A DNA stretch of 64,000 nucleotides. It comes from a bacterium. GTDB lineage: Bacteria; UBP6; UBA1177. The stretch is taken from positions 1-64,000 of the forward strand of contig JAGCXM010000030.1 in assembly GCA_017961325.1 (NCBI GenBank), written 5' to 3'. The position numbers and the translations under genes are program-made. The notes below the pieces were generated by a model. That model worked only from the letters and a program-made list of their open reading frames with translations, did no database searches and was not told the origin of the DNA. This document shows, piece by piece, positions 1 through 64,000 of the stretch; position 1 is the first letter of the stretch, and each line of letters begins with the position of its first letter.

Positions 1-1572
1 ACCGTCATAGATGAATTTTCCTGCTTCAACTGTCACCATTTCTTCATCTGTGCTGGTTCCGGCGAATCCTTTGCATACGCCATCAATACAAATATCAAAA
101 AGAGTTGTGTCGTCATCATCGTCGCATCTTTCGTGATTCGGTATGAAGTGACACTCGCCGTCTGTCACAAAATATCTGTTGTCCGTGCATGGATTGTTGT
201 CTTCACAAAGCTCAGCGGCATTTTCAGGCAGTTTCGGCAAGTCGGGCAGCTTGGCTATGCCGTTCCTGACATATCCGCCCAAAAGCAGATAACCGTCTTT
301 GATATAAGGCCACTCCTGACCGATGTTCGGATAAAGTTTCGTGACTTCTCCGGTTTCGATATTTACAACATAACTGCTTCCTGTCGAAGTCATCTCTGTT
401 TCGTTGGCAACATAACTGAAATAGGGATATTCAAAACTCGGCATTGTGAAATTTCCTTCAAAAATCCCTTTTATTTCAGGGGTCCACTTCTCTTCACGCT
501 TGGTTTTTAGGTTGAAACTGTATATCTCCATTCCGCTGAGTTTCCCTGGATAGTTTTCATAATAAACCGTGTCTCTGCTTGAGCCGAGCTCAACATAGTC
601 AGCTGAAATAACAGGCGTTTCCCCTGAATATGTCAAAATACTCAGAGGACTCACTTCGAATGTTTCCAAATCTACAAGCCATGCGGTTACATCCAACTCA
701 TCTTTAGACAAACCTTCACCGATATATTTACCCCGACAGACTAAATGCCTGTCATCGATTCTTGGCGCATTGTCACATCTTACACTGGAGATTTTTTCTG
801 TGCTATGGGTTTCTAAATTCAATATTACGGGATTGTCTGAAATATCTAAAAAAACAACATAAGGATATTTTATTTGCATTTTTCCAAAACTTCCCCAATC
901 GGTAATATCAAAGGTTTCATTTGTTTTTAAACTGCCAACCATGAGTTTATGTTGTGAAGCGTTGGACGAAGTCTTGACTCCGTCCCAAACATTAAAAACT
1001 ATTCTTTCTCCGTCTACTGTGAAAGAAGAATGTATGAATTTTGAAACCACTATTTCATAAACATAATTATTTTTTCTATTACATCCGTAGATATTCGGGC
1101 AGTAGGTTTCTCCTGAAAAACAAAATTTTTTGTTTTTAGGATTCAACACAAAAAACACAAAGTCATCGTTGATATCCATTGGATCATCAACATTACCCAA
1201 TGGACTGGAAATACCCATTGAGGGGTCGGATTCAAGAACAGTAACGTACTGGTTTTCTTTCGGGTTAGCCTTGCATTTTACGTCTGTTTTAACGGGACCG
1301 AAACAGAGTTTTGAATCTTCCTGCCCGGGATAAATATAGATGCAGACCGGATCAGGATAAACAGGTTCGACATATTCATCCGGAATTTCTTCAAAATCGT
1401 CAATAATTTCAGCTTCCTGAGTGTCGGAATCGTCATCAACGGTTTCTGAATCATGAGTATCAATGTCAGAATCTGGAACAGTGTCGGAATCATTCTGCGA
1501 TTTTGATGACGAGCAGGAAACAAACAGGATCAAACCTAAGAAAACCAGAAACAATCTCAAGTGACCGGACAT
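1..1572 (-). CDS. Surface lipoprotein with start of formylglycine-enzyme-like domain (C-terminus off the window)
   Basis: An open frame of 524 codons runs from an ATG at 1572, preceded by GGAGGTG, to the window edge without a stop. Residues 1-20 form a lipoprotein signal peptide with lipobox FVSC. Residues 21-65 are an Asp/Ser/Thr/Glu-rich linker. Residues 80-430 are a beta-rich region with regularly spaced aromatic and Gly residues, suggestive of a propeller but without a motif I recognise. Around residues 465-505 lies a Cys-rich segment (CEDNNPCTDN, CDDDDDTTLFDIC, GVCKG) like those of other lipoproteins here. The last visible residues, EEMVTVEAGKFIYDG, match the usual beginning of FGE-sulfatase/SUMF1 domains (MV.V..G.F.MG). 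The catalytic part would be outside the window, so the FGE call is provisional. Likely exposed on the outer membrane. Confidence 0.75.
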   Translation of the reverse strand, partial: MSGHLRLFLVFLGLILFVSCSSSKSQNDSDTVPDSDIDTHDSETVDDDSDTQEAEIIDDFEEIPDEYVEPVYPDPVCIYIYPGQEDSKLCFGPVKTDVKCKANPKENQYVTVLESDPSMGISSPLGNVDDPMDINDDFVFFVLNPKNKKFCFSGETYCPNIYGCNRKNNYVYEIVVSKFIHSSFTVDGERIVFNVWDGVKTSSNASQHKLMVGSLKTNETFDITDWGSFGKMQIKYPYVVFLDISDNPVILNLETHSTEKISSVRCDNAPRIDDRHLVCRGKYIGEGLSKDELDVTAWLVDLETFEVSPLSILTYSGETPVISADYVELGSSRDTVYYENYPGKLSGMEIYSFNLKTKREEKWTPEIKGIFEGNFTMPSFEYPYFSYVANETEMTSTGSSYVVNIETGEVTKLYPNIGQEWPYIKDGYLLLGGYVRNGIAKLPDLPKLPENAAELCEDNNPCTDNRYFVTDGECHFIPNHERCDDDDDTTLFDICIDGVCKGFAGTSTDEEMVTVEAGKFIYDG

Positions 1573-1611
1573 TTGCACCTCCGTGAACATTATTTAAAAA
1601 CATTACCGGAT

Positions 1612-1639
1612 AGTTTATTTTTTATGCAAGCGGAGTCAA
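1612..1639 (-). promoter_or_regulatory. Sigma70-type promoter for the lipoprotein at 1572
   Basis: On the minus strand TTGACT (1639-1634), 16 nt, then TAAACT (1617-1612). It lies about 40 nt upstream of the lipoprotein ATG and is divergent from the hydG-operon promoter. Confidence 0.5.
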
Positions 1640-1687
1640 GCGGAAAATCTGACATTTGAACTTTGCTTGATAGATAATAGATAAAAT

Positions 1688-1715
1688 TTGACACGCCGTT
1701 TTTAAACCGTATTAT
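1688..1715 (+). promoter_or_regulatory. Sigma70-type promoter of the TM1266-hydG operon
   Basis: TTGACA (1688-1693), a 16-nt spacer and TATTAT (1710-1715). This is a near-consensus promoter about 70 nt upstream of the first gene. Confidence 0.65.
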
Positions 1716-1728
1716 CGCGTTGTTCCGA

Positions 1729-1760
1729 GGTGCTGAAGGTTCGGCACCGAAGAGTTTTTT
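1729..1760 (+). promoter_or_regulatory. 5' UTR hairpin, possible attenuator
   Basis: GGTGCTGAA (1729-1737) can pair with TTCGGCACC (1740-1748) apart from one G-U pair, and six Ts follow at 1755-1760. It sits right after the predicted transcription start of the hydG operon. It could be a weak attenuator or simply a 5' stabilising stem; the T-run is offset from the stem, so termination is uncertain. Confidence 0.3.
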
Positions 1761-1786
1761 ATTAACTTATCCAAAAGAGATGTCTG

Positions 1787-2071
1787 ATGGAAAAGAGAGT
1801 CGGATCGGTTCTGATCATCGTTACAGAAAAAGAAAATGTTCCCAAATTAAATTCGATTCTTTCGCAGCACGGCGACATCATCGTCGGCAGGATGGGGCTC
1901 AATCTCGGGCTTGCTGCGGCTCACGTCATTTCGCTCGTCGTTCACGGAAATACCGACCGCATAGCGTCGCTTACCGGCAAGATCGGCAAACTCAAAGGTT
2001 TTGAGGTCAAATCAGTTTTAAGCAAATATGTTGAAGATGAAGGAGAAGAAAATGAAGTCACTGAACACTGA
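1787..2071 (+). CDS. TM1266-family iron-only hydrogenase system regulator
   Basis: A 94-residue protein with a ferredoxin-like/ACT-like pattern: beta strand VGSVLIIVTE, helix VPKLNSILSQH, strand DIIVGRMGL, then a second beta-alpha-beta unit. It matches the small putative regulators (TM1266 family) that accompany [FeFe]-hydrogenase maturation genes. Established knowledge is limited to that genomic linkage; ligand and DNA target are not known to me. It overlaps the hydG start by about 20 nt, so the two are translationally linked. The acidic tail (EDEGEENEVTEH) is lineage-specific. Confidence 0.8.
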   Translation: MEKRVGSVLIIVTEKENVPKLNSILSQHGDIIVGRMGLNLGLAAAHVISLVVHGNTDRIASLTGKIGKLKGFEVKSVLSKYVEDEGEENEVTEH

Positions 2072-3440
2072 AAAGATTTTTATTGACAGAGAGAAACTTT
2101 ACGGCCTTATCGACCAGAAAGTCACGGACAGCCAGGTTGACGAAGTGCTTAACCGCGCAATGCAGCTCAAAGGGCTTGACCTCAAGGACGCTGCAGTCCT
2201 GCTCAACATCAAGGACGAAAAACAGCGCAACAAAGTCTTCGAGGCTGCAGGCAAGGCAAAAGAAATAATCTACGGAAAGAGAATAGTCCTCTTTGCGCCG
2301 CTTTATCTAGGCAATGTCTGCACGAACAACTGCGTTTACTGCTCGTTCAGAAAGGACAACACCGCACTTAAACGCGCAATACTCACTGACGAGCAGATTC
2401 AGGACGAGACGAAACTGCTCCTCAAAATGGGACACAAAAGACTTCTCGTCATCGGCGGCGAAGCGAGAGCAACTGACGTTGAATACTACGCCCACTCGAT
2501 CAGAAAAGTTTACGAGACCAACTGGAACGGCAACACCGTCCGCAGAATCAACGTCGAGATCGCACCTCAGAGTGAAGACAACTTCAGACTTCTGAAAAAA
2601 GAGAAGATCGGAACATACATCTGCTTCCAGGAAACTTATGACGAAAAACTCTATCCCGAGTTCCATCCGAGCGGCCTCAAGGCTGACTACGGCTGGAGAC
2701 TTCTCGTTATGGACAGAGCTCTCCGCGCAGGACTCAACGATGTCGGTATCGGTGCACTTTTCGGACTTACCGACTACCGTTTCGAAACTCTTGCACTTCT
2801 CGAGCATGCGAACCACCTCGACAAGACCTACGGAATAGGACCGCACACGGTCAGCGTCCCGAGGATCGAGCCGGCTGAAGGCGCACCGCTTTCATACAAC
2901 ATCCCGCATCCCGTAAGCGATGACGAATTCATGCTTCTGGTCGCAGTTATCAGACTTTCCCTGCCCTACACCGGCATCATCCTTTCGACAAGGGAAAACG
3001 ACAAGATCAGAACGCGCCTTCTCCACTACGGCGTCAGCCAGGTCAGCGCGGCAAGCAGAACAAATCCGGGCGGATACGAAGAAGACGAAGCAGGCGCACA
3101 GTTCTCGCTCGGTGACCACAGATCGGTCGACGAAGTCGTTTCTTCGCTCATCGACGGCGGCTACATTCCTTCATTCTGCACAGGCTGCTACCGCAGAGGC
3201 CGCGTAGGTGCAGACTTCATGGATCTCGCAAAACCGGGACTTATCCACGAATTCTGTCTGCCGAACGGAATGCTCACGTTCAAGGAATATCTTGAAGACT
3301 TCGCTTCTCCTGAAACCAAGGCGAAAGGCGAAAAACTTCTCGTCAAACTTATGGACGACATCGAAAATCCTGAAAGAAGGGCAAAAACTCAGGAACTTCT
3401 CGGCGAAATCGAAAAAGGCAAAAGAGACCTCTACTTCTAA
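2052..3440 (+). CDS. hydG: [FeFe]-hydrogenase maturation radical SAM enzyme HydG
   Basis: HydG cleaves tyrosine to give p-cresol and the CO and CN ligands used to build the H-cluster of [FeFe]-hydrogenase. The radical-SAM CX3CX2C motif is visible as CTNNCVYC (Cys 90, 94, 97). The second, HydG-specific auxiliary cluster motif CX2CX22C is also complete near residues 380-405 (FCTGCYRRG through HEFC). This separates it from ThiH, which lacks it. Length, 462 residues, is normal. I chose ATG 2052 because AAGGAG lies 7 nt upstream; an in-frame ATG at 2028 has no such site. The partners hydE and hydF and the hydrogenase itself are not in the window. A strong terminator follows at 3546. Confidence 0.95.
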   Translation: MKSLNTEKIFIDREKLYGLIDQKVTDSQVDEVLNRAMQLKGLDLKDAAVLLNIKDEKQRNKVFEAAGKAKEIIYGKRIVLFAPLYLGNVCTNNCVYCSFRKDNTALKRAILTDEQIQDETKLLLKMGHKRLLVIGGEARATDVEYYAHSIRKVYETNWNGNTVRRINVEIAPQSEDNFRLLKKEKIGTYICFQETYDEKLYPEFHPSGLKADYGWRLLVMDRALRAGLNDVGIGALFGLTDYRFETLALLEHANHLDKTYGIGPHTVSVPRIEPAEGAPLSYNIPHPVSDDEFMLLVAVIRLSLPYTGIILSTRENDKIRTRLLHYGVSQVSAASRTNPGGYEEDEAGAQFSLGDHRSVDEVVSSLIDGGYIPSFCTGCYRRGRVGADFMDLAKPGLIHEFCLPNGMLTFKEYLEDFASPETKAKGEKLLVKLMDDIENPERRAKTQELLGEIEKGKRDLYF

Positions 3441-3545
3441 ACCGCAATTTAGAGACAAGCCTTCATCCCCCCTTTATTCACCAAACCTCACCCTTTATCC
3501 ATATCCAGAGTGGCGAGGGGAAAATCAAGCGAGGAAATTTTAGTA

Positions 3546-3572
3546 TGCGGGCGAAAACGCCCGCATTTTTTT
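3546..3572 (+). terminator. Rho-independent terminator of the hydG operon
   Basis: Perfect 8-bp stem TGCGGGCG / CGCCCGCA with an AAAA loop, followed by seven Ts. Confidence 0.9.
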
Positions 3573-3582
3573 ATGATTCAAA

Positions 3583-4662
3583 TTACCAGGCCGGTTCAAG
3601 AGAAAGATTAAAGTGATCAACTACCGCGGAATTAATAGTCAGACTACCAAGACTGAACCATTCGAATTTATGTTCCCAGCATCCGACCTCGTCGTTTGAA
3701 GATGCCAGATCGGAACTCGTATCACCTCCGATAGCATCGCCGTCATAAAGGCAGTAGGTAATCGTGTCGGTTTTTGCCGAAAAATCTATCGTTGAGCTTT
3801 CATTCCAGCTTGCTGAAGTCGAATCCTCGCCGCTATTTGTTCTGAAAACTTCTTTTCCGTTGATTTTTACAACTGCAAAAAGATCAGGCAAGCCGCCTAA
3901 TGCATCCCAAGCTTCATCATCTGCATTTTTTTCAGTAACTTTTGCATCGATGAAAGTGACTATCCATTTTTTACCCCACGGGCTCTGGCATGAATTCTGA
4001 TAGTAGAACAAACCTTCAGCGCATTCATCATCCGCCGGTTCCGGTTCATTGTCATCAGGAACAGTAAATCCGCAATCTTCCATTTCTTCTGCACAGTTAC
4101 TGTATACGCAGTCTGTAAATTCTTCATTTGTTGTTGCATCCGAGCAGTTATCTGTCCAACAGTTATACATTGCGTAAAACTGACTCTGACCGGTTTCAGA
4201 ACCGTTGTCCACACACTTTTGCGCACAGGCATTGTCCTCACAATCAGCATAGCAGCTGTAAATTGATGTGCATGACAAATTCAGGGAATTATCACATTTT
4301 CCTGTTGAAGCATTGCAGCCGTAATCGCAGTATTCATCATAGCTCCAGTAGCCATTGTAGCAGGAGTAGGAATAAGAACCGTCGCATTTATATTCTCCGG
4401 AAGAACATTCTGAATCAGCGCTTTGACTGTCGGCACATTTTCCTGTCCAAGAATCACATCCGTAACTGCAATATTCGTGTACCATCCATATCAGATCGTT
4501 GCCTGAATAGCCGCAATAGTAGGAATCTCCGTATTTGCAGACATAATCCCCGTAAATACATTCCCGATAGGAACTTTCGCCGCTGTCACTGTTTCCGCCG
4601 CCGCATGAAACCGTAAAAACCATCGCAGCAAGCATAGCTGCGCAAACAAGAAACTTTTTCAT
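3583..4662 (-). CDS. Cys-rich surface lipoprotein with C-terminal C2-like domain
   Basis: A 359-residue lipoprotein. The signal peptide ends in lipobox TVSC followed by GGGNSDSGE. Three related modules of about 35-40 residues follow (CxxGxYxC...YDxYCxYGCxxxTGKC pattern, residues 30-130). A further Cys-rich block (CYADCEDNACAQKC, CSDATTNEEFTDC) covers residues 130-200. The final 120 residues begin KKWIVTFIDAKV and contain GLPDLFAVV, WNESSTIDF and CLYDGDAIGGD, which resembles C2-type beta sandwiches used in surface proteins. ATG 4662 is chosen because GGAGG precedes it and the signal peptide starts there; the open frame extends 23 codons further without support. Function unknown; probably adhesion or surface display. 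Confidence 0.7.
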   Translation of the reverse strand: MKKFLVCAAMLAAMVFTVSCGGGNSDSGESSYRECIYGDYVCKYGDSYYCGYSGNDLIWMVHEYCSYGCDSWTGKCADSQSADSECSSGEYKCDGSYSYSCYNGYWSYDEYCDYGCNASTGKCDNSLNLSCTSIYSCYADCEDNACAQKCVDNGSETGQSQFYAMYNCWTDNCSDATTNEEFTDCVYSNCAEEMEDCGFTVPDDNEPEPADDECAEGLFYYQNSCQSPWGKKWIVTFIDAKVTEKNADDEAWDALGGLPDLFAVVKINGKEVFRTNSGEDSTSASWNESSTIDFSAKTDTITYCLYDGDAIGGDTSSDLASSNDEVGCWEHKFEWFSLGSLTINSAVVDHFNLSLEPAW

Positions 4663-4743
4663 CTTTAACCTCCAAAAGTTAATAAAAACACAAAAAACGA
4701 TTTTGTTTAAAGCTGCCAATTTGGTACGCAAAAAAATCCCGGA

Positions 4744-5232
4744 TCATTCGTCATCCTTTTCTTTAGTCAGCTTTTCTTCAGTAATATCAACAGCTTTATC
4801 TCCCACAAGAATTGAGTGGAAATACTCCAGATTGGCCATTGCGCGTTCGTTCCTCTCTTTTTCAGCCTGAAGTTCCATCTTCAGCCGCTCGAATTTTTTC
4901 TCAAGAGCCGCCTTGTCCGCCTTTTCCCCGCCAAGAACGCGATAAGGCTGGAATTCCCGCTGACTTTCAAGAGATTTTCCGAAACATGACATGTAAGGTT
5001 TCAGAAAGCAGAGATTTTCGACAAGGATTTTGGCGTCCTGCGAAAGCATGAACCTGTCTTCGCGCCTGTTGAAAAAACTGTCAGCGCTCGGAACATGAAA
5101 ACGCTTGTCGAAGTCCTCTTTGTTTTTGATAATTTCGCGAACCCAGTTCGCAAGTTTTCCCGGATTTTCATAGCCAAGCTCCCGAATAAAATCGAAAAGC
5201 ACCAATGTTTCGGCGTCACAAATCTTTTCCAT
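4744..5232 (-). CDS. Hypothetical cytoplasmic protein, coiled-coil C-terminus
   Basis: A 162-residue protein with GGAGG 6 nt before its ATG. No signal peptide or membrane segment. Residues 1-95 are predicted helical (LVLFDFIRELGYENPGKLANWV...). Residues 105-145 (KADKAALEKKFERLKMELQAE and on) look like a coiled coil, and the end is very acidic/lysine-rich. I do not recognise the family. It stands between the lipoprotein and a 400-nt gap; the lipoprotein has its own ribosome site 80 nt downstream and may be co-transcribed. Confidence 0.55.
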   Translation of the reverse strand: MEKICDAETLVLFDFIRELGYENPGKLANWVREIIKNKEDFDKRFHVPSADSFFNRREDRFMLSQDAKILVENLCFLKPYMSCFGKSLESQREFQPYRVLGGEKADKAALEKKFERLKMELQAEKERNERAMANLEYFHSILVGDKAVDITEEKLTKEKDDE

Positions 5233-5638
5233 AATCCTCCTTGCATCAAAAAAAACCGATTTTGCTTATCTCTACCATTTTGGCATAAAAGTTTTTTCTG
5301 ACGACTCACAAAAAGTTAATAAAATCAACTTGTTGCAAAGAGTTTTGGATTCTGGCACAATCGGCTGGCAAAAAGGCTCTAAAACAAAACCAAGCCCTGA
5401 ATTTTTAAAACGACCGATTGTTAAGCTGAAATAAATGACTGTCTACCTGCGATAAACAACCATCCGAAGTCCAAAAAACCTTTTAATGCCTTTTGGCAAC
5501 TCCGTTACCTGCCGGTGAAATGCTCGCCGTTCGCGAAAAGCGGGAAATCATTCCCAGATCGCACAAAATAACATCTGCTGCTCACAGCGCAACAATAAAC
5601 GCGGAAATTATGGGGATTTTGAGATGAAAATCAAATTT
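5233..5638. other. Intergenic region without a recognisable gene
   Basis: About 400 nt upstream of the 162-residue gene and downstream of the 740-residue gene. No ORF over 60 codons that is not a shadow, no clear terminator and no tRNA-like fold were seen. The 5' control region of the 162-residue gene presumably lies at its left end. Confidence 0.5.
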
Positions 5639-7861
5639 TTAATAATTTTTCGGATAATTTATTTTGACTTCCTTGCTTTTGAGGTTCTGCGCGGAAACCC
5701 AGTCGAAATCAATGCCGAGACTCTTCAGGTGCGCGACTCTGTACCACCACCACGCATTGAGAAGCGCCCTTTTTCTTGAGCCTGAATCGAATTTTCCCTT
5801 GATTTTGCCGATGCGCTCGAGCGTTTTTTCCGCCGCTTCCCTGACATCCTTGTCGATATCATTTTTCTTCAAGTGATTGAATACTGACTTGCAGCCCGAA
5901 TTTACTCTCAGATCTCCTGCCGCTTCACAGAAAGCCTCCCTCCAGAGCGGATGAGGCTCAATGACATTGATATCATATCCGGCTTTAAACTCTTCAGGCA
6001 CATCTTCCGGATTTTCCAGGCGCTTATTTATTGCAAAATCGTCTGCCGATTTAAGCTCTCCGGCAAGATATTTGAACCACTCTTCGCATACTTCGGCAGC
6101 GTCTTCACCTTCCAGAGAACCGAGAAGCGGTGTCAGACGCAACGGCACGAAAGCCCAGACAAAGCGGAAATCTTCGTAAGGCTTCATATCTATCGAATAA
6201 GCCTGTTCCCTGAGATTCCTGAAAATCGCCAGCACAGGTTTGATCGCTTTCCACGCACCGAAAGAATCTTTCAAAAATGTTACTGCCGCATCAAAAACTA
6301 AAGTTGTGGGATAAGATTCAGAATCGGGAATATAATCGCTGTCAAAATGCTCGTCTGCGTAGTAATCAGAGGGTTTTCCTCCCGATTTAGCGATTTTTTT
6401 GAGTCCGTTCAAGAAATCATCGACCTCTTTTTTCAAAGCATTTTTATCGATATTTGTCTCAGGCAGTTCAGGTAAAACCACTATTTCCGCTTTATTGAAA
6501 ATTGTTTTCGTCTGCTCGACAATGACAATCTGCTTAAAAAGTTCAGGCAGTTTTTTGAACCACTCTTTCCCGACAATCTTTTCGCGAAGAAAAATTTCAA
6601 GGAGAATCTTTTTTACCTCATCAGGTTCAACTGCCTCTTCGCCGCAGCATATACTGACTTTTGTAAGAAGAACATACGGAAGACGAGAAAAAGAATGTCC
6701 CGCATAATCCAAATCATCGATTGTTTTAACCTCTCTTTCAGCGACACGCCTGATCAAGGGCATTCTGTATTCGCAATCGAGTTTCATCATAACAGAAAAG
6801 AAGTCCCTGTTCCTCATTTCGTATTCAAAACTACTGAAAACATCGCCGTCGGCAAGACAGGCTGTCATTTCATCCCATGAAAAAAGTATTTCTGCCAGTT
6901 CTTTTCCTGTTCGGCGGAAAATATAATCTTCTAAACCTTTTTTCGGTTCAGTCAAAGCTTTGACCTCATCCTCGCTTTCACACACAATTATTCCGTGTTT
7001 CTTGAATTCTTCACGGCGGACAGACTCCAGATTTTCCCCTTCTTTTACAATACGGAACCATCCTTCCAGACAACACTTTTTTATTTCAAACAATTCCAAC
7101 AAATAATCATGGCGGATCATACAGTCAAGAACAATTTCCGGAGTAAACAGTTTATCTTTAATCAGGATTTTCAAAAGATCGATATTGTTGAGCAATCCCT
7201 TGAAAACACGGTAAAAACATAAAGTTGTACCATTGACAAGATTACAGAAAATCTTTTTTTCCGAATAGATTCTTTCTGTCGGATAATACTTTTTGTCAAG
7301 CGGCTCTATGAAATTCAGAGAGCGGAGATTCTCTACAGCATATTTATACAAGGCTTTAATATCATTGAACTTATCGAGTTTTTCTTTTTCATTTCTTTTT
7401 GATGCCTCGAAACTGTCTTTGGGAATCCAGCCTATAGACATCTTTTTCTTTTCGGAAAAATTATCCCAGAGAATAAAATAGCGGAGAAAATCATTTCTCA
7501 CCTCTCCGAAACGGTGAAAATCGGCAACCATTACTGTAGGCAGGACATCGTAATAAAAACATTTCAGGAACTTTTCATAATCACCCGTTTTTTCACTTAA
7601 TTCAAAAAACTTGTCTTCCAATTCCCAAAAACCGGCTTCTTCATCTTTTTCCAAAATCTTGCTGTAGTTGGCAATGCCGAGCAAGTCCTTAGCTTCTTTC
7701 TCGCTCAGAAGTTCTGACAAAATCCCTATCACTTCTTCAGTTTTTTCCTCTTCGCAGGGGCGGACATTACCGTGTTTCATCCTTTCCAGACATTTTGAAA
7801 CTATGCGCCTGATGTTTCCTTCTTTGGTTTCTTTTTGATCGAATTTAGGAAATTTACTCAT
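5639..7861 (-). CDS. Large hypothetical protein, helical-repeat-like
   Basis: A 740-residue soluble protein starting at ATG 7861 (GGAGGAAAAT upstream); codons further upstream lack a ribosome site. It is rich in Lys, Glu, Phe and Trp. Residues 1-480 read as successive amphipathic helices. Residues 640-690 (DKDVREAAEKTLERIGKIKG) look like a HEAT-type repeat, and the end has an unusual aromatic cluster (LLNAWWWYRVAHLKSLGIDFDW). There is no P-loop, nuclease or membrane motif that I can identify. The gene follows a RelE/ParE-like small gene by 54 nt on the same strand. I do not recognise the family and assign no function. Confidence 0.6.
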   Translation of the reverse strand: MSKFPKFDQKETKEGNIRRIVSKCLERMKHGNVRPCEEEKTEEVIGILSELLSEKEAKDLLGIANYSKILEKDEEAGFWELEDKFFELSEKTGDYEKFLKCFYYDVLPTVMVADFHRFGEVRNDFLRYFILWDNFSEKKKMSIGWIPKDSFEASKRNEKEKLDKFNDIKALYKYAVENLRSLNFIEPLDKKYYPTERIYSEKKIFCNLVNGTTLCFYRVFKGLLNNIDLLKILIKDKLFTPEIVLDCMIRHDYLLELFEIKKCCLEGWFRIVKEGENLESVRREEFKKHGIIVCESEDEVKALTEPKKGLEDYIFRRTGKELAEILFSWDEMTACLADGDVFSSFEYEMRNRDFFSVMMKLDCEYRMPLIRRVAEREVKTIDDLDYAGHSFSRLPYVLLTKVSICCGEEAVEPDEVKKILLEIFLREKIVGKEWFKKLPELFKQIVIVEQTKTIFNKAEIVVLPELPETNIDKNALKKEVDDFLNGLKKIAKSGGKPSDYYADEHFDSDYIPDSESYPTTLVFDAAVTFLKDSFGAWKAIKPVLAIFRNLREQAYSIDMKPYEDFRFVWAFVPLRLTPLLGSLEGEDAAEVCEEWFKYLAGELKSADDFAINKRLENPEDVPEEFKAGYDINVIEPHPLWREAFCEAAGDLRVNSGCKSVFNHLKKNDIDKDVREAAEKTLERIGKIKGKFDSGSRKRALLNAWWWYRVAHLKSLGIDFDWVSAQNLKSKEVKINYPKNY

Positions 7862-7915
7862 ATTTTCCTCCTTTTTAAGCCCCGCGGCCGGCATCGCCGA
7901 CCGCAGGAATTGTTG

Positions 7916-8152
7916 TTAATGACCGAATCTTTTCAGATTCTTTATTTTGTTCTCGTAGGCATCGTGGCAGCCTACAAAAAAGTTGCCTCTGCCGTCAGTC
8001 AGAACCCTGTAGTTCATATCGAGACGATACGAATACCAGGACTTGACCCCGGCGAGCTTTTTCCAGAACCTCTTCAAGCCACGTTTAAAAAGTTCAATGA
8101 TTCCCGCCGCTTTTTCCAGGAATTCCTGCGGCACATAAGACAGTTTTTTCAT
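7916..8152 (-). CDS. RelE/ParE-like toxin-fold small protein
   Basis: A 78-residue basic protein beginning MKKLSYVPQEFLEKAAG (ATG 8152, GGAG upstream). The C-terminal half, SWYSYRLDMNYRVLTDGRG then FFVGCHDAYENKIKN, follows the RelE/ParE/HigB pattern of a W..R....YRvl strand pair and a final h..HD.Y. segment. Such proteins are usually mRNA interferases or gyrase poisons partnered with an antitoxin, but no antitoxin-sized gene lies beside it. The next gene in the operon encodes the 740-residue protein. An alternative is a catalytically silent member of the fold. Confidence 0.55.
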   Translation of the reverse strand: MKKLSYVPQEFLEKAAGIIELFKRGLKRFWKKLAGVKSWYSYRLDMNYRVLTDGRGNFFVGCHDAYENKIKNLKRFGH

Positions 8153-8437
8153 AGCAAAACTCCACAAATAAGTTAATAAATCCAAACTGTCTTTCGAATA
8201 TTTTCGTGAATAAAAAGACGTTTACCTCTGCGTTTTAAGACTCAGCAAGTCACTACCGATGGCGCGTAGTTTCTTCTTTTACCGGCGGAATTCCTCAATG
8301 GTGCGGAATCGGGAAATCCATCCCTCTCCTCCGGTGGTTCGTTTCCTTTACTCCACTTTGAATAAACAAAAAGACGGATGAATTTATAAGCACGAAGGAA
8401 CGAAGTCAAGTTTTACATTTTTCCAAAATCGTAAAAT
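8153..8437. other. Intergenic region with candidate structured element (8281-8335)
   Basis: No gene is seen. At 8281-8335 a three-way fold can be drawn. The outer arms ACCGGCGGA and TCCTCCGGT pair with one mismatch. They enclose hairpin ATTCC/GGAAT (8290-8309) and hairpin GGGA/TCCC (8311-8324). I could not match it to a known riboswitch or small RNA; strand unknown. Confidence 0.3.
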
Positions 8438-8465
8438 TTGTCTTTTCCCTGCTTTTATTTAGAAT
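8438..8465 (+). promoter_or_regulatory. Sigma70-type promoter upstream of the exported protein and thiL
   Basis: TTGTCT (8438-8443), 16-nt spacer, TAGAAT (8460-8465); start codon 30 nt downstream. Confidence 0.5.
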
Positions 8466-8495
8466 CTTCCGTCTTTGATTTTTGGGAGATAGAAG

Positions 8496-8981
8496 ATGAA
8501 ACAATTCTGCCTGCTTTTAATACTTTTTGCTTTTTCGTTTCAGCTTTTTGCTGAAGAAAGCACCGTCGTCGAAACATACCATCCGCACAAAAAAGTGGGA
8601 ATTGCGCTCATCGTAACCGGAGCAGTCATTGCCGCAGGCGGAATCACCGGTTTTAGTCTGGCTTCTGACAAGGAGTTCGACAAATACAAAAAAATGAAGG
8701 ATTACGACAATGCTTTAGAGGCTGTAACGCATGGCGAGAAACAACAGGAATATCTTGATAGGGCGGACAGTTACCGCAAAAAAGCGAATACTTACCGCTC
8801 TCTTGAAATTGTGACTGGAGTTATAGGTTTTGAAATGCTGCTGACCAGAATCATAGTGGCTGCGGTCAGGGAGGAGAAGAAAGCTGAAAATGTTTCTCTT
8901 ACCGACATTTCACTAACACCTTTGATACACCGACATATTATGTCCGCTGCGTCCGCTGACAGCAGCATTTTTCGGAGGTGA
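8496..8981 (+). CDS. Small exported/membrane protein of unknown function
   Basis: A 161-residue protein with a clear signal peptide (residues 1-19, ending LFAEES). It has two further hydrophobic stretches: residues 31-55 (VGIALIVTGAVIAAGGITGF) and 105-127. A charged segment (DKYKKMKDYDNALEAVTHG) joins them. The pattern resembles small envelope proteins whose last strand returns to the membrane. The C-terminal 25 residues look out of character. In the +1 frame from about 8911 the DNA reads NTFDTPTYYVRC, more like a terminal beta strand, so a frameshift is possible but unproven. The gene overlaps the thiL ribosome site. Confidence 0.55.
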   Translation: MKQFCLLLILFAFSFQLFAEESTVVETYHPHKKVGIALIVTGAVIAAGGITGFSLASDKEFDKYKKMKDYDNALEAVTHGEKQQEYLDRADSYRKKANTYRSLEIVTGVIGFEMLLTRIIVAAVREEKKAENVSLTDISLTPLIHRHIMSAASADSSIFRR

Positions 8982-8983
8982 AA

Positions 8984-9889
8984 ATGCTGAACAACAGAGA
9001 GTGGGAACTCATAAATTTCGCTAAAGGTTCGGAAAACGCCTTCATCGGTGACGACTGCGCGGTCTGGGACGACAAATCGCTTGTCGTAACGACCGACCAC
9101 TTCTGCGAAAACGTTCACTTCGACCTTTCCTTCATGCCGCCGGAATCTGTTGGCTGGAGGCTTATGGCGGCGAATGCAAGTGATATAATTGCGATGGGAT
9201 CGCGTCCCACGCACTATCTTCTGAACATTGCTGTGCCTGAAAACGGTTTTGAAAACGCGAAAAAAATGATAAGGGGTATTCAGGATTTTGCGGAAAAATA
9301 CGGAATCGCTCTTTTGGGCGGAGACACGACAGCCGCTGAAAAATTTTCTCTCGGCGTAACCATGTTCGGTGAAAAACCGGAAAAACCGCTTCTGCGCAGT
9401 GCCGCGAAACCGGGCGATTTCGTCTATCTGGCGGCGGAAACGGGACTTTCGCTCTGCGGTTTCAAAGCTTTGAAGCAAAATCTGAAGGGTTTTGAAAATT
9501 CAGCCGGGCGATTTCTCCGTCCTGACCCGTTCTTGCATATTCCTAATAAAATCAATGAGCTGAATGCTGCGATCGACATAAGCGATTCGCTTCTCAGCGA
9601 GCTGAATCTTATTTGCACCCTGTCAGATGTTTCGATGAAAATCGACTTTGACAGAATTCCGATAAATAAGGAAGTCGCTGAATACAGCAGACTTTTTTCT
9701 TTTCCGCTTGAAAATCTCGTTTTCGGCAGCGGAGAAGAGTTCATTATGCTTTTTACGGCCGATCATAAAATTGACGGCGCTTTTGAAATAGGCAAAGTTT
9801 TTTGCAAAAAGGAGCGGCAGCTTGAAATCGTTTCCAAAAATCGCACTATTGATATTGATTCAATTAGGCTTTTTTCTCATTTCGGCTGA
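8984..9889 (+). CDS. thiL: Thiamine-monophosphate kinase
   Basis: ThiL phosphorylates thiamine monophosphate to thiamine pyrophosphate with ATP. The 301-residue sequence carries the family landmarks: FIGDDCAVW, TTDHFCENVHFDL, a GW..mAaNaSDIIAMGS segment with catalytic/metal Asp residues, and LGGDTTAAEKFSLGVT. A PurM/AIR-synthase-like C-terminal half includes AAIDISDSLLSEL and FGSGEEFIMLF. ATG 8984 follows GGAGGTG at the ideal spacing. The following gene starts inside its 3' end. No other thiamine genes are near. Confidence 0.92.
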   Translation: MLNNREWELINFAKGSENAFIGDDCAVWDDKSLVVTTDHFCENVHFDLSFMPPESVGWRLMAANASDIIAMGSRPTHYLLNIAVPENGFENAKKMIRGIQDFAEKYGIALLGGDTTAAEKFSLGVTMFGEKPEKPLLRSAAKPGDFVYLAAETGLSLCGFKALKQNLKGFENSAGRFLRPDPFLHIPNKINELNAAIDISDSLLSELNLICTLSDVSMKIDFDRIPINKEVAEYSRLFSFPLENLVFGSGEEFIMLFTADHKIDGAFEIGKVFCKKERQLEIVSKNRTIDIDSIRLFSHFG

Positions 9890-10274
9890 AGAGATCTGCG
9901 GATACCGGAAAGAGGCTGCCGTTGAAATAACATCGTCGGTCGGAGAAAAAAAATTCTTTTTCACGGGCATTGCTGAAACTGACGCCGAACACGAAAAAGG
10001 GTTGATGTACTGCAAAGAAATGGAAAAAAATCAAGGTCTTTTCTTTATTTTTGAAGAAGAAAAACCGCATTTTTTCTGGATGAAGAACACTTTAATCGAG
10101 CTTGCCGTGATTTTTATCGACAGGGATTTCAACGTCGTTGCCGTTCGCCGCGGAGTTCCGCTCAGCAAAACGACGCTTCCGAGCATAAAACCAGTAAAAT
10201 TCGTTCTGGAAGTGAACTGGGAAGCGGGAAAATCCGTACTCCCGGGTGACAGAATCAAGCTGAAAATGCTATAA
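9822..10274 (+). CDS. DUF192 family exported protein
   Basis: A 150-residue protein beginning with TTG at 9822, 7 nt after GGAG, inside the end of thiL (68-nt overlap). A signal peptide covers residues 1-22. The remainder is a full DUF192 domain: E..HEKGLMYCKEM, GLFFIFEEEKPHFFWMKNTLIELAVIFID, and the terminal VLPGDRIKL strand. DUF192 proteins are small beta-barrel-like envelope proteins of unknown reaction. Overlap with thiL suggests translational coupling rather than shared function. Confidence 0.85.
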   Translation: MKSFPKIALLILIQLGFFLISAEEICGYRKEAAVEITSSVGEKKFFFTGIAETDAEHEKGLMYCKEMEKNQGLFFIFEEEKPHFFWMKNTLIELAVIFIDRDFNVVAVRRGVPLSKTTLPSIKPVKFVLEVNWEAGKSVLPGDRIKLKML

Positions 10275-10292
10275 TAACGTGTATAACGCGAA

Positions 10293-11234
10293 TCAGAGCG
10301 GAACTTTCGTATTTTCCAGAATCGAAAGGACGACATTTTCTTTTGAAATCCCCGAAACGAAAGACGAACTGTCAAGAATCAGCCTGTGTGCAATTACCTG
10401 AACCGCATTTGAAAGAATGTCGTCGGGAATTACGAAACCTCGTCCGTCGAAAGCAGCCGTCGCCTGAGCCGTTTTCATCAGTGCGAGCGCCGCACGCGGA
10501 CTTGCACCGAGTTTGACGTTGGGAGCGTTTCTCGTGGAATCTATTAATTTTATTATGAAATATTTGAGTTCATCGCTTACTTCTATTTTTTCAACCGCGC
10601 GGATTGCGGACAAAACTTCGTCAAACGAAACGACCGGTTTTAAATTTTCAAGCTCTTCTGCAAAGCCCCTGCCGTTCAGAATCTCCATTTCGGCTTCGGT
10701 CGAAACATAACCGAGCGAAAGCTTCATCGCAAAACGGTCCATCTGCGATTCCGGCAGAGTATATGTTCCTTTTGACTCGATGTTGTTCTGCGTCGCAATC
10801 ACGAAAAAGGGTTTCTGCAGCGCAAACTGACCTGCATCGGTGCTGACCTGACCTTCGCCCATCGCTTCGAGCATTGCCGACTGCGTTCTCGGAGAGGCAC
10901 GGTTGACTTCGTCGGCGAGGACGATGTTTGCGAAAATCGGTCCCTGCTTGAACTCGAAAGCACGTGTCTGCGGATTGAAAACCGAAATTCCGGTAATGTC
11001 GGCCGGCATCAGATCCGGAGTGAACTGCACGCGGTTGAATTTCATTGCCAGAGATTTCGCCAGAGCCTTGGCTAAAGTCGTTTTGCCGGTTCCCGGAACA
11101 TCTTCCAAAAGCAGATGTCCGCCTGAAAAGAAGGCGCAGACCGTCTTCGTCAGAACAGAGTCATGTCCTTTCACCAGCTTGGCGATGTTGTTTTTAACAC
11201 CGTTCAGAATCTGCTGCAATTCAATCTTGTCCAT
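10293..11234 (-). CDS. MoxR-type AAA+ ATPase
   Basis: A 313-residue AAA+ chaperone-like ATPase. Walker A is at residues 37-45 (VPGTGKTTL), Walker B at VLADEVNRA, sensor 1 at FVIATQNN, and the MoxR lid domain is intact (ASPRAALALMKTAQA). MoxR ATPases typically work with a DUF58 and VWA-domain protein, but neither is adjacent. ATG 11234 lies after GGGGGA. It is convergent with the DUF192 gene and lies downstream of a terminator that isolates it from the Ala-rich lipoprotein. Confidence 0.9.
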   Translation of the reverse strand: MDKIELQQILNGVKNNIAKLVKGHDSVLTKTVCAFFSGGHLLLEDVPGTGKTTLAKALAKSLAMKFNRVQFTPDLMPADITGISVFNPQTRAFEFKQGPIFANIVLADEVNRASPRTQSAMLEAMGEGQVSTDAGQFALQKPFFVIATQNNIESKGTYTLPESQMDRFAMKLSLGYVSTEAEMEILNGRGFAEELENLKPVVSFDEVLSAIRAVEKIEVSDELKYFIIKLIDSTRNAPNVKLGASPRAALALMKTAQATAAFDGRGFVIPDDILSNAVQVIAHRLILDSSSFVSGISKENVVLSILENTKVPL

Positions 11235-11256
11235 TGTTCCCCCGATAGAAAAACGA

Positions 11257-11307
11257 TAAAAAAAACCCTGTTTCAAAAACCGAAGTTCTCAAAACAGGGT
11301 AAAAAAA
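11257..11307 (-). terminator. Rho-independent terminator downstream of the Ala-rich lipoprotein
   Basis: Inverted repeat ACCCTGTTT (11265-11273) / AAACAGGGT (11292-11300) with an 18-nt loop. On the minus strand the stem is followed by a run of Ts (11264-11257). A-rich flanks on the other side could make it bidirectional. Confidence 0.75.
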
Positions 11308-11324
11308 TAGAAACCGCTAATTGC

Positions 11325-11573
11325 TTATTCAGCAGCTTCTGCGGGAGCTTCTTCAGCAGCAGGAGCTTCTTCAGCAGCAGGAGCTTCTTCAGCAGCCGGA
11401 GCTTCTTCAGCAGCAGGTGCTTCAGCAGCCGGAGCTTCAGCAGCAGGAGCTTCAGCCTGAGCTTCAGCAGCGGGTGCCTGAGCAGCTTCCGGAGCCTGTT
11501 CAGCTTTCTTTTCTGCTGAACCGCAGGAAACAGCAAAAAACAGAGCAAAAAGTGCGATAGCGAGAAATTTCAT
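11325..11573 (-). CDS. Small Ala/Pro/Glu-repeat lipoprotein
   Basis: An 82-residue lipoprotein: signal peptide MKFLAIALFALFFAVSC with lipobox AVSC, then GSAEKKAEQ. The rest is built of EEAPAA and EAPAA units to the last codon. The start is ATG 11573 after GGAGG; the 31 upstream codons have no support. It resembles Pro-Ala-Glu spacer proteins that bridge or fill the periplasm. No folded domain is present. The repeat number may vary between strains. Confidence 0.75.
   Translation of the reverse strand: MKFLAIALFALFFAVSCGSAEKKAEQAPEAAQAPAAEAQAEAPAAEAPAAEAPAAEEAPAAEEAPAAEEAPAAEEAPAEAAE
11334..11475 (-). repeat. Tandem 18-bp and 15-bp repeats coding EEAPAA / EAPAA
   Basis: Four near-identical 18-bp units (GGAGCTTCTTCAGCAGCA on the plus strand) are followed by several 15-bp units lacking one codon, in frame within the small lipoprotein. 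Confidence 0.85.
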
Positions 11574-11637
11574 TTTTTCCTCCAATCTTTCGGTTAAAAA
11601 ATCACGCCGCGAAAATTTAACGCGGCAAAAACGCGCC

Positions 11638-11666
11638 TGTATATCACTTTTTTTGAAAAAGTCCAA
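11638..11666 (-). promoter_or_regulatory. Promoter of the Ala-rich lipoprotein
   Basis: Minus strand TTGGAC, 17-nt spacer, TATACA. Confidence 0.5.
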
Positions 11667-11743
11667 TAAATTAAGAAATAGATTTAAAAAATCTTGGAAA
11701 GTACTTTAGCCGGATGTTTGTTGAACTGTGTTTTTTTAAAATA

Positions 11744-11771
11744 TTGAAAAACAAGTTGAGTCCCGTATAGT
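11744..11771 (+). promoter_or_regulatory. Promoter of udk-nth
   Basis: TTGAAA (11744-11749), 16-nt spacer, TATAGT (11766-11771), 27 nt before the udk ATG. Confidence 0.6.
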
Positions 11772-11798
11772 ATTCCGGTTATTTTGGGGGAGGTAGAC

Positions 11799-12437
11799 AT
11801 GCCGCTTTTTATCGGAATCGCCGGAGGTTCAGGCTCCGGAAAAACAACCGTCGCGAAAAACATCAAGCAGGCTTTTTCCAATGACGAAAGAGTCGTAATC
11901 ATCGAAATGGACAGTTATTACAAGGACTTGTCCGGAAAAACTTTAGAAGAACGAGAGAAAAACAACTACGATATTCCGGATGCGATCGATTTTCCGCTTC
12001 TGCAGCGGCAGCTCAACGATTTAAAGGCGAACAAGCCGATATACAAGCCGGTTTACGACTTTGTAACCCATTCGAGAATGAAGGAGTCCGAGCTTATCGA
12101 GCCGGCTGACATCGTCGTTCTTGAAGGAATAATGACTTTTCATGATGAAACTGTGAGAAATATGCTCGACATCAAAATTTTCGTTGATACCGACGCCGAT
12201 ATCCGTCTTATACGCAGAATCAGGCGCGACATGGAGCAGCGCGGCCGCTCGTTCGATGAGATCCGCGAGCGTTATTTCACGATGGTGCGTCCCGCTTACC
12301 GTGATTTTGTCAAGCCGACGATGCGTTTCGCCGATCTCGTTATTCCGGAAGGCGGTCAGAATTCGGTTGCAGTAGACATCATCGTCTCGAAAATCTCGCA
12401 CTGGCTTTCAGACAAGGAAAAACCGTTGAAAAAATGA
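11799..12437 (+). CDS. udk: Uridine kinase
   Basis: Phosphorylates uridine or cytidine in pyrimidine salvage. The 212-residue protein begins MPLFIGIAGGSGSGKTT (P-loop). It contains DSYYKDL, the YDIPDAIDFPLL substrate segment, VLEGIMTF, and the lid motif RRIRRDMEQRGRS. ATG 11799 follows GGGGGAGGT; the longer frame from 11784 starts inside that site. Its stop overlaps the nth start (ATGA), so the two genes are co-translated. Confidence 0.93.
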   Translation: MPLFIGIAGGSGSGKTTVAKNIKQAFSNDERVVIIEMDSYYKDLSGKTLEEREKNNYDIPDAIDFPLLQRQLNDLKANKPIYKPVYDFVTHSRMKESELIEPADIVVLEGIMTFHDETVRNMLDIKIFVDTDADIRLIRRIRRDMEQRGRSFDEIRERYFTMVRPAYRDFVKPTMRFADLVIPEGGQNSVAVDIIVSKISHWLSDKEKPLKK

Positions 12438-13093
12438 GAGAATTGAAAAAAATTTCTGTTGACGAAGCCTTTGCCGCGCTTCGCAGGTGGGTTAAGGAAC
12501 TTGATTATGCTCCGGTAATCGATCTGATGGCGGCCGGGCACGACTCTCCGTGGAAACTTCTCGCATCTACAATGCTTTCTGCGAGGACGAAGGATGCCGT
12601 TACGACGAAAGCGTCGAAATCGCTGTTTTCACGCGCCGACACGCCCGAAAAAACGGCGGAACTTTCAGTTGAAGAGCTCGCGGAACTCATCTATCCCGTC
12701 GGTTTTTACAGGACGAAAGCGGAAAATCTCAAAAAACTGGCTCAAGCTGTCGTTGCAAGGTTCGGCGGAGTCGTTCCGCAGACGCTCGAAGAACTCACGA
12801 CACTTCCGGGAGTAGGGGTGAAGACGGCTTCGCTCGTTCTCATCAAGGCTTTCGGCAAATACGAAATCTGCGTAGATACTCACGTTCACCGCATCTCGAA
12901 CATGTGGGGGCTCGTTTCGACGAAAACGCCTGAAGAAACGAGGGCCGAACTCAAAAAAACTCTTCCGAAAAAATACTGGAAGGAGATAAATCAGGAACTC
13001 GTCACGCTCGGGCAGACCGTCTGCCGGCCGGCAAAACACGAATGCGGCAAATGTCCGCTCAAAGAAATCTGTCCCGCGGCGGAATCACACTGA
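12434..13093 (+). CDS. nth: Endonuclease III (DNA glycosylase/AP lyase)
   Basis: Removes oxidised pyrimidines and cleaves the abasic site. The 219-residue protein has LLASTMLSARTKD and the helix-hairpin-helix LPGVGVKTA with the catalytic Lys. It also has the catalytic Asp in VDTHVHR and a complete 4Fe-4S motif CX6CX2CX5C near the end (CRPAKHECGKCPLKEIC). Overlaps udk by 4 nt. Placement behind a salvage kinase is a common housekeeping arrangement with no obvious functional link. Confidence 0.94.
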   Translation: MRELKKISVDEAFAALRRWVKELDYAPVIDLMAAGHDSPWKLLASTMLSARTKDAVTTKASKSLFSRADTPEKTAELSVEELAELIYPVGFYRTKAENLKKLAQAVVARFGGVVPQTLEELTTLPGVGVKTASLVLIKAFGKYEICVDTHVHRISNMWGLVSTKTPEETRAELKKTLPKKYWKEINQELVTLGQTVCRPAKHECGKCPLKEICPAAESH

Positions 13094-13145
13094 CTTTAAT
13101 ACAAAAAAGTAGGATAAACGAACAACGAATTCAAGGTGAAAGAGA

Positions 13146-13262
13146 TTAATCAGGCTGACTCGCAATCAATTCCTTTTGATTGTCGTTGAATTTATCCTGA
13201 TTTTTTAAATGCTGGATCGCCAGAATCAAACCAAGAAATCTGTCAGTATCGGACTTTTTCAC
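13146..13262 (-). pseudogene. Truncated copy of the N-terminus of the neighbouring zinc-ribbon gene
   Basis: Beginning at a GTG (13262) the minus strand reads 38 codons ending in TAA. They include LAIQHLKNQDKFNDNQKELIA, closely similar to LAIQHLENQDKINDYQRKLIA at the start of the intact gene that ends 9 nt upstream. The copy lacks the zinc ribbons and membrane segment and has no usable ribosome site. It is most simply a leftover of a partial tandem duplication. Confidence 0.65.
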
Positions 13263-13271
13263 TCCTGAAAA

Positions 13272-13814
13272 TTAGTGTGCCAAGAACCAGATGACTACAG
13301 CTGCAATCATTAAAATCGCTACCGCTGCGCACCAGATATTTTCCTTTCTATCCTGTGATTTAAGTTCTTTTTTATATGCGGCAATCTGTTTTTCCCGTTC
13401 TTTTTCCTCTTCGCACACTTTCTGTTCCTTTATCGTTTCAAGCAGCAGAATGAAGCGGAGTCTCTCAAAATAAAGTATTTCTTCCTCTGAAAACTCTATT
13501 TTCTTTCCGCATTTTGCGCAGAACACCATTCCGGCATCGAGAAATTCGCCGCACGAGCATTGGTGGCGTTTCATGCCGCAGACATGGCAGAACGAAGAAC
13601 CATCTTTCAGAATATTTCCGCAGCGGGCGCATTTTCTGACCAGCGATTCCTGAAGGACGTCAAGCTGTCTTCTTATTTCCTCCGCAATACCGCTTAGATT
13701 GGAGTTCAATTCGTCCTGATTCGCGATCAATTTTCTCTGATAGTCGTTGATTTTATCCTGATTTTCTAAATGCTGGATCGCCAGCAACCAAGCGGCACCT
13801 TTTTCGAGAGACAT
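13272..13814 (-). CDS. Double zinc-ribbon membrane-anchored protein
   Basis: A 180-residue protein. Residues 1-58 are helical and polar. Residues 61-105 hold three Cys-pair knuckles (CARCGNIL, CHVCGMKRHQCSCG, CAKCGKKI), a double zinc-ribbon arrangement. Residues 110-155 are a charged helix, and 158-178 are a C-terminal membrane anchor (WCAAVAILMIAAVVIWFL). AGGAG precedes ATG 13814. No enzyme domain is visible. It faces the 77-residue gene across a shared -35 element, and a broken copy of its 5' end follows it. Confidence 0.65.
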   Translation of the reverse strand: MSLEKGAAWLLAIQHLENQDKINDYQRKLIANQDELNSNLSGIAEEIRRQLDVLQESLVRKCARCGNILKDGSSFCHVCGMKRHQCSCGEFLDAGMVFCAKCGKKIEFSEEEILYFERLRFILLLETIKEQKVCEEEKEREKQIAAYKKELKSQDRKENIWCAAVAILMIAAVVIWFLAH

Positions 13815-13844
13815 TTTGAACTCCTAAATTAAATAAAACGGTAG

Positions 13845-13894
13845 ATTTTACACAAAACGAGATTTTTTGCAATCAAAAAATTGTCAGCTACAAT
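13845..13894. promoter_or_regulatory. Divergent promoters sharing one palindromic -35
   Basis: TTGCAA at 13867-13872 is its own reverse complement. Leftwards, 16 nt away, is TAAAAT on the minus strand (13850-13845). Rightwards, 16 nt away, is TACAAT (13889-13894). The two promoters would serve the zinc-ribbon gene and the 77-residue gene and should compete for polymerase. Confidence 0.55.
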
Positions 13895-13926
13895 ATTGCC
13901 ACTTGAGTGGAAAAAGGAGGACGAGA

Positions 13927-14160
13927 ATGAGTAAGGAAAATGCTGAAATTAGAACAGATGGTTTTTTTGAGAAGCGGCATCCTGAAGATAAAATATGGTG
14001 GTACAATGATGGTTCTGTTGGAACCCTTGCTTTCAGCTTCGATAAAAAAAGAATTATAAATCTTTTTTCCGGCTATCCATGGGAGCTGACGAAAGAAGAA
14101 AAAGAGCTCTTCGATAAAGAAAATCCTTACTGGGCTGACTTCTTCAGTGACAGAAAATAA
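13927..14160 (+). CDS. Small cytoplasmic protein, possible immunity-type partner
   Basis: A 77-residue acidic protein from ATG 13927, preceded by AAAGGAGG. The core WWYNDGSVGTLAFSFDKK, then NLFSGYPWELTKEEKELFDKE and NPYWADFF, resembles a small conserved family (I recall DUF7675) often found near toxins; I cannot verify this. It ends 1 nt from the stop of the MuF-toxin-like gene on the opposite strand. Its place suggests an immunity protein, but convergent orientation is atypical. Confidence 0.5.
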   Translation: MSKENAEIRTDGFFEKRHPEDKIWWYNDGSVGTLAFSFDKKRIINLFSGYPWELTKEEKELFDKENPYWADFFSDRK

Positions 14161-14161
14161 T

Positions 14162-15481
14162 TTATTTTTCGTATCCTTTAGAACCTTTCAATTCTTTGTT
14201 TTTATAAGTGTTTAAATAACCTAAAAGTTCTCGAAATTCAGGTTTGTTTTTTAAGTCAGTAATATCAAATAAACAATCATTAGTGTAGTAATGTTTTTCA
14301 TTTTCCAAATTGACGTGTTTTGCATAAAAACGGTATTCCAAAACTGTTTCATTTAAAGGCTTAAAACCGTTTTTGTTACTACTTTGTAGCTCAAGATATT
14401 CGAGATTGTCATTTGTTTTTCTAACTATTGCGGCATGTCTGCCAGCTGCAAAAAAATATTCTTTACCCTCTTCTACCCGTTTTAGAGTGTCTATAGCATC
14501 AGGCAGACTTTTTGAGCTGAGATTATAATGAGCACCCGCTATTTTACACAAAACTTTTGAACTATAAGAAAAAAACAATCTTGATTTTCCACCGCGAAAA
14601 TCCAAAACATTAAAGCCAAGTTTATTGCCGATATAAGACAGTGCTAAAGATACGCAGGATCCATTTGTTAGGTCTCCCCCGCTTAATTTTTTAATGATAT
14701 CTTCTTCCGTCAATTCCTTTTTTAGCTGTTCAACTTCGCGATATTTGATATTAAAATCTTTTATCGCTTCCCAGCCCTTTTGGTTTGTTTGTGAAATTAT
14801 TTTGTTAATAAGCGGCTTTTCCCATGCCGTCGGATCCTTCCCTGCTCCTAATTCCTCAAATTTCGCTTTCAGTTCCGGATCTTTGCCGTCATCGTGCGGC
14901 TGGTAGGTGCTGCGTCCGGGGTTGTAGTTCCAGCCGACATCGGTCTGGATGATTTTGCCGTTTGTGCGGTAAACTTTGCCCTGGACTTTTGTTCCGTCGG
15001 GAAGTTCGGCGGTTGCGTTTCTGAGTTTGCCGGCAGAGTTTTCGACGGTGAGTCCGAGGCGGTCAAGATCCTTTTGAGAGAGGGATTTGACGGTGCAGCG
15101 GCAGTTCCAGCCGTTGGGAGGGAAAAAGTTTTCCCAAAAGGGATCGTCGTGACGGAATACCTTGCCGTGGAGTTCTTTGTGCTCCTTCCGGGTGCGGTCA
15201 TCCATAACGGCAATATATTGCCAGTATGGACGGAACGCAGCGTTATCTTCAAGGTTTGCGTAACGACCGGCTTGATAGGATGTTCTTAGATTGGTTGTAT
15301 AGATTTTTTCAAGGCGGCGGACACTGCCTAACTGCACTTCTTTGGTCGGATCGGACGGATCGGGAACTTTTCCCCACCATCCTTTCTTCTGTAAAAGGGG
15401 TTTTAATTCCTTTTGAAACTGTTTTAAAGTGGTTCCTTCGTCGATGGCTTTCTGGACGGCTGCGCGGATGTCTTTCAACAC
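14162..15481 (-). CDS. MuF-domain phage protein with toxin-like C-terminal domain (N-terminally truncated)
   Basis: A 439-residue protein. Residues 1-145 match the phage Mu gpF/SPP1 gp7 minor head domain (SVRRLEKIYTTNLRTSYQAG, PPNGWNCRCTVKSLS). Residues 150-260 are a linker. Residues 270-395 form a distinct domain with NGSCVSLAL (Cys276), VLDFRGGKSRLFFS, AAGRHAAIVRK (His349) and LEYLELQSS, which reads as a papain-like Cys-His fold. MuF proteins with variable toxic C-termini are known from temperate phages. The only start is GTG 15481 without a ribosome site, an in-frame stop lies 18 nt upstream, and the usual long N-terminus is missing. The gene is probably a remnant. No other phage genes are present. 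Confidence 0.65.
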   Translation of the reverse strand: MLKDIRAAVQKAIDEGTTLKQFQKELKPLLQKKGWWGKVPDPSDPTKEVQLGSVRRLEKIYTTNLRTSYQAGRYANLEDNAAFRPYWQYIAVMDDRTRKEHKELHGKVFRHDDPFWENFFPPNGWNCRCTVKSLSQKDLDRLGLTVENSAGKLRNATAELPDGTKVQGKVYRTNGKIIQTDVGWNYNPGRSTYQPHDDGKDPELKAKFEELGAGKDPTAWEKPLINKIISQTNQKGWEAIKDFNIKYREVEQLKKELTEEDIIKKLSGGDLTNGSCVSLALSYIGNKLGFNVLDFRGGKSRLFFSYSSKVLCKIAGAHYNLSSKSLPDAIDTLKRVEEGKEYFFAAGRHAAIVRKTNDNLEYLELQSSNKNGFKPLNETVLEYRFYAKHVNLENEKHYYTNDCLFDITDLKNKPEFRELLGYLNTYKNKELKGSKGYEK

Positions 15482-15483
15482 GT

Positions 15484-15654
15484 ATGAAATACGAAATCAA
15501 GTTCACGACTCAGTTCAAGAAAGATCCGAAACTGGCGAAAAAGCAAAACAAGGACTTGGACAAATTATTCGAAGTCATAAACACGCTTGCCGAAGGCGGC
15601 ACTTTGGAAACGAAATACCGAGACCATGAATCTAAAACTTGTTCACAGTCTTAA
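15484..15654 (+). pseudogene. Truncated yafQ-type toxin gene
   Basis: From ATG 15484 the frame encodes MKYEIKFTTQFKKDPKLAKK and DLDKLFEVINTLAEGGTL, ending KYRDHE. This is the first half of the YafQ mRNA-interferase family. After that it turns into SKTCSQS and stops. The half that carries the catalytic His residues is missing. No dinJ-type antitoxin precedes it; the other strand there is the 5' end of the MuF gene. Both genes appear cut at the same junction. Confidence 0.75.
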
Positions 15655-15678
15655 ACCTTTACCGGAATATTTCGCCGG

Positions 15679-15723
15679 TTAAGGGGGTAAAAATCGCAAA
15701 AAATTTAAAAGTTACCCCCTTAA
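15679..15723. repeat. Perfect 12-bp inverted repeat
   Basis: TTAAGGGGGTAA (15679-15690) and TTACCCCCTTAA (15712-15723) flank a 21-nt A-rich loop. A degenerate third copy of one arm (ACCCCGTTAA) follows near 15734-15743. It lies between the broken yafQ and the end of msrA. It could terminate msrA or mark an old element end; the T-run expected of a classical terminator is poor. Confidence 0.6.
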
Positions 15724-15746
15724 CTTGAAAAATACCCCGTTAAATT

Positions 15747-16280
15747 TCAATTTTTGCTGTCAGAATATTCAGCCGATCTTTCCTTCATCGCTATGCAGAA
15801 AAGCTCGAGCGGCAGGTGGCAGTAGCCGTTGGGATTTTTGACAAGATATTTCTGGTGATACTCTTCGGCGGGATAGAAGTTTTCAAGCGGCATGACTTCG
15901 ACCGCAAATTTTTCAGCTTTTTCGCCGAGAACAAGTTTTTCGCTTTTTACAGCTGCCTCGATATCAGGAAGAAGCGTTTCATCGGTGTAATAAATTCCGG
16001 TTCGGTACTGGATCCCGCAGTCGCATCCCTGCTGGTTGACCGAGAGCGGATCTATTGCTTTGAAGTAATAAGCGATGAGTTTCTGTGTCGGGAGAAGAGT
16101 TTCGTCGTATTCGACTTTCACCGTTTCGGCGTGTCCGCTGCCGCCGCAGACATCCTGATAGCTCGGATCTTCAGTTTTTCCGTTAGCGTATCCGACGACT
16201 GTTGATTTTATGCCGCTAAACTGGTCGAAAAAGCGCTGCGTTCCCCAGAAACAACCGCCTGCAAGATAGATAGTTTTCAT
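15747..16280 (-). CDS. msrA: Peptide-methionine (S)-S-oxide reductase MsrA
   Basis: Repairs oxidised methionine. The 177-residue protein begins MKTIYLAGGCFWGTQ, which contains the catalytic Cys of the GCFWG motif. It has GYANGKTEDPSYQDVCGG, GHAETVKVEYD and GIQYRTGIYY, and ends with a C-terminal region suited to the resolving step. GGAGGAAGC precedes the ATG. It is a single gene with no fused MsrB. Confidence 0.94.
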   Translation of the reverse strand: MKTIYLAGGCFWGTQRFFDQFSGIKSTVVGYANGKTEDPSYQDVCGGSGHAETVKVEYDETLLPTQKLIAYYFKAIDPLSVNQQGCDCGIQYRTGIYYTDETLLPDIEAAVKSEKLVLGEKAEKFAVEVMPLENFYPAEEYHQKYLVKNPNGYCHLPLELFCIAMKERSAEYSDSKN

Positions 16281-16294
16281 TGCTTCCTCCCTAA

Positions 16295-17797
<1,503 letters not shown>

Positions 17798-17817
17798 TTT
17801 TTATTATTGTTCTTTGT

Positions 17818-17839
17818 GAGACGTTTCATGAAACGTCTC
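17818..17839. promoter_or_regulatory. 22-bp perfect palindrome between ahcY and the glycosyltransferases
   Basis: Arms GAGACGTTTCA and TGAAACGTCTC are directly joined. With no loop and no T-run it is not a normal terminator. It could be an operator for a dimeric regulator or an RNA hairpin. Confidence 0.5.
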
Positions 17840-17861
17840 TATGGTGATATCTGGAGATTTT

Positions 17862-18692
17862 ATGAAATTTTCGATAGTCATTCCTAGTTACAATCAGGGC
17901 GAATTTCTTGAACGGACGCTTCTTTCGGTCATAAATCAGGGCGTTGACACAGAAATCATCGTTATCGACGGCGGTTCGACCGACAATTCGGTTGAAATCA
18001 TTAAAAAATACGAAGACAAGATTGCATACTGGGTTTCCGAAAAGGACCGCGGTCAGAGCCACGCGCTGAACAAAGGTTTTGCTCATGCGACAGGAGACAT
18101 TTTCGGCTGGCAGAACAGTGACGACGTCTACATGCCCGACGCGTTCAGGAAAGTTCAGGAAGTTTTCGAGAAATTCCCTCAGAAAACAATTGTTTATGGC
18201 AACTGGTATGAAATTGACGAAAACGACAACGTCATCGACAAAACCTATTCGGCACCGAAACCGAGAGTTCCTCATTTTTCTTATGAGGGGTTTGACTGCT
18301 ACAACCAGACTATGTTCTGGCGCAGAAGCGTTCACGAAAAATTCGGTCAGCACGACGAAAGGCTTCACATGCTCATGGACGGAGACATGATTTTCCGCTT
18401 CATTTTTCAGGAAGGAGTAGATTCCTTCTATAAAATCAATGACTTCCTTGCTGCATTCAGGCGCACTTCGACGCAGAAAAGCCCTGACGACCACCTGAAT
18501 GAAACGACGATTCTGAATGAAAAAATGCTTGCTGAAAAATTCGGTTTTCCGCCTGAAAACAGTTTTGCCGGAAAATATTACCGGGTGCGTCACAGATTCG
18601 CAAAACTCTGGTGGCATCTGACCCAGGGAGGCATCCGCTACACCTTGCACAAATTCTGGCGCGGTTACAGAAAAAGGGGAAAAATTTTCTGA
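17862..18692 (+). CDS. Family 2 glycosyltransferase
   Basis: A 276-residue GT-A enzyme transferring a sugar from a nucleotide donor. It has FSIVIPSYNQGEFLERTLLS, IVIDGGSTDNSVEII, SHALNKGFAHATGDIFGWQNSDD (metal-binding acid pair) and the acceptor-side segment CYNQTMFWRRSV. ATG 17862 is favoured over 17841 because TGGAG lies upstream and the fold starts at once. It overlaps the next glycosyltransferase, so both probably act on the same surface glycan. Substrate unknown. Confidence 0.88.
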   Translation: MKFSIVIPSYNQGEFLERTLLSVINQGVDTEIIVIDGGSTDNSVEIIKKYEDKIAYWVSEKDRGQSHALNKGFAHATGDIFGWQNSDDVYMPDAFRKVQEVFEKFPQKTIVYGNWYEIDENDNVIDKTYSAPKPRVPHFSYEGFDCYNQTMFWRRSVHEKFGQHDERLHMLMDGDMIFRFIFQEGVDSFYKINDFLAAFRRTSTQKSPDDHLNETTILNEKMLAEKFGFPPENSFAGKYYRVRHRFAKLWWHLTQGGIRYTLHKFWRGYRKRGKIF

Positions 18693-19858
18693 TGAAAATA
18701 GTTTCGATCACCACGGCATTTCCGAGAAGTGATTCCGATGTCCTGATTCCGTGGATAATCCGTCTGATTACTCTTTTGAAAGAAAAGGGAGTCGAAACCG
18801 ACGTTTTTACTTCGTCATACTGCGGAAGAAAAAGCGAAATCAGCAGAAATATCAACGTGTTCAGATTTAGATATTTTTTCAGGAAATGGGAAAAGCTGAG
18901 CCACGACATGTCGGTTCCCGAAAAACTGAAAGGCAACAAGCTTTATTTCCTTGTATTGCCGTTTTTTATGATTTTCGGAATGATTTCAGCTTGTTTTTAT
19001 GCCAAAAAAAATGATTTCGACATTATTCACGTCCATTTCCCCTTTCCTTTGGCTTTGTTCGGAATGGTGATGAAGTCTGTTTCAAAAAAACCGCTCGTAA
19101 TGACGTGTCACGGAAGCGAAGTCAACATGGCGAAAAAAAATCCGGTTTTCAGAAAAATATTCAATTTTATGCTGAAATATGCCGATTTTATTACGGTAAA
19201 TTCGACTTTTATGAAAAACGAGGTCGAAAAAATAATCCGAAACAAAAATGTCGGGATAATTCCGATGGGTGCCGGAATCGGTGAGATTGCTGCAAAAGAA
19301 ACTGTAAAGAAAGAACAGAAAACGAAGACAAAAATTCTTTTCGTCGGACGTCTGATTGAAGTAAAAGGGGTAAAATATCTCATTGATGCCGTTAAACTGC
19401 TTGATCCGGAAAAATTCGAGCTTCACATCGCCGGAGACGGTCCGGAGCGTGAAAAACTTGAAAAAACAGCACCTGAAAACGTAATTTTCCACGGTTATCA
19501 GACTGGAAAAAATCTCGAAGAACTCTATAGGAACGCAGATGTTTTCGTTCTTCCGTCAATTGTGGACAATGCAGGATATACGGAAGGTCTGGGAACGGTT
19601 CTTCTTGAAGCCGCGAATTTTTCAATTCCTTTAATCGGAACGGATGTCGGAGGGATTCCCGACATAATAATCGACGGAAAAACCGGACTTCTGGTTCCGC
19701 AGAAAGATCCTGATGCACTCTGCAGAGCGATAAAAACTCTTGCCGAAAACAGGGCTTTGTGCGGAAAATTGACGGAAAACGCTCATAAACACGTGAAGGA
19801 CAACTTTTCGTGGGAAGTCATAACGGAAAAGTTTTTTGAAATTTATTCCAAATTCTAA
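18692..19858 (+). CDS. Family 4 glycosyltransferase
   Basis: A 388-residue GT-B enzyme. The N-terminal Rossmann half starts MKIVSITTAFPRSDSD and contains HVHFPFPLALFG. The C-terminal half has VGRLIEVKGVKYLIDAV, LHIAGDGPEREKLE and YTEGLGTVLLEAANFSIPLI followed by GTDVGGIPDII, the donor-binding E-x7-E region. The ATG overlaps the stop of the family 2 gene, so the 27 upstream codons of the open frame are not used. The two probably act in one exopolysaccharide or lipooligosaccharide pathway. Confidence 0.9.
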   Translation: MKIVSITTAFPRSDSDVLIPWIIRLITLLKEKGVETDVFTSSYCGRKSEISRNINVFRFRYFFRKWEKLSHDMSVPEKLKGNKLYFLVLPFFMIFGMISACFYAKKNDFDIIHVHFPFPLALFGMVMKSVSKKPLVMTCHGSEVNMAKKNPVFRKIFNFMLKYADFITVNSTFMKNEVEKIIRNKNVGIIPMGAGIGEIAAKETVKKEQKTKTKILFVGRLIEVKGVKYLIDAVKLLDPEKFELHIAGDGPEREKLEKTAPENVIFHGYQTGKNLEELYRNADVFVLPSIVDNAGYTEGLGTVLLEAANFSIPLIGTDVGGIPDIIIDGKTGLLVPQKDPDALCRAIKTLAENRALCGKLTENAHKHVKDNFSWEVITEKFFEIYSKF

Positions 19859-21048
19859 ACCAGTATTCCTGCGATGTTGGCGGTGAGAAGGCACGCGAAC
19901 GTGCCGGCGATGAGCGCCTTTATTCCAAGGGAAGCGATTTCGCTTCTTCTTTCAGGAGCCATTGCTCCGATGCCGCCTAAAAGAATCGCTATTGATCCGA
20001 AATTCGAGAATCCGCAGAGGGCGTAAATCGAAATTATCGTGCTTCTTTCCGAAAGCATCGTTGCTGTGTCTGCGTTCATTTTTGCAAGTGAATCGTATGC
20101 AATGAACTCGTTGAGAACCGTTTTCTGCCCGAGCAGAGTGCCGACCTGCGAAGTTTCTTCCCACGGAACACCCATCAGAAAGGCGAGCGGTTTGAAAATG
20201 ATGCCCAAAACCTCTTCCATCGAAGTGCCGAAAATGGAGAAAATGTAGTTGAACATTGCGACGAAAGCGATGAATGCAATGAGCATTGCAGCAACGTTTA
20301 TCGCGAGAAAAATGCCCTCGCTTGCGCCTCTCGCCGCGGCGTCGAGAGCGTTTCTGTCGGTAACTTCGATTTTGATTCCGCTCTGCGTCGCCGTCTGCGG
20401 AGTTCCAGTCTCCGGAACCATGATTTTCGCCATGACTATTGCAGCCGGCGCACTCATCACGCTTGCCGCAATCAGATGTCCCGCGTCAATTCCCATCTGG
20501 ATGTAAGCCGCGAGAACTCCGCCAGCGACTGTCGCCAGACCGCCCGTCATAAGACACATGATTTCGCTTCGCGTCATTGTTTTGATGTATGGTTTGACGA
20601 CGAGGGGGGCTTCGGTCTGTCCGATGAAGATGTTCGCTGCCGCCGAAAGGCTTTCCGCACCGCTCGTTTTAAGGAGTTTTACGAAAACCCATGCGAAAAT
20701 TCTTACGAAAAATTGCAGGATTCCGAAGTAGTAGAGGACTGCGAAAAACGACGAAAAAAAGATTATCGTCGGCAGCACCGAAAGGGCGAAGGAAAATTTG
20801 TCAAGCAGACCTCCGAATACGAACTGCGACCCTTCCGTAGTGAAACTCGTGATTTTAGAGAAACATTTGTTGAGAAAGTCGAAGATGATTTTTCCCGGTG
20901 AGGTCTTCAGAACGAAAAAGGCGAAAACGAACTGGATCAGCAGACCGTAGACGACAAGCCTGAAGTCGACTTTTTTCCGGTTTTCGCTCAGCAGCCACGC
21001 CACGAGGACGAAAACTCCGATTCCGAGCAGACTGATTAAACGATACAT
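19855..21048 (-). CDS. nupC: Concentrative nucleoside transporter (NupC/CNT)
   Basis: A 397-residue inner-membrane permease with 8-10 hydrophobic segments. CNT signatures are visible: NIFIGQTEAPLVVKPY, MTGGLATVAGGVLAAY, and CGFSNFGSIAI near the end. It imports nucleosides with a cation. GGAGAAT precedes the ATG. It lies 14 nt downstream of the ROK gene on the same strand and overlaps the glycosyltransferase end by 4 nt (convergent). With udk nearby it suggests nucleoside scavenging. Confidence 0.93.
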   Translation of the reverse strand: MYRLISLLGIGVFVLVAWLLSENRKKVDFRLVVYGLLIQFVFAFFVLKTSPGKIIFDFLNKCFSKITSFTTEGSQFVFGGLLDKFSFALSVLPTIIFFSSFFAVLYYFGILQFFVRIFAWVFVKLLKTSGAESLSAAANIFIGQTEAPLVVKPYIKTMTRSEIMCLMTGGLATVAGGVLAAYIQMGIDAGHLIAASVMSAPAAIVMAKIMVPETGTPQTATQSGIKIEVTDRNALDAAARGASEGIFLAINVAAMLIAFIAFVAMFNYIFSIFGTSMEEVLGIIFKPLAFLMGVPWEETSQVGTLLGQKTVLNEFIAYDSLAKMNADTATMLSERSTIISIYALCGFSNFGSIAILLGGIGAMAPERRSEIASLGIKALIAGTFACLLTANIAGILV

Positions 21049-21062
21049 TTTATTCTCCTGAG

Positions 21063-21944
21063 TTAATTAAAAAGCAGTTCGACAGCACCGATTGCTCCGG
21101 AATCGGTGTGAAGCGCAGCAGGAACGATTTTTACGTTTTTAGCGCTTATCGAAAAGGCGAAAGCCGAAACTTTTTCCCTTATCGGATTCAGAATCAGATC
21201 CCCGAGCTGCGAGACTCCGCCGCCGACAACGATTATCTGCGGGTTCAAAAGCGTCGCGACATTTGCAAGGAATATTCCCAATCCGTTTGTGATGTGCGAC
21301 AGTGCGGCTTTTGCACCCTGGTCGTTTTTTTCAATAAGTTCCGCAAGTTGTGTCGTCGGAAGCCCGAAAAGCCTTTCAACTGCCGGACCTGCGAATTTCT
21401 GTTCGAGGATCGAACCGTCAAGCAGTTTCATCTGTCCGAATTCGCCGGCTGCACCGTCAGCGCCGTGATAGATTTTTCCGTCGATGATTATCGCCGAGCC
21501 GATACCCGTGCTCACCGTGATGTAGAAGACATGCCTGAAGCCTCTCGCAGCCCCGAGCCTTGTTTCGGCCAGACCGGCGACACGCGCGTCGTTTTCGACA
21601 AAAACGGGAACGTTGAGGCGTTCGCTTATGATTTTTCTCACTTCGATATTTTTCCATCCGGCAAGGTTGGGGCAGTCGTAGACGAGCCCTTTTTCGTAGT
21701 TTACCGGCCCAGGAACGCCGATGCCGATTCCCGAAAGGTTTTCGGCGGAAATGCCGCATTCTCTGCATGAAATGTCCAGTGATTTGAAAATGTTGTCCAT
21801 AACGGTGCCGACTCCGCCGGAAGCCTCCGTCGGGATTCTGGTCCTGGCCAGGACATTTTTTTTGGAATCGGTCACGACCGTCAGAATTTTTGTTCCGCCG
21901 AGATCTATTCCGGCGAAAAACCTGTTTTTCCCTGAATTGTTCAT
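21063..21944 (-). CDS. ROK-family sugar kinase-like protein lacking the zinc motif
   Basis: A 293-residue protein with the ASKHA ATP-binding signature FAGIDLGGTKI, GIGVPGPVN and VENDARVAGLAE, followed by YITVSTGIGSAIIIDGKIY and GADGAAGEFGQM. The canonical ROK zinc motif (CXCGXXGCXE) that normally follows is absent. The sequence runs MKLLDGSILEQKFAGPAVE without any Cys. The catalytic Asp of the ND motif is kept. It may be a glucokinase-like enzyme with an altered sugar site. ATG 21944 follows AGGTG. It is first in an operon with nupC. Confidence 0.8.
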   Translation of the reverse strand: MNNSGKNRFFAGIDLGGTKILTVVTDSKKNVLARTRIPTEASGGVGTVMDNIFKSLDISCRECGISAENLSGIGIGVPGPVNYEKGLVYDCPNLAGWKNIEVRKIISERLNVPVFVENDARVAGLAETRLGAARGFRHVFYITVSTGIGSAIIIDGKIYHGADGAAGEFGQMKLLDGSILEQKFAGPAVERLFGLPTTQLAELIEKNDQGAKAALSHITNGLGIFLANVATLLNPQIIVVGGGVSQLGDLILNPIREKVSAFAFSISAKNVKIVPAALHTDSGAIGAVELLFN

Positions 21945-21968
21945 CTCGCACCTCAAAAAATACGGGAT

Positions 21969-21997
21969 AATTTAGAACTTCTTTCAATTCTTTGCAA
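21969..21997 (-). promoter_or_regulatory. Promoter of ROK-nupC
   Basis: Minus strand TTGCAA (21997-21992), 17-nt spacer, TAAATT (21974-21969), 25 nt before the ATG. Confidence 0.5.
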
Positions 21998-22090
21998 TAA
22001 AAAAGGCGGATCATGCAGCCGGTTTTTATTATCGCATTCTTTTTGATTTTTAGTATAATCGTATGTCTTTTGATTCTTGCGGAGTTTAAA

Positions 22091-23215
22091 ATGAAAAAAT
22101 TTTTCATGATTTTCTCATTGATTTTGATTTTTTCGGTTTCAGGCTGCTGGAAAAAAGATAAAAAAGGGTGTGAGCCCAATCCGTGCTATGATATTGAACA
22201 TGCAACAGATGTCTGCGAAGAAGAAGGCTGGGGCGGAGAGGATTTTTCCTGCGCATGTGAAGGAAATTATTTATGGGATCCGCGCAAATCCGAAAAAAAA
22301 TGCGTAGATCCGTGTGAAAGCAAACCGTGCGACATCACAGGTTCAACAGGAATCTGCACAGCATCGAGATACGACAAATACGAATGCGGATGCGAAAAAG
22401 GTTTTTTCTGGGAAGAGGATGAATTGAAATGCATCGACCTGTGCGACCCCAACCCCTGCAAAGACATCAGCCATTCGACAGGAGTTTGTAAAAAGGAGGA
22501 CGGATGGAGTGATGATGATCCACAGCATTATGTCTGCGGTTGTGAGGAAAACTATTTCTGGGACTCGTGCAAATGTGTCAATCCGTGCGAGCCGAATCCC
22601 TACAAGTCCGATCCGTGCGGGAATCTTCAAAATCTAAAAGAATGTATCCCGAAATCTGCAAGTGAATACACCTGCATCTGCAAAACCGGATCCCGTTGGA
22701 ACGGAGAAGAGTGCATTGAAATGAATGAATGCAGCCCCGGCGACTCTCTTCCGTGCAAAGACTCTTCAACAGGACTCATCTGGTCATCGAAATACCGCGA
22801 CAATAAATACCACAAAAAATGCGGAAATCTCTCCGAAGGGAATTTATACAACTGGGAAACGCCTTCGATAGGTCAGCTGAGAACATTGATCCGGAACTGC
22901 CGAAACTCCGAAACAAACGGGTTATGCCAAATTTCCGACAAATGTTATGATGAGGAGTGCTACTCTGCCAGAATATGCAAAGGCTGCAGCCAGGATGACA
23001 GCGGCAGATACAGCATAATAGGCGATTGGGAACAATTTTGGTCGGGAACATCTTACGCCCCTGAAACAGCATGCTTCTGGGCGGTAAATTTCAGCAACGG
23101 AGCAATAGAGACCGTATGCATTCCAAATGACAGCATCACTCAAAATATCCGCTGCACGCGATGCCTTGAAGACGACTATGAGTGGAACGGAACCGAATGC
23201 GTTAAAAAAGAGTAA
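22091..23215 (+). CDS. EGF-like Cys-rich lipoprotein with C-terminal Lcl/DUF1566-type domain
   Basis: A 374-residue lipoprotein. Signal peptide MKKFFMIFSLILIFSVSGC with lipobox VSGC, followed by KKDKKG. Four to five repeats of about 45 residues follow (CxPNPCxDIxHxTxVC...FxCxCExNYxWD), EGF-like in Cys spacing. The C-terminal 130 residues (LIWSSKY, ETPSIGQLRTLIRNC, EQFWSGTSYAPETACFWAVN) match the Lcl_C/DUF1566 carbohydrate-binding-like fold. I start at ATG 22091 (GGAG upstream). A TATAAT at 22054-22059 lies inside the longer open frame, which argues against that earlier start. Probably a surface adhesion protein. Confidence 0.8.
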   Translation: MKKFFMIFSLILIFSVSGCWKKDKKGCEPNPCYDIEHATDVCEEEGWGGEDFSCACEGNYLWDPRKSEKKCVDPCESKPCDITGSTGICTASRYDKYECGCEKGFFWEEDELKCIDLCDPNPCKDISHSTGVCKKEDGWSDDDPQHYVCGCEENYFWDSCKCVNPCEPNPYKSDPCGNLQNLKECIPKSASEYTCICKTGSRWNGEECIEMNECSPGDSLPCKDSSTGLIWSSKYRDNKYHKKCGNLSEGNLYNWETPSIGQLRTLIRNCRNSETNGLCQISDKCYDEECYSARICKGCSQDDSGRYSIIGDWEQFWSGTSYAPETACFWAVNFSNGAIETVCIPNDSITQNIRCTRCLEDDYEWNGTECVKKE

Positions 23216-23229
23216 ACCTGGAGGATAAA

Positions 23230-23979
23230 ATGGACGAAAAAATCAAAAAACTGCGTGATCTCATCGAAGGATCGGAAAACATCGTATTTTTCGGAGGCGC
23301 CGGAGTATCGACCGAAAGCGGTGTTCCCGATTTCAGAAGCAAGGACGGGCTCTACAACCAGCACGATGTCCAGTTTGAAAAATACCGCCCGGAATACCTG
23401 CTCAGCCACAGCTGCCTTGTGGACCACCCTGAGGTATTTTTTGAGTTCTACAGGCAGAAAATGGACGCGAGAGGAGTAAAACCGAATGCGGCGCACTATT
23501 TTCTTGCCGAACTTGAAAAGCGAGGCAAACTCAAAGCTGTGGTCACTCAGAATATCGACGGGCTTCACCAGAAAGCAGGAAGCAAAAATGTTTACGAGAT
23601 CCACGGCACGACGACACGCAACTACTGCGCTAAATGCGGGAAAAAATATCCGGCAGACTACATTTTCGAATCGAAGGAGCGCATTCCCCGCTGCGACTGC
23701 GGAGGGATCGTGCGCTGCGACGTCACTCTTTACGAAGAACAGCTTCCGGCGGATGCGGTGACAAAGGCAATTTCGGCAATTTCCTCGGCCGATATGCTGA
23801 TTATCGGAGGAACATCGCTTTCAGTCTATCCCGCGGCATCGTATGTCGGTTATTTCCGCGGCAGACACCTTGTCATCATCAACAAAGAACACCTTGTTTA
23901 CAAACTCGATCCGCAGAACGACCTTGAAATAAACGAACCGATAGGAAAAGTTTTTTCTGAAATTCAAAATTTGGTCTGA
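23230..23979 (+). CDS. cobB: NAD-dependent protein deacylase (sirtuin)
   Basis: A 249-residue Sir2 enzyme that removes acyl groups from lysines using NAD. It has GAGVSTESGVPDFRS, TQNIDGLHQKAGS and the catalytic His in YEIHGTTTRNYC. The zinc site is CAKCGKKY plus CDCGG, and GGTSLSVYPAASY closes the NAD pocket. GGAGG precedes the ATG, 14 nt after the lipoprotein stop. It is convergent with the tmRNA gene. Confidence 0.93.
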   Translation: MDEKIKKLRDLIEGSENIVFFGGAGVSTESGVPDFRSKDGLYNQHDVQFEKYRPEYLLSHSCLVDHPEVFFEFYRQKMDARGVKPNAAHYFLAELEKRGKLKAVVTQNIDGLHQKAGSKNVYEIHGTTTRNYCAKCGKKYPADYIFESKERIPRCDCGGIVRCDVTLYEEQLPADAVTKAISAISSADMLIIGGTSLSVYPAASYVGYFRGRHLVIINKEHLVYKLDPQNDLEINEPIGKVFSEIQNLV

Positions 23980-23998
23980 AAACTGTCTGAAAACAAAC

Positions 23999-24345
23999 TG
24001 GTGGAGATGGCGGGAATCGAACCCGCGTCCAAAAAGGGGGAAAATCTAACATCTACATGCTTAGCTGTCTGTTTTAATGAGTGTTCGAGCTCCCAGCAGC
24101 AGGATCTCTCGCACTTTTTCGCAATTGATTTCGCTTCCCGCACCCTGCGAAAAGGTTTGGGTCGCTATTCCGCTATTTGTCGCCCTTGCTGAAGCCGCGG
24201 ACATGCCGCAGAAGGACGGGCAGGCTTATGCTGCCAATGCAAAATCGTTATTTGCGTTTCTTGTTTTGCCGCTTTTTACGAGGCCAGCGGCGCCTCGGCA
24301 TGCAGTTGGAAACTCCAACCTCCCTGTCGAAACCAAGTCATCCCC
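23999..24345 (-). ncRNA. ssrA: Transfer-messenger RNA (tmRNA)
   Basis: The minus strand from 24345 begins GGGGATGACTTGGTTTCGAC and ends with the T-arm GCGGGTTCGATTCCCGC and CCATCTCCACCA. GGGGATG pairs with CATCTCC as the acceptor stem, and CCA is encoded. The tag reading frame GCA...TAA lies at 24255-24226 and encodes ANNDFALAA, giving AANNDFALAA with the charged Ala. The GGCCTCGTAAAAAGC segment ahead of it matches the usual pseudoknot/resume region. Length 347 nt. Confidence 0.97.
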
Positions 24346-24381
24346 GATTGTCAAAGAATCGTTCCTGAAAGAACGTCAAAA

Positions 24382-24409
24382 ATTATATGCCGGAAAATCT
24401 TTTTGTCAA
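24382..24409 (-). promoter_or_regulatory. Promoter of ssrA
   Basis: Minus strand TTGACA (24409-24404), 16-nt spacer, TATAAT (24387-24382): a perfect consensus. A leader of about 30 nt would be removed to form the mature 5' end. Confidence 0.8.
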
Positions 24410-24449
24410 GGTAAATATCGCAATTTGTTAATTTTTTTGAAAACGTCTA

Positions 24450-24477
24450 TTGCTTTTTTATTCATTTCAAGTATAAT
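24450..24477 (+). promoter_or_regulatory. Promoter of the duplicated-module lipoprotein
   Basis: TTGCTT (24450-24455), 16-nt spacer, TATAAT (24472-24477). It is divergent from the ssrA promoter. Confidence 0.6.
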
Positions 24478-24529
24478 GATTAAGACTTTTTTGAATTTGT
24501 TGTTTTGAGTCTAAGTTTTGGAGGTGAAA

Positions 24530-25294
24530 ATGAAAAAGTTCTATTTTATTTTGCTGGTATTCAGCGCAATGTTTTTTGCTATAGGTTGTTCCGGCGACGA
24601 AAAGGACGAACCCGACCCGACATATGAAGCAAGTGTCGTTGTTGGTGAACTCAATGGTGAATGCTATCCGAACAAAACCTGTAACGACGGATTTGTGTGC
24701 GATCCTGAAAAAAACATCTGCATTGAAAAACCTGAAGATCCGATTGATAATTCCAACAAATCCGATTCCGAAAATGAAGATTCTGACACGGCATCTGAAG
24801 CAAATGTCGGTATTGGTGAACTTAACGGTGAATGCTATCCGAACAAAACCTGCAACGACGGATTTGTATGCGATCCTGAAAAAAACATCTGCATTGAAGA
24901 AGTTGAAGAAGTTGAAGAAGTTGAAGAAGTTGAAGAACCGGATGATGACACTGACGATGATATGGACTGCGACGACTGCGGCACAGGCGGAGATGAAGAT
25001 GTGTTCGTAGATCCGTGTGAACCGAATATATGTTTGGAAGCAGAACATTCAGACGGTGTATGCACTCCCGATGCAGAATATGCAGAAGGTTTCTTTTGCG
25101 GCTGCGTTGCTGACCTCCTTGGTGATTATCAGTGGTACAACGGCAAATGCCGTAAGGTTGTATCCAAACATAAATGTGAGCAACTCGCGCAATTGGCCGA
25201 AGAAAGTTTTCCGATTCCTGATTGGGCTTCCACTGCCTTGGAATTTGTCTGCTACTGCTTTTCCGACACCTGCCTTCTCCTTTGGGAACCGTAA
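24530..25294 (+). CDS. Cys-rich lipoprotein with an internally duplicated module
   Basis: A 254-residue lipoprotein with signal peptide to lipobox FAIGC, then SGDEKDEPD. A 28-residue module beginning GELNGECYPNKTCNDG occurs twice (about residues 39-66 and 96-123), separated by an Asn/Ser/Asp linker. A four-fold EVE repeat and a poly-Asp stretch follow. Residues 160-254 form a second Cys-rich region (DPCEPNICLEAEHSDGVC...FFCGC, ending CYCFSDTCLLLWEP) similar to the EGF-like repeats of the lipoprotein at 22091. GGAGG precedes ATG 24530. Likely surface exposed. Confidence 0.78.
   Translation: MKKFYFILLVFSAMFFAIGCSGDEKDEPDPTYEASVVVGELNGECYPNKTCNDGFVCDPEKNICIEKPEDPIDNSNKSDSENEDSDTASEANVGIGELNGECYPNKTCNDGFVCDPEKNICIEEVEEVEEVEEVEEPDDDTDDDMDCDDCGTGGDEDVFVDPCEPNICLEAEHSDGVCTPDAEYAEGFFCGCVADLLGDYQWYNGKCRKVVSKHKCEQLAQLAEESFPIPDWASTALEFVCYCFSDTCLLLWEP
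24644..24934 (+). repeat. 84-bp direct repeat and 9-bp tandem repeats in the lipoprotein gene
   Basis: Two copies, 24644-24727 and 24815-24898, differ at only a few positions (offset 171 nt). They are followed by four tandem GAAGTTGAA units at 24899-24934. This indicates recent duplication by recombination. Confidence 0.88.
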
Positions 25295-25601
25295 TCCTTC
25301 TTTCTAGTTTATTCTTCCGATACAGTTTTAATTCAAACTGATTTTCAAAAACAAAAATATCTATGCCGGCAACTCTATTAGATCAAACGGTGTGTGGTTT
25401 GGGCTTGTTGAGATGCTGCTCAGGCAACAGGCGAATCTGTAAAGCGGAAATGATATTTTAGGCAGTGCGCAATATTAATCAGGCAAGTATCTGCAGGTGA
25501 AATAAAAACCTCATAGAGCCTTATAAGATTGGTTAGGAATAAGAAAGAAATGCTATAATGAGGAACGAGAAACTGATTGTTTGAGAGAATGTTTGATTTG
25601 C
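25295..25601. other. Intergenic region without a recognisable gene
   Basis: About 300 nt between two convergent lipoprotein genes. Frames on both strands are short and lack ribosome sites. No strong terminator stem was found. Confidence 0.45.
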
Positions 25602-26369
25602 TTAGTAGCAGTAACCCTGAACGCAAGGCATGCCGGAGCAGCATTCGCTTACGCCTTCAACACACTGCTGACCAGCCGGAACGCACTGTGCAGCGTTGAT
25701 AACTGCTCCTGCCGAGCAACCGCTTGTCGAGGTGTCTGCTTTGCAGATGTATTCGCTTGTCTGGCATTTGTAGCATTTTGCATTGCTTGCGCCGGAATTG
25801 AGTGTCGAGCAGTTGTCCGTTGAAGGTGAACATGCAGCGGAAATACAGGTTTGATCTTCAGGAGAGTAAACCTGACCTTGCTGGCACATTCCGCATGTAG
25901 CGATTGATGCTGCAGGACTGCATTTAAGAGCTGAAAGACCCTTTTCAGCATAGCAGCAGCCTGTGGGGCAATTTGTTTCAGAGCAAATCTGACCGGAAGC
26001 TATCGGATTCAGGCAGCGTCCGAGTTTTGTGTTGCATCTTGTACCTACGTAAGCTGAACAATCAGTATCAGTTTCGCAACCTTTAATGCATTTGCCGCTT
26101 ACGCAAATCATACATTCGCCGCAAACATCGTCTGACTCACAATTCTGTCCCATCGTATCCGCACAACCTGATGCTGGTACATCTTCGTCCGGTTCGTTAA
26201 CTTCGGGTTCGTTGGTGTCTTCATCCGTTGTTACAACATCAGTTTCTGTAGTTTGTTCGGTGTCTGCTTCATCATCATTGTTTTGGGTAGGCGTGGTGAG
26301 AGTAGGGTCGTCTCCGCAGGAAATAATCACAAAAAGAGCAGTTACTAAAACAGCAAGTAATTTTTTCAT
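25602..26369 (-). CDS. Cys-rich lipoprotein with acidic Thr/Glu linker
   Basis: A 255-residue lipoprotein: signal peptide MKKLLAVLVTALFVIISC, then GDDPTLTTPTQNN. A Thr/Glu/Asp linker runs to about residue 65, and the remainder has some 30 Cys (CESDDVCGECMICVSGKC, CETDTDCSAY, ETNCPTGCCYAEKG, CVEGVSECCSGMPCVQGYC). The spacing is typical of small disulfide-bonded repeats in surface proteins. ATG 26369 follows GGAGG; the 28 upstream codons overlap the promoter. Function unknown. Confidence 0.75.
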   Translation of the reverse strand: MKKLLAVLVTALFVIISCGDDPTLTTPTQNNDDEADTEQTTETDVVTTDEDTNEPEVNEPDEDVPASGCADTMGQNCESDDVCGECMICVSGKCIKGCETDTDCSAYVGTRCNTKLGRCLNPIASGQICSETNCPTGCCYAEKGLSALKCSPAASIATCGMCQQGQVYSPEDQTCISAACSPSTDNCSTLNSGASNAKCYKCQTSEYICKADTSTSGCSAGAVINAAQCVPAGQQCVEGVSECCSGMPCVQGYCY

Positions 26370-26422
26370 CTCAAACCTCCATATTTTGGTTGTCAAATAT
26401 CCACAAATAAAACACGGCAGGT

Positions 26423-26450
26423 ATTTTAACACTGAAAAAATTTTTTTCAA
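26423..26450 (-). promoter_or_regulatory. Promoter of the lipoprotein at 26369
   Basis: Minus strand TTGAAA (26450-26445), 16-nt spacer, TAAAAT (26428-26423). Confidence 0.5.
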
Positions 26451-26533
26451 CAAAAAAAAACAAAACTTTTTCCCGATATCATATTTTTATCATTAACGGA
26501 TGGGATTTTTCAAAAGAAAACGGCAAAATTTCC

Positions 26534-26561
26534 TTGCCATGAAAAAAAATTTTTCTATATA
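26534..26561 (+). promoter_or_regulatory. Promoter of the DUF1846 gene
   Basis: TTGCCA (26534-26539), 16-nt spacer, TATATA (26556-26561). About 80 nt of leader follow, with no attenuator that I can identify. Confidence 0.55.
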
Positions 26562-26650
26562 CTGAATCCCGTTTTAGAGTTTTTTTGAGTTGTATTCTTC
26601 GGACGGCAATTGTTCTTTGCCGTTCCGAAGTTTGAAAAACGGGGGCAGAA

Positions 26651-28168
26651 ATGGTCTTTAAAATCGGGTTCGACAACGAAAAGTATCTTCAGGAACAGTC
26701 ACGCGAAATTCTTGAGCGCGTGAAGATGTTCAACAACAAGCTTTACCTCGAGTTCGGCGGCAAAATTATGTACGACTACCATGCCGCGCGTGTTCTGCCG
26801 GGTTTTGATCCGAACGTCAAAATGCGCCTTCTGCAGATGATAAAGGATGATGCAGAGGTAATCATGTGCATCTATGCCGGAGACATCGAAAAAAGAAAGA
26901 TCCGTGCCGATTTCGGTGTTTCATACGATGCAGACACGATGCGGACTATCGATGATTTTACCGACCGCGGCGTCACTGTGAGAGCCGTAGTCATCACACG
27001 TTTCAACGGTCAGCCGGCGGCAGAGGCTTTTAAAAACAAGCTCGAAAGACGCGGCGTAAAGGTTTACACCCACAGCTTCACGAAAGGTTATCCGACCGAT
27101 GTCGATACGATCGTAAGTCCTGAAGGCTACGGCAAAAACGCCTTTATCGAGACTGAAAAACCTATAGTCGTAGTTACGGGCCCCGGTCCCGGCAGCGGAA
27201 AATTCGCAACATGCCTCAGCCAGCTTTACCATGAAAATCAGCGCGGCGTAAAGGCGGGATATGCAAAATTCGAGACTTTTCCGATCTGGAGTCTGCCGCT
27301 AAAGCACCTTGTCAACGTTGCGTATGAATCGGCGACATGCGATCTCAAGGACGTCAACATGATGGACAATTTCCATTTCGAAGCTTACGGCGAAGTTGCC
27401 GTCAACTACAACCGTGACCTTGAGGCCTTTCCGCTTGTAAAAAGGATAATCGAGAAGATTACCGGGCAGCCTTCGGTCTACAAATCACCGACTGACATGG
27501 GTGTCAACCGCGCAGGTTTCGGCATAATTGACGACGAGGCGGTGCAGGAGGCTTCAAAGCAGGAAATCATACGCAGATATTACCGCTACGCCTGCGAATA
27601 CGCAATGGGTCTGGCCAGCGAAGAAACTGCACAGCGTGCCGAAATGATTATGAAGAATATCGGTGCCAAACCTTCAGACAGAGCCGTTTCGGAATATGCG
27701 AAAAAGGCAGCCTTCGATGCAAAAGTCAAGGGTAAAGGAAGTGACGGAATATATTCCGGTGCAGCAATAGAGCTTAAAAACGGCGAATTCGTTACCGGAA
27801 GCAACTCTCCGTTCATGCATGCGGCTTCGGCCATGATACTCAACGCTGTCAAGAAACTTGCCGGAATACCGAAGGAAATTCCGCTGATTCCGAATCACAT
27901 CACCGAGATGGTAGCCCATTTGAAGCAGAATATTTTCATGCGTGGAAACGTCAGCCTCGATGTCGAGGAGACACTGATCGCATTGGCGATAAGCGCTGTC
28001 TACAACCCGTCGGCAGCATTTGCAATGGAAAAACTGAAGGAACTGCGCGGCTGCGAAGTTCATCTTACCCACATTCCGACTCCGGGCGACGAGATGGGAC
28101 TCAGAAAGCTCGGCCTCAATGTAACGAGCGAGCCGGAATTTGCGACAACACATCTTGTAAACGCGTAG
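26651..28168 (+). CDS. DUF1846 domain-containing protein
   Basis: A 505-residue protein covering the full DUF1846 family: MVFKIGFDNEKYLQEQS at the start, EFGGKIMYDYHAARVLPGFD, VVVTGPGPGSGKFATCLSQL with a P-loop-like GPGSGK, and MMDNFHFEAYGEVAVNYNRD. The family is widespread in anaerobes, and structures show a Rossmann-like nucleotide-binding fold, but the reaction is unknown. It lies 6 nt upstream of a DegT-type aminotransferase, so the two are probably co-expressed. Confidence 0.9.
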   Translation: MVFKIGFDNEKYLQEQSREILERVKMFNNKLYLEFGGKIMYDYHAARVLPGFDPNVKMRLLQMIKDDAEVIMCIYAGDIEKRKIRADFGVSYDADTMRTIDDFTDRGVTVRAVVITRFNGQPAAEAFKNKLERRGVKVYTHSFTKGYPTDVDTIVSPEGYGKNAFIETEKPIVVVTGPGPGSGKFATCLSQLYHENQRGVKAGYAKFETFPIWSLPLKHLVNVAYESATCDLKDVNMMDNFHFEAYGEVAVNYNRDLEAFPLVKRIIEKITGQPSVYKSPTDMGVNRAGFGIIDDEAVQEASKQEIIRRYYRYACEYAMGLASEETAQRAEMIMKNIGAKPSDRAVSEYAKKAAFDAKVKGKGSDGIYSGAAIELKNGEFVTGSNSPFMHAASAMILNAVKKLAGIPKEIPLIPNHITEMVAHLKQNIFMRGNVSLDVEETLIALAISAVYNPSAAFAMEKLKELRGCEVHLTHIPTPGDEMGLRKLGLNVTSEPEFATTHLVNA

Positions 28169-28174
28169 AAAACC

Positions 28175-29278
28175 ATGAAAGTAAAATTTTTAGATCTTAA
28201 AAAACAGTATTCTCTGCTCAAAAACGAAATCGATCCGGCTGTTCAGGCGGTGTTTGCGGAAGCCGATTTCATAAAAGGGGCCGAAGTTAAAAAATTTGAA
28301 GAGAATTTTGCGGCATACTGTGGTGCAGGTCACTGCATTTCCTGCGGAAACGGAACGGATGCCTTGACCACGCTCCTGAAAGTCCATGATTTTCCGAGCG
28401 GAAGCGAAGTTATACTGCCGGCAAACACTTTCGTTGCGACTGCCGAAGCTGTTCTGTCAAACGGTCTGAAACCTGTTTTCGCCGATATTTCCGAAGACTT
28501 TACCATTCTGCCTGAAAGTGTAGAATCCTTAATAAATGCAAATACTTGTGCGATAATTGCAGTTCATCTTTACGGCCATCCGGCAGATATGGATTCCCTT
28601 AAAGGAATCGCGGAAAAATACGGACTCAGGCTCTTTGAAGATGCAGCTCAGGCCCACGGCGCTGCGTATCGCGGAAAAAAGGCCGGGACCCTTGCTGACG
28701 GAGCTGGATTCAGCTTTTATCCCGGAAAAGTTCTTGGTGCGGCGGGAGACGCAGGCGCGATAGTTCTCAATGATGAAAAACTTGCCGAAAAATCGCGTAA
28801 ATTCTGCAACCACGGAAGAACTCAAAAGTATTTTCACGAATTTGCAGGTATAAATTCGAGAATGGATACTCTGCAGGCAGCGGTTCTCAACATCAAGCTG
28901 AAGCATCTTGACGAGTGGATCGCAGCAAGAAACGCGGTTGCAAAAAGTTATATCGGGCAGCTTTCGGACGTTTCAGAAATCGTTCTTCCTGAAATTCATC
29001 CAGAGACCTCGGATGCTTGGCACTTGTTCGTCATAAAAACCGAAAAACGGGATGAATTAAAGGAATATTTGAAGAGTTGCGACATAGAAACCGGTATTCA
29101 CTATCCGCTTTCTCTGCCGGAACAGCCTGTTTTTGCAAATCATATCGACTATTGTGCCGGTTACCGCGCTGTCAGAGAATCTCACTCACTTCTTTCGCTT
29201 CCGATAGGCGAACATCTGAGTGAAGATGAAATTCTTCATGTCGTCGGGAAAATCAAAAGCTTTTTCTGTAAAAGATAA
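28175..29278 (+). CDS. DegT/DnrJ/EryC1/StrS-type sugar aminotransferase
   Basis: A 367-residue PLP enzyme that typically aminates a keto-sugar nucleotide for cell-surface glycans. It has MKVKFLDLKKQYSLLKNEI, CISCGNGTDALTTLL and FEDAAQAHGA. The Schiff-base Lys lies in FSFYPGKVLGAAGDAGAI, followed by NHGRTQKYFHEFAGINSRMD. No other nucleotide-sugar genes adjoin it; the glycosyltransferases at 17.9-19.9 kb are the nearest candidates for a shared pathway. Confidence 0.9.
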   Translation: MKVKFLDLKKQYSLLKNEIDPAVQAVFAEADFIKGAEVKKFEENFAAYCGAGHCISCGNGTDALTTLLKVHDFPSGSEVILPANTFVATAEAVLSNGLKPVFADISEDFTILPESVESLINANTCAIIAVHLYGHPADMDSLKGIAEKYGLRLFEDAAQAHGAAYRGKKAGTLADGAGFSFYPGKVLGAAGDAGAIVLNDEKLAEKSRKFCNHGRTQKYFHEFAGINSRMDTLQAAVLNIKLKHLDEWIAARNAVAKSYIGQLSDVSEIVLPEIHPETSDAWHLFVIKTEKRDELKEYLKSCDIETGIHYPLSLPEQPVFANHIDYCAGYRAVRESHSLLSLPIGEHLSEDEILHVVGKIKSFFCKR

Positions 29279-29291
29279 GAAAATCAGATAG

Positions 29292-30974
29292 TTACAAGTT
29301 GTTGACTTTAACTTTGCCGTTTGCTGAACCGGAACCTGTTCCGTCAAGCGAATTTATTCCGCCGGTGATAAAGATAAGAGGATTCTCGGTCGAGCTTTTT
29401 TCTACGGGGATGATAACCGCTTTCGACATTATTCTTGAATCCGACATCTTGTGGCTCGGCGATTTTTGATACCATTCGAGGGTCGATGCGTTGACGGCCT
29501 GATAATAATCGGAAGCATTTGTTCCGCCGATAGCGATGAATCTTCCGTTTTTTTCGTCATAGACGACTTCTGCGAAGGTAATGGCTTTGTCGCCGGGCTG
29601 AATCAAATCTTTTGAAACGGTGAGGGAGTCGTCGTCAAGGTTCCATTTGAAGATTTTGTTCACTTCTTTCGTTGAACCTTCCTCATTTTTTAACCCGCTG
29701 AATACATACAACGCATTATTTAGAGCGATGTGGTTTGTGAAAAGAAGATTGTATCCGGCGTCTTTCCCCTTGTCTTCGCTGCCGCTTTCGGAAATGAATG
29801 AAGCCGAATATTCGGAATCGTTCGGCCTGCCGCCGAGTGCGAGAACGCCGAGAATTTGTCCGCTGCTGTCCTTTTTAGCGGCAAGTGCCGGAAGAAGCAT
29901 CGGTTCGGAACTTTCTGAAAGTTCGGTAACATTGCTTACCGACACTTCTCCGCTGTCGTTCAGTATCAGTGAAAATTTGTATGATTTACCGGAAGGTTTG
30001 CCTTCGGAATCCAGACCGCCTACCAGGAATACCACGGTTTCGCTTGATGAAATTTTTTCGGCTAGAACGCTTTGGAATGTCGCAAAAGGTATTGGCGAAG
30101 GCGTTGTCAGAGTTCTTGCGATATTGGAAACAGGAACCCCTAAATTATTTTTTACCATGTTGGATTTCGGATACGGAGGCATATAGTGTTCGATCGTCGT
30201 TATCGCGCTAGACTGTGAGAATGAATAAGGCAGCGCCGGGAAGTTGTCAAAGATTTCATCCGCTGTTTGCAGATAGGAGTTTAATCCCTTGACTCCGCCG
30301 ATAAAAATAACGCTTCCGTCTTCCAAGGCAACCGCAGTGTGCATCGCTCTGCTCTCGGTCATATTCGTAAGTGGTTGTATTTCGCCTGATTCAACATCGA
30401 TAATTTCAACGCTGTCCGTCGTCTGGCATTTCCCGTTGGAGCCGCATGATGTGAATCCGCCGGCGATAAGCACTCTGCCGTCGGCAAGAAGTGTGGCCGT
30501 ATGTCCGAATCTCGGAGTGGAGAGCGACTGCGTCATCGTTGATTCTACATTGGAAACGTCTGACGAATAGAGCATGACGTCGACTTCCGTCGTTGTCCCT
30601 TTCTCGAAGTTGAGGCCCCGTACCTTGCCCATCCATCTTGGACTCTGCTCGTTGTTGCCTTCACTGTCTCTGGCAAAAACCGAAACTGAGAGTGTCGCGT
30701 TGGTTACGTCTTTTATTCCCTTCAGTTCAGTTTGGTTGGTCAAATCTTCTTTTCTTATAGACTGATGAAAGATTTCGTTCCCGTACCGGTCCGTTATTGA
30801 AAAATAAATGGCTCCTATCTGTTCGGCGAATTCGGGAGTAATTGCCCTTATTGAAACATCGACATTCTGTTCCGCAGAATCCGTCCCGTCTGAAACGGAG
30901 CTCTCTTCGCCGCCGCAGGAGACGATTGCAAAAAGTGAGAAAATTACCGAAAACAAGCGAAAAAGGTTCTTCAT
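29292..30974 (-). CDS. Kelch-repeat lipoprotein
   Basis: A 560-residue lipoprotein. Signal peptide with lipobox AIVSC, then GGEESS. Residues 40-140 are a beta-rich domain. From residue 150, Kelch-type motifs recur: TPRFGHTATLLADGRVLIAGG, SRAMHTAVALEDGSVIFIGG, VVFLVGGLDSEGKPSGKSY, LGVLALGGRPNDSE, YVFSGLKNEEG, FIAIGGTNAS, and IFITGGINSLDGTG. They predict a six- or seven-bladed propeller. It starts 3 nt after the phosphodiesterase stop; GGAGA lies within that gene. Likely surface binding; ligand unknown. Confidence 0.82.
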   Translation of the reverse strand: MKNLFRLFSVIFSLFAIVSCGGEESSVSDGTDSAEQNVDVSIRAITPEFAEQIGAIYFSITDRYGNEIFHQSIRKEDLTNQTELKGIKDVTNATLSVSVFARDSEGNNEQSPRWMGKVRGLNFEKGTTTEVDVMLYSSDVSNVESTMTQSLSTPRFGHTATLLADGRVLIAGGFTSCGSNGKCQTTDSVEIIDVESGEIQPLTNMTESRAMHTAVALEDGSVIFIGGVKGLNSYLQTADEIFDNFPALPYSFSQSSAITTIEHYMPPYPKSNMVKNNLGVPVSNIARTLTTPSPIPFATFQSVLAEKISSSETVVFLVGGLDSEGKPSGKSYKFSLILNDSGEVSVSNVTELSESSEPMLLPALAAKKDSSGQILGVLALGGRPNDSEYSASFISESGSEDKGKDAGYNLLFTNHIALNNALYVFSGLKNEEGSTKEVNKIFKWNLDDDSLTVSKDLIQPGDKAITFAEVVYDEKNGRFIAIGGTNASDYYQAVNASTLEWYQKSPSHKMSDSRIMSKAVIIPVEKSSTENPLIFITGGINSLDGTGSGSANGKVKVNNL

Positions 30975-30977
30975 TTT

Positions 30978-31517
30978 TTAAATCTCCACAAATAAACTAT
31001 TAACTTTATTGAATTTTTTTGAAATAAGCAACTCGCTGCTGTCAACGTCGAAAATTTTTGCCGAAACGTTTCCGGTTTCATCGATTTCCACTGTTGAAAA
31101 AGATCTGTGACAGGTCAGTCCGGATTTTCCGAGCGATCCTGGATTGACGAAGAGTATGCCGCCGCGCTCTTCGACAGCCGGAATGTGCGTGTGACCGAAA
31201 ACGACGATTTCGGAACGGTTGCTTTTTATCGCGCTTTCGTTTGACGACAGGATTCTGTGCGGTGCGGTGAGGTTGTGGACTATGAAAAATTTTGTGCCAC
31301 CGATTTCAGTCGAAACGGTTTCTGGAAGATATTCGCAAAGCACGGAATCGGTGTTACCGTAGACTGCCAGCATGTTTTTTTCACCGATTGCCGAATCGAT
31401 CTCCCTGAAAAAAGCGGGATTCCCTATATCTCCGGCGTGAATCATAACATCAAAATCAATTTTGTTTATGTTGAGCGGCATTTCGCCGTGCGTGTCAGAA
31501 ATCACGAGCAACTTCAT
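30978..31517 (-). CDS. YfcE/MJ0936-type metallophosphodiesterase
   Basis: A 179-residue calcineurin-like enzyme with every metal-site motif: MKLLVISDTHGE, DVMIHAGDIG, AVYGNTDS, FIVHNLTAPH and VVFGHTHIP followed by NPGSLGKSG. Such proteins hydrolyse phosphodiesters in vitro; the natural substrate is usually unknown. GGAGG precedes the ATG. It is the leading gene of a pair with the Kelch lipoprotein and lies 83 nt after the nuclease gene. Confidence 0.9.
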   Translation of the reverse strand: MKLLVISDTHGEMPLNINKIDFDVMIHAGDIGNPAFFREIDSAIGEKNMLAVYGNTDSVLCEYLPETVSTEIGGTKFFIVHNLTAPHRILSSNESAIKSNRSEIVVFGHTHIPAVEERGGILFVNPGSLGKSGLTCHRSFSTVEIDETGNVSAKIFDVDSSELLISKKFNKVNSLFVEI

Positions 31518-31600
31518 AAAAAACAGCTCCTCCCAAAACTTATTTTTGTAGCATGTTATTCAAATTATGTCAAAAAAGTCGGAAAATTGTCGGAAATTTT

Positions 31601-33199
31601 TTAGCTGTACTTCGTAGCAAGGTCCAACAGGCGTCCTGCGATTCTGTCGATCGGGGTGATTTCCTTGTCGGTAGTGGCGAAAAACGTGCCCCAGCCTGCC
31701 GCCGATTTCAGCCCTTTGCTGTAGAATTTGCGGATGAAGGGTTCGTTTTTTCCTTTGAAAAGTCCGATGTCGTGCGCGGTGAACGGGAAGACGATGTCCA
31801 TTCCGACGCTTTCGCCAAGATATTTTTTCATGACGAGGATGCGCGAATTGAGGTCCTTATTCGAAACGTGCGAACTTTTTGCCTCTAAAATGTGGAGATA
31901 GCCGTTTCTGAAAACTACGAGAGTGTCGATTTCGATGAGGGAACTCGCCTTGCCGCTCAGTTTGACATTCTGGAAAACCGAAGCGATCGACTCTTTCAGA
32001 AGCGGATACTTTTCGATTGCACGGTAAACGGCGTAACTTATTAATTTTTCAAAGATTATCGATATCTGTGAGCGGGTATTGAGCGTGCTTTCCCGCTCGA
32101 TTTCGCGAACGTATTTCTGCTTGAAGCGGTTGAATACCGCCGAGGTGACTTCCATATTCTGCACGTCGGCGAGCGATGTGATCTTTTCAGAGATTTTAGA
32201 GAAAAGGACATCCAGAAAGTGCTGGACATCGCTTTTTAGATCGGCTTTGTCGATTTCTCCTGCAAGCGGAAGGATCTTCCCGATGACAATTTCCGGCATT
32301 TCGGCGTTGAACTTTTTCTGGCAAGTTGCAAGAGTGGTTCTGAAATCGAATGAATCTGAGAACGAACGCAGCTCTTTTCTTGAACTCATTTCGTCAAAAA
32401 ACGATGTCAGTTTTCTCCTGATGTCGTTTTTTGCATCGTTTATTTCTGGGCGGAGGTGCGGCATGACGCCGAAAATACGCTGCAAAAACTTGTCTATCTG
32501 CTCTTCGCGGTGGTTTTTCACCATAAATTCGTGAAGCTCGTTTTTGAGGTCGATTATCGTTTTCATGTTGTCGTAAGAAGAGAAAAACGCCCGTAAATTC
32601 ATCGAGTTGCATAAATTGTTGTAAAGTTCCTCAAACTGCTCGCCGTTTTCTGCGAAATAGTTTTTACCTGCATCGTAAATCGTAAGAAAATCGGTGAGTT
32701 CCGCGCCGTAAAGCGTGAGCCGCTCCTTCAGATGCCAGTCTATTGAAACTGACGAGCGGTATTCTCTGAAATTACGGTCTTTGACGGCGATCCTGTTGAT
32801 CTGACGCGTGTCAAGATCGAAATATACGAGAAAAAAATCGAGTCCGCGGTTTTCCGAAAAACGCTTGAGGGATTCGGCGAAAACGACTCTGTGGATTCCT
32901 TTTCCGCACGATGCGTCGCAGCAGATTTCGGTGATTCCGTATTCCGAAACAACGCTCCTGACGTGTCTTTCGAGCATTTCGACGATTTTGCCCAAATTCA
33001 TGTTCTTTTCGATGAAAACGTTGAGATACTTTATATCTTCGCCGTTCCCACGCTTGACGAGCATCGGGATGTTGCGGTGCCAGTCGTTTTCAGCCGCCAT
33101 TGCGGTAGAAACGAAAATTATGACATCGGGAGATGCCTCGCGGATGAGGGAAGCCTGAACGACGGTCTGACGGGAAAGTATCGTGACGAGAAGCTTCAT
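31601..33199 (-). CDS. CARF-like/PD-(D/E)XK nuclease (Card1/Can2/DUF1887-like)
   Basis: A 532-residue protein. Residues 1-140 follow a CARF/DUF1887 Rossmann pattern: KLLVTILSRQTVVQASLI, PDVIIFVSTAMAAEND, and ITEICCDASCGKGIHRVVF in the position of the ligand-binding loop. Residues 380-445 hold a PD-(D/E)XK site: helix Glu384 (IFEKLISYAVYRAI), then IEIDTLVVFRNGYLHILEAK with Asp425, Glu439 and Lys441. Known relatives (about 370 residues) are cyclic-oligoadenylate-activated nucleases of type III CRISPR systems. The middle segment (150-370), mostly helical, is extra. No Cas gene or CRISPR array is in the window. It starts 9 nt after nfo with GGAGG. Confidence 0.6.
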   Translation of the reverse strand: MKLLVTILSRQTVVQASLIREASPDVIIFVSTAMAAENDWHRNIPMLVKRGNGEDIKYLNVFIEKNMNLGKIVEMLERHVRSVVSEYGITEICCDASCGKGIHRVVFAESLKRFSENRGLDFFLVYFDLDTRQINRIAVKDRNFREYRSSVSIDWHLKERLTLYGAELTDFLTIYDAGKNYFAENGEQFEELYNNLCNSMNLRAFFSSYDNMKTIIDLKNELHEFMVKNHREEQIDKFLQRIFGVMPHLRPEINDAKNDIRRKLTSFFDEMSSRKELRSFSDSFDFRTTLATCQKKFNAEMPEIVIGKILPLAGEIDKADLKSDVQHFLDVLFSKISEKITSLADVQNMEVTSAVFNRFKQKYVREIERESTLNTRSQISIIFEKLISYAVYRAIEKYPLLKESIASVFQNVKLSGKASSLIEIDTLVVFRNGYLHILEAKSSHVSNKDLNSRILVMKKYLGESVGMDIVFPFTAHDIGLFKGKNEPFIRKFYSKGLKSAAGWGTFFATTDKEITPIDRIAGRLLDLATKYS

Positions 33200-33208
33200 T
33201 TTTCCTCC

Positions 33209-34054
33209 TTAATCTGCAAAACTTTTGAGAAGCGCAATCTCTTCCGGCCATTTTTCAGGTTCCGGAGTCTCCAAAATCAGAGGGATTCCGTCGGTGAACG
33301 GCTGTTTTAGCAGCCATTTGAAGCAGTCGATGCCGATTGCACCGTTTCCTAGCGTTTCGTGCCTGTCGACTTTGCTTGCGAGCATTTTTTTCGCATCGTT
33401 CAGGTGCATTCCCCGCAGATATTTCAGTCCTGCGGTTTTATCAAGTTCTGCGAAAGTTTTTTCACACGCTTCAAATGTCGTCAGATCATAGCCTGCGGCA
33501 AATGCGTGACAGGTGTCTATGCAGATGCCGACGCGCGATTTGTCCTCGACTTTATCAATGATTTCGGCAAGATGCTCGAATCTGTAACCGACATTCGAGC
33601 CCTGTCCGGCAGTATTTTCGATGACTGCGGTGACTCCTTTTGTCTTGTCAAGCGCAATGTTTATCGATTCGGCGATTTTTGAAAGACATTCGCTTTCTGT
33701 GATCTCTCTGAGGTGGCTCCCAGGGTGAAAATTGAGCCTGTCAAGCCCTAAAATTTCACAGCGTTTCATCTCCTCACAGAAAGAATTCCTCGATTTTTCA
33801 AGTCCGTCGGCTGCCGGATGACCGAGATTTATGAGGTAGCTGTCGTGCGGCAGAATAGTGTCTGCGGCAAAACCGCATTCGGCACAGACTTTTTTGAAAG
33901 CATCTATCGAAGCTGCCGGAAGTGCCGGAGCGAACCACTGTTTCTGGTTTTTCGTAAACAGAGCGAAAGCCGTTGCATTTATTTCAGCCGCGTTTTTCGG
34001 AGCGTTTTCGACTCCGCCTGCTGCCGAAACGTGCGCGCCGATGAATTTCATCAT
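33209..34054 (-). CDS. nfo: Endonuclease IV (AP endonuclease)
   Basis: Cleaves DNA 5' of abasic sites with three zinc ions. The 281-residue protein has [72 protein letters not shown] and [11 protein letters not shown], which carry the metal His, Glu and Asp residues. ATG 34054 or 34051 fits GGAGGATTTT; the earlier in-frame ATG has no site. It forms an operon with the Card1-like nuclease. Confidence 0.94.
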
Positions 34055-34198
34055 AAAATCCTCCTTCAAAAAACGGGCGATTCTAACACAAAAAAAATTG
34101 TTTCCTAAAAAATTTGACTTGATTTTTCATTAATAATGTTTTAATAAGAACCCGTAATTGTAGTTTTTTTGATTTTTTTTACCAGATGGAGGTCTTTT

Positions 34199-35833
34199 AT
34201 GCGTAAATTCTTTTTAGGTTTTGCAATTCTTGTAGCGTTTTTTTCGTTGACGGCACAGGACAGCACGAACGATTTGTATCAGCAGTATTTGAACCAGTAT
34301 AAGAAAGAAAAGCCGGCTCCTGCCGCTCAACCTGCAGAAGAAAAGAAGGAAGAACCGGCTCCTGCCGCTCAACCGGCAGAGGAAAAGAAGGAGGAACCTG
34401 CGCAGCCGGCACAGCCTGCAGAGGAAAAGAAGGAAGAAAAGAAGGAAGAACCGGCTCCTGCTGCTGAACCGGAGAAAAAGGAAGAAGCTCCTGCTGAAAG
34501 CGAAGCTGCGGCAAAAGAGGAAGCTCCAGCCGAAAATCCTGAAGCGGCTGTTGCGGCAGCTGAAGATGAAGGTTCTGAAAACAAACTGGATTTTGAAAGA
34601 AATCCTTATTTCAGCATTGATGCTTTCGGTGCCATGTCGATAGGTCTTGATGTTTACGGCGGAGATCTCGTAAAAGAAGAAAGCAACAGATTCGGTCTTG
34701 ACAACGCTGTCGTTGATTTGAAAGGCGGCGACAAGATGTTCAACGGCAGGATTTTGTTCGATTTGGCGAAAATAGCCGACGAAGGAAACAGGATGTACAA
34801 TGTTCTCAAAGATGTTTCGTTCAGAATGGAGCATCCGTCATACAGATCGGGAAACAACGGTTTCGGTATGAATGTCAACCTTCAGGCTGGTCTTTTCGGT
34901 CTTCCTTTCGGAATCGAAGGCGGATACGACCACGAAATTACTTTCGCTAATTCTGCAGTAAAAGAGGAGTTCCTCGGCGGAGCTTTCAGAGATCTCGGTA
35001 TTTCACTCGGTCTTGATTTCATTTTTAATCCGAAGTCAGATCTTGCCCTTACGCTTTTCGTCTTCAACGGCAAAAACGAAACTATGCTTGACGGAGATGA
35101 TCTGCTGTCGGCTCCCGCTTTCGGTGCTGATCTTCGTTTCAACTATGCGAGCGATTTTTATGCAACGGCTGTTCTGTCGTTTGTCGTAGGAGGAGCTTCC
35201 CACCGTTTCGAAGGCGGTTTTGCTGAAAACGGTCTTTATTATGAAGATGAAGACGGAGAGACTTACTACAACGTAGAAGATGTAAATGGAAACAAGATAA
35301 CTCTTAACCGTTCGACGAATAACTTTGTTCTTGCACTCGGTTTGGATCTCGGATACAACATCAATGATAATGTTTCGGTCGGTTTGAAAGGCGAATTCGC
35401 TTACTCCCGCAGGGATCTTTACAATCCTGAAATCGATGATCCCGATAAAGGCAACAGACTCCTTTTCGACGGTGTATGGGCGGCAGGTTCTTCATACAAT
35501 CCTTTCGGTTTCTTCGTTATGCCGTATGCAACCCTTTGGGATTTCGACACGATGCTCAGATTTTCTTATTACAGAGATCCTTTCTATCAAAATTATGTTG
35601 CTGACGGCGACAACTCGCATTTGGAATTCGATTTTGCACTTATCTACAATTTCTGCGACTATGCAGGTGTTGAATTCGACTATATTTTCAAACATTGGAC
35701 CGAACACGCTTACGATGATCTGGACAATAATGAAAAATACACCAACTTCTACAACGAACATGCTTTCTACCTTGCACTCACCGGCTGGTTCGATTTCCTT
35801 TGGGAAAAGAGCGGCGAAGCAAAGGCTGAATAG
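34199..35833 (+). CDS. Outer-membrane beta-barrel protein with Pro/Ala/Glu/Lys-rich periplasmic segment
   Basis: A 544-residue protein from ATG 34199 (GGAGG upstream). Signal peptide to FSLTAQDS. Residues 30-135 are low complexity with PAPAAQPAEEKKEE repeats. Residues 140-544 show alternating aromatic strands (NPYFSIDAFGAMSIGLDVY, MNVNLQAGLFGLPFGIEG, FVLALGLDLGYNINDNVSVGLKGEF) expected of a porin-like barrel of 14-18 strands. The extension may cross the peptidoglycan. No specific porin family could be named. Confidence 0.75.
   Translation: MRKFFLGFAILVAFFSLTAQDSTNDLYQQYLNQYKKEKPAPAAQPAEEKKEEPAPAAQPAEEKKEEPAQPAQPAEEKKEEKKEEPAPAAEPEKKEEAPAESEAAAKEEAPAENPEAAVAAAEDEGSENKLDFERNPYFSIDAFGAMSIGLDVYGGDLVKEESNRFGLDNAVVDLKGGDKMFNGRILFDLAKIADEGNRMYNVLKDVSFRMEHPSYRSGNNGFGMNVNLQAGLFGLPFGIEGGYDHEITFANSAVKEEFLGGAFRDLGISLGLDFIFNPKSDLALTLFVFNGKNETMLDGDDLLSAPAFGADLRFNYASDFYATAVLSFVVGGASHRFEGGFAENGLYYEDEDGETYYNVEDVNGNKITLNRSTNNFVLALGLDLGYNINDNVSVGLKGEFAYSRRDLYNPEIDDPDKGNRLLFDGVWAAGSSYNPFGFFVMPYATLWDFDTMLRFSYYRDPFYQNYVADGDNSHLEFDFALIYNFCDYAGVEFDYIFKHWTEHAYDDLDNNEKYTNFYNEHAFYLALTGWFDFLWEKSGEAKAE
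34313..34450 (+). repeat. Tandem 42-bp repeats coding the PAPAAQPAEEKKEE segment
   Basis: Units at 34313-34354 and 34355-34396 are nearly identical. A third, diverged unit with an extra 12-bp EKKE codon block follows to about 34450. Confidence 0.8.
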
Positions 35834-35879
35834 GCGCAGTCTTATTTTTTCCGACTGAATTCTCAAAAAATCCGTTTAT

Positions 35880-35907
35880 TTGATTTTATTCTGATTTTTT
35901 CTACAAT
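35880..35907 (+). promoter_or_regulatory. Promoter of the phosphoesterase/acyl-CoA dehydrogenase pair
   Basis: TTGATT (35880-35885), 16-nt spacer, TACAAT (35902-35907), 27 nt before the ATG. Confidence 0.5.
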
Positions 35908-35933
35908 TCCGCCGTTTTTTTGCCGGAGGTTTT

Positions 35934-37070
35934 ATGTTCAGTGTTGCAGCGTTAGTGTTTGCCGCAGTGGTTTTTGCCGTGGCGGTTCTTATGACGAAAT
36001 ATTTTCTATTTTCGCTTACAGAGGCTTTTCCGAATCTTAAAAAAATCAAAAAGTTGCTGAATTTATTGTATATTTTTAACTTTGCCGGCTTCGCTCTCTT
36101 TCAGGAGAGAACTTTTCTGAACACGAAGGCGGCTGAGATTTTTTCTCTTTCGGTCTACTTCTATTTTACGTTTATGTTCGTCTTCGTCGCATACGGGATT
36201 TTTTTTGAAATTTTGATTTTACTGCGCCGGCTTTTTCCCGTTTTTTATGAAAGAAGATTGTCTTCCGGCAGAAGAAAGGCGGTTTTTGCGGTGCTTTTTT
36301 CAGTCTCGGCCTACGTTGTCGCTTCAGGCTGGCTGCTTGCTCAGAACATCGTTGTGAAAGATATCGAAATCGGCAGCCCTAAGATTGAACGTGATACGAG
36401 AATCGTTCAGATTTCCGACATTCATTTCAGCCGCGTCATCGATGAGCGTTTTGCCGGAAAAATCGTTCCTTTGATAAACGGTTTGAAACCCGATCTGGTT
36501 CTTTTTACAGGCGATTATATGGATAAGGGGATCGTGCGGCCGCAGAAAATAGCTGAAATTATGAGAAAAATCGATTCTCCGATGGGAAAATTCGCTATAA
36601 GCGGCAATCATGAATTTATCACCGGTTACTTTGATTGTCTTGATTTTATTGAAGAAAACGGTTTTGAGGTTATGGACGGCAGAGTTCTGGAAGTGGGCCG
36701 CAACATAGTTTTGGGCGGCGTTATGGACAGAAGCGCGGAACAGACGGATGTCTATTATCACGAAGATTTCAAAGTTTTAAGTCAGTTCAAAAGCAAAAAT
36801 TTCAACATTTACATGAAGCACAGACCTGAGCTTGCCGACGGAGATTCGTCGCACTTCGACCTCATGCTTTCCGGTCATACGCACGGCGGACAGATTTTCC
36901 CGTTTGTAATTCTGGTTAAAATTTTCAACAGGTATCTGGCTGGGCTTTATGAACTTGGCGGCGGTGCCAAACTTTACGTCAGCCGCGGAACCGGTTCGTG
37001 GGGTCCTCCGGTTCGTTTCGGCGCTGCTCCGGAAATCACTCTCATAGAACTTAAGCGGAATGAAAAATGA
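35934..37070 (+). CDS. Membrane-anchored calcineurin-like phosphoesterase
   Basis: A 378-residue protein with four hydrophobic segments in residues 1-140 and a catalytic domain after residue 155. The metal motifs are VQISDIHFS, LVLFTGDYMD, AISGNHEF, YMKHRPE and LMLSGHTHGGQIFP. It resembles YkuE/YaeI-type enzymes, some of which act on membrane lipids such as UDP-diacylglucosamine, though members differ. GGAGG precedes the ATG. Its stop overlaps the acyl-CoA dehydrogenase start (ATGA). Confidence 0.85.
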   Translation: MFSVAALVFAAVVFAVAVLMTKYFLFSLTEAFPNLKKIKKLLNLLYIFNFAGFALFQERTFLNTKAAEIFSLSVYFYFTFMFVFVAYGIFFEILILLRRLFPVFYERRLSSGRRKAVFAVLFSVSAYVVASGWLLAQNIVVKDIEIGSPKIERDTRIVQISDIHFSRVIDERFAGKIVPLINGLKPDLVLFTGDYMDKGIVRPQKIAEIMRKIDSPMGKFAISGNHEFITGYFDCLDFIEENGFEVMDGRVLEVGRNIVLGGVMDRSAEQTDVYYHEDFKVLSQFKSKNFNIYMKHRPELADGDSSHFDLMLSGHTHGGQIFPFVILVKIFNRYLAGLYELGGGAKLYVSRGTGSWGPPVRFGAAPEITLIELKRNEK

Positions 37071-38611
37071 CAAATTTTTTTACCGAGGAAATAAGACATT
37101 CTCTTACGCTTTTTTCTGAAAATTCGGGAAAATATTCGGAATTTCTTGACCAAATCGGAAAAATCTGCGGTGAAAAAATAGCGTCCAACGCGGCAGAAGT
37201 TGATAAAATCGGTGTGAAACTTGAAGGAAACTCGGTGGTTTTGTCGCAAGAAACCATTGAAAATATTGAAAATTTGCGCTCATGCGGCTATCTGGGATCG
37301 GTTTTGCCTGAATTTTACGGCGGAAAATCGCTTCCGAAACTTTTTGATGTTGCTGCAATCGAGATGATTTCGCGCGCCGATGCTTCGCTGATGACTTTGG
37401 TTTCGCTGCAGGAAATCGGACGACTTATATATTTATATGGTAGCGAGGAGCAGAAAAAACGCATTCTGCCGGGAATCGCCGGCGGAAAGCTTACGTGTGC
37501 CGTTGTCTTGACGGAAAGTCATGCGGGAAGCGATCTGCAGGCCGTCGGGACGAAGGCGCGTGAAGAAAACGGTTTTTGGTATCTTTCCGGAACGAAGCAT
37601 TTTGTAACAAACGGCGGTGCTGACATTATGCTTGTTCTCGCAAGAAGCGAAGAAGGCGTTTCCGGAGGCCGGGGACTTTCGCTTTTTATCCGCGAAAAAA
37701 ATGCTGATAATAATTGTAATATATTAAAAACATTTGATAAATTAGGAATATGCGGTTCTCCGACATGCACGGTTCGTTTTGAAAACGCAAAGTGTGAACT
37801 TTTGGGAAAACGGAGGTACGGGCTTGTGAAGTATGCGGCCGAAATTCTGCTTTCTGCAAGAATCGGCGTTGCGGCGCAGGCTTTGGGAATTGCTGCCGCC
37901 GCTTTGAGCGAGGCCGGAAAATATGCCGCTTGCAGAATGCAGTTCGGGAAGAAGATTGAGGAAATCCCGCAAGTTGAAGCGATGCTGCGGAAAATGCGGG
38001 AAAGTGTCGGCGGCATAAGGCTTCTGCTTTATTTCACTGCGTCGGAATTTGATGCTATGGAGGCGCTTTCGCTCGGGCCGCAAAGCACCGAGACTGCCGC
38101 TGGACTGCGCGAAATCCGCTCGGAAGTCGAGTTTTTGGTGCCGCTTGTCAAATTTTTTGCCGCAGAAACTGCTAACAGAGTCGCCTGCGACGCACTCCAG
38201 ATCCACGGCGGAAACGGTTATCTCAGAGGTGTCGCGGTTGAAAGACTCGCCAGAGATGCCCGCGTAACCTCCATTTATGAGGGAACGAGCCAGATTCAGG
38301 CTTCGGCAGTCGCTTCAAAAATTTCAAACGGCGCACTTCTTGATTTCGTCAAAAAACTTGTTCCGGAAGAAAATTTTTCTGAAATTGCCGGAAAGTTGAA
38401 TTTTTATGCCGGAAAGCTGACGGAAACCGCTTCTTCGCACAGGGAGGACGGAAAACTGGAGTTCTGCGCCGAACTTTTTGCAGAATCTGCAGCTTTTGTA
38501 GTGCTGCTTGCACTTTCTTTGCGTTTCAACGAAGATTTTTCCAACGCGCGCAAAGCCGCCAGGTTTTTTGCGGCAATTGATTTTTTTATCACTCGGATTG
38601 AATTGACATGA
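37067..38611 (+). CDS. Acyl-CoA dehydrogenase
   Basis: A 514-residue FAD enzyme. The N-terminal helical domain has SCGYLGSVLPEFYGGKSLP, the central domain CAVVLTESHAGSDLQAVGT and FVTNGGADIMLVLAR, and the C-terminal domain QALGIAAAALSEAGKYAACR and DALQIHGGNGYLRGVAVER. The motif IYEGTSQIQ follows. About 100 residues beyond the normal end (VKKLVPEEN onward) are a family-variable helical tail. No other fatty-acid oxidation gene is near, so the substrate cannot be inferred. Confidence 0.88.
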   Translation: MTNFFTEEIRHSLTLFSENSGKYSEFLDQIGKICGEKIASNAAEVDKIGVKLEGNSVVLSQETIENIENLRSCGYLGSVLPEFYGGKSLPKLFDVAAIEMISRADASLMTLVSLQEIGRLIYLYGSEEQKKRILPGIAGGKLTCAVVLTESHAGSDLQAVGTKAREENGFWYLSGTKHFVTNGGADIMLVLARSEEGVSGGRGLSLFIREKNADNNCNILKTFDKLGICGSPTCTVRFENAKCELLGKRRYGLVKYAAEILLSARIGVAAQALGIAAAALSEAGKYAACRMQFGKKIEEIPQVEAMLRKMRESVGGIRLLLYFTASEFDAMEALSLGPQSTETAAGLREIRSEVEFLVPLVKFFAAETANRVACDALQIHGGNGYLRGVAVERLARDARVTSIYEGTSQIQASAVASKISNGALLDFVKKLVPEENFSEIAGKLNFYAGKLTETASSHREDGKLEFCAELFAESAAFVVLLALSLRFNEDFSNARKAARFFAAIDFFITRIELT

Positions 38612-38722
38612 AATATTGCAGCACGCCTAAAAACCGCGCTTTTTTTTCAAAAAGAGTGGGTAAAAATTAAAAAGTTCAATATAATCAAGGAGATAAAAAG
38701 TTGGCTTGCCTTATAAAAATTC

Positions 38723-38750
38723 TTGACATTATTTTCAAATTAACTAAGTT
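38723..38750 (+). promoter_or_regulatory. Promoter of the Glt/Agl-like cluster
   Basis: TTGACA (38723-38728), 16-nt spacer, TAAGTT (38745-38750), about 50 nt before the first cluster gene. Confidence 0.6.
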
Positions 38751-38798
38751 GCATTTCGACTTTTTGTGTGGTTTAACAATTCATTTAGGTAAGGAGTC

Positions 38799-39659
38799 AT
38801 GAAACAGAGTAAATTAGTTGCTTTAACGCTCGCTTTTGTCGCAATTTTTTCTTTCCAAGTTTTTGCTGACGATCTTTTCGATTTAGACGGCGGCGCAGCG
38901 GGTCCTGAGGATCCTACTGCTGCTGAAGCTTCGTCGGACGAAGCGGCGGCACCTGCTGAAGAAGTTCAGAATGCCGATGCTCCGAAGACTGCACAGCTTG
39001 ACACCAACGCTGCAATCGCCGATTCTGAGACCGAAAAGGAACTCAGAGACCTTAACATCGAAAAGAAAAAGCAGATTAAAGTTGTTCAGAAGAAAGACTT
39101 CATGAAAGATCATCGTTTCGAACTCGGAATCGACATCGGTTTCGCATGCGGCGATTGGGAAGATCTTCTTGCTGTCGGTATCAGAGCTACCTATCATTTT
39201 AATGAATACATTGCTTTGCAGGCTCGTTTCCTCTACGGTGCCGTTTCTTGGGAAAACGAAACCCTCAAACAGGCGAAGGAAGCTGATGCTTACGTTGCAA
39301 AAAGCAATCTTATGCTGACCGGCGGTGCAAGCGTGGTTTTCACTCCTTTCTACGGCAAACTCAGTGTTTTCGGTGATTTCATTCCGAAGTTCGATCTCAA
39401 CGGTTCGGTCGGTGTTTACTACTACAGAACGGTTGCTGACGGTGAAGGCGTAGACAAGATGAACAATAACGATGTAGCGTTCCAGGTTGGTTTCGCACCG
39501 AAAATTTTCTTGGGCAAAAACGCAAGTCTCAGCTTGAATTTCGACTGGTTCATCATGAAGGACAAACGCCCGAAACAGGAAGGTGGCAGCTCATCATATC
39601 TCAAGACAGACTTTTTGTTCACGATCAATGCAAGCATGTTCCTTCCCTTTGCTAAGTAG
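38799..39659 (+). CDS. Outer-membrane beta-barrel protein, first gene of the Glt/Agl-like cluster
   Basis: A 286-residue protein: signal peptide ending VFADD, an acidic Ala/Glu-rich segment to residue 95, then a barrel-like domain (RFELGIDIGFACGDWEDLLA, GIRATYHFNEYIALQARFLY, SLSLNFDWFIMKD) ending in FLPFAK, a typical aromatic/basic barrel end. It belongs with the gliding-type outer-membrane proteins (GltA/B/H in Myxococcus) by position and design rather than by a clear sequence motif. It lies 12 nt upstream of a TPR lipoprotein. Confidence 0.68.
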   Translation: MKQSKLVALTLAFVAIFSFQVFADDLFDLDGGAAGPEDPTAAEASSDEAAAPAEEVQNADAPKTAQLDTNAAIADSETEKELRDLNIEKKKQIKVVQKKDFMKDHRFELGIDIGFACGDWEDLLAVGIRATYHFNEYIALQARFLYGAVSWENETLKQAKEADAYVAKSNLMLTGGASVVFTPFYGKLSVFGDFIPKFDLNGSVGVYYYRTVADGEGVDKMNNNDVAFQVGFAPKIFLGKNASLSLNFDWFIMKDKRPKQEGGSSSYLKTDFLFTINASMFLPFAK

Positions 39660-39671
39660 TGGGGTGCTGCA

Positions 39672-41294
39672 ATGAAAAAAATACTGACTCTTGTTCTTGT
39701 TTCTTTCACGGTGATGTGTTTGGCATCGTGTGCTTCGCAGCTCACCGTCCGTGAAAAGGAAATGAAAAAGTACGAGAAGATTGACGTCTCTCTCGTTGAA
39801 GGTATGCCAGAAGCGATTACGAAAGTTGTAAAAGCATACAACAATGAAGATTATTTCACTTCGGCTGTCGGCTTTTATGCCATTATGAAAAACAATGAAT
39901 GGGACAGACTGCACGATACGGCGAGATATTACTATGCTGAGTCTCTTTTCAGAATGGGACTTTACCAGGCTTCAGAATATCAGCTTGCAGAAATCCTTTT
40001 CGAGGGTTCTGAATCGCACTATTTCATATCGAGTCTTCTGAAGCTTCTTGCCGTAACATATAAAACGGAAGACGAGAAAGTGCTTATTGCGGTTCTGTCA
40101 AACGTTGATTATGAAGCTCTTCCAAAGAAGTTCGCGAACGAGTTGACTTACTACTTGGGCAAAATCAACTTCTACAACGGTCAGGACGAGCAGGCTCTGA
40201 AAATGTTCTCGCAGGTAAAGGATTACAGTTCCTTCTACCCGAAAGCTAAATATTTCCTAGGTGTCATTCAGGTTCGTCAGCAGATGTTTGCAGAAGCTAT
40301 GAAGAGTTTTAACGAAATCAAGGAAATGCCGGACGACAAATATATCGGTACCGATATCAAAAAGTTGAAAGGTATGGCTGAACTTGCACTCGGTGAACTT
40401 TACTACGCAGCTGCATGGAAGTCGGAAAACAAAGTCGCGATGTTCAATGTTGCACTCAACTACTTCTCAAACGTCGGAAGAGACAACGCTCAGTGGTTTG
40501 AATCACTTTTCGCAAGAACATGGGCTTCTCTTATGATCGGAAGATTTGATGCTACGCTTGGAACGGTCGTTACGCTCAGATCCCCGTTTTTCACCGATAT
40601 TTATTTCCCGGAAGTAAATGTCGTTGAAGCGGTTACATACTACAACCTTTGCCAGTATGACGAAGTAAACAACGTCATTGACTACTTCTTCAGCGTTTAC
40701 CCGGATTATCAGAAGAAAATGTCGAATTGGCTTGAAAATGTTTCGACGAAAACCGGTCTTGACATTTATAAGGAACTCCTTGTAATGTATAAACAGGCTC
40801 AGGCAGGTGAAGCAACAGAGCTTCCGGAAGCTGTTTTGAGAACAATTCTTACCGAAAATCTCTTTATAAGGAAATACAATCACATTAAGGAGATTGAAAG
40901 AGAACTTGCGATTGTTGAAAATTCGTCTGAATCTTTTAAAAACAGCGTAATTGCCCAGGATGTTTCCAAAAAAATGATATATCAGCTGACTACTCTCAGA
41001 AACGAAGCCGGCGTATGGCTTGTTCAGAAAGTTCAGAACATGAACAATGAACTGTCTCAGCTCATCGCTGATATGAGAGCGATCCGTTTCGAGATGACCG
41101 ATAGTATGAAATCGGCACTTGAAAAAGAAGAACTTTACGGCAAAGAGGTTAAAGAGGAGGAACAGGAGCAGAAAAAGACCGAAATGAATCCTTCCGTTCC
41201 GCAGAATTCCTACTACTATCCGTTTGACGGCGAATATTGGGAAGACGAACTCGGCTACTACTTCTTCAATGTCGATAATTTGTGTAAAGAGTAA
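39672..41294 (+). CDS. TPR lipoprotein of the Glt/Agl-like cluster
   Basis: A 540-residue lipoprotein (lipobox ASC after MKKILTLVLVSFTVMCL). Residues 45-390 are TPR-like helical pairs (YYYAESLFRMGLYQASEYQL, YYLGKINFYNGQDEQALKMF, KYFLGVIQVRQQMFAEAMKS). Residues 390-500 form a coiled coil. The C-terminus, YYPFDGEYWEDELGYYFFN, is a motif I associate with TPR proteins of myxobacterial gliding loci. Likely an outer-membrane-anchored periplasmic scaffold. RBS is weak (GGGTGC). Confidence 0.72.
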   Translation: MKKILTLVLVSFTVMCLASCASQLTVREKEMKKYEKIDVSLVEGMPEAITKVVKAYNNEDYFTSAVGFYAIMKNNEWDRLHDTARYYYAESLFRMGLYQASEYQLAEILFEGSESHYFISSLLKLLAVTYKTEDEKVLIAVLSNVDYEALPKKFANELTYYLGKINFYNGQDEQALKMFSQVKDYSSFYPKAKYFLGVIQVRQQMFAEAMKSFNEIKEMPDDKYIGTDIKKLKGMAELALGELYYAAAWKSENKVAMFNVALNYFSNVGRDNAQWFESLFARTWASLMIGRFDATLGTVVTLRSPFFTDIYFPEVNVVEAVTYYNLCQYDEVNNVIDYFFSVYPDYQKKMSNWLENVSTKTGLDIYKELLVMYKQAQAGEATELPEAVLRTILTENLFIRKYNHIKEIERELAIVENSSESFKNSVIAQDVSKKMIYQLTTLRNEAGVWLVQKVQNMNNELSQLIADMRAIRFEMTDSMKSALEKEELYGKEVKEEEQEQKKTEMNPSVPQNSYYYPFDGEYWEDELGYYFFNVDNLCKE

Positions 41295-41319
41295 TTGAAT
41301 TAATCAGAGGTTTCTAAAG

Positions 41320-44300
41320 ATGTCAAATAACAAAACACTAAGAACTCTTTTGGTGATTTTATTAGTTCTTTCTTTTTCTACGACTCTTTTTGCTCAGAGA
41401 CAGAAAAGAACGGATGAAACACCGGCTTCTACCGGCCCGGCAAAGACTCGTATCGAAGCTGATGCTGTCAAAACAGATAGCAAATCGATGCAGATGAGAG
41501 ACGAGTCAATCAAACAGCTTAACGAACTTATAAAAGATTATCCTGAAGGTCCGAGAAAGGCTGAGATTTACAGAAGACTTGCCGAACTTTACTGGGAAAA
41601 AGCAAGAGGCATCAAAGCTGTCATCATGGACGAGTACAACAAAAAAATTGATAAGTACTACGAAATGAACGACCCGAACGCTCCGATGCCGGAACTCAAT
41701 CTCGACCAGTCGCTTGAATGGAACAAGAAAGCGATCGAAATTTGCGACTACATTATTAAAAAGTATCCGACTTTCCAGAATTTGGATGAAGTTTACTTCT
41801 TCATGGCTTCAAACTTGATGGAAACCGGTCAGAGTCTTGCAGCAGTTCGTTACTACACACTTGTTGTAGAAAAGTTCAACAATTCCAAGTTCGCTTCTGA
41901 CGCTTACTTTGAAATGGGTGAATATTTCTTCAACAACAACAACGTTTTCAAGGCTATTCCTAACTACAAAGCGATTATTGACAAGTATCCGGACAACAAA
42001 TTCTACGGATTTGCTCTTTACAAATATGCATGGTGTATGTATAACGTCGGTGAATACGAACAGTCTGTAAAACTTTTCCAGCAGGTTGTTGAAGTCGCTG
42101 ACAAAATCAATGACCAGTCATTGAAGGAAGATGCTCTTAACGATATGGTTGCTCCTTATGCTGAATCGGGTTCCGTTGACCAGGCTGAGAAATACTTTAA
42201 GACGATCGTTAAAGAACAGAAATACTTTATTGCGGTTCTTAAAAGACTTGCACAGATTTACTTCGATCAGGACAGATCTGAAGAAGCAATCAAAATTTAC
42301 AGAAAACTTCAGGAAGAAGCTCCTGAAAGACCGGAAGGTCCGACTTGGCAGAAACAGATTGTCGAGTGCTACAAGAAACTCAACAACAAAGATGCCGTCA
42401 GAAAAGAAATCATTGTTTTGGTTGCCAACTATGCTGATGCAAACTCACGCTGGGTAAAGGCGAACGCAAACGATGAAGCTACATTGGAAAGTGCTCAGCA
42501 GACTTCCGAAGCCGCTCTCAGGATTTTGACTGTTGACTACCACAACGAAGCAAGAAAAACGAAGTCTCCCGAAACGTGGAAAATCGTCGGTGAACTTTAT
42601 CCGACATACCTCAAATATTTCCCGAAATCGGAAGCTTCCTACGATATGCGTTTCAACTACGCAGAATATCTTTACGACCACAAAAAATATACGGAAGCCG
42701 GTGACCAGTATCAGGCTGTTGCCGATATGAACCCGAAAGGTCATCACTTCGAAGATGCTTCCTACGGCGCAGTCAGCTGCTTCGGTGCACTTCTTGAAGC
42801 TGAGCAGGAAAAAGCTAAGAAAGAGGCTCAGAACAGAATCGCTAAAGCGAAACAGGAAAAATCGGGTGAAATCAGTGCGGATCTTGTAAAAGCGGCGGAC
42901 GACAAAGATGCCGACAAAAAAGACAGAGTCGCTGATGAAAACAAGGAAAAACCGATTCCTGAGCTTCATCAGAAGTTCATAACTGCTTGTGACACCTATA
43001 TTAAAAATATCCCGAGATCAAAATATCTTGTTGATATTATCTACAAGCAGGCTATTACTTACTACGTTTTCAACCATTTTGAAAAGGCTGTTCCTGTTTT
43101 CGAGATGATCGTTCAGAAATATCCGAGGCACGAACTTGCCGAGTTCTCGGCTGACCTTATCATGGACTCTCTCAACATGGCGAGAGACTGGGAAGCTATT
43201 AATAACAAGTCAAGAGAATTTTTGAAGAATTCGGCTCTTCTTTCCGGTAGAAACAGATTGAAAGCCGACCTCGAGAAGTTCAAAGAAATGGCAACGTTCT
43301 ACGCTGCTGACATTCCGCACAAAAATGGAAAAAGCCTTGATTCGGCTGACAGATACATGGCATTCGTAAATGAATTCCAGAAGTCGAAGTTTAACGATGT
43401 CGCTATGTACAACGCAATCGTTTACTACCAGAAAGGCGGTGACCTTTACAAGTCGATCCGTGTTCAGGAACAGTTCCTCAGAGAGTCCGACGATGTTTAC
43501 AAAAAATCTCCGCACAGAGACAAAATCATGTTCGGACTTGCAAAGAACTACGAAGCTATTGCTTACTACGATAAGGCGGCTCAGCTTTATATCGATTTCG
43601 TTGAAAAATCTCCGAACAGCAAGGATTCAGGCGATGCGGTCTACAACGCAGCCGTTCTTTACGAAAGTTTGGGCGAAACCGAAAAAGCTATTGACAATTA
43701 CAGGCTTTTTGTCGAAAAATATGCGAAAGACGACAAAGAAAAAGCTGAAATCGCACTTCGTTACGGCTACATTTGGATGAGAAAGGGCAAATCTTTCTAT
43801 GACAAGGCCGAAAAAGGTTTCGACAGATTCGTCTCTGAACACACCGTCATCAACGGTTTGAAGGATTACTATTATATTGATGATGCAGGTAAGAGAAAAC
43901 CTGTTGATTCAGTCAATAAAATCAGTGTTGAAAAAGGTGAACCGAACACTCTGCTTGCCCTTTACGGCGCAAAGATGAAAATGTATAAAGAACAGGGCAA
44001 CACGAAGGAATACTACAAGAGTGTTGACAAGATTCTCCAAATTTCGAGAGGCGCAGAGTTCAAAGAAAAGGCTGAATTGGGCGAAAATTCGAGAGATATC
44101 ATCGCCGAAGCTCTTCTGGAAGAACTTATTCCCGAATACAACGAATACATGTCAATCAAGTTTGACAACATTCCTTTTGCGAAGAAACACAAAGGTTACG
44201 AACTTCTTCAGCTCGGTTTCGATGTCGAAGACGGCAAAATTATCCATCACGGTGATGCAAATCCTGATGAATTGTATCCTGATGAAAAGGCTAATTTGAA

Positions 44301-44955
44301 AGCGGCTGCAAAAGTAAAAGATGAGTTCAACAAGGTTTCTCAGGAGAGAATGACCAAAAAGATCGAACTTACGGTTTCTCTTTCGCAGAAATATGAACAG
44401 ATCATTGAAATTACCGCTTCTCCGAGATTCACTCCGGCGGTTCTCTACTACATTGGAAAGATTTACAAAGACTTGACTGACCAGATGTTTAACGCTCCGA
44501 TCGCTCCGTGGCTTAGCGAAGCTCAAATTTCTGAGTATAAGAACTATTTGGATGAAAAGGCTTTCGGTGCTCAGAAAAATGCCGTTACCTACTTCGAAAC
44601 GGCAATGAAGAAAGGTTATGAAAGTTCCGTTTACAACGAGTGGGTTGCAAAGGCAAAATACGAACTTCGTTTCTTTCAGGAAGTTACCGGCGGGAAATAT
44701 TATGATGAAAATGAGATCGTTCCGCAGTCAGACATGATCGAAACGTCATCGTTGATCGGAAAAATCGATACGAATTTCAATTTCCCGAAGATTTCAGACG
44801 AGGAACGTGCGAAATTGAAAAAATCGATAAATCATTCCAATCAGCAGCAGGCTCAGCCTGCGGCTGCTGAAGCTCCTGCGGAATCAGCTGGGCAGGAACA
44901 GTCGGCTGAACCGAAAGATGAAAATGTTGAAAGTAACGAGGAAGAGGGAGAATAA
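41320..44955 (+). CDS. 1211-residue TPR protein, GltI/AgmK-like
   Basis: Signal peptide in residues 1-26 (LVILLVLSFSTTLFAQ). The rest is nearly all TPR/Sel1-like helices: AEIYRRLAELYWEKA, AYFEMGEYFFNNNNVFKAIP, FALYKYAWCMYNVGEYEQS, and DKIMFGLAKNYEAIAYYDKA. The end is Ala/Pro/Glu-rich. Large periplasmic TPR proteins of this kind (AgmK/GltI) are structural parts of the Myxococcus gliding complex. The match is one of architecture and gene order. The next lipoprotein starts 2 nt after its stop, so the two are coupled. Confidence 0.7.
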   Translation: MSNNKTLRTLLVILLVLSFSTTLFAQRQKRTDETPASTGPAKTRIEADAVKTDSKSMQMRDESIKQLNELIKDYPEGPRKAEIYRRLAELYWEKARGIKAVIMDEYNKKIDKYYEMNDPNAPMPELNLDQSLEWNKKAIEICDYIIKKYPTFQNLDEVYFFMASNLMETGQSLAAVRYYTLVVEKFNNSKFASDAYFEMGEYFFNNNNVFKAIPNYKAIIDKYPDNKFYGFALYKYAWCMYNVGEYEQSVKLFQQVVEVADKINDQSLKEDALNDMVAPYAESGSVDQAEKYFKTIVKEQKYFIAVLKRLAQIYFDQDRSEEAIKIYRKLQEEAPERPEGPTWQKQIVECYKKLNNKDAVRKEIIVLVANYADANSRWVKANANDEATLESAQQTSEAALRILTVDYHNEARKTKSPETWKIVGELYPTYLKYFPKSEASYDMRFNYAEYLYDHKKYTEAGDQYQAVADMNPKGHHFEDASYGAVSCFGALLEAEQEKAKKEAQNRIAKAKQEKSGEISADLVKAADDKDADKKDRVADENKEKPIPELHQKFITACDTYIKNIPRSKYLVDIIYKQAITYYVFNHFEKAVPVFEMIVQKYPRHELAEFSADLIMDSLNMARDWEAINNKSREFLKNSALLSGRNRLKADLEKFKEMATFYAADIPHKNGKSLDSADRYMAFVNEFQKSKFNDVAMYNAIVYYQKGGDLYKSIRVQEQFLRESDDVYKKSPHRDKIMFGLAKNYEAIAYYDKAAQLYIDFVEKSPNSKDSGDAVYNAAVLYESLGETEKAIDNYRLFVEKYAKDDKEKAEIALRYGYIWMRKGKSFYDKAEKGFDRFVSEHTVINGLKDYYYIDDAGKRKPVDSVNKISVEKGEPNTLLALYGAKMKMYKEQGNTKEYYKSVDKILQISRGAEFKEKAELGENSRDIIAEALLEELIPEYNEYMSIKFDNIPFAKKHKGYELLQLGFDVEDGKIIHHGDANPDELYPDEKANLKAAAKVKDEFNKVSQERMTKKIELTVSLSQKYEQIIEITASPRFTPAVLYYIGKIYKDLTDQMFNAPIAPWLSEAQISEYKNYLDEKAFGAQKNAVTYFETAMKKGYESSVYNEWVAKAKYELRFFQEVTGGKYYDENEIVPQSDMIETSSLIGKIDTNFNFPKISDEERAKLKKSINHSNQQQAQPAAAEAPAESAGQEQSAEPKDENVESNEEEGE

Positions 44956-44957
44956 CG

Positions 44958-46121
44958 ATGAAAAAAATAATATTATCTTTCTTGTTGATGTTTTCCTTGA
45001 TTTTGACTTCTTGTGGAACGGCTTCGGAAAAAACTCAGGAACAAAAACCCGAGGCAACAAAGGCACAAGCCGCAGAAGTTAAACGGGAGAAGCCGAAAGA
45101 ACCGGAAGATTGGGCTAAATATTATACTGAAGAAGGTATGAAGGCTCTCGAAGTCAAAGACGGTAAGGTTGACTTTGACGCAGCAATCAAAAATTTCGAA
45201 CATGCGGTCGAAACTTATCCGACAGCTCCGGTTTTGCATTACAACCTCGGTTTGGCTTATCAGCGCAAGGGTGATGACCAGAACGCTGTCAAAGCTTACA
45301 ACAAGGCACTTGAACTTGATCCGAAATATTCTCTGCCGGTTATCAACAAGGCGGCCATTTATGCCAACAAACTTGAGTACAACCGTGCGATAGAAGTTTG
45401 CGAGAAGTTTCTCGAAAAGGAAAACGACAAGGATAAAGGCGTTCTTTCGGCAGTCGCAGGTTTTTACCTTTTGAAAGGTGACTACATCAATGCGATTCAG
45501 TCCGTTAGAAAGATTCTCATTCAGGATCAGGCTGATGTCGATGCGCTTAAAAACCTCGGTATGATTTATTTTAAAAAGAATGATGCCGGTCTTGCTTCGA
45601 TGGTAACGACAAACTCTTACAATTTGAAGCCGGACGATGCTGGTATCGCGAACAACCGCGGCGTTCTTTATTCAGCTCAGAACGATGATTCTCTTGCCAT
45701 GCTTTACTTCTCGCGTGCAATAGCGAATGATCCGAAGAATAAAAGTGCAAACTTCAACGTCGGATCGATTGCTATGAAATACGGCGACGCAGAAACTGCT
45801 TATGAAAGATTTTCTGTCGTTTTGTCGCAGGATCCAGACAATTTGAATGCAAGAATCGGTCTTGCAATGGCTTTGAGAGGTCTTGGCAGATTCGAAGATG
45901 CTGAAAAAGAATATTTGGCAGTTCTTCAGAAAGATCCGAACAACGCGATTGCGACTTTCAACCTTGCTGTTCTTTATAACGACCATATGAACAAGCAGGT
46001 AGAGGCAAAGAGAAACTTCAGAAAGTTCCAGTCTCTCCAGAGAGATATTCCGGCTGACCACATTGTTAACGAATATTTGAGTGACAAAGTGCAGATCAGA
46101 CCGGTTGAAAAAACCGAATAG
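44958..46121 (+). CDS. TPR lipoprotein, AglT/GltE-like
   Basis: A 387-residue lipoprotein (MKKIILSFLLMFSLILTSC, then GTASEKTQEQ). After a Lys/Glu-rich linker come eight canonical TPRs, e.g. APVLHYNLGLAYQRKGDDQN, AVKAYNKALELDPKYSLPV, ADVDALKNLGMIYFKKNDAG and NAIATFNLAVLYNDHMNKQV. AglT/GltE of Myxococcus is a lipoprotein of the same size with the same repeats. It probably anchors the periplasmic scaffold to the outer membrane. GAGGGAGAA precedes the ATG. Confidence 0.75.
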   Translation: MKKIILSFLLMFSLILTSCGTASEKTQEQKPEATKAQAAEVKREKPKEPEDWAKYYTEEGMKALEVKDGKVDFDAAIKNFEHAVETYPTAPVLHYNLGLAYQRKGDDQNAVKAYNKALELDPKYSLPVINKAAIYANKLEYNRAIEVCEKFLEKENDKDKGVLSAVAGFYLLKGDYINAIQSVRKILIQDQADVDALKNLGMIYFKKNDAGLASMVTTNSYNLKPDDAGIANNRGVLYSAQNDDSLAMLYFSRAIANDPKNKSANFNVGSIAMKYGDAETAYERFSVVLSQDPDNLNARIGLAMALRGLGRFEDAEKEYLAVLQKDPNNAIATFNLAVLYNDHMNKQVEAKRNFRKFQSLQRDIPADHIVNEYLSDKVQIRPVEKTE

Positions 46122-46127
46122 GAAAAT

Positions 46128-46155
46128 TTGATATTTTGAACGTAATGACTAAATT
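46128..46155 (+). promoter_or_regulatory. Internal promoter of the cluster
   Basis: TTGATA (46128-46133), 16-nt spacer, TAAATT (46150-46155), 32 nt before the CglF-like ATG. Confidence 0.45.
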
Positions 46156-46187
46156 TGATGTGTTGATTTAATTCGGAGGTCGTTGTT

Positions 46188-46448
46188 ATGAAGAAAATGT
46201 TCGCTGTTTTGTTTTTGATGCTCTCTTTTATGTTCTTGTCGGCTCAGGAAACCGATGAGGAAGGACGACTTATCAAATACCGTGAAAAAACAGTCATCGA
46301 TTTTGAAGATGTTATGTTGGAAGGTCAGATTAAAAAACCTTCGGGTTCTTTCCTTATGGATAGAACGAAAACGAAGTTCAATTCTTTGATTAACCTTAAA
46401 CAGGATTTCAACAAAGAATTGGTAAAATCCGTGGATCTTCTTAATTAG
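46188..46448 (+). CDS. Small exported protein, CglF-like
   Basis: An 86-residue protein: signal peptide ending FLSAQE, then EKTVIDFEDVMLEGQIKKPS and SFLMDRTKTKFNSLINLKQDF. The segments DFEDV.leG.i.kPsGS and tKFnSLI.L...F match the small adventurous-gliding protein CglF family as I recall it. It would act in the periplasm or at the outer membrane. GGAGG precedes the ATG. Confidence 0.65.
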   Translation: MKKMFAVLFLMLSFMFLSAQETDEEGRLIKYREKTVIDFEDVMLEGQIKKPSGSFLMDRTKTKFNSLINLKQDFNKELVKSVDLLN

Positions 46449-46492
46449 GTATATAATGTTTATGTTTAACCACTTAATATGAGGCCGAGACT

Positions 46493-47908
46493 ATGCCTGA
46501 GAAATCAAAAATGAGAAAAAGATTGCTTTATGATTTGTCTCCGATTCCGGAAATTCCGGTAAATGAAGGAGCCAAAGGTAAGCTTGAACCTGAAATCCGA
46601 GTTGTTTATGACAACAAAGTTTTGCTTGATATGCAGAAAATCGACAAAACTTATACTCTCGGAACGGAAACTGGTGCAGATTGCATTGTCGATGAAGCTT
46701 ATTTGTCGGACAAATCATTCAAATTTGCATCTGTTTCGGGCAAGAATTTTTCTGTAAACCTTCAGAATGGCTTTAAAGGTTCCATTTACAGAGGTAAGGA
46801 AAAAACCGATCTCGAACAGTTCATTGCTTCTGGAAACACGAGTGTCGATATTGATGACACTACGCTCCTTATCGCGAATTTCGGTGCGATTTCCGTTTGC
46901 GCATTGAAATCGCCGGCTGAGCCTTACAAAGGCGGCGGATTATTCAAGCAGTTCGATTTCGCGCTTGCGATAATCCTGCTTATAATCTTTATTGCCGGTG
47001 GTTTTGTTCTCAACATGATCATTGAGACCCCGCCTATCGAAGTCGATATCTTTGAGCTTGACAACAGATTTGCAAAGCTAATTGTTGAAACCAAAGAGGA
47101 AGAAATAAAGGTTGAGGAGATCGAAGAAGAAAAGAAAGTAAAACTCGAAAAACCGAAAGAAGGTCTTGTAGAAGCTACTTCACAGAGAAAGTCTCTCGGC
47201 GAAGAGGGTAGAGTCGGTGATAAGAAAAGCCGTGTTGCAAACGCTCAGGGTTCTGCAAGAAGAGGTCTTGACGCGAAAGTTGCACAGAGTTCCGGTATTA
47301 TGGGTGCTCTTTCATCCGGTGCTGCAAGTTTCGACCGAGTATTCGGCGGCGGCGGTCTTGGTGCCGGCATGGAAAAGACGCTCGGTTCCGTAACGGGTCT
47401 TGCTGGTGTCGACCAGTTCGGTTCAGGCGGTCTCGGAACAAGAGGTTTCGGTACAGGCGGCGGCGGTAACGCTCTCGGAATCGGCGGTCTCGGAACAAGA
47501 GGACGTGGCGGCGGCGGTGCCAGCGGTAAATACGGTATGGCTGCTGGTCAGATCGGAAGAAAAGGTCGTTCAGATATTTCTGCAGGCGGCGGTCAGGCAG
47601 TTATCATGGGTGCTCTTGATAGATCCGTCATTGACGCATATATCAGAAGAAACCTTGCAAAGATCAGATGGTGCTACGAAAAGGAACTTAATAAAGATCC
47701 GAAACTTTTCGGAAGAATCGTTATTAACTTCATAATTTCGGCAACAGGTGCTGTAAGCAGTTCCAAGGTTCAGAGAACCACGATGGGTAACGCAACGGTT
47801 GAAAGCTGCGTTGCTGATCAGATTAAGAAGATTCGTTTCCCTGCTCCGAAAGGCGGCGGTATCGTTATCGTAAACTATCCGTTTGTATTTAAGAACTCGG
47901 AAGGGTAG
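46493..47908 (+). CDS. AgmX/PglI C-terminal domain protein (FHA-like/TM/Gly-rich/TonB-like)
   Basis: A 471-residue inner-membrane protein without a signal peptide. Residues 30-135 look FHA-like (YTLGTETGADCIVDEAYLSD). Residues 154-176 are one membrane segment. Residues 190-225 are Glu/Lys-rich, and 270-365 are Gly-rich with repeated GLGTRGxGxGGGG. Residues 375-471 are the AgmX/PglI C-terminal, TonB-like fold: IRRNLAKIRWCYEKELNKDP, GRIVINFIISATGAVSSSKV, and a final VNYPFVFKN. By design it links the cytoplasm and inner membrane to the outer membrane, as GltJ/GltG do in Myxococcus. Confidence 0.82.
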   Translation: MPEKSKMRKRLLYDLSPIPEIPVNEGAKGKLEPEIRVVYDNKVLLDMQKIDKTYTLGTETGADCIVDEAYLSDKSFKFASVSGKNFSVNLQNGFKGSIYRGKEKTDLEQFIASGNTSVDIDDTTLLIANFGAISVCALKSPAEPYKGGGLFKQFDFALAIILLIIFIAGGFVLNMIIETPPIEVDIFELDNRFAKLIVETKEEEIKVEEIEEEKKVKLEKPKEGLVEATSQRKSLGEEGRVGDKKSRVANAQGSARRGLDAKVAQSSGIMGALSSGAASFDRVFGGGGLGAGMEKTLGSVTGLAGVDQFGSGGLGTRGFGTGGGGNALGIGGLGTRGRGGGGASGKYGMAAGQIGRKGRSDISAGGGQAVIMGALDRSVIDAYIRRNLAKIRWCYEKELNKDPKLFGRIVINFIISATGAVSSSKVQRTTMGNATVESCVADQIKKIRFPAPKGGGIVIVNYPFVFKNSEG

Positions 47909-47917
47909 GGGGAGAAT

Positions 47918-48571
47918 ATGAAAAAACTGTTTTTGCTGCTGATAGCACTTTTGGTAAGTTTTTCGCTTTTTGCGGCTGAGTCCGAAGAAGCAACCGGCGA
48001 TGTTTCCGGAAACGATTTGAATCCTATTTTAAGAGGACTCCATCTTCAGTTTTCCGGCGGTATTGTTGGTTATATCGGCAAAGCTGGCGGAAAAAATGCC
48101 GGAAGTCCTCTCGGTTCGACTTTGAGGCTCAATTTCGGTTATGATATACAGATAAAAGAAGCTGCGGCTATCGGGATCGCGCTTTCCGTAGGTATGCTGC
48201 AGTTCAATGCAAACGAAAACGATGCCGATCTTGATCAGAAATACAAGGATTCTCCGTGGGTCGAAGATTTTAACCCGCTTACATTAGGTCTTGATGTCGA
48301 TGTTACCTGGATGATTGATCCTAGATGGGAATTCGGTGTTCTTATCAATTTCGACTACTACGCTCTTGCAAAAACCTACAAATCTGGCAGTAATGCGATT
48401 GACGGCAAAACCAACAGCGGTAATATCGCTGTCGGCGGCGGTCTGATTTTCGAGCGTTACACGTTTGCGCGCCATTTCTCGGTAGGTGCATCCGTTGAAT
48501 TCAATTATATTCTTGATTTCGACGGCATGAATATAATCGTAACTCCGTTTATGAAGTATACATTCTTCTAA
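47918..48571 (+). CDS. Outer-membrane beta-barrel protein, CglE-like
   Basis: A 217-residue protein: signal peptide ending LFAAES, then barrel strands (RGLHLQFSGGIVGYIGKAGG, STLRLNFGYDIQIKEAAAIG, FSVGASVEFNYILDFDGMN) and a terminal Phe (MKYTFF). Size and position recall CglE of myxobacterial gliding loci. GGGGGAGA precedes the ATG, 9 nt after the AgmX-like stop. Confidence 0.65.
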   Translation: MKKLFLLLIALLVSFSLFAAESEEATGDVSGNDLNPILRGLHLQFSGGIVGYIGKAGGKNAGSPLGSTLRLNFGYDIQIKEAAAIGIALSVGMLQFNANENDADLDQKYKDSPWVEDFNPLTLGLDVDVTWMIDPRWEFGVLINFDYYALAKTYKSGSNAIDGKTNSGNIAVGGGLIFERYTFARHFSVGASVEFNYILDFDGMNIIVTPFMKYTFF

Positions 48572-48576
48572 ATCCA

Positions 48577-49383
48577 GTGTCTTTTCCCAACCAAAATCCT
48601 GTAGGAATTTTCGACAGCGGTGTCGGCGGTCTTACTGTTTTTGCCGAAGTCAAGAAACTTTTGCCGGACGAAAGCGTTTTTTATCTCGGCGATACCGCGC
48701 GTGTTCCTTACGGAAGCAAATCGGTTGATGTGATCAGGCGTTATTCTTTAGCGAACGTCAATCTGCTTATGACTTTGGGGGTGAAAGCAGTCGTTGTCGC
48801 ATGCAATACGGCGTCGGCTGCAGCACTTTCCTTTGTGCAGAGCCGTTTCCCAAATCTTGAAATAATCGGCGTTATCGAACCTGTTACCGAATATCTTCTT
48901 ACCCGTCCGGAACTGAAAAAAATCGGCATAATCGGCACGAATACTACAGTCGCTTCGGGTGCTTACCAGAACGCTTTGATGAAAAAACGCAACGATCTGA
49001 CTGTTTCTGCAAAAAGTTGTCCTCTTTTTGTTCCGCTTGTAGAGGAGGGCTTTTTTAAAGGCGAAATCGTCGAAAAAGTGATCGATATGTATCTTGGCGA
49101 GATGAAAAGAAGCTCGCTTGATGCTCTGGTTCTGGGATGCACGCACTATCCGATGCTGCGGAAGGCGATTTCCGACTATTTCGGCGGGAAAATCGAAATT
49201 CTTGATACAGCGTTTTATACCGCGAAGAAACTTGCCGAGGTTCTTGCCCGAAATTCTGCCGAAAACCGTTCTTCTGCCTGCAGTGAATCAGACCGTTTTT
49301 TTGTTACTGATTCACCGGATTCATTCCGTGTGACGGCAGAGCTTTTTTTGGGTCACAAAATAGACAATGTCTTTCATGTTTGA
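48577..49383 (+). CDS. murI: Glutamate racemase
   Basis: Makes D-glutamate for peptidoglycan. The 268-residue protein has VGIFDSGVGGLTVFAEVKKL, YLGDTARVPYG and VVACNTASAAAL with the first catalytic Cys, then VLGCTHYPMLR with the second. The start is GTG 48577, 5 nt after the barrel stop. There is no clear ribosome site, so expression may depend on the upstream gene. It is embedded in the envelope cluster. Confidence 0.93.
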   Translation: MSFPNQNPVGIFDSGVGGLTVFAEVKKLLPDESVFYLGDTARVPYGSKSVDVIRRYSLANVNLLMTLGVKAVVVACNTASAAALSFVQSRFPNLEIIGVIEPVTEYLLTRPELKKIGIIGTNTTVASGAYQNALMKKRNDLTVSAKSCPLFVPLVEEGFFKGEIVEKVIDMYLGEMKRSSLDALVLGCTHYPMLRKAISDYFGGKIEILDTAFYTAKKLAEVLARNSAENRSSACSESDRFFVTDSPDSFRVTAELFLGHKIDNVFHV

Positions 49384-49398
49384 CAATTGACTTAAAAT

Positions 49399-49427
49399 TT
49401 GTCTTTTGTTTCAATATCTTCTACAAT
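49399..49427 (+). promoter_or_regulatory. Promoter upstream of the 235-residue exported protein
   Basis: TTGTCT (49399-49404), 17-nt spacer, TACAAT (49422-49427). Confidence 0.4.
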
Positions 49428-49454
49428 CCTTAGTCGGTTTTTGCGGGGTTTGAA

Positions 49455-50162
49455 ATGAAAATCATTCTATGTATCTTCTTTTTTATGTTTTTTTCGTTGA
49501 CAGCGGCAGAAAAGTCCCTTTCAGTTGATTCCGCCGGCGGTGAATCGGATGTGAAAACTGTCGGAACAAAGCCGGAATCAGATCCGTCACGCGGTATCTC
49601 TACACCTTTGAACGAGGAGGGATACGATATTAAACTCAAAAATCTTGAAGAAAGAATCAACAGTTTGAAAGACAAAATTTTCAGGTCGAAGCAGCGTTTG
49701 GCGGTTTTGCAGGAGAGCGTTATGGGCGGCACGATTGCGGAAACTAATGTTTCGATAGTCCACAAAAACACTGCCAATTCTTTTTTTCGGCTGATTTCAG
49801 CTGTTTTTTATTTCGATGACAGGCAAATTTTTTCCAAAAGCGACGCTCCTGAAGAACTTGAAAAGCAGGAAATCACTATTTATGACGCCGAAGTCACTCC
49901 GGGAACTCACAACATCTCCGTCTTTTATGTTTTTGGGGGCAAAAAATACGGAGTTTTTTCCTATCTGCAGGATTACACTTTCAAAATCAACGCCGAATAC
50001 ACTTTTTCGATTGATGAAGGAAACAGGGCGGAAATTGTCGTTTCTCCGGTTGACAAGGGCGGTGAATACAATTTTAACAACAGGCTGTATATAAAATTCG
50101 ACATTAGCGGAACGCCTTTCGATTTGCCCGGCGGCGGTGAAACAGCATTGAAGCAGGAGTGA
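49455..50162 (+). CDS. Exported protein of myxobacterial gliding-type loci
   Basis: A 235-residue protein: signal peptide ending SLTAAEKS, a low-complexity segment, a coiled coil (residues 55-90: NLEERINSLKDKIFRSKQRL), and a beta domain (SFFRLISAVFYFDDRQIFSK, ITIYDAEVTPGTHNISVFYV, YGVFSYLQDYTFKINAEYTF). The domain resembles proteins beside TPR genes in myxobacterial genomes that are often misnamed dihydrolipoamide acetyltransferase. It overlaps the next gene's ribosome-site region. Confidence 0.6.
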   Translation: MKIILCIFFFMFFSLTAAEKSLSVDSAGGESDVKTVGTKPESDPSRGISTPLNEEGYDIKLKNLEERINSLKDKIFRSKQRLAVLQESVMGGTIAETNVSIVHKNTANSFFRLISAVFYFDDRQIFSKSDAPEELEKQEITIYDAEVTPGTHNISVFYVFGGKKYGVFSYLQDYTFKINAEYTFSIDEGNRAEIVVSPVDKGGEYNFNNRLYIKFDISGTPFDLPGGGETALKQE

Positions 50163-50164
50163 TT

Positions 50165-52420
50165 ATGACTGCGCGTCTCGGAGTTTTTGTTATTACGCTG
50201 CTGTTTTTTTCCGCGCTTTCCGCGGCTGATTCGCCGGATAAAACTGCTGCAAAAACAATCGATGCCGTGCGTGAAAGTCTCAAGGAAATCGAAAGTTTTT
50301 GCGATAAAAACATCAAAAGGACGGTTTCGTATGAAGCTTCAGCCGCTGACGATAGGGATTTGACCGGAAAAATGAAGAAAGGGAGAATATTTTTTGAAAA
50401 TGGGAAGTATGATACGGCTTCGGATTTGTTTTATTCGGTCGTCGCGCTTCATCCGGATAACGATGCGATGCGTTCTGAGGCTTTGCTGATGCTGGCAGAG
50501 TCGCTTTACCGGCAGAAAAATTACATTTCGTCGGCGAGATACTACGAAATGCTGCTTTCGGCGACAGGCAACCGCGATTATATGAAGAAAAGTTTAATCC
50601 GTATCGTTGAATCGAATTACTATTTGGGCAACTATTCGGCTGCGAAAAAATATTACGACACCTTTTTTGAGGCGGCGGTCGGTACTTCCGATTCGGAACT
50701 TTCGTATTATTTGGGCAGAAGTCTGTTTTACGGCAAGCGATTTTCCGAAGCGGTCTCGTTTTTTTACGCTGTTGAAAAAAAATCCGAATTTTATCCGCAG
50801 GCGCGCTATTTTCTGGGGATGCTTTCGTTAAAAGAGGGCGAATACGACGATGCCTTTTCGTTTTTTGAAGAAATCGTTGAGTTGAAGGACAGCGGATTCT
50901 ATCATAAATTCGATGAAATCAGGGAAAAGGCTTTTCTTGCGGCTGCCAGAGCTGCATTCAAAACGGGCGATTTCGAAAAGGCGTCGCGCTATTACCGGAT
51001 GACGGACAAACGCTCGCCATTTTTTGCTGAAGCCTGTTTCGAGCTTGCTTTGGCTTGTATAAAATCAGCTGATTACAAAGGAGCGATAGATGCGCTTCAT
51101 CTTATAAAGCAGGTTGCACCGCATTCAGCTTTCATTCCGAAAGCCGAAGTTCTCGAGAGGACTGTTCTTGTTCGTACGAAACGATACGGCGAAGCTGCGG
51201 CCCTTTTTGATTCGGCGGTCAAAAAATACGGCAAAATTCAGGACGAGTTGTTTGTGGTTGACGGCGGAATGTTTATGTCCGGTCAGTCGAAACGCGTTTC
51301 CGATTTTCTTATGCCCTATTCTCTGCTTGTGCAGTCGCTTTTGAAGGACAACCGGAAATTTAAGAAGGCGGTTAAACTCAACGAGAGTGCGGAGATTCTT
51401 GAAAGCGAACTTTCCCAGCTGCATTCCCGCGAAAGAAAACTTGCGGCTGCGCTTTACAGCAAAAATATCGCGGCGGTTTATCCTCCGCTGATTGAAAGTG
51501 CAAGGAAGACGCTTTTTCTCAGGGATAGAATTGCTGTAATCAGAAGCAATCTTGCAATGATGCAGAAATCGTCGGTCGAAAAAGTGCTTGATGAAGCCGG
51601 ACGCCGCGAATTCGGTAAACTTGACGCCGAAAAACGTAATCTTCTTGGAATTTCGGAATCGTTCGTGAGCAATCCTGCAAAAATTCGCGAACGGGCCGAA
51701 GAATACGGCGGCAGAGTTGCTAAAAACGATGCGGAACTCCGTAAAATTTCAATGGATCTTGCTTCAATGGCTAAAGACCTCGAAGCAGTGTCCGCGTTTT
51801 ACGGAGAGGATCGCATGTCTGCTGAAAATGACGAAAAAAAATTTCTCAATAAGGTCGTGAGCGAGCGTGATGCCCTCCGCGATATGGTTCTGGAGGCCGA
51901 TTCCTGCGGAACCGAACTTGAAAAAGAGAAGAACAGCATTGTTTCCGGCGGAGGAACCGAAGCGCGTGAAATCGCGATAAGAGAGCGGCTGAATCAGATT
52001 ACTGACAGACAGTATGCTGTTGCAAAGCCGAAAAAAAAGTCCGAAATTCACAGACTGATGGGTGAAGCCGACAGGATCGACAGAAAACTTGCGGATTATT
52101 ATGACTCTCTCAACGGGGCTGTCCGCGAACTTTTCGATACGATACGCATCTCTTTTGAAAAGGAAAAAATAGAAATTGACGCATACCGCAGCGAACTTGC
52201 CGGAATAAGGCGTGAGGTCGATGAAATGTCGGTTCTTGCAATGTATTCCGATCTCAATGCCGTGAAAACCGCCGTAGCGTCATATTTTCATCTCGGTGAA
52301 TCGGGACTTTCTGAAATTTCCGGAAGAAAAAAAATCGGGAATTCAGACAAAATTTTTTCTCTCGAATTTTTGAAAAGCAAGGAGCTCCAGCAGTTTGATT
52401 TTGATTCAGATATGCAATAA
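50165..52420 (+). CDS. Periplasmic TPR/coiled-coil protein, GltC-like
   Basis: A 751-residue protein. Signal peptide in residues 1-22 (FVITLLFFSALSAAD). Residues 60-330 are TPRs (RIFFENGKYDTASDLFYSVV, YYEMLLSATG, SYYLGRSLFYGKRFSEAVSF). Residues 400-720 are mostly long charged helices. I choose ATG 50165 because GCAGGAG lies upstream; GTG 50159 is too close. It is followed by 249 nt and the motor genes. Probably a scaffold in the same envelope machine; no exact family name. Confidence 0.65.
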   Translation: MTARLGVFVITLLFFSALSAADSPDKTAAKTIDAVRESLKEIESFCDKNIKRTVSYEASAADDRDLTGKMKKGRIFFENGKYDTASDLFYSVVALHPDNDAMRSEALLMLAESLYRQKNYISSARYYEMLLSATGNRDYMKKSLIRIVESNYYLGNYSAAKKYYDTFFEAAVGTSDSELSYYLGRSLFYGKRFSEAVSFFYAVEKKSEFYPQARYFLGMLSLKEGEYDDAFSFFEEIVELKDSGFYHKFDEIREKAFLAAARAAFKTGDFEKASRYYRMTDKRSPFFAEACFELALACIKSADYKGAIDALHLIKQVAPHSAFIPKAEVLERTVLVRTKRYGEAAALFDSAVKKYGKIQDELFVVDGGMFMSGQSKRVSDFLMPYSLLVQSLLKDNRKFKKAVKLNESAEILESELSQLHSRERKLAAALYSKNIAAVYPPLIESARKTLFLRDRIAVIRSNLAMMQKSSVEKVLDEAGRREFGKLDAEKRNLLGISESFVSNPAKIRERAEEYGGRVAKNDAELRKISMDLASMAKDLEAVSAFYGEDRMSAENDEKKFLNKVVSERDALRDMVLEADSCGTELEKEKNSIVSGGGTEAREIAIRERLNQITDRQYAVAKPKKKSEIHRLMGEADRIDRKLADYYDSLNGAVRELFDTIRISFEKEKIEIDAYRSELAGIRREVDEMSVLAMYSDLNAVKTAVASYFHLGESGLSEISGRKKIGNSDKIFSLEFLKSKELQQFDFDSDMQ

Positions 52421-52540
52421 GGATGCACTTTTTTGTTTTCTTTATTTGTCTTTTGAAAGAATTCCTTAAATGATTTATGGTAAAAATAGTAAATAAAATC
52501 AGTTGCTTACTGCATTTTTTCGAGAGCATTCGCAAAAAAA

Positions 52541-52568
52541 TTGCAATAAGAATTTTGTCGGGTATATT
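52541..52568 (+). promoter_or_regulatory. Promoter of the TolQ/TolR motor genes
   Basis: TTGCAA (52541-52546), 16-nt spacer, TATATT (52563-52568). About 100 nt of leader follow. Confidence 0.6.
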
Positions 52569-52669
52569 TCGATGCTGTTTTGTTCTTGGAAAATTGTTCT
52601 GTGAGGTTAGGAAAGCCGTCAGGGTTGACGGGCTTTCAAATTAATAATTTTTATTTTGGAGGATTTACT

Positions 52670-53305
52670 ATGGAATGGTTTGCTGAGTTTTATCGTTCAG
52701 GCGGAACATTTATGCACTTCATCGCTATCTGCGGTCTGTATGTTCTCGGTGTTTCGATTTACAAGTTCATCATGTTGTTTGTAAAAATGAACACAAACGG
52801 CGCAAATTTGATGAAACAGATCCAGAAACTCGTTATGGCCAACAAAGTTGACAAGGCTATCACGCTTTGCGACGGTGTAGGCAGTGCAGCACTTGCAAAA
52901 GTTTTGAAAGCTGGTCTTTCAAAGGCAAACAGAGGCGAGCTTGAAATTCAGAACGCAATGGAAGAGGCTACTCTTGAAGTTGCTCCGAAAGTTACAAGCC
53001 TTCTTCCCAGCGTATTCGCAATATCGAGTACCGCTACGATGTTCGGACTTCTCGGAACGGTTTTCGGTCTTATCGATGCATTCGACGCCGTTGCACACGC
53101 TGCCCCTGAGCAGAAATCGGCAATGCTTGCAAGCGGTATCGCAATCGCGATGAACACCACCGGTTGGGGACTTCTTATCGCTATCCCTGGAACTATTTTG
53201 AACCTTTTCCTCAACGGTCTTGCTGGCAAAATTATGAGCGACCTTGACCTTTACACGGTTAAACTTTCCAACCTGCTTACGAGCAGAGAGAAAACAGCTG
53301 AATAA
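52670..53305 (+). CDS. MotA/TolQ/ExbB-type proton channel (AglR-like)
   Basis: A 211-residue inner-membrane protein with three membrane segments: residues 15-37 (MHFIAICGLYVLGVSIYKFI), about 115-140 (VFAISSTATMFGLLGTVFGL) and 155-182 (IAIAMNTTGWGLLIAIPGTI). Conserved Thr and Gly/Pro positions of TolQ are present. With two TolR-type partners it should form a proton-driven motor, like AglR-AglQ-AglS of Myxococcus. ATG 52670 follows GGAGG; the 30 upstream codons of the open frame are leader sequence. Confidence 0.88.
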   Translation: MEWFAEFYRSGGTFMHFIAICGLYVLGVSIYKFIMLFVKMNTNGANLMKQIQKLVMANKVDKAITLCDGVGSAALAKVLKAGLSKANRGELEIQNAMEEATLEVAPKVTSLLPSVFAISSTATMFGLLGTVFGLIDAFDAVAHAAPEQKSAMLASGIAIAMNTTGWGLLIAIPGTILNLFLNGLAGKIMSDLDLYTVKLSNLLTSREKTAE

Positions 53306-53332
53306 AAAAACGAACTTATTGGAGGATAACAA

Positions 53333-53881
53333 ATGGGTAAGAGGCGTTCACCCGGGTCCAATCCGGATCTCGATATGACGGCTGCAATGAACCTCATTCT
53401 TATTCTTATTCCGTTGTTGTTGACCTCAATGGAGTCTGTTAAAATAGCTGTTGTCAATGTTTCAACACCGCAGATCGGTCCTTCTTCGGAGGCAAATCCG
53501 CCGGTGGACAGACCTGATGACAAACCTCTTAAACTTACGGTTGCCCTGACAGACAGAGGCATTACCGTTTTCGTAAGAGATCAGGTTATTGAAAACAAAG
53601 ACGATCCGTTGGGTCCGACAATTCTTAAGATTGACGGAGAGGAAGAAGATGCTGAAGGCAAAATGGTCCCAGGAAAAGTTTACGATATCGAAAAACTTGT
53701 TGAGATCATTTCGGATTTGAAAGATGAAAATCCGGCCGAAGAAAATATTATTATTACCGCTGAGCCGAACACTAAGTACAAATACATTATGAAAATAATG
53801 GACGCAACGCGCGAAAAGGCTGAAGGCGAAAAGAAGAAAAAACTTTTCCCGAATGTCGTACTTAGTGCAGGTATAGCATAA
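53333..53881 (+). CDS. TolR/ExbD-type protein with Asn in place of the proton-carrying Asp
   Basis: A 182-residue protein with one membrane segment at residues 17-36 and a periplasmic domain (KLTVALTDRGITVFVRDQVI...IIITAEPNTKYKYIMKIMDA). In ExbD/TolR the motif is N-x-T-P-x-x-D-V at the start of the membrane helix. Here DLDMTAAMNLILILIPLLLT aligns so that the Asp position is Asn20. Asp14 lies six residues earlier, in the position of the usual Asn. GGAGG precedes the ATG. It may be a structural rather than proton-carrying subunit. Confidence 0.82.
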   Translation: MGKRRSPGSNPDLDMTAAMNLILILIPLLLTSMESVKIAVVNVSTPQIGPSSEANPPVDRPDDKPLKLTVALTDRGITVFVRDQVIENKDDPLGPTILKIDGEEEDAEGKMVPGKVYDIEKLVEIISDLKDENPAEENIIITAEPNTKYKYIMKIMDATREKAEGEKKKKLFPNVVLSAGIA

Positions 53882-53891
53882 GGAGGAGATT

Positions 53892-54467
53892 ATGAGCGAA
53901 GAGATTAAAACATTTGAATATCTCCCCGAAAATTACGAAGAAGAAATTCTTAAAAGCAGAAAGAAGGCTAAAGAAGGCAGAAGCAGCGGCGGTCCTCAGA
54001 AAGTAAACATCAACTCGTTGATGGATATTCTTACGATCATGCTCGTTTTCCTTCTTAAGAGTTATGCGACAGACCCTGTCAACATTACTCCTGGACCGGA
54101 TTTGGATATTCCGAAGTCGACTTCAATGTTGCAGCCTGCTGCAACTGTTACGATTACGGTTGCAAAGTCTTCAATAGTTGTTGACAACGAGCCTGTTTCG
54201 GTCGTTAAGGACGGCAAAGTCGAAGCTTCACAGAAACGCGGCGGCGAAGATGCTTATTTCATTATTCCTTTGAATAAGGCACTTGTCGAAGCTGTTGAAA
54301 AGAAAAGAAGACTCGAAGCCATCAACCCGACTGTCAAGTTTGACGGCGTTGCAACAATCGTTATGGACAAGGAGAGTCCGTATCGTCTGCTGACGGAGGT
54401 TATGTATACGGCAGGTCAGGCTGAGTTTACGAACTTCAAGTTTGCAACGATTTCCGCAGCCGGTTAA
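53892..54467 (+). CDS. TolR/ExbD-type protein with canonical Asp
   Basis: A 191-residue protein with a 35-residue charged cytoplasmic N-terminus. The membrane helix at residues 38-58 (KVNINSLMDILTIMLVFLLK) keeps the proton-carrying Asp45, and a periplasmic domain follows (TVTITVAKSSIVVDNEPVSV ... GVATIVMDKESPYRLLTEVM). It probably supplies the active carboxylate for the motor. AGGAGGAG precedes the ATG, 10 nt after the preceding stop. A strong terminator follows. Confidence 0.85.
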   Translation: MSEEIKTFEYLPENYEEEILKSRKKAKEGRSSGGPQKVNINSLMDILTIMLVFLLKSYATDPVNITPGPDLDIPKSTSMLQPAATVTITVAKSSIVVDNEPVSVVKDGKVEASQKRGGEDAYFIIPLNKALVEAVEKKRRLEAINPTVKFDGVATIVMDKESPYRLLTEVMYTAGQAEFTNFKFATISAAG

Positions 54468-54475
54468 CTCTTCAG

Positions 54476-54504
54476 GCGGCCGGCTTTTGCCGGCCGCTTT
54501 TTTT
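54476..54504 (+). terminator. Rho-independent terminator closing the Glt/Agl-like cluster
   Basis: Perfect 9-bp stem GCGGCCGGC / GCCGGCCGC with a TTTT loop and seven Ts (54498-54504). Confidence 0.93.
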
Positions 54505-54550
54505 ATGTTTTTCTGAATTTATCATCAAATGGTTTCACAAGTTGTAAAAC

Positions 54551-54578
54551 TTGCAAAAATAATAAAAAGTGCTATAAG
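54551..54578 (+). promoter_or_regulatory. Promoter of the polysaccharide export operon
   Basis: TTGCAA (54551-54556), 16-nt spacer, TATAAG (54573-54578). Confidence 0.55.
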
Positions 54579-54642
54579 CCGCTTGCTTTTTCCGAAGCCA
54601 GAAGGTATCGGTTATTGCAATGCCCGATAACAGAGGTGTTAA

Positions 54643-55311
54643 ATGTTTTGTCGAAAATATATATTGTTTTCTGTGCTCATTGTCATCGCTTCGGCACTTT
54701 TTGCGGAAGTCGGGACGGAGACGCTTTCCTTGGCTGAAGAAGCGCAGGCAAAAGCCGACAGAATTTCAGATATTGAAGGTGAGCTGAAGCAGATTGCTTC
54801 TGAGGCTGCATCTTCAGGTGATTCCAAATTAAAAGTTTGTGTCGAAAAATATTCTGGAACTGTCAAGGGGCTGGTGAAAAGTGCCAACGAAGTGGTTTTG
54901 CAGGTGCTTTTATTCGTTACTTTGGGTAAATCGGCGGAAGCGCAGAATCAGATGAATGCACTGAACGCTTTGGCGGATTCGGCCGATGCGGCTCATTCGA
55001 AGGCTCTGAATTGTGAAAAGAGCGATGACGTCAGGAAAATTGCAAATGCAGGCGAATTTCATAAAAATCAGCAGAACGGCGTTTCTGACGCTATGAATTT
55101 GGGTGTAGGATCCGATTTGCCGACAGAAATCAACCGCGGTGCGGTTAAAGGTTCGGATTTGACCGATGCTGCCGGTGTCGATTCAAGCGATATCCAGCAT
55201 TCGGAAAACGAAAATTTTGAAGATATCATTTTTTCGGGTGAAGATCCTCAGGATATTGAAAAACCTGTCGAGGAAGAAGAGATAATTGAAGAACAAAGTC
55301 CGACAGAATAG
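54643..55311 (+). CDS. Exported protein of unknown function heading the export operon
   Basis: A 222-residue protein: signal peptide ending SALFAEVG, helical residues 25-150 (ETLSLAEEAQAKADRISDIE, CVEKYSGTVKGLVKSANEVV), and a very acidic tail ending VEEEEIIEEQSPTE. Three Cys residues remain outside the signal peptide. I do not recognise a family. AGAGGTG precedes the ATG. Position suggests a helper in polysaccharide export. Confidence 0.55.
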   Translation: MFCRKYILFSVLIVIASALFAEVGTETLSLAEEAQAKADRISDIEGELKQIASEAASSGDSKLKVCVEKYSGTVKGLVKSANEVVLQVLLFVTLGKSAEAQNQMNALNALADSADAAHSKALNCEKSDDVRKIANAGEFHKNQQNGVSDAMNLGVGSDLPTEINRGAVKGSDLTDAAGVDSSDIQHSENENFEDIIFSGEDPQDIEKPVEEEEIIEEQSPTE

Positions 55312-55332
55312 AGTCCAGGGTACTGAAGAATT

Positions 55333-56742
55333 ATGAAAAGCAGGTGCTTTTTTGTAATAATTTCAATATTTTATGTCTTGATTTCAACTGTTTCCCTTTT
55401 TGCCGAAGATGGCCGTGTAAAGGGATTTAAAATAACAAAGGATACCGTATTAAATGTCGGCATTGCCATAAATTCAGAGTATGAATCCAATATCACTAAG
55501 GCTTCGGAAAGTACGACTGTAACCGATACGAGAAAAAATGAAGGAGAAGAACAGAATACCGAAATTGTTTCAGATATGATTCTGCATTACAGCCCGTCTT
55601 TTCGGATTAAATTGGATGATGAAAGAAAAACTATCGGATTTTCTCTGCTTTTTGATTACAATCATTATCTCGGTCTTGATAATAGTGCAACTTCCAAAAA
55701 ACTTTCGGAACTTGAAATCAGATCCGATTTCCTCGGTGAATTCAACAAAGAGGGTTTGTTGACTTTTGATTTTAAAAACTCGCTTTTAAGAACAGCTACT
55801 CCGGACGGACCGGAACTTTCAGGAAAACATAAGAATGTTTTTGATACTTTCGCTTTCGGCTTTGCATTTAAAAATATCGAAGATACGCTCTACGGCAAAA
55901 TCAGGCTGGGAGTTGATATAAACTATTTGGAACAGTCGCAGGAAATACTTTATTACAAAGACTACAATTATGTTTCTGCTCTGGCGGATTTTTTCGGAAA
56001 ATGGAAGTTTCTGCCGAAGACAATGGCTTTTTTTTCAGTTGCAACGAGGTATCATGATTATTACGAATCAAGAATCCGAGATGCATCCAGGGCTGTTCCG
56101 ATAAATGCGTTCGTCGGTGTGATGGGACAGTTTTCACGCTATTTTTCTTCAAAGATTTCAGTCGGTTACTCTGTTAATATAGGGCGTGATGTCAAGCACG
56201 ACTACAATGCCAATGCCGAGATAGTCTTTAAATATAACGATCTCGGTGCGGTTTTGGGATACCTCAGAATGATGCGGCCTTCGGCATATTACGGCTACAG
56301 TTCGTCTCATAAACTTTATTTCAATTTCAAGCAGAAATTCGCAAAGCGTTTCCTTGCGGCGGTTAGTCTGAATTATTCGCATATTGTTTTCGGACATAAT
56401 ATACTGTATGACGAGCGTGACGATTACGAAAAACTGTCGGACGGTTCTTATCAGCTGCTTGTTTCGGATGACAATGAGGAAACCGTTTATACGATTGTTC
56501 TCCCGAAAGGAAACAGAAAGGAACACCGTGTCGTGTTTATGCCGTCGTTTTCTTATGCGATTTTACCCTGGCTCGGTCTTAAACTGAGTTACACGCTGGA
56601 ATACAAAGATACCGGTTACTTCCAGAAATCAAAAATTGAATACACTCATGATGCGGATTCAAAAAATTATACGAAAACTACGACAACACACTATGATTAC
56701 ATTGATCACAGAGTGATGCTTGCTATAGTTATGGATTATTGA
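55333..56742 (+). CDS. Outer-membrane barrel of polysaccharide export (Wzp/BBP2-like)
   Basis: A 469-residue barrel: signal peptide ending SLFAEDG, then about 18 amphipathic strands such as IGFSLLFDYNHYLGLDNSAT, LTFDFKNSLLRTATPDGPEL, LYFNFKQKFAKRFLAAVSLN and LKLSYTLEYKDTGYFQ, closing with MLAIVMDY. In Myxococcus, barrels of this type partner with short OPX proteins that lack their own outer-membrane helix. The next gene is just such a short OPX protein, with which its stop overlaps. Confidence 0.72.
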   Translation: MKSRCFFVIISIFYVLISTVSLFAEDGRVKGFKITKDTVLNVGIAINSEYESNITKASESTTVTDTRKNEGEEQNTEIVSDMILHYSPSFRIKLDDERKTIGFSLLFDYNHYLGLDNSATSKKLSELEIRSDFLGEFNKEGLLTFDFKNSLLRTATPDGPELSGKHKNVFDTFAFGFAFKNIEDTLYGKIRLGVDINYLEQSQEILYYKDYNYVSALADFFGKWKFLPKTMAFFSVATRYHDYYESRIRDASRAVPINAFVGVMGQFSRYFSSKISVGYSVNIGRDVKHDYNANAEIVFKYNDLGAVLGYLRMMRPSAYYGYSSSHKLYFNFKQKFAKRFLAAVSLNYSHIVFGHNILYDERDDYEKLSDGSYQLLVSDDNEETVYTIVLPKGNRKEHRVVFMPSFSYAILPWLGLKLSYTLEYKDTGYFQKSKIEYTHDADSKNYTKTTTTHYDYIDHRVMLAIVMDY

Positions 56743-57368
56743 TGATGAAAAAAATTATTCCGGTTTTGTTTTTAGCACTTTTTGTTTCCTGTACCATAAA
56801 AGTCGGTGACGGGAGCGACAAGAATGCCGTTTCAGCTATGCCGAACGATGAAAGTGTTGAAGAACACGGTTCGGATCCGCTTTCGTTTATCGGTGCAGGA
56901 GACAAAATCAACATTCAGGTTTTCAACGAAAAGGAACTTTCCGGTGTTTATCAGGTTAGTCCGGAAGGATACATAATGTTTCCTTTTATCGGCAAACTAA
57001 AGGTCAACGGTATGGACAACTTCTCCGTTTCGGTGAAAATCGCAGAAAAACTGAAAGACGGTTACCTGAAGGATCCGAATGTCACCGTTTCCGTAGAAGA
57101 ATTCGTAAGTAAAAGGATTTTTGTGCTGGGACAGGTTAAAAAAGCCGACAGTTTTCCGATAAGAAGACGCATGAGCGTTATCGAAGCCATCAGTCTTGCC
57201 GGCGGATTCACGAATCTGGCAGATCTTTCCAATGTCGTTGTGACGAGAAAGGTCGGCGGCAGGGAAAAACGGTTCGTCGTTGATATAAAGTCGATAGTGA
57301 ACGGTGCGAAGGAGAATTTCTACCTTGAGGCAGGGGATATTGTTTTCGTGGGAGAAAAGTTTTTCTGA
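56742..57368 (+). CDS. Short OPX polysaccharide export lipoprotein (Wza-like)
   Basis: A 208-residue lipoprotein (MMKKIIPVLFLALFVSC, then TIKVGDGSD). The Poly_export domain covers residues 48-125 (YQVSPEGYIMFPFIGKLKVN, VTVSVEEFVSKRIFVLGQV). One SLBB domain follows (SVIEAISLAGGFTNLADLSN, YLEAGDIVFVGE). It lacks the extra SLBB domains and the C-terminal amphipathic helix of E. coli Wza (about 380 residues), so it cannot span the outer membrane alone. ATG 56742 overlaps the barrel stop. Confidence 0.85.
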   Translation: MMKKIIPVLFLALFVSCTIKVGDGSDKNAVSAMPNDESVEEHGSDPLSFIGAGDKINIQVFNEKELSGVYQVSPEGYIMFPFIGKLKVNGMDNFSVSVKIAEKLKDGYLKDPNVTVSVEEFVSKRIFVLGQVKKADSFPIRRRMSVIEAISLAGGFTNLADLSNVVVTRKVGGREKRFVVDIKSIVNGAKENFYLEAGDIVFVGEKFF

Positions 57369-59542
57369 TGAACGAACAGGAACGCGAAATAGATTTGCTT
57401 GAAATATTGAATCTGTTTAAGCGGCATATCTATCTTTTTGCTGCCATAATCATCATAGTGATGACTTTTGCCGCGGCCCAGCTTTATCGGATGAAAAAGA
57501 TTTATTCTTCGACTGTAACGATAGAAATCGAGCCTCAGGCCACCAATGTTCTGGGCGGCGATATGGAACTTGTCAAGAGCGGTATCAATGCGCAGGAGAA
57601 TTCCATCTCTTCCAAGGATTATTATACCGCTCAGTATGAAATCATAAAAAGTCGTGCCGTTTCGCAAAAGGTTTTGGAAACGATTCCCAATGATAAGATT
57701 CATGAATATCTGGGTTTTGATTCAGAACGGTTTCCGGAAGAATACAACAGCATAGATCCGGTCAGCATTTTACAGGATAAAATCACTGTCGAGCCGCAGA
57801 AAAGCAACAACATCGTGCGGATTTCCGTAGAGAATGCCGATCCTGAGAAAGCTGCTTTTCTGGCAAATGCGGTTGCATCATCCTACATCGAATTTAATCT
57901 GGAAAAGAAATATTTCGAGACGAAGGATGCTGCAAAGTGGCTCGTGGACCAGAGTTTGAGTCTGAAGCAGAATCTCGAAAATTCCGAAATGGCGCTTTTT
58001 GAGTTCAAGGAAAGCAATAATGTCCTTGCGACGACTTTTGAGGCTAAGCAGGATCTTCTTGCAAGGCAAATCAGCAAACTGACGGGGATTCTTACCGATC
58101 AGGAAATCAGGCGGAATGCTTTGACTTCAAAGATCGAAGAGTATTCCCGTATAGATTTCAACAATCCCGACGATGCGCTTTTTTACGAACTCAGCAAGGA
58201 AAACAACGCCATCGGCAATATGATGAAGCTGAAATATCTGGAAGTTATTTCAAAAATTGATGAGTCCATGCAGGTTTACGGTGAAAAGCATCCGAAAGTC
58301 GTTGCTCTGCTTGCTGAAAAAGGCAACATAGAGACTTCGTTCAGAAACGAAATCACCGGCATTGTAAATAGTTACAGCCTTAGTCTTAAAATACTCGACA
58401 ACGAGATGAAAAAGAACCGCAGAATGCTTGCTGAAACGCAGGAAGAGGCGACTAACCTGAAGAAGTTGGAGATAAATTACAGCAAGTTGCGCCGTGAAGT
58501 GGAAACGAACAAGAAACTTTACGATATAGTGCTTGAAAGATCGAAAAAGGCGGATCTGAGCGCGTTGCTGAAAAACAACAACATAAGGATAATCGACCGC
58601 GCACTCGTGCCGAAAGTTCCTGTGAAACCGAACAAACAGACGATTCTGCTTACAGGTTTTGTCATCGCGCTTGTTCTGGCGTCGCTGGCTGTTTTTCTTG
58701 TTGAGTTCTTTGATACGAAGTTTAAGAGTTTCAAGGAAGTCGAGACGATTTCACAGAAGCCGGTTCTCGGCATTATACCTAAATTCCAGCAGACTGAAGA
58801 TTCTGATTTTAAGGAGATTGTTTTCGGAGAGAAAAGCGGTCAGGGTTTGGCAGTTGAGGCTTTCAGAACGCTTAGAACCAACATAAAACTAAGCAATCCC
58901 GATTCAAAGCTTGGTGTTATGCTTGTTACGAGCTGTGTTCCTCATGAAGGTAAAACCGTTGTCGCATCGAATCTTGCCGCTAGTTATTCGGTTGCCGGTA
59001 AAAAAGCGATTATTGTTGATGCCGATATGAGAAAACCGCGGGTTCATGAAATTTTCGGGCTTTCAAACGAAAAGGGGCTTTCAACCCTGATTGTCGGAGA
59101 ACATTCGATGGATGAAGTGATACACAGAAATGTTTGCGAAGGGCTTGATGTCGTTACTGCGGGAATGATTCCGCCGAATCCGGCTGAACTTTTGGAAAGC
59201 GGAAGAATGGCGGATATCATGAAATGTTTTTCTGAAAAATACGATGTCGTGATTGTTGATTCTCCGCCGCTTACTCCTGTCAGCGATGCCGCAATCATTG
59301 CACCGCTGACCGACGGGATGATTATTGCATTAAATATCGGAAATACTCCGCGTGACATTTTCAAATCTGTGGTTCAGAACATTGTAAGATCCGGAATTTC
59401 CATTCTTGGTACTGTCGTCAACAATATCGATTTAAGGCAGGAACGGAAGTTTAAGTCATATTCCGGATATTCTTATTATAATTCTTCGTATTGTATTTCG
59501 GAGGAAGATGAGAAAATTTTTAAAAAGAAAAAATTTTCATAG
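57368..59542 (+). CDS. Polysaccharide co-polymerase with BY-kinase domain (Wzc-like)
   Basis: A 724-residue inner-membrane protein. The Wzz domain starts after the first membrane segment (residues 18-36) and a long coiled coil spans about 190-410. The second membrane segment is near 425-447. The tyrosine kinase domain covers 490-700: VTSCVPHEGKTVVASNLAAS (Walker A), IIVDADMRKPRV, and DVVIVDSPPLTPVSDA (Walker B). It ends in a Tyr cluster (YSGYSYYNSSY) for autophosphorylation. It controls chain length and export. Its start overlaps the OPX stop. Confidence 0.92.
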   Translation: MNEQEREIDLLEILNLFKRHIYLFAAIIIIVMTFAAAQLYRMKKIYSSTVTIEIEPQATNVLGGDMELVKSGINAQENSISSKDYYTAQYEIIKSRAVSQKVLETIPNDKIHEYLGFDSERFPEEYNSIDPVSILQDKITVEPQKSNNIVRISVENADPEKAAFLANAVASSYIEFNLEKKYFETKDAAKWLVDQSLSLKQNLENSEMALFEFKESNNVLATTFEAKQDLLARQISKLTGILTDQEIRRNALTSKIEEYSRIDFNNPDDALFYELSKENNAIGNMMKLKYLEVISKIDESMQVYGEKHPKVVALLAEKGNIETSFRNEITGIVNSYSLSLKILDNEMKKNRRMLAETQEEATNLKKLEINYSKLRREVETNKKLYDIVLERSKKADLSALLKNNNIRIIDRALVPKVPVKPNKQTILLTGFVIALVLASLAVFLVEFFDTKFKSFKEVETISQKPVLGIIPKFQQTEDSDFKEIVFGEKSGQGLAVEAFRTLRTNIKLSNPDSKLGVMLVTSCVPHEGKTVVASNLAASYSVAGKKAIIVDADMRKPRVHEIFGLSNEKGLSTLIVGEHSMDEVIHRNVCEGLDVVTAGMIPPNPAELLESGRMADIMKCFSEKYDVVIVDSPPLTPVSDAAIIAPLTDGMIIALNIGNTPRDIFKSVVQNIVRSGISILGTVVNNIDLRQERKFKSYSGYSYYNSSYCISEEDEKIFKKKKFS

Positions 59543-60254
59543 CTTGGTGTCGGCACTTTGTGCTTTTTTTCTGATTCCGGCATTTGCTGCGTGCGAATCT
59601 CCGAGAGTCGTGAGGCATCCGGTTTCAAAAGGTGACACTTATTACTATTATGTCACTTTTTACGGTGATGAATATCAGGGAAAAACTATGGCAAACGGTG
59701 AAGCGTTTTCAAATGACGCGATGACTTGTGCCGCAAAGGGTTTCCCGTTCGGGACCATTCTCGAAGTTCAGTCGCTGGAAACGGGGAAAAAGGTAGAAGT
59801 TACAGTCACTGACCGGCCAGGGAAGGAGCTTGTAGACCTTACGATCAAGGCTTTTGAGGAGATTGACAGTGCGACAAAAGGGAAAATCCGGGCGAAGATA
59901 AAAGTTGTCGGACTTTCGAAAAATGCACCGAAAGCCGCTGCAGCGCCGACAGAGAAACAGGAAAAGAGTGACACGGAAGAGAAAAGTGAGCCTAAAGAGG
60001 AGCGGAAAGAAGAAAAAGAGGCTCCGCAGGAGGCGAAGAAAGAGGTCTCTTACGCTATTTCTCTCGCAACTTTCGGCGACATTGATGCGGCGAAGGCTTA
60101 TCAGAGCGAAGTGAAGGAAGAGAATACCTATATTTTTACCCGTGACGGCAAATTCGAGGTTAGATACGGCAGATACGCTTCGGAAGATGAGGCTAAAGCC
60201 GATATCGAACGTTTTTCATGGAAAGATGCAGACATTGTTACAATTGAAGAATAG
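59508..60254 (+). CDS. RlpA-like double-psi barrel protein with SPOR domain
   Basis: A 248-residue protein starting 35 nt inside the kinase gene. Signal peptide region in residues 1-28. Residues 45-135 are a DPBB domain (YYYVTFYGDEYQGKTMANGE, AAKGFPFGTILEVQSLETGK, VEVTVTDRPGKELVDLTIKA). Residues 140-180 are Lys/Glu-rich. Residues 180-248 are a SPOR domain (YAISLATFGDIDAAKAYQSE). RlpA lytic transglycosylases use Glu, His and Asp. Glu and Asp appear kept, but the His of the AAH..LPFGT motif is replaced (AAKGFPFGT). It may bind denuded glycan without cleaving. Confidence 0.8.
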   Translation: MRKFLKRKNFHSLVSALCAFFLIPAFAACESPRVVRHPVSKGDTYYYYVTFYGDEYQGKTMANGEAFSNDAMTCAAKGFPFGTILEVQSLETGKKVEVTVTDRPGKELVDLTIKAFEEIDSATKGKIRAKIKVVGLSKNAPKAAAAPTEKQEKSDTEEKSEPKEERKEEKEAPQEAKKEVSYAISLATFGDIDAAKAYQSEVKEENTYIFTRDGKFEVRYGRYASEDEAKADIERFSWKDADIVTIEE

Positions 60255-60263
60255 GAGGATGTT

Positions 60264-60755
60264 ATGAAAATCAGATTTTTGGTAGTTTTGTTCGTTTTGC
60301 TGGCTGTTGCGCCGGTTTATGCGCAGAAAATCGCATTCGTCGATGTTAAAAAAGTTTGGTCGGAATCGAAGGAGGTAGAAAAAGAGAGAAAGAAAGTTGA
60401 GGCTCTGCTGAAAAAGAGTCAGGAAGAACTCAAGGCGAAAGAGACTGAAGTTATAAAACTTCAGGAAAAGATAAAGAAAGAGGGAAGGATGGCTACCGAA
60501 GAAGCTCAGGCCATGATGCTTGAAGAGTATCAGAAGAAAGCTCTCGAACTTCAGAAAATGGCTACCCAGAAAGAAAAGGAACTTGCCGAAAAAGATGCTG
60601 CGGCTCAGGAAGAATTTTTAGGCAAAGTGCGTAAAATCGTTATGAAAATTGCTATTGAACAGAAATACGACATGGTTGTTCCTGCTGAACAGACGCTGTA
60701 CTACAACGATAAGTTTGACATTACGAAAGCTGTTATCGCCGAAATAAACAAATAG
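60264..60755 (+). CDS. OmpH/Skp-type periplasmic chaperone
   Basis: A 163-residue protein: signal peptide ending PVYAQK, then IAFVDVKKVWSESKEVEKER. A long Lys/Glu coiled coil (residues 40-120) and the returning core strand (AIEQKYDMVVPAEQTLYYND) follow. This is the Skp tentacle/body layout. It carries unfolded outer-membrane proteins through the periplasm, and its place downstream of several barrels fits. GGAGG precedes the ATG. Confidence 0.88.
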   Translation: MKIRFLVVLFVLLAVAPVYAQKIAFVDVKKVWSESKEVEKERKKVEALLKKSQEELKAKETEVIKLQEKIKKEGRMATEEAQAMMLEEYQKKALELQKMATQKEKELAEKDAAAQEEFLGKVRKIVMKIAIEQKYDMVVPAEQTLYYNDKFDITKAVIAEINK

Positions 60756-62150
60756 ATGAAACCGGCAGATAAAATAAAAATTCCGCCTCAGGTCATGCCG
60801 ACGCTCGATCCGGACTTCAGAAAGCATACTTTCGATGAGGTTCCGGTGGGTTACGGCGAGGATTCTGCGATTCTCGAGGCATGGAGATGCCTGAACTGCA
60901 AAAATCCGCCGTGCGTCAAGGGATGTCCCGTAAATATCGACATTCCTAAAGTTATGAAGCTGACAGCTGAAAGGCGTTTCGTCGAGGCGCTGCAGGTTAT
61001 CCGCAGCGACAACTCTCTTCCGGCGGTGTGCGGCCGCGTCTGTCCTCAGGAGAGCCAGTGCCAGAAAAACTGCACGATGGGAAAGATCAATTCACCAGTA
61101 TCCATCGGAAATATCGAAAGATTTCTTGCCGACAACTATTCAAGGGATCTTCCGCAGCCTGAAATCAGGGCTTCGAACAGCAGAAAAATCGCTATCGCGG
61201 GAAGCGGCCCTGGTGGTCTTGCCTGCGCATATCAATCGGCTCTGTACGGCCACAAGGTCACCGTTTTCGAGGCTCTGCACGAACCCGGCGGCGTTCTGGC
61301 CTACGGGATCCCGGCGTTCAGGCTGCCGCGAAAAATCGTTGCCGAGGAAATCAAGATTCTGAAACAGTACGGTGTTGAATTCAGGATGAACACAATCATC
61401 GGAAAAACAATTCCTGTGGAGGATATCCTTAGTAATTTCGATGCGTTATATATCGGAACCGGTGCCGGAGTCCCCTCATTCCCTGAAATTCCGGGCGAAG
61501 ATCTTCCCGGTGTTTATTCGGCAAACGAATATCTTACCAGGGCGAATCTGATGCACGCCGGCAAACTGTGGAGCAAAACACCGATTTCGGTCGGTAAAAC
61601 GACTGTCGTAATAGGCGGCGGCAATGTTGCGATGGATGCCGCAAGAGTTGCATTGAGACTCGGAAGCGAGCGTGTCGTTATCGCTTACCGCAGGCTTGAA
61701 GCCGATATGCCGGTGCGCCGTGAAGAACTTCTTCACGCAAGGGAGGAGGGAATCGAAACGCAGTTCCTCATTTCTCCCGTCGAAATCATCGAAGGCGACA
61801 AAGGCCGCGTTTCAAGCATCGTTTTCAGAAAAATGCGCGCCGAAAATGATCCGGAAGGTGGCAGAAGCAAGATTTTCGAAACCGATGAAACATTCACGAT
61901 GGAATGCGAAGTTGTTATTTTTGCGACCGGAACAAGTCCCAACCCCACTCTGACGAGCAACTGCCGCGGGCTCGAACTCAACAAAAAGGGGTGCATCGTC
62001 GTAACTCCGGAGACCTGCGCAACGAACATTCCGCGCGTTTATGCCGGCGGAGACGCTGTAAGCGGAGCTTCTACCGTAATTCTGGCTATGGCGAACGGAA
62101 AAACTGCTGCTAACGCAATAAATGAAATGTTCAACAGATCAAAAGACTAA
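60756..62150 (+). CDS. gltA: NADPH-dependent glutamate synthase-type oxidoreductase (GltA/small subunit)
   Basis: A 464-residue protein. The N-terminal half has the 4Fe-4S motifs LNCKNPPCVKGCPVNIDIP and VCGRVCPQESQCQKNC. An FAD Rossmann segment (KIAIAGSGPGGLACAY) and an NADPH Rossmann segment (KTTVVIGGGNVAMDAARVAL) follow, ending CATNIPRVYAGGDAVSGAST. Monomeric relatives in anaerobes act as glutamate synthase or NADH-dependent ferredoxin:NADP-type subunits. The ATG directly abuts the Skp stop. No large subunit gene is adjacent. This gene is unrelated to the gliding gene of the same name in Myxococcus. Confidence 0.9.
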   Translation: MKPADKIKIPPQVMPTLDPDFRKHTFDEVPVGYGEDSAILEAWRCLNCKNPPCVKGCPVNIDIPKVMKLTAERRFVEALQVIRSDNSLPAVCGRVCPQESQCQKNCTMGKINSPVSIGNIERFLADNYSRDLPQPEIRASNSRKIAIAGSGPGGLACAYQSALYGHKVTVFEALHEPGGVLAYGIPAFRLPRKIVAEEIKILKQYGVEFRMNTIIGKTIPVEDILSNFDALYIGTGAGVPSFPEIPGEDLPGVYSANEYLTRANLMHAGKLWSKTPISVGKTTVVIGGGNVAMDAARVALRLGSERVVIAYRRLEADMPVRREELLHAREEGIETQFLISPVEIIEGDKGRVSSIVFRKMRAENDPEGGRSKIFETDETFTMECEVVIFATGTSPNPTLTSNCRGLELNKKGCIVVTPETCATNIPRVYAGGDAVSGASTVILAMANGKTAANAINEMFNRSKD

Positions 62151-62154
62151 AACC

Positions 62155-62895
62155 ATGAAAAAATTTTTTCTCATACTTTTTCCCCTTGTGTTTTCAATGA
62201 CTTGCATCATTTCATGTTCAAAAGAGGCGTCTGAAGAAAAGCCTGTTGTTAAGCCAAGCGGGAAATTCGTCCCGAAATCGGAGCTGAACAGCGCTCAGGG
62301 AAGATTCCCTGAAGAACAGTCAGACAAGACCAGGGATGAAAAACTGAAAGAGGCGAACGAATCGATTTCGGACAGTTTCCGCGAACACGGCCAGGGCTCA
62401 GTGCTTCACCATTCCGACAAACTCAACAAAAACGAAATGACGCACGGAAAATACAAAATCAATGAACCGGACTACGACATGCCGCCTCGTCCGATAGAGT
62501 TCAAAAGCCTGAAAAAAGTCTATACCTACTTCAGGCTGAAGGAAAAGCTGCCTGAACCGGTGGTAGAGTCGCTCAACGGCTCGCTTGTGACGATGGTCGG
62601 CGCCGTCATGCCTTTTGAAAAGATTCCGGAAGACGGAAAATTCTCGACATTCTGGCTTTCAAACCCGGCAATCGTCCTTAAAGGCTGCGTTTTCTGCAAC
62701 CCGCCGACAATGGGCGATATCGTTTATGCTTACAAAGATGCAGGTGAAATTCCTTTTGAATTTGACCGTGAAAAGCTTTTCAAACAGGTACTTTTAGTTC
62801 AGGTCACGGGGCGTTTTTTCTTCGGTCCCGATACGATAAACGGGCAGACATTTCTTAACAGCATCCTGGTAAAAGAAATAAAAGTCTTAAACTAA
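62155..62895 (+). CDS. Lipoprotein of an ABC-transporter operon (DUF3299-like)
   Basis: A 246-residue lipoprotein (MKKFFLILFPLVFSMTCIISC, then SKEASEEKP). After a polar linker, residues 130-246 form a beta-rich domain: VTMVGAVMPFEKIPEDG, STFWLSNPAIVLKGCVFCNP, MGDIVYAYKDAG, VLLVQVTGRFFFGPDTI. It resembles DUF3299, whose members often sit beside MacB-like transporters. The CVFC pair could bind a metal. The gene starts 4 nt after gltA's stop and leads into the ABC genes. Confidence 0.62.
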   Translation: MKKFFLILFPLVFSMTCIISCSKEASEEKPVVKPSGKFVPKSELNSAQGRFPEEQSDKTRDEKLKEANESISDSFREHGQGSVLHHSDKLNKNEMTHGKYKINEPDYDMPPRPIEFKSLKKVYTYFRLKEKLPEPVVESLNGSLVTMVGAVMPFEKIPEDGKFSTFWLSNPAIVLKGCVFCNPPTMGDIVYAYKDAGEIPFEFDREKLFKQVLLVQVTGRFFFGPDTINGQTFLNSILVKEIKVLN

Positions 62896-62940
62896 GTATT
62901 GGATTTTAATAAACAAAAAACTTTATTCGGAAGTTTGTGC

Positions 62941-63621
62941 ATGGCAGGATTTGAAAAAATTTCGATAAAGGATCTTACAAAATCGTTCTCTGATACGAAC
63001 GGAAAGAGAAACTTGATTTTTGAAAAGGTCTCTTTCGAGCTGCATTCTGGAGCGGTTCTTCGCCTTTCGGGTGCGAGCGGAAGCGGCAAAACGACTTTCA
63101 TGAACGTCATGTCAGGTCTGATAAAGCCCGATTCAGGATCGGTTTTATTCGGAAATATTGATATTACAAACCTCAGTGAAGGAAAAAAGGACAGGTTCCG
63201 CGCAGAAAACATCGGCTACATCTTCCAGACTTTCAACCTCCTCTCCCCTTTTTCTGTCATCGAAAACGTCTATGCACCGCTTGCATTCGCCGGAAGACTT
63301 CCGCAGAATTACAAAGATAAAGCTTTGGAATCACTGGACAAAGTCGGAATGAAAGAGTTCGCGGCAAAAAAGCCCTATCACCTTTCAGTCGGGCAGAAAC
63401 AGCGTGTCGCGGTCGCAAGAGTCCTCTTTGCAGATCCGCCTCTCGTATTCGCCGACGAACCTACGGCGAGCCTTGACAGAAGCTCGTCGGAACTCGTCAA
63501 AAACACTCTGCTGGAACTCAACAAAAAAGGAACGACCCTCGTTCTGACATCACACGATTCGATTTTCGATGATGTAAAGCCTGACATCGACTTCAATTTA
63601 GAAACGGGGGTGCTGTCATGA
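62941..63621 (+). CDS. ABC transporter ATP-binding protein (LolD/MacB type)
   Basis: A 226-residue ATPase: Walker A at LSGASGSGKTTFMN, Q-loop YIFQTFNLLSPF, signature HLSVGQKQRVAVARVL, Walker B PPLVFADEPTASLD, and H-loop VLTSHDS. This matches the LolD/MacB/FtsE group, which power outward lipoprotein, peptide or envelope transport. ATG 62941 is preferred; a TTG at 62899 lacks a ribosome site. It overlaps the permease start. Confidence 0.9.
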   Translation: MAGFEKISIKDLTKSFSDTNGKRNLIFEKVSFELHSGAVLRLSGASGSGKTTFMNVMSGLIKPDSGSVLFGNIDITNLSEGKKDRFRAENIGYIFQTFNLLSPFSVIENVYAPLAFAGRLPQNYKDKALESLDKVGMKEFAAKKPYHLSVGQKQRVAVARVLFADPPLVFADEPTASLDRSSSELVKNTLLELNKKGTTLVLTSHDSIFDDVKPDIDFNLETGVLS

Positions 63622-64000
63622 AATACATATTTATTTTAAAGGCAGTCATTCACAGCATAAAGCACCGTAAATTCTCGGTTTTTACAAGCATTTTCGCGAT
63701 CTCCGCGGCATTTGCCTTCCTTGCCGTAATAGGATGTGTGTCGTTCGGGCTTGCGGCGACTGCAGTGAACTCTTCCCTCGCCTTCCCGCTCATCGTCGGT
63801 CCCGCGGGAGCAAGCGACACTACTCTCGTTATGTCAACGCTCTTCAACACCGACAAGCCGGCTGGAACGATCGACTATGAATTTGCCGAAAAATTGGAAA
63901 AAGACGAAAGAGTCTCGGCAGTTTTTCCGGTCGCGCGCTCAGACAGCTATCAAGGAGTGCCGATAACAGGCGTCGAAAGTGCCTACATAAACGAGATCTC
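63618..64000 (+). CDS. MacB/FtsX-type ABC permease, N-terminal part
   Basis: The first 127 codons are in the window. ATG 63618 overlaps the ATPase stop (ATGA). A membrane segment covers about residues 20-45 (FTSIFAISAAFAFLAVIGCV). It is followed by the start of a MacB-type periplasmic domain (LIVGPAGASDTTLVMSTLFN, VSAVFPVARSD). The C-terminal three membrane helices are beyond the edge. With the preceding ATPase and lipoprotein it forms an envelope export or lipoprotein-handling system. Confidence 0.8.
   Translation, partial: MKYIFILKAVIHSIKHRKFSVFTSIFAISAAFAFLAVIGCVSFGLAATAVNSSLAFPLIVGPAGASDTTLVMSTLFNTDKPAGTIDYEFAEKLEKDERVSAVFPVARSDSYQGVPITGVESAYINEI

Follow-up and report, generated by a model that had tools for sequence, protein, structure and literature searches.

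Motors of the ExbBD and TolQR family combine a ring with an axle (5:2), and the axle is a homodimer carrying two Asp residues. Systems with two ExbD proteins are also known in TonB biology. In Myxococcus xanthus, the AglRQS motor works with Glt or Nfs, and its two TolR-type proteins, AglQ and AglS, are both described as carrying the Asp; whether they assemble as a heterodimer or as homodimers was left open in a 2022 review (PMC9389320). When the Asp of AglQ was replaced by hand (D28N), proton conduction was abolished and this two-Asp motor was paralysed (PMC3858216), indicating that, unless adapted to it, a motor built on two Asp residues cannot withstand an Asp to Asn change. Rotary models, as summarised in 2025, count 36 degrees per proton and assume two acids (PMC12215075). 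Clusters of the aglRQS-gltCDEG type outside the gliding myxobacteria, termed "Group B", were described in several distant groups by Luciano et al. in 2011 (PMC3169522).

Here, we describe a related locus from a gut bacterium of the uncultured candidate phylum UBP6, among whose named members UBA1196, UBA1209, and UBA1177 are relatives, found in a window of 64,000 nucleotides, that is, the whole stretch of DNA that was analysed. One TolQ gene is followed by two different TolR genes, TolR1 and TolR2 (Table 1). Both TolR proteins passed the PF02472 (ExbD) cut-off of 25.4 bits, TolR1 with 37.0 bits and TolR2 with 40.3 bits. PDB sequence searches with TolR1 and TolR2 returned nothing useful. The AlphaFold models of both proteins showed a single N-terminal transmembrane helix (residues 15-38 in TolR1) followed by an ExbD-like periplasmic domain. 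ExbD 8vgc was the best related PDB match of both the TolR1 model (Foldseek probability 0.98, E = 0.044) and the TolR2 model (probability 1.00, E = 1.4e-3); these E-values are modest, and no match had an E-value at or below 0.001.

Table 1. Motor genes, key codons and Glt-like neighbours in the window.
Feature	Position	Strand	Evidence
GltC-like TPR protein	39672..41294	+	NF033756, 259 bits (cut-off 450)
Large TPR protein of the cluster	41320..44955	+	TIGR02795 and other TPR models
GltE-like TPR lipoprotein	44958..46121	+	NF033758, 110 bits (cut-off 225)
GltG-like protein, AgmX/PglI (TonB-like) C-terminal domain	46493..47908	+	NF033760, 282 bits (equivalog cut-off 650); NF033768, 105 bits (above cut-off)
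CglE-like outer-membrane protein	47918..48571	+	NF033755, 72.8 bits (just above the cut-off of 70)
Weakly GltC-like TPR protein immediately preceding TolQ	50159..52420	+	Profile matches
Ring subunit of TolQ/ExbB type (211 aa, counted from ATG)	52670..53305	+	PF01618, E = 9.5e-21; alignment to structurally characterised ExbB and TolQ
TolQ Thr163 codon, residue tracking the number of axle carboxylates	53156..53158	+	TolQ profile column 194; ExbB/TolQ alignment
TolR1 in the AglQ position, the first of two ExbD/TolR subunits, non-acidic	53333..53881	+	PF02472, E = 4.2e-9
TolR1 Asn20 codon (AAC), proton-carrier Asp position	53390..53392	+	Alignment
TolR2, second ExbD/TolR subunit, acid kept, AglS position	53892..54467	+	PF02472, E = 3.9e-10
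TolR2 Asp45 codon (GAT), proton-carrier Asp	54024..54026	+	Alignment

A sequence-only reading of the locus had placed Asn20 of TolR1 at the position of the essential membrane Asp and had assigned the retained Asp to residue 45 of TolR2. Both assignments were borne out. An ungapped alignment put Asn20 in the Asp column, the segment reading 'DLDMTAAM[N]LILILIPLLL' in the window and 'DLNLTPAM[N]LILILIPLLL' in UBP6 relatives, as compared with 'ELNIVPYL[D]ILMNLIIFML' in Asp-type homologues, and TolR2 has Asp at the proton-carrier column. Asp14 of TolR1 was rejected as the proton site, since it is Asn in the UBP6 sister genera and lies off the Asp column. None of the UBP6 orthologues read had Asp at position 20: the first TolR had Asn at the site in all intact copies and Ser in three diverged ones, while the second TolR had Asp in every case read. 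As a control, the single-TolR/ExbD proteins of UBP6 genomes showed Asp in 32/32, a set that leaves out one further pattern match, which is a TolQ and not an ExbD. Purifying selection acts on TolR1 (dN/dS of ~0.05-0.11 across three comparisons within a genus), whose conservation peaks in the membrane helix, at residues 18-37. The possibility that TolR1 is a pseudogene or a sequencing artefact was rejected on the grounds of dN/dS and conservation.

Some UBP6 loci stood apart. In two MAGs, G003 (L026/L033/L121) and G012 (L017/L110), TolR1 was split into two frames, the breaks, which may be assembly errors or real indels, falling at different places and TolQ and TolR2 being intact. In three genomes of UBP6 family f4, diverged second triads (L057, L058, and L059) had a first TolR in which Ser occupies the Asp site.

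Using a TolR1 profile as query, we searched UBP6, small phyla, the phylum to which genome G055 belongs (probably Myxococcota; 195 genomes), and 386 genomes drawn as a spread sample, retrieved the loci, and scored the residue at the Asp site in both TolR proteins. This yielded 151 non-redundant TolQ-TolR-TolR triads, which, with the first TolR given first, were distributed as N/D (72), S/D (4), G/D (4), D/D (65), D/A (3), and D/G (3). Single-Asp triads thus made up 86/151, with Asn, Ser or Gly in the first TolR and Asp in the second in 80, and the reverse arrangement, Asp first and Ala or Gly second, in 6. Triads without any Asp numbered 0/151, so that in this sample the count was one or two but never zero. 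In a later set from three further phyla, 102/102 triads were N/D, a few of them belonging to genomes that the first set had covered too. Every complete triad with a non-acidic first TolR had an Asp-bearing second TolR. For one locus that appeared to have no Asp-bearing partner (L061), the Asp-bearing second TolR was located 2.3 kb downstream, and for a second such case (G329), it was located on another contig, with no TolQ within the ~1.5 kb fetched on either side; the latter arrangement is consistent with a shared ring. The incomplete loci L169, L170, L171, and L246 fall outside these resolved N/D cases. The reverse triads (L218, L226, L228, L229, L231, and L237) came from six genomes, each of which also possesses an N/D triad. 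Activity in these D/A and D/G triads must come from the first TolR, so either subunit can carry the acid. The one-acid arrangement is fixed in many bacterial phyla. What had been read as a trait of this pair is the property of a broad subfamily, and two-Asp motors such as AglQ/AglS account for only part of the triads.

We built a tree from TolQ, TolR1, and TolR2 with the site columns omitted; it is unrooted, and the order of states is not polarised. On this tree, the first TolR switched between Asp and non-Asp at least six times and the second TolR once. A D/D clade (L225, L233, L236, and L245) was nested inside Asn triads, and its first TolR keeps the Asn-type LIPxLL motif; this nesting points to the acid having been regained there. 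The D/A and D/G clade was nested inside D/D triads. As the Asp of the second TolR was lost only once on the tree, the observation that both are never lost carries little statistical weight.

The ring subunit also bore a trace of the number of acids. Thr164 of TolQ, a conserved pore Thr, aligns with ExbB Thr181, and the residue just before it, Thr163, occupies a column that was Thr in 84/86 single-Asp triads of either arrangement (all 151 triads considered), and Asn, Ala, Cys, or Ser, never Thr, in the 64/64 two-Asp triads read. Within the tree set, Thr was present in 62/64 triads with first-TolR loss and 3/3 with second-TolR loss, and Asn, Ala, Cys, or Ser in 42/42 two-Asp triads; both conserved ring Thr residues were kept throughout. 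Among the columns compared, this one best predicted single versus double (98.2%, the Asp site of TolR1 itself reaching 97.2%). It changed in step in ~4.9 of 5 supported independent contrasts and never in the opposite direction; with five contrasts the sign test gives p = 0.0625, the lowest value reachable, for a column picked afterwards as the best of many. At the nested reversals, it was Ala or Ser in the D/D triads lying inside Asn triads, and Thr in the D/A and D/G triads lying inside D/D triads. The idea that Thr marks one-acid motors exclusively was rejected, as single-TolR systems of UBP6 also have Thr or Ala at this position. From these comparisons, the odd residue at this column is the Asn (or Ala, Cys, or Ser) of the two-Asp mixed triads, which implies no direction of adaptation. 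The covariation suggests that the helices of TolR1 and TolR2 share a single TolQ ring.

We propose, with a probability of about 0.68, that the three proteins constitute a single proton-driven TolQ5-TolR1-TolR2 motor with a mixed axle whose only acid is Asp45 of TolR2. Such a motor would belong with ExbBD, TolQR, and AglRQS, its TolQ pentamer enclosing one TolR1 and one TolR2. Protons would be taken up and released by Asp45 only, and Asn20 would offer a neutral side chain at the matching site, making the axle asymmetric. Each proton would be usable only at a point where the TolR2 side of the axle contacts a TolQ subunit, from which we would expect about five protons per turn, in 72-degree steps, rather than ten in 36-degree steps, or else a rocking stroke. 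A mixed pair in one ring is favoured by the Asp-bearing partner in every complete triad, by the reverse arrangement, and by the TolQ covariation. It is also the simplest reading of why the acid switches subunit yet is never lost from both, and of why the TolQ residue follows acid number rather than clade. An asymmetric motor with one inactive carboxylate was what the sequence-only reading had suggested; of this, the asymmetry proved genuine and is both widespread and conserved, and the inactivity is what we infer. Extending the proposal to many phyla, with an obligate mixed axle, a single acid on either TolR, about five protons per turn, and a ring residue tuned to acid number, is tentative, and we would give it slightly less than even odds. 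If true, alternating use of two acids would be unnecessary for this class of motors.

An unlikely alternative is that the axle is a TolR2 homodimer with two Asp residues, TolR1 being an accessory outside the pore that anchors to peptidoglycan or contacts an output protein. Loss of the TolR1 Asp would then cost nothing, precisely because TolR1 lies outside the pore, and would be the ordinary fate of a paralogue that had left it; the periplasmic domain of TolR1 is indeed well conserved. Yet TolR1 is most conserved in the membrane helix, around Asn20, and the TolQ pore residue tracks the acids even where it is the second TolR that has lost its Asp, which is best explained if TolR1 and TolR2 both face TolQ. 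Moreover, the D/A and D/G triads need an active first TolR. Ring covariation and reverse arrangement would both be left unexplained by a TolR2 homodimer.

That the covariation was simply inherited from a few lineages, Asn20 merely marking an old LIPxLL subfamily of TolR1, appears less probable still. The groups can likewise be told apart by TolQ columns 204 and 190 and by the Pro of LIPxLL in TolR1, and on the tree triads of one state mostly cluster; however, these three positions separate the groups less well, and the Thr/non-Thr column of TolQ flips at both nested reversals. Besides, Ser or Gly can replace Asn, so the common factor is the absence of an acid. It is hardly credible that, within a mixed axle, another acid, in TolQ or at a helix end, stands in for Asn20 and keeps two protons per cycle. 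TolR1 does have acids at both helix ends (Asp12, Asp14, and Glu34), but Asp14 gives way to Asn in sister genera, acids are absent from the core of the helix, and the TolQ position of ExbB Glu176 is mostly Val, Ile, Thr, or Ala in the triads.

Assuming the mixed-axle motor with its single Asp45, output would probably reach the cell surface by way of the GltG-like TonB-type protein together with the cluster's TPR and outer-membrane proteins. The GltG-like protein is the likely output partner, and many Asn/Asp triads in other lineages have a GltG-like gene as a neighbour. Downstream of the motor cluster (56739-59542), we noticed genes for a Wza-type polysaccharide export protein and a Wzz/BY-kinase (Wzc)-type protein, a possible link to cargo; in M. 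xanthus, polysaccharide on the spore surface is moved by AglRQS acting with Nfs (PMC3858216). Elsewhere in the window, an isolated ORF (14162-15481) has by eye the look of a phage head morphogenesis protein, and 22013-23215 encodes a Cys-rich lipoprotein with EGF-like repeats, one of several in the window.

A keyword search of the open-licence literature returned no paper describing a natural loss of Asp from one member of a TolR pair, and we provisionally regard the natural one-acid pair as new to the literature. The "Group B" clusters likewise join the motor to GltC/D/E/G-type genes; a word search of that paper (PMC3169522) found no mention of the Asp site, and what our locus adds is the one-acid state. 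With ExbBD and TolQR, our locus shares the ring-and-axle family, the conserved ring Thr residues, and, in the models, the ExbD-like periplasmic fold, but it has two different TolR proteins and one Asp in place of their two-Asp homodimer. There is a likeness to AglRQS/Glt of M. xanthus, where one TolQ-type gene likewise precedes two TolR-type genes; GltC-, GltE-, GltG-, and CglE-like genes are present in the window too, the first three matching below their equivalog cut-offs. Unlike AglQ, the first TolR of the window naturally carries Asn. The Asn/Asp triads are homologues that accommodate a change lethal to the Myxococcus motor, and natural one-acid motors with the acid on either subunit, together with the ring residue that follows it, offer a direct test of AglQ/AglS pairing and of step-per-proton models.
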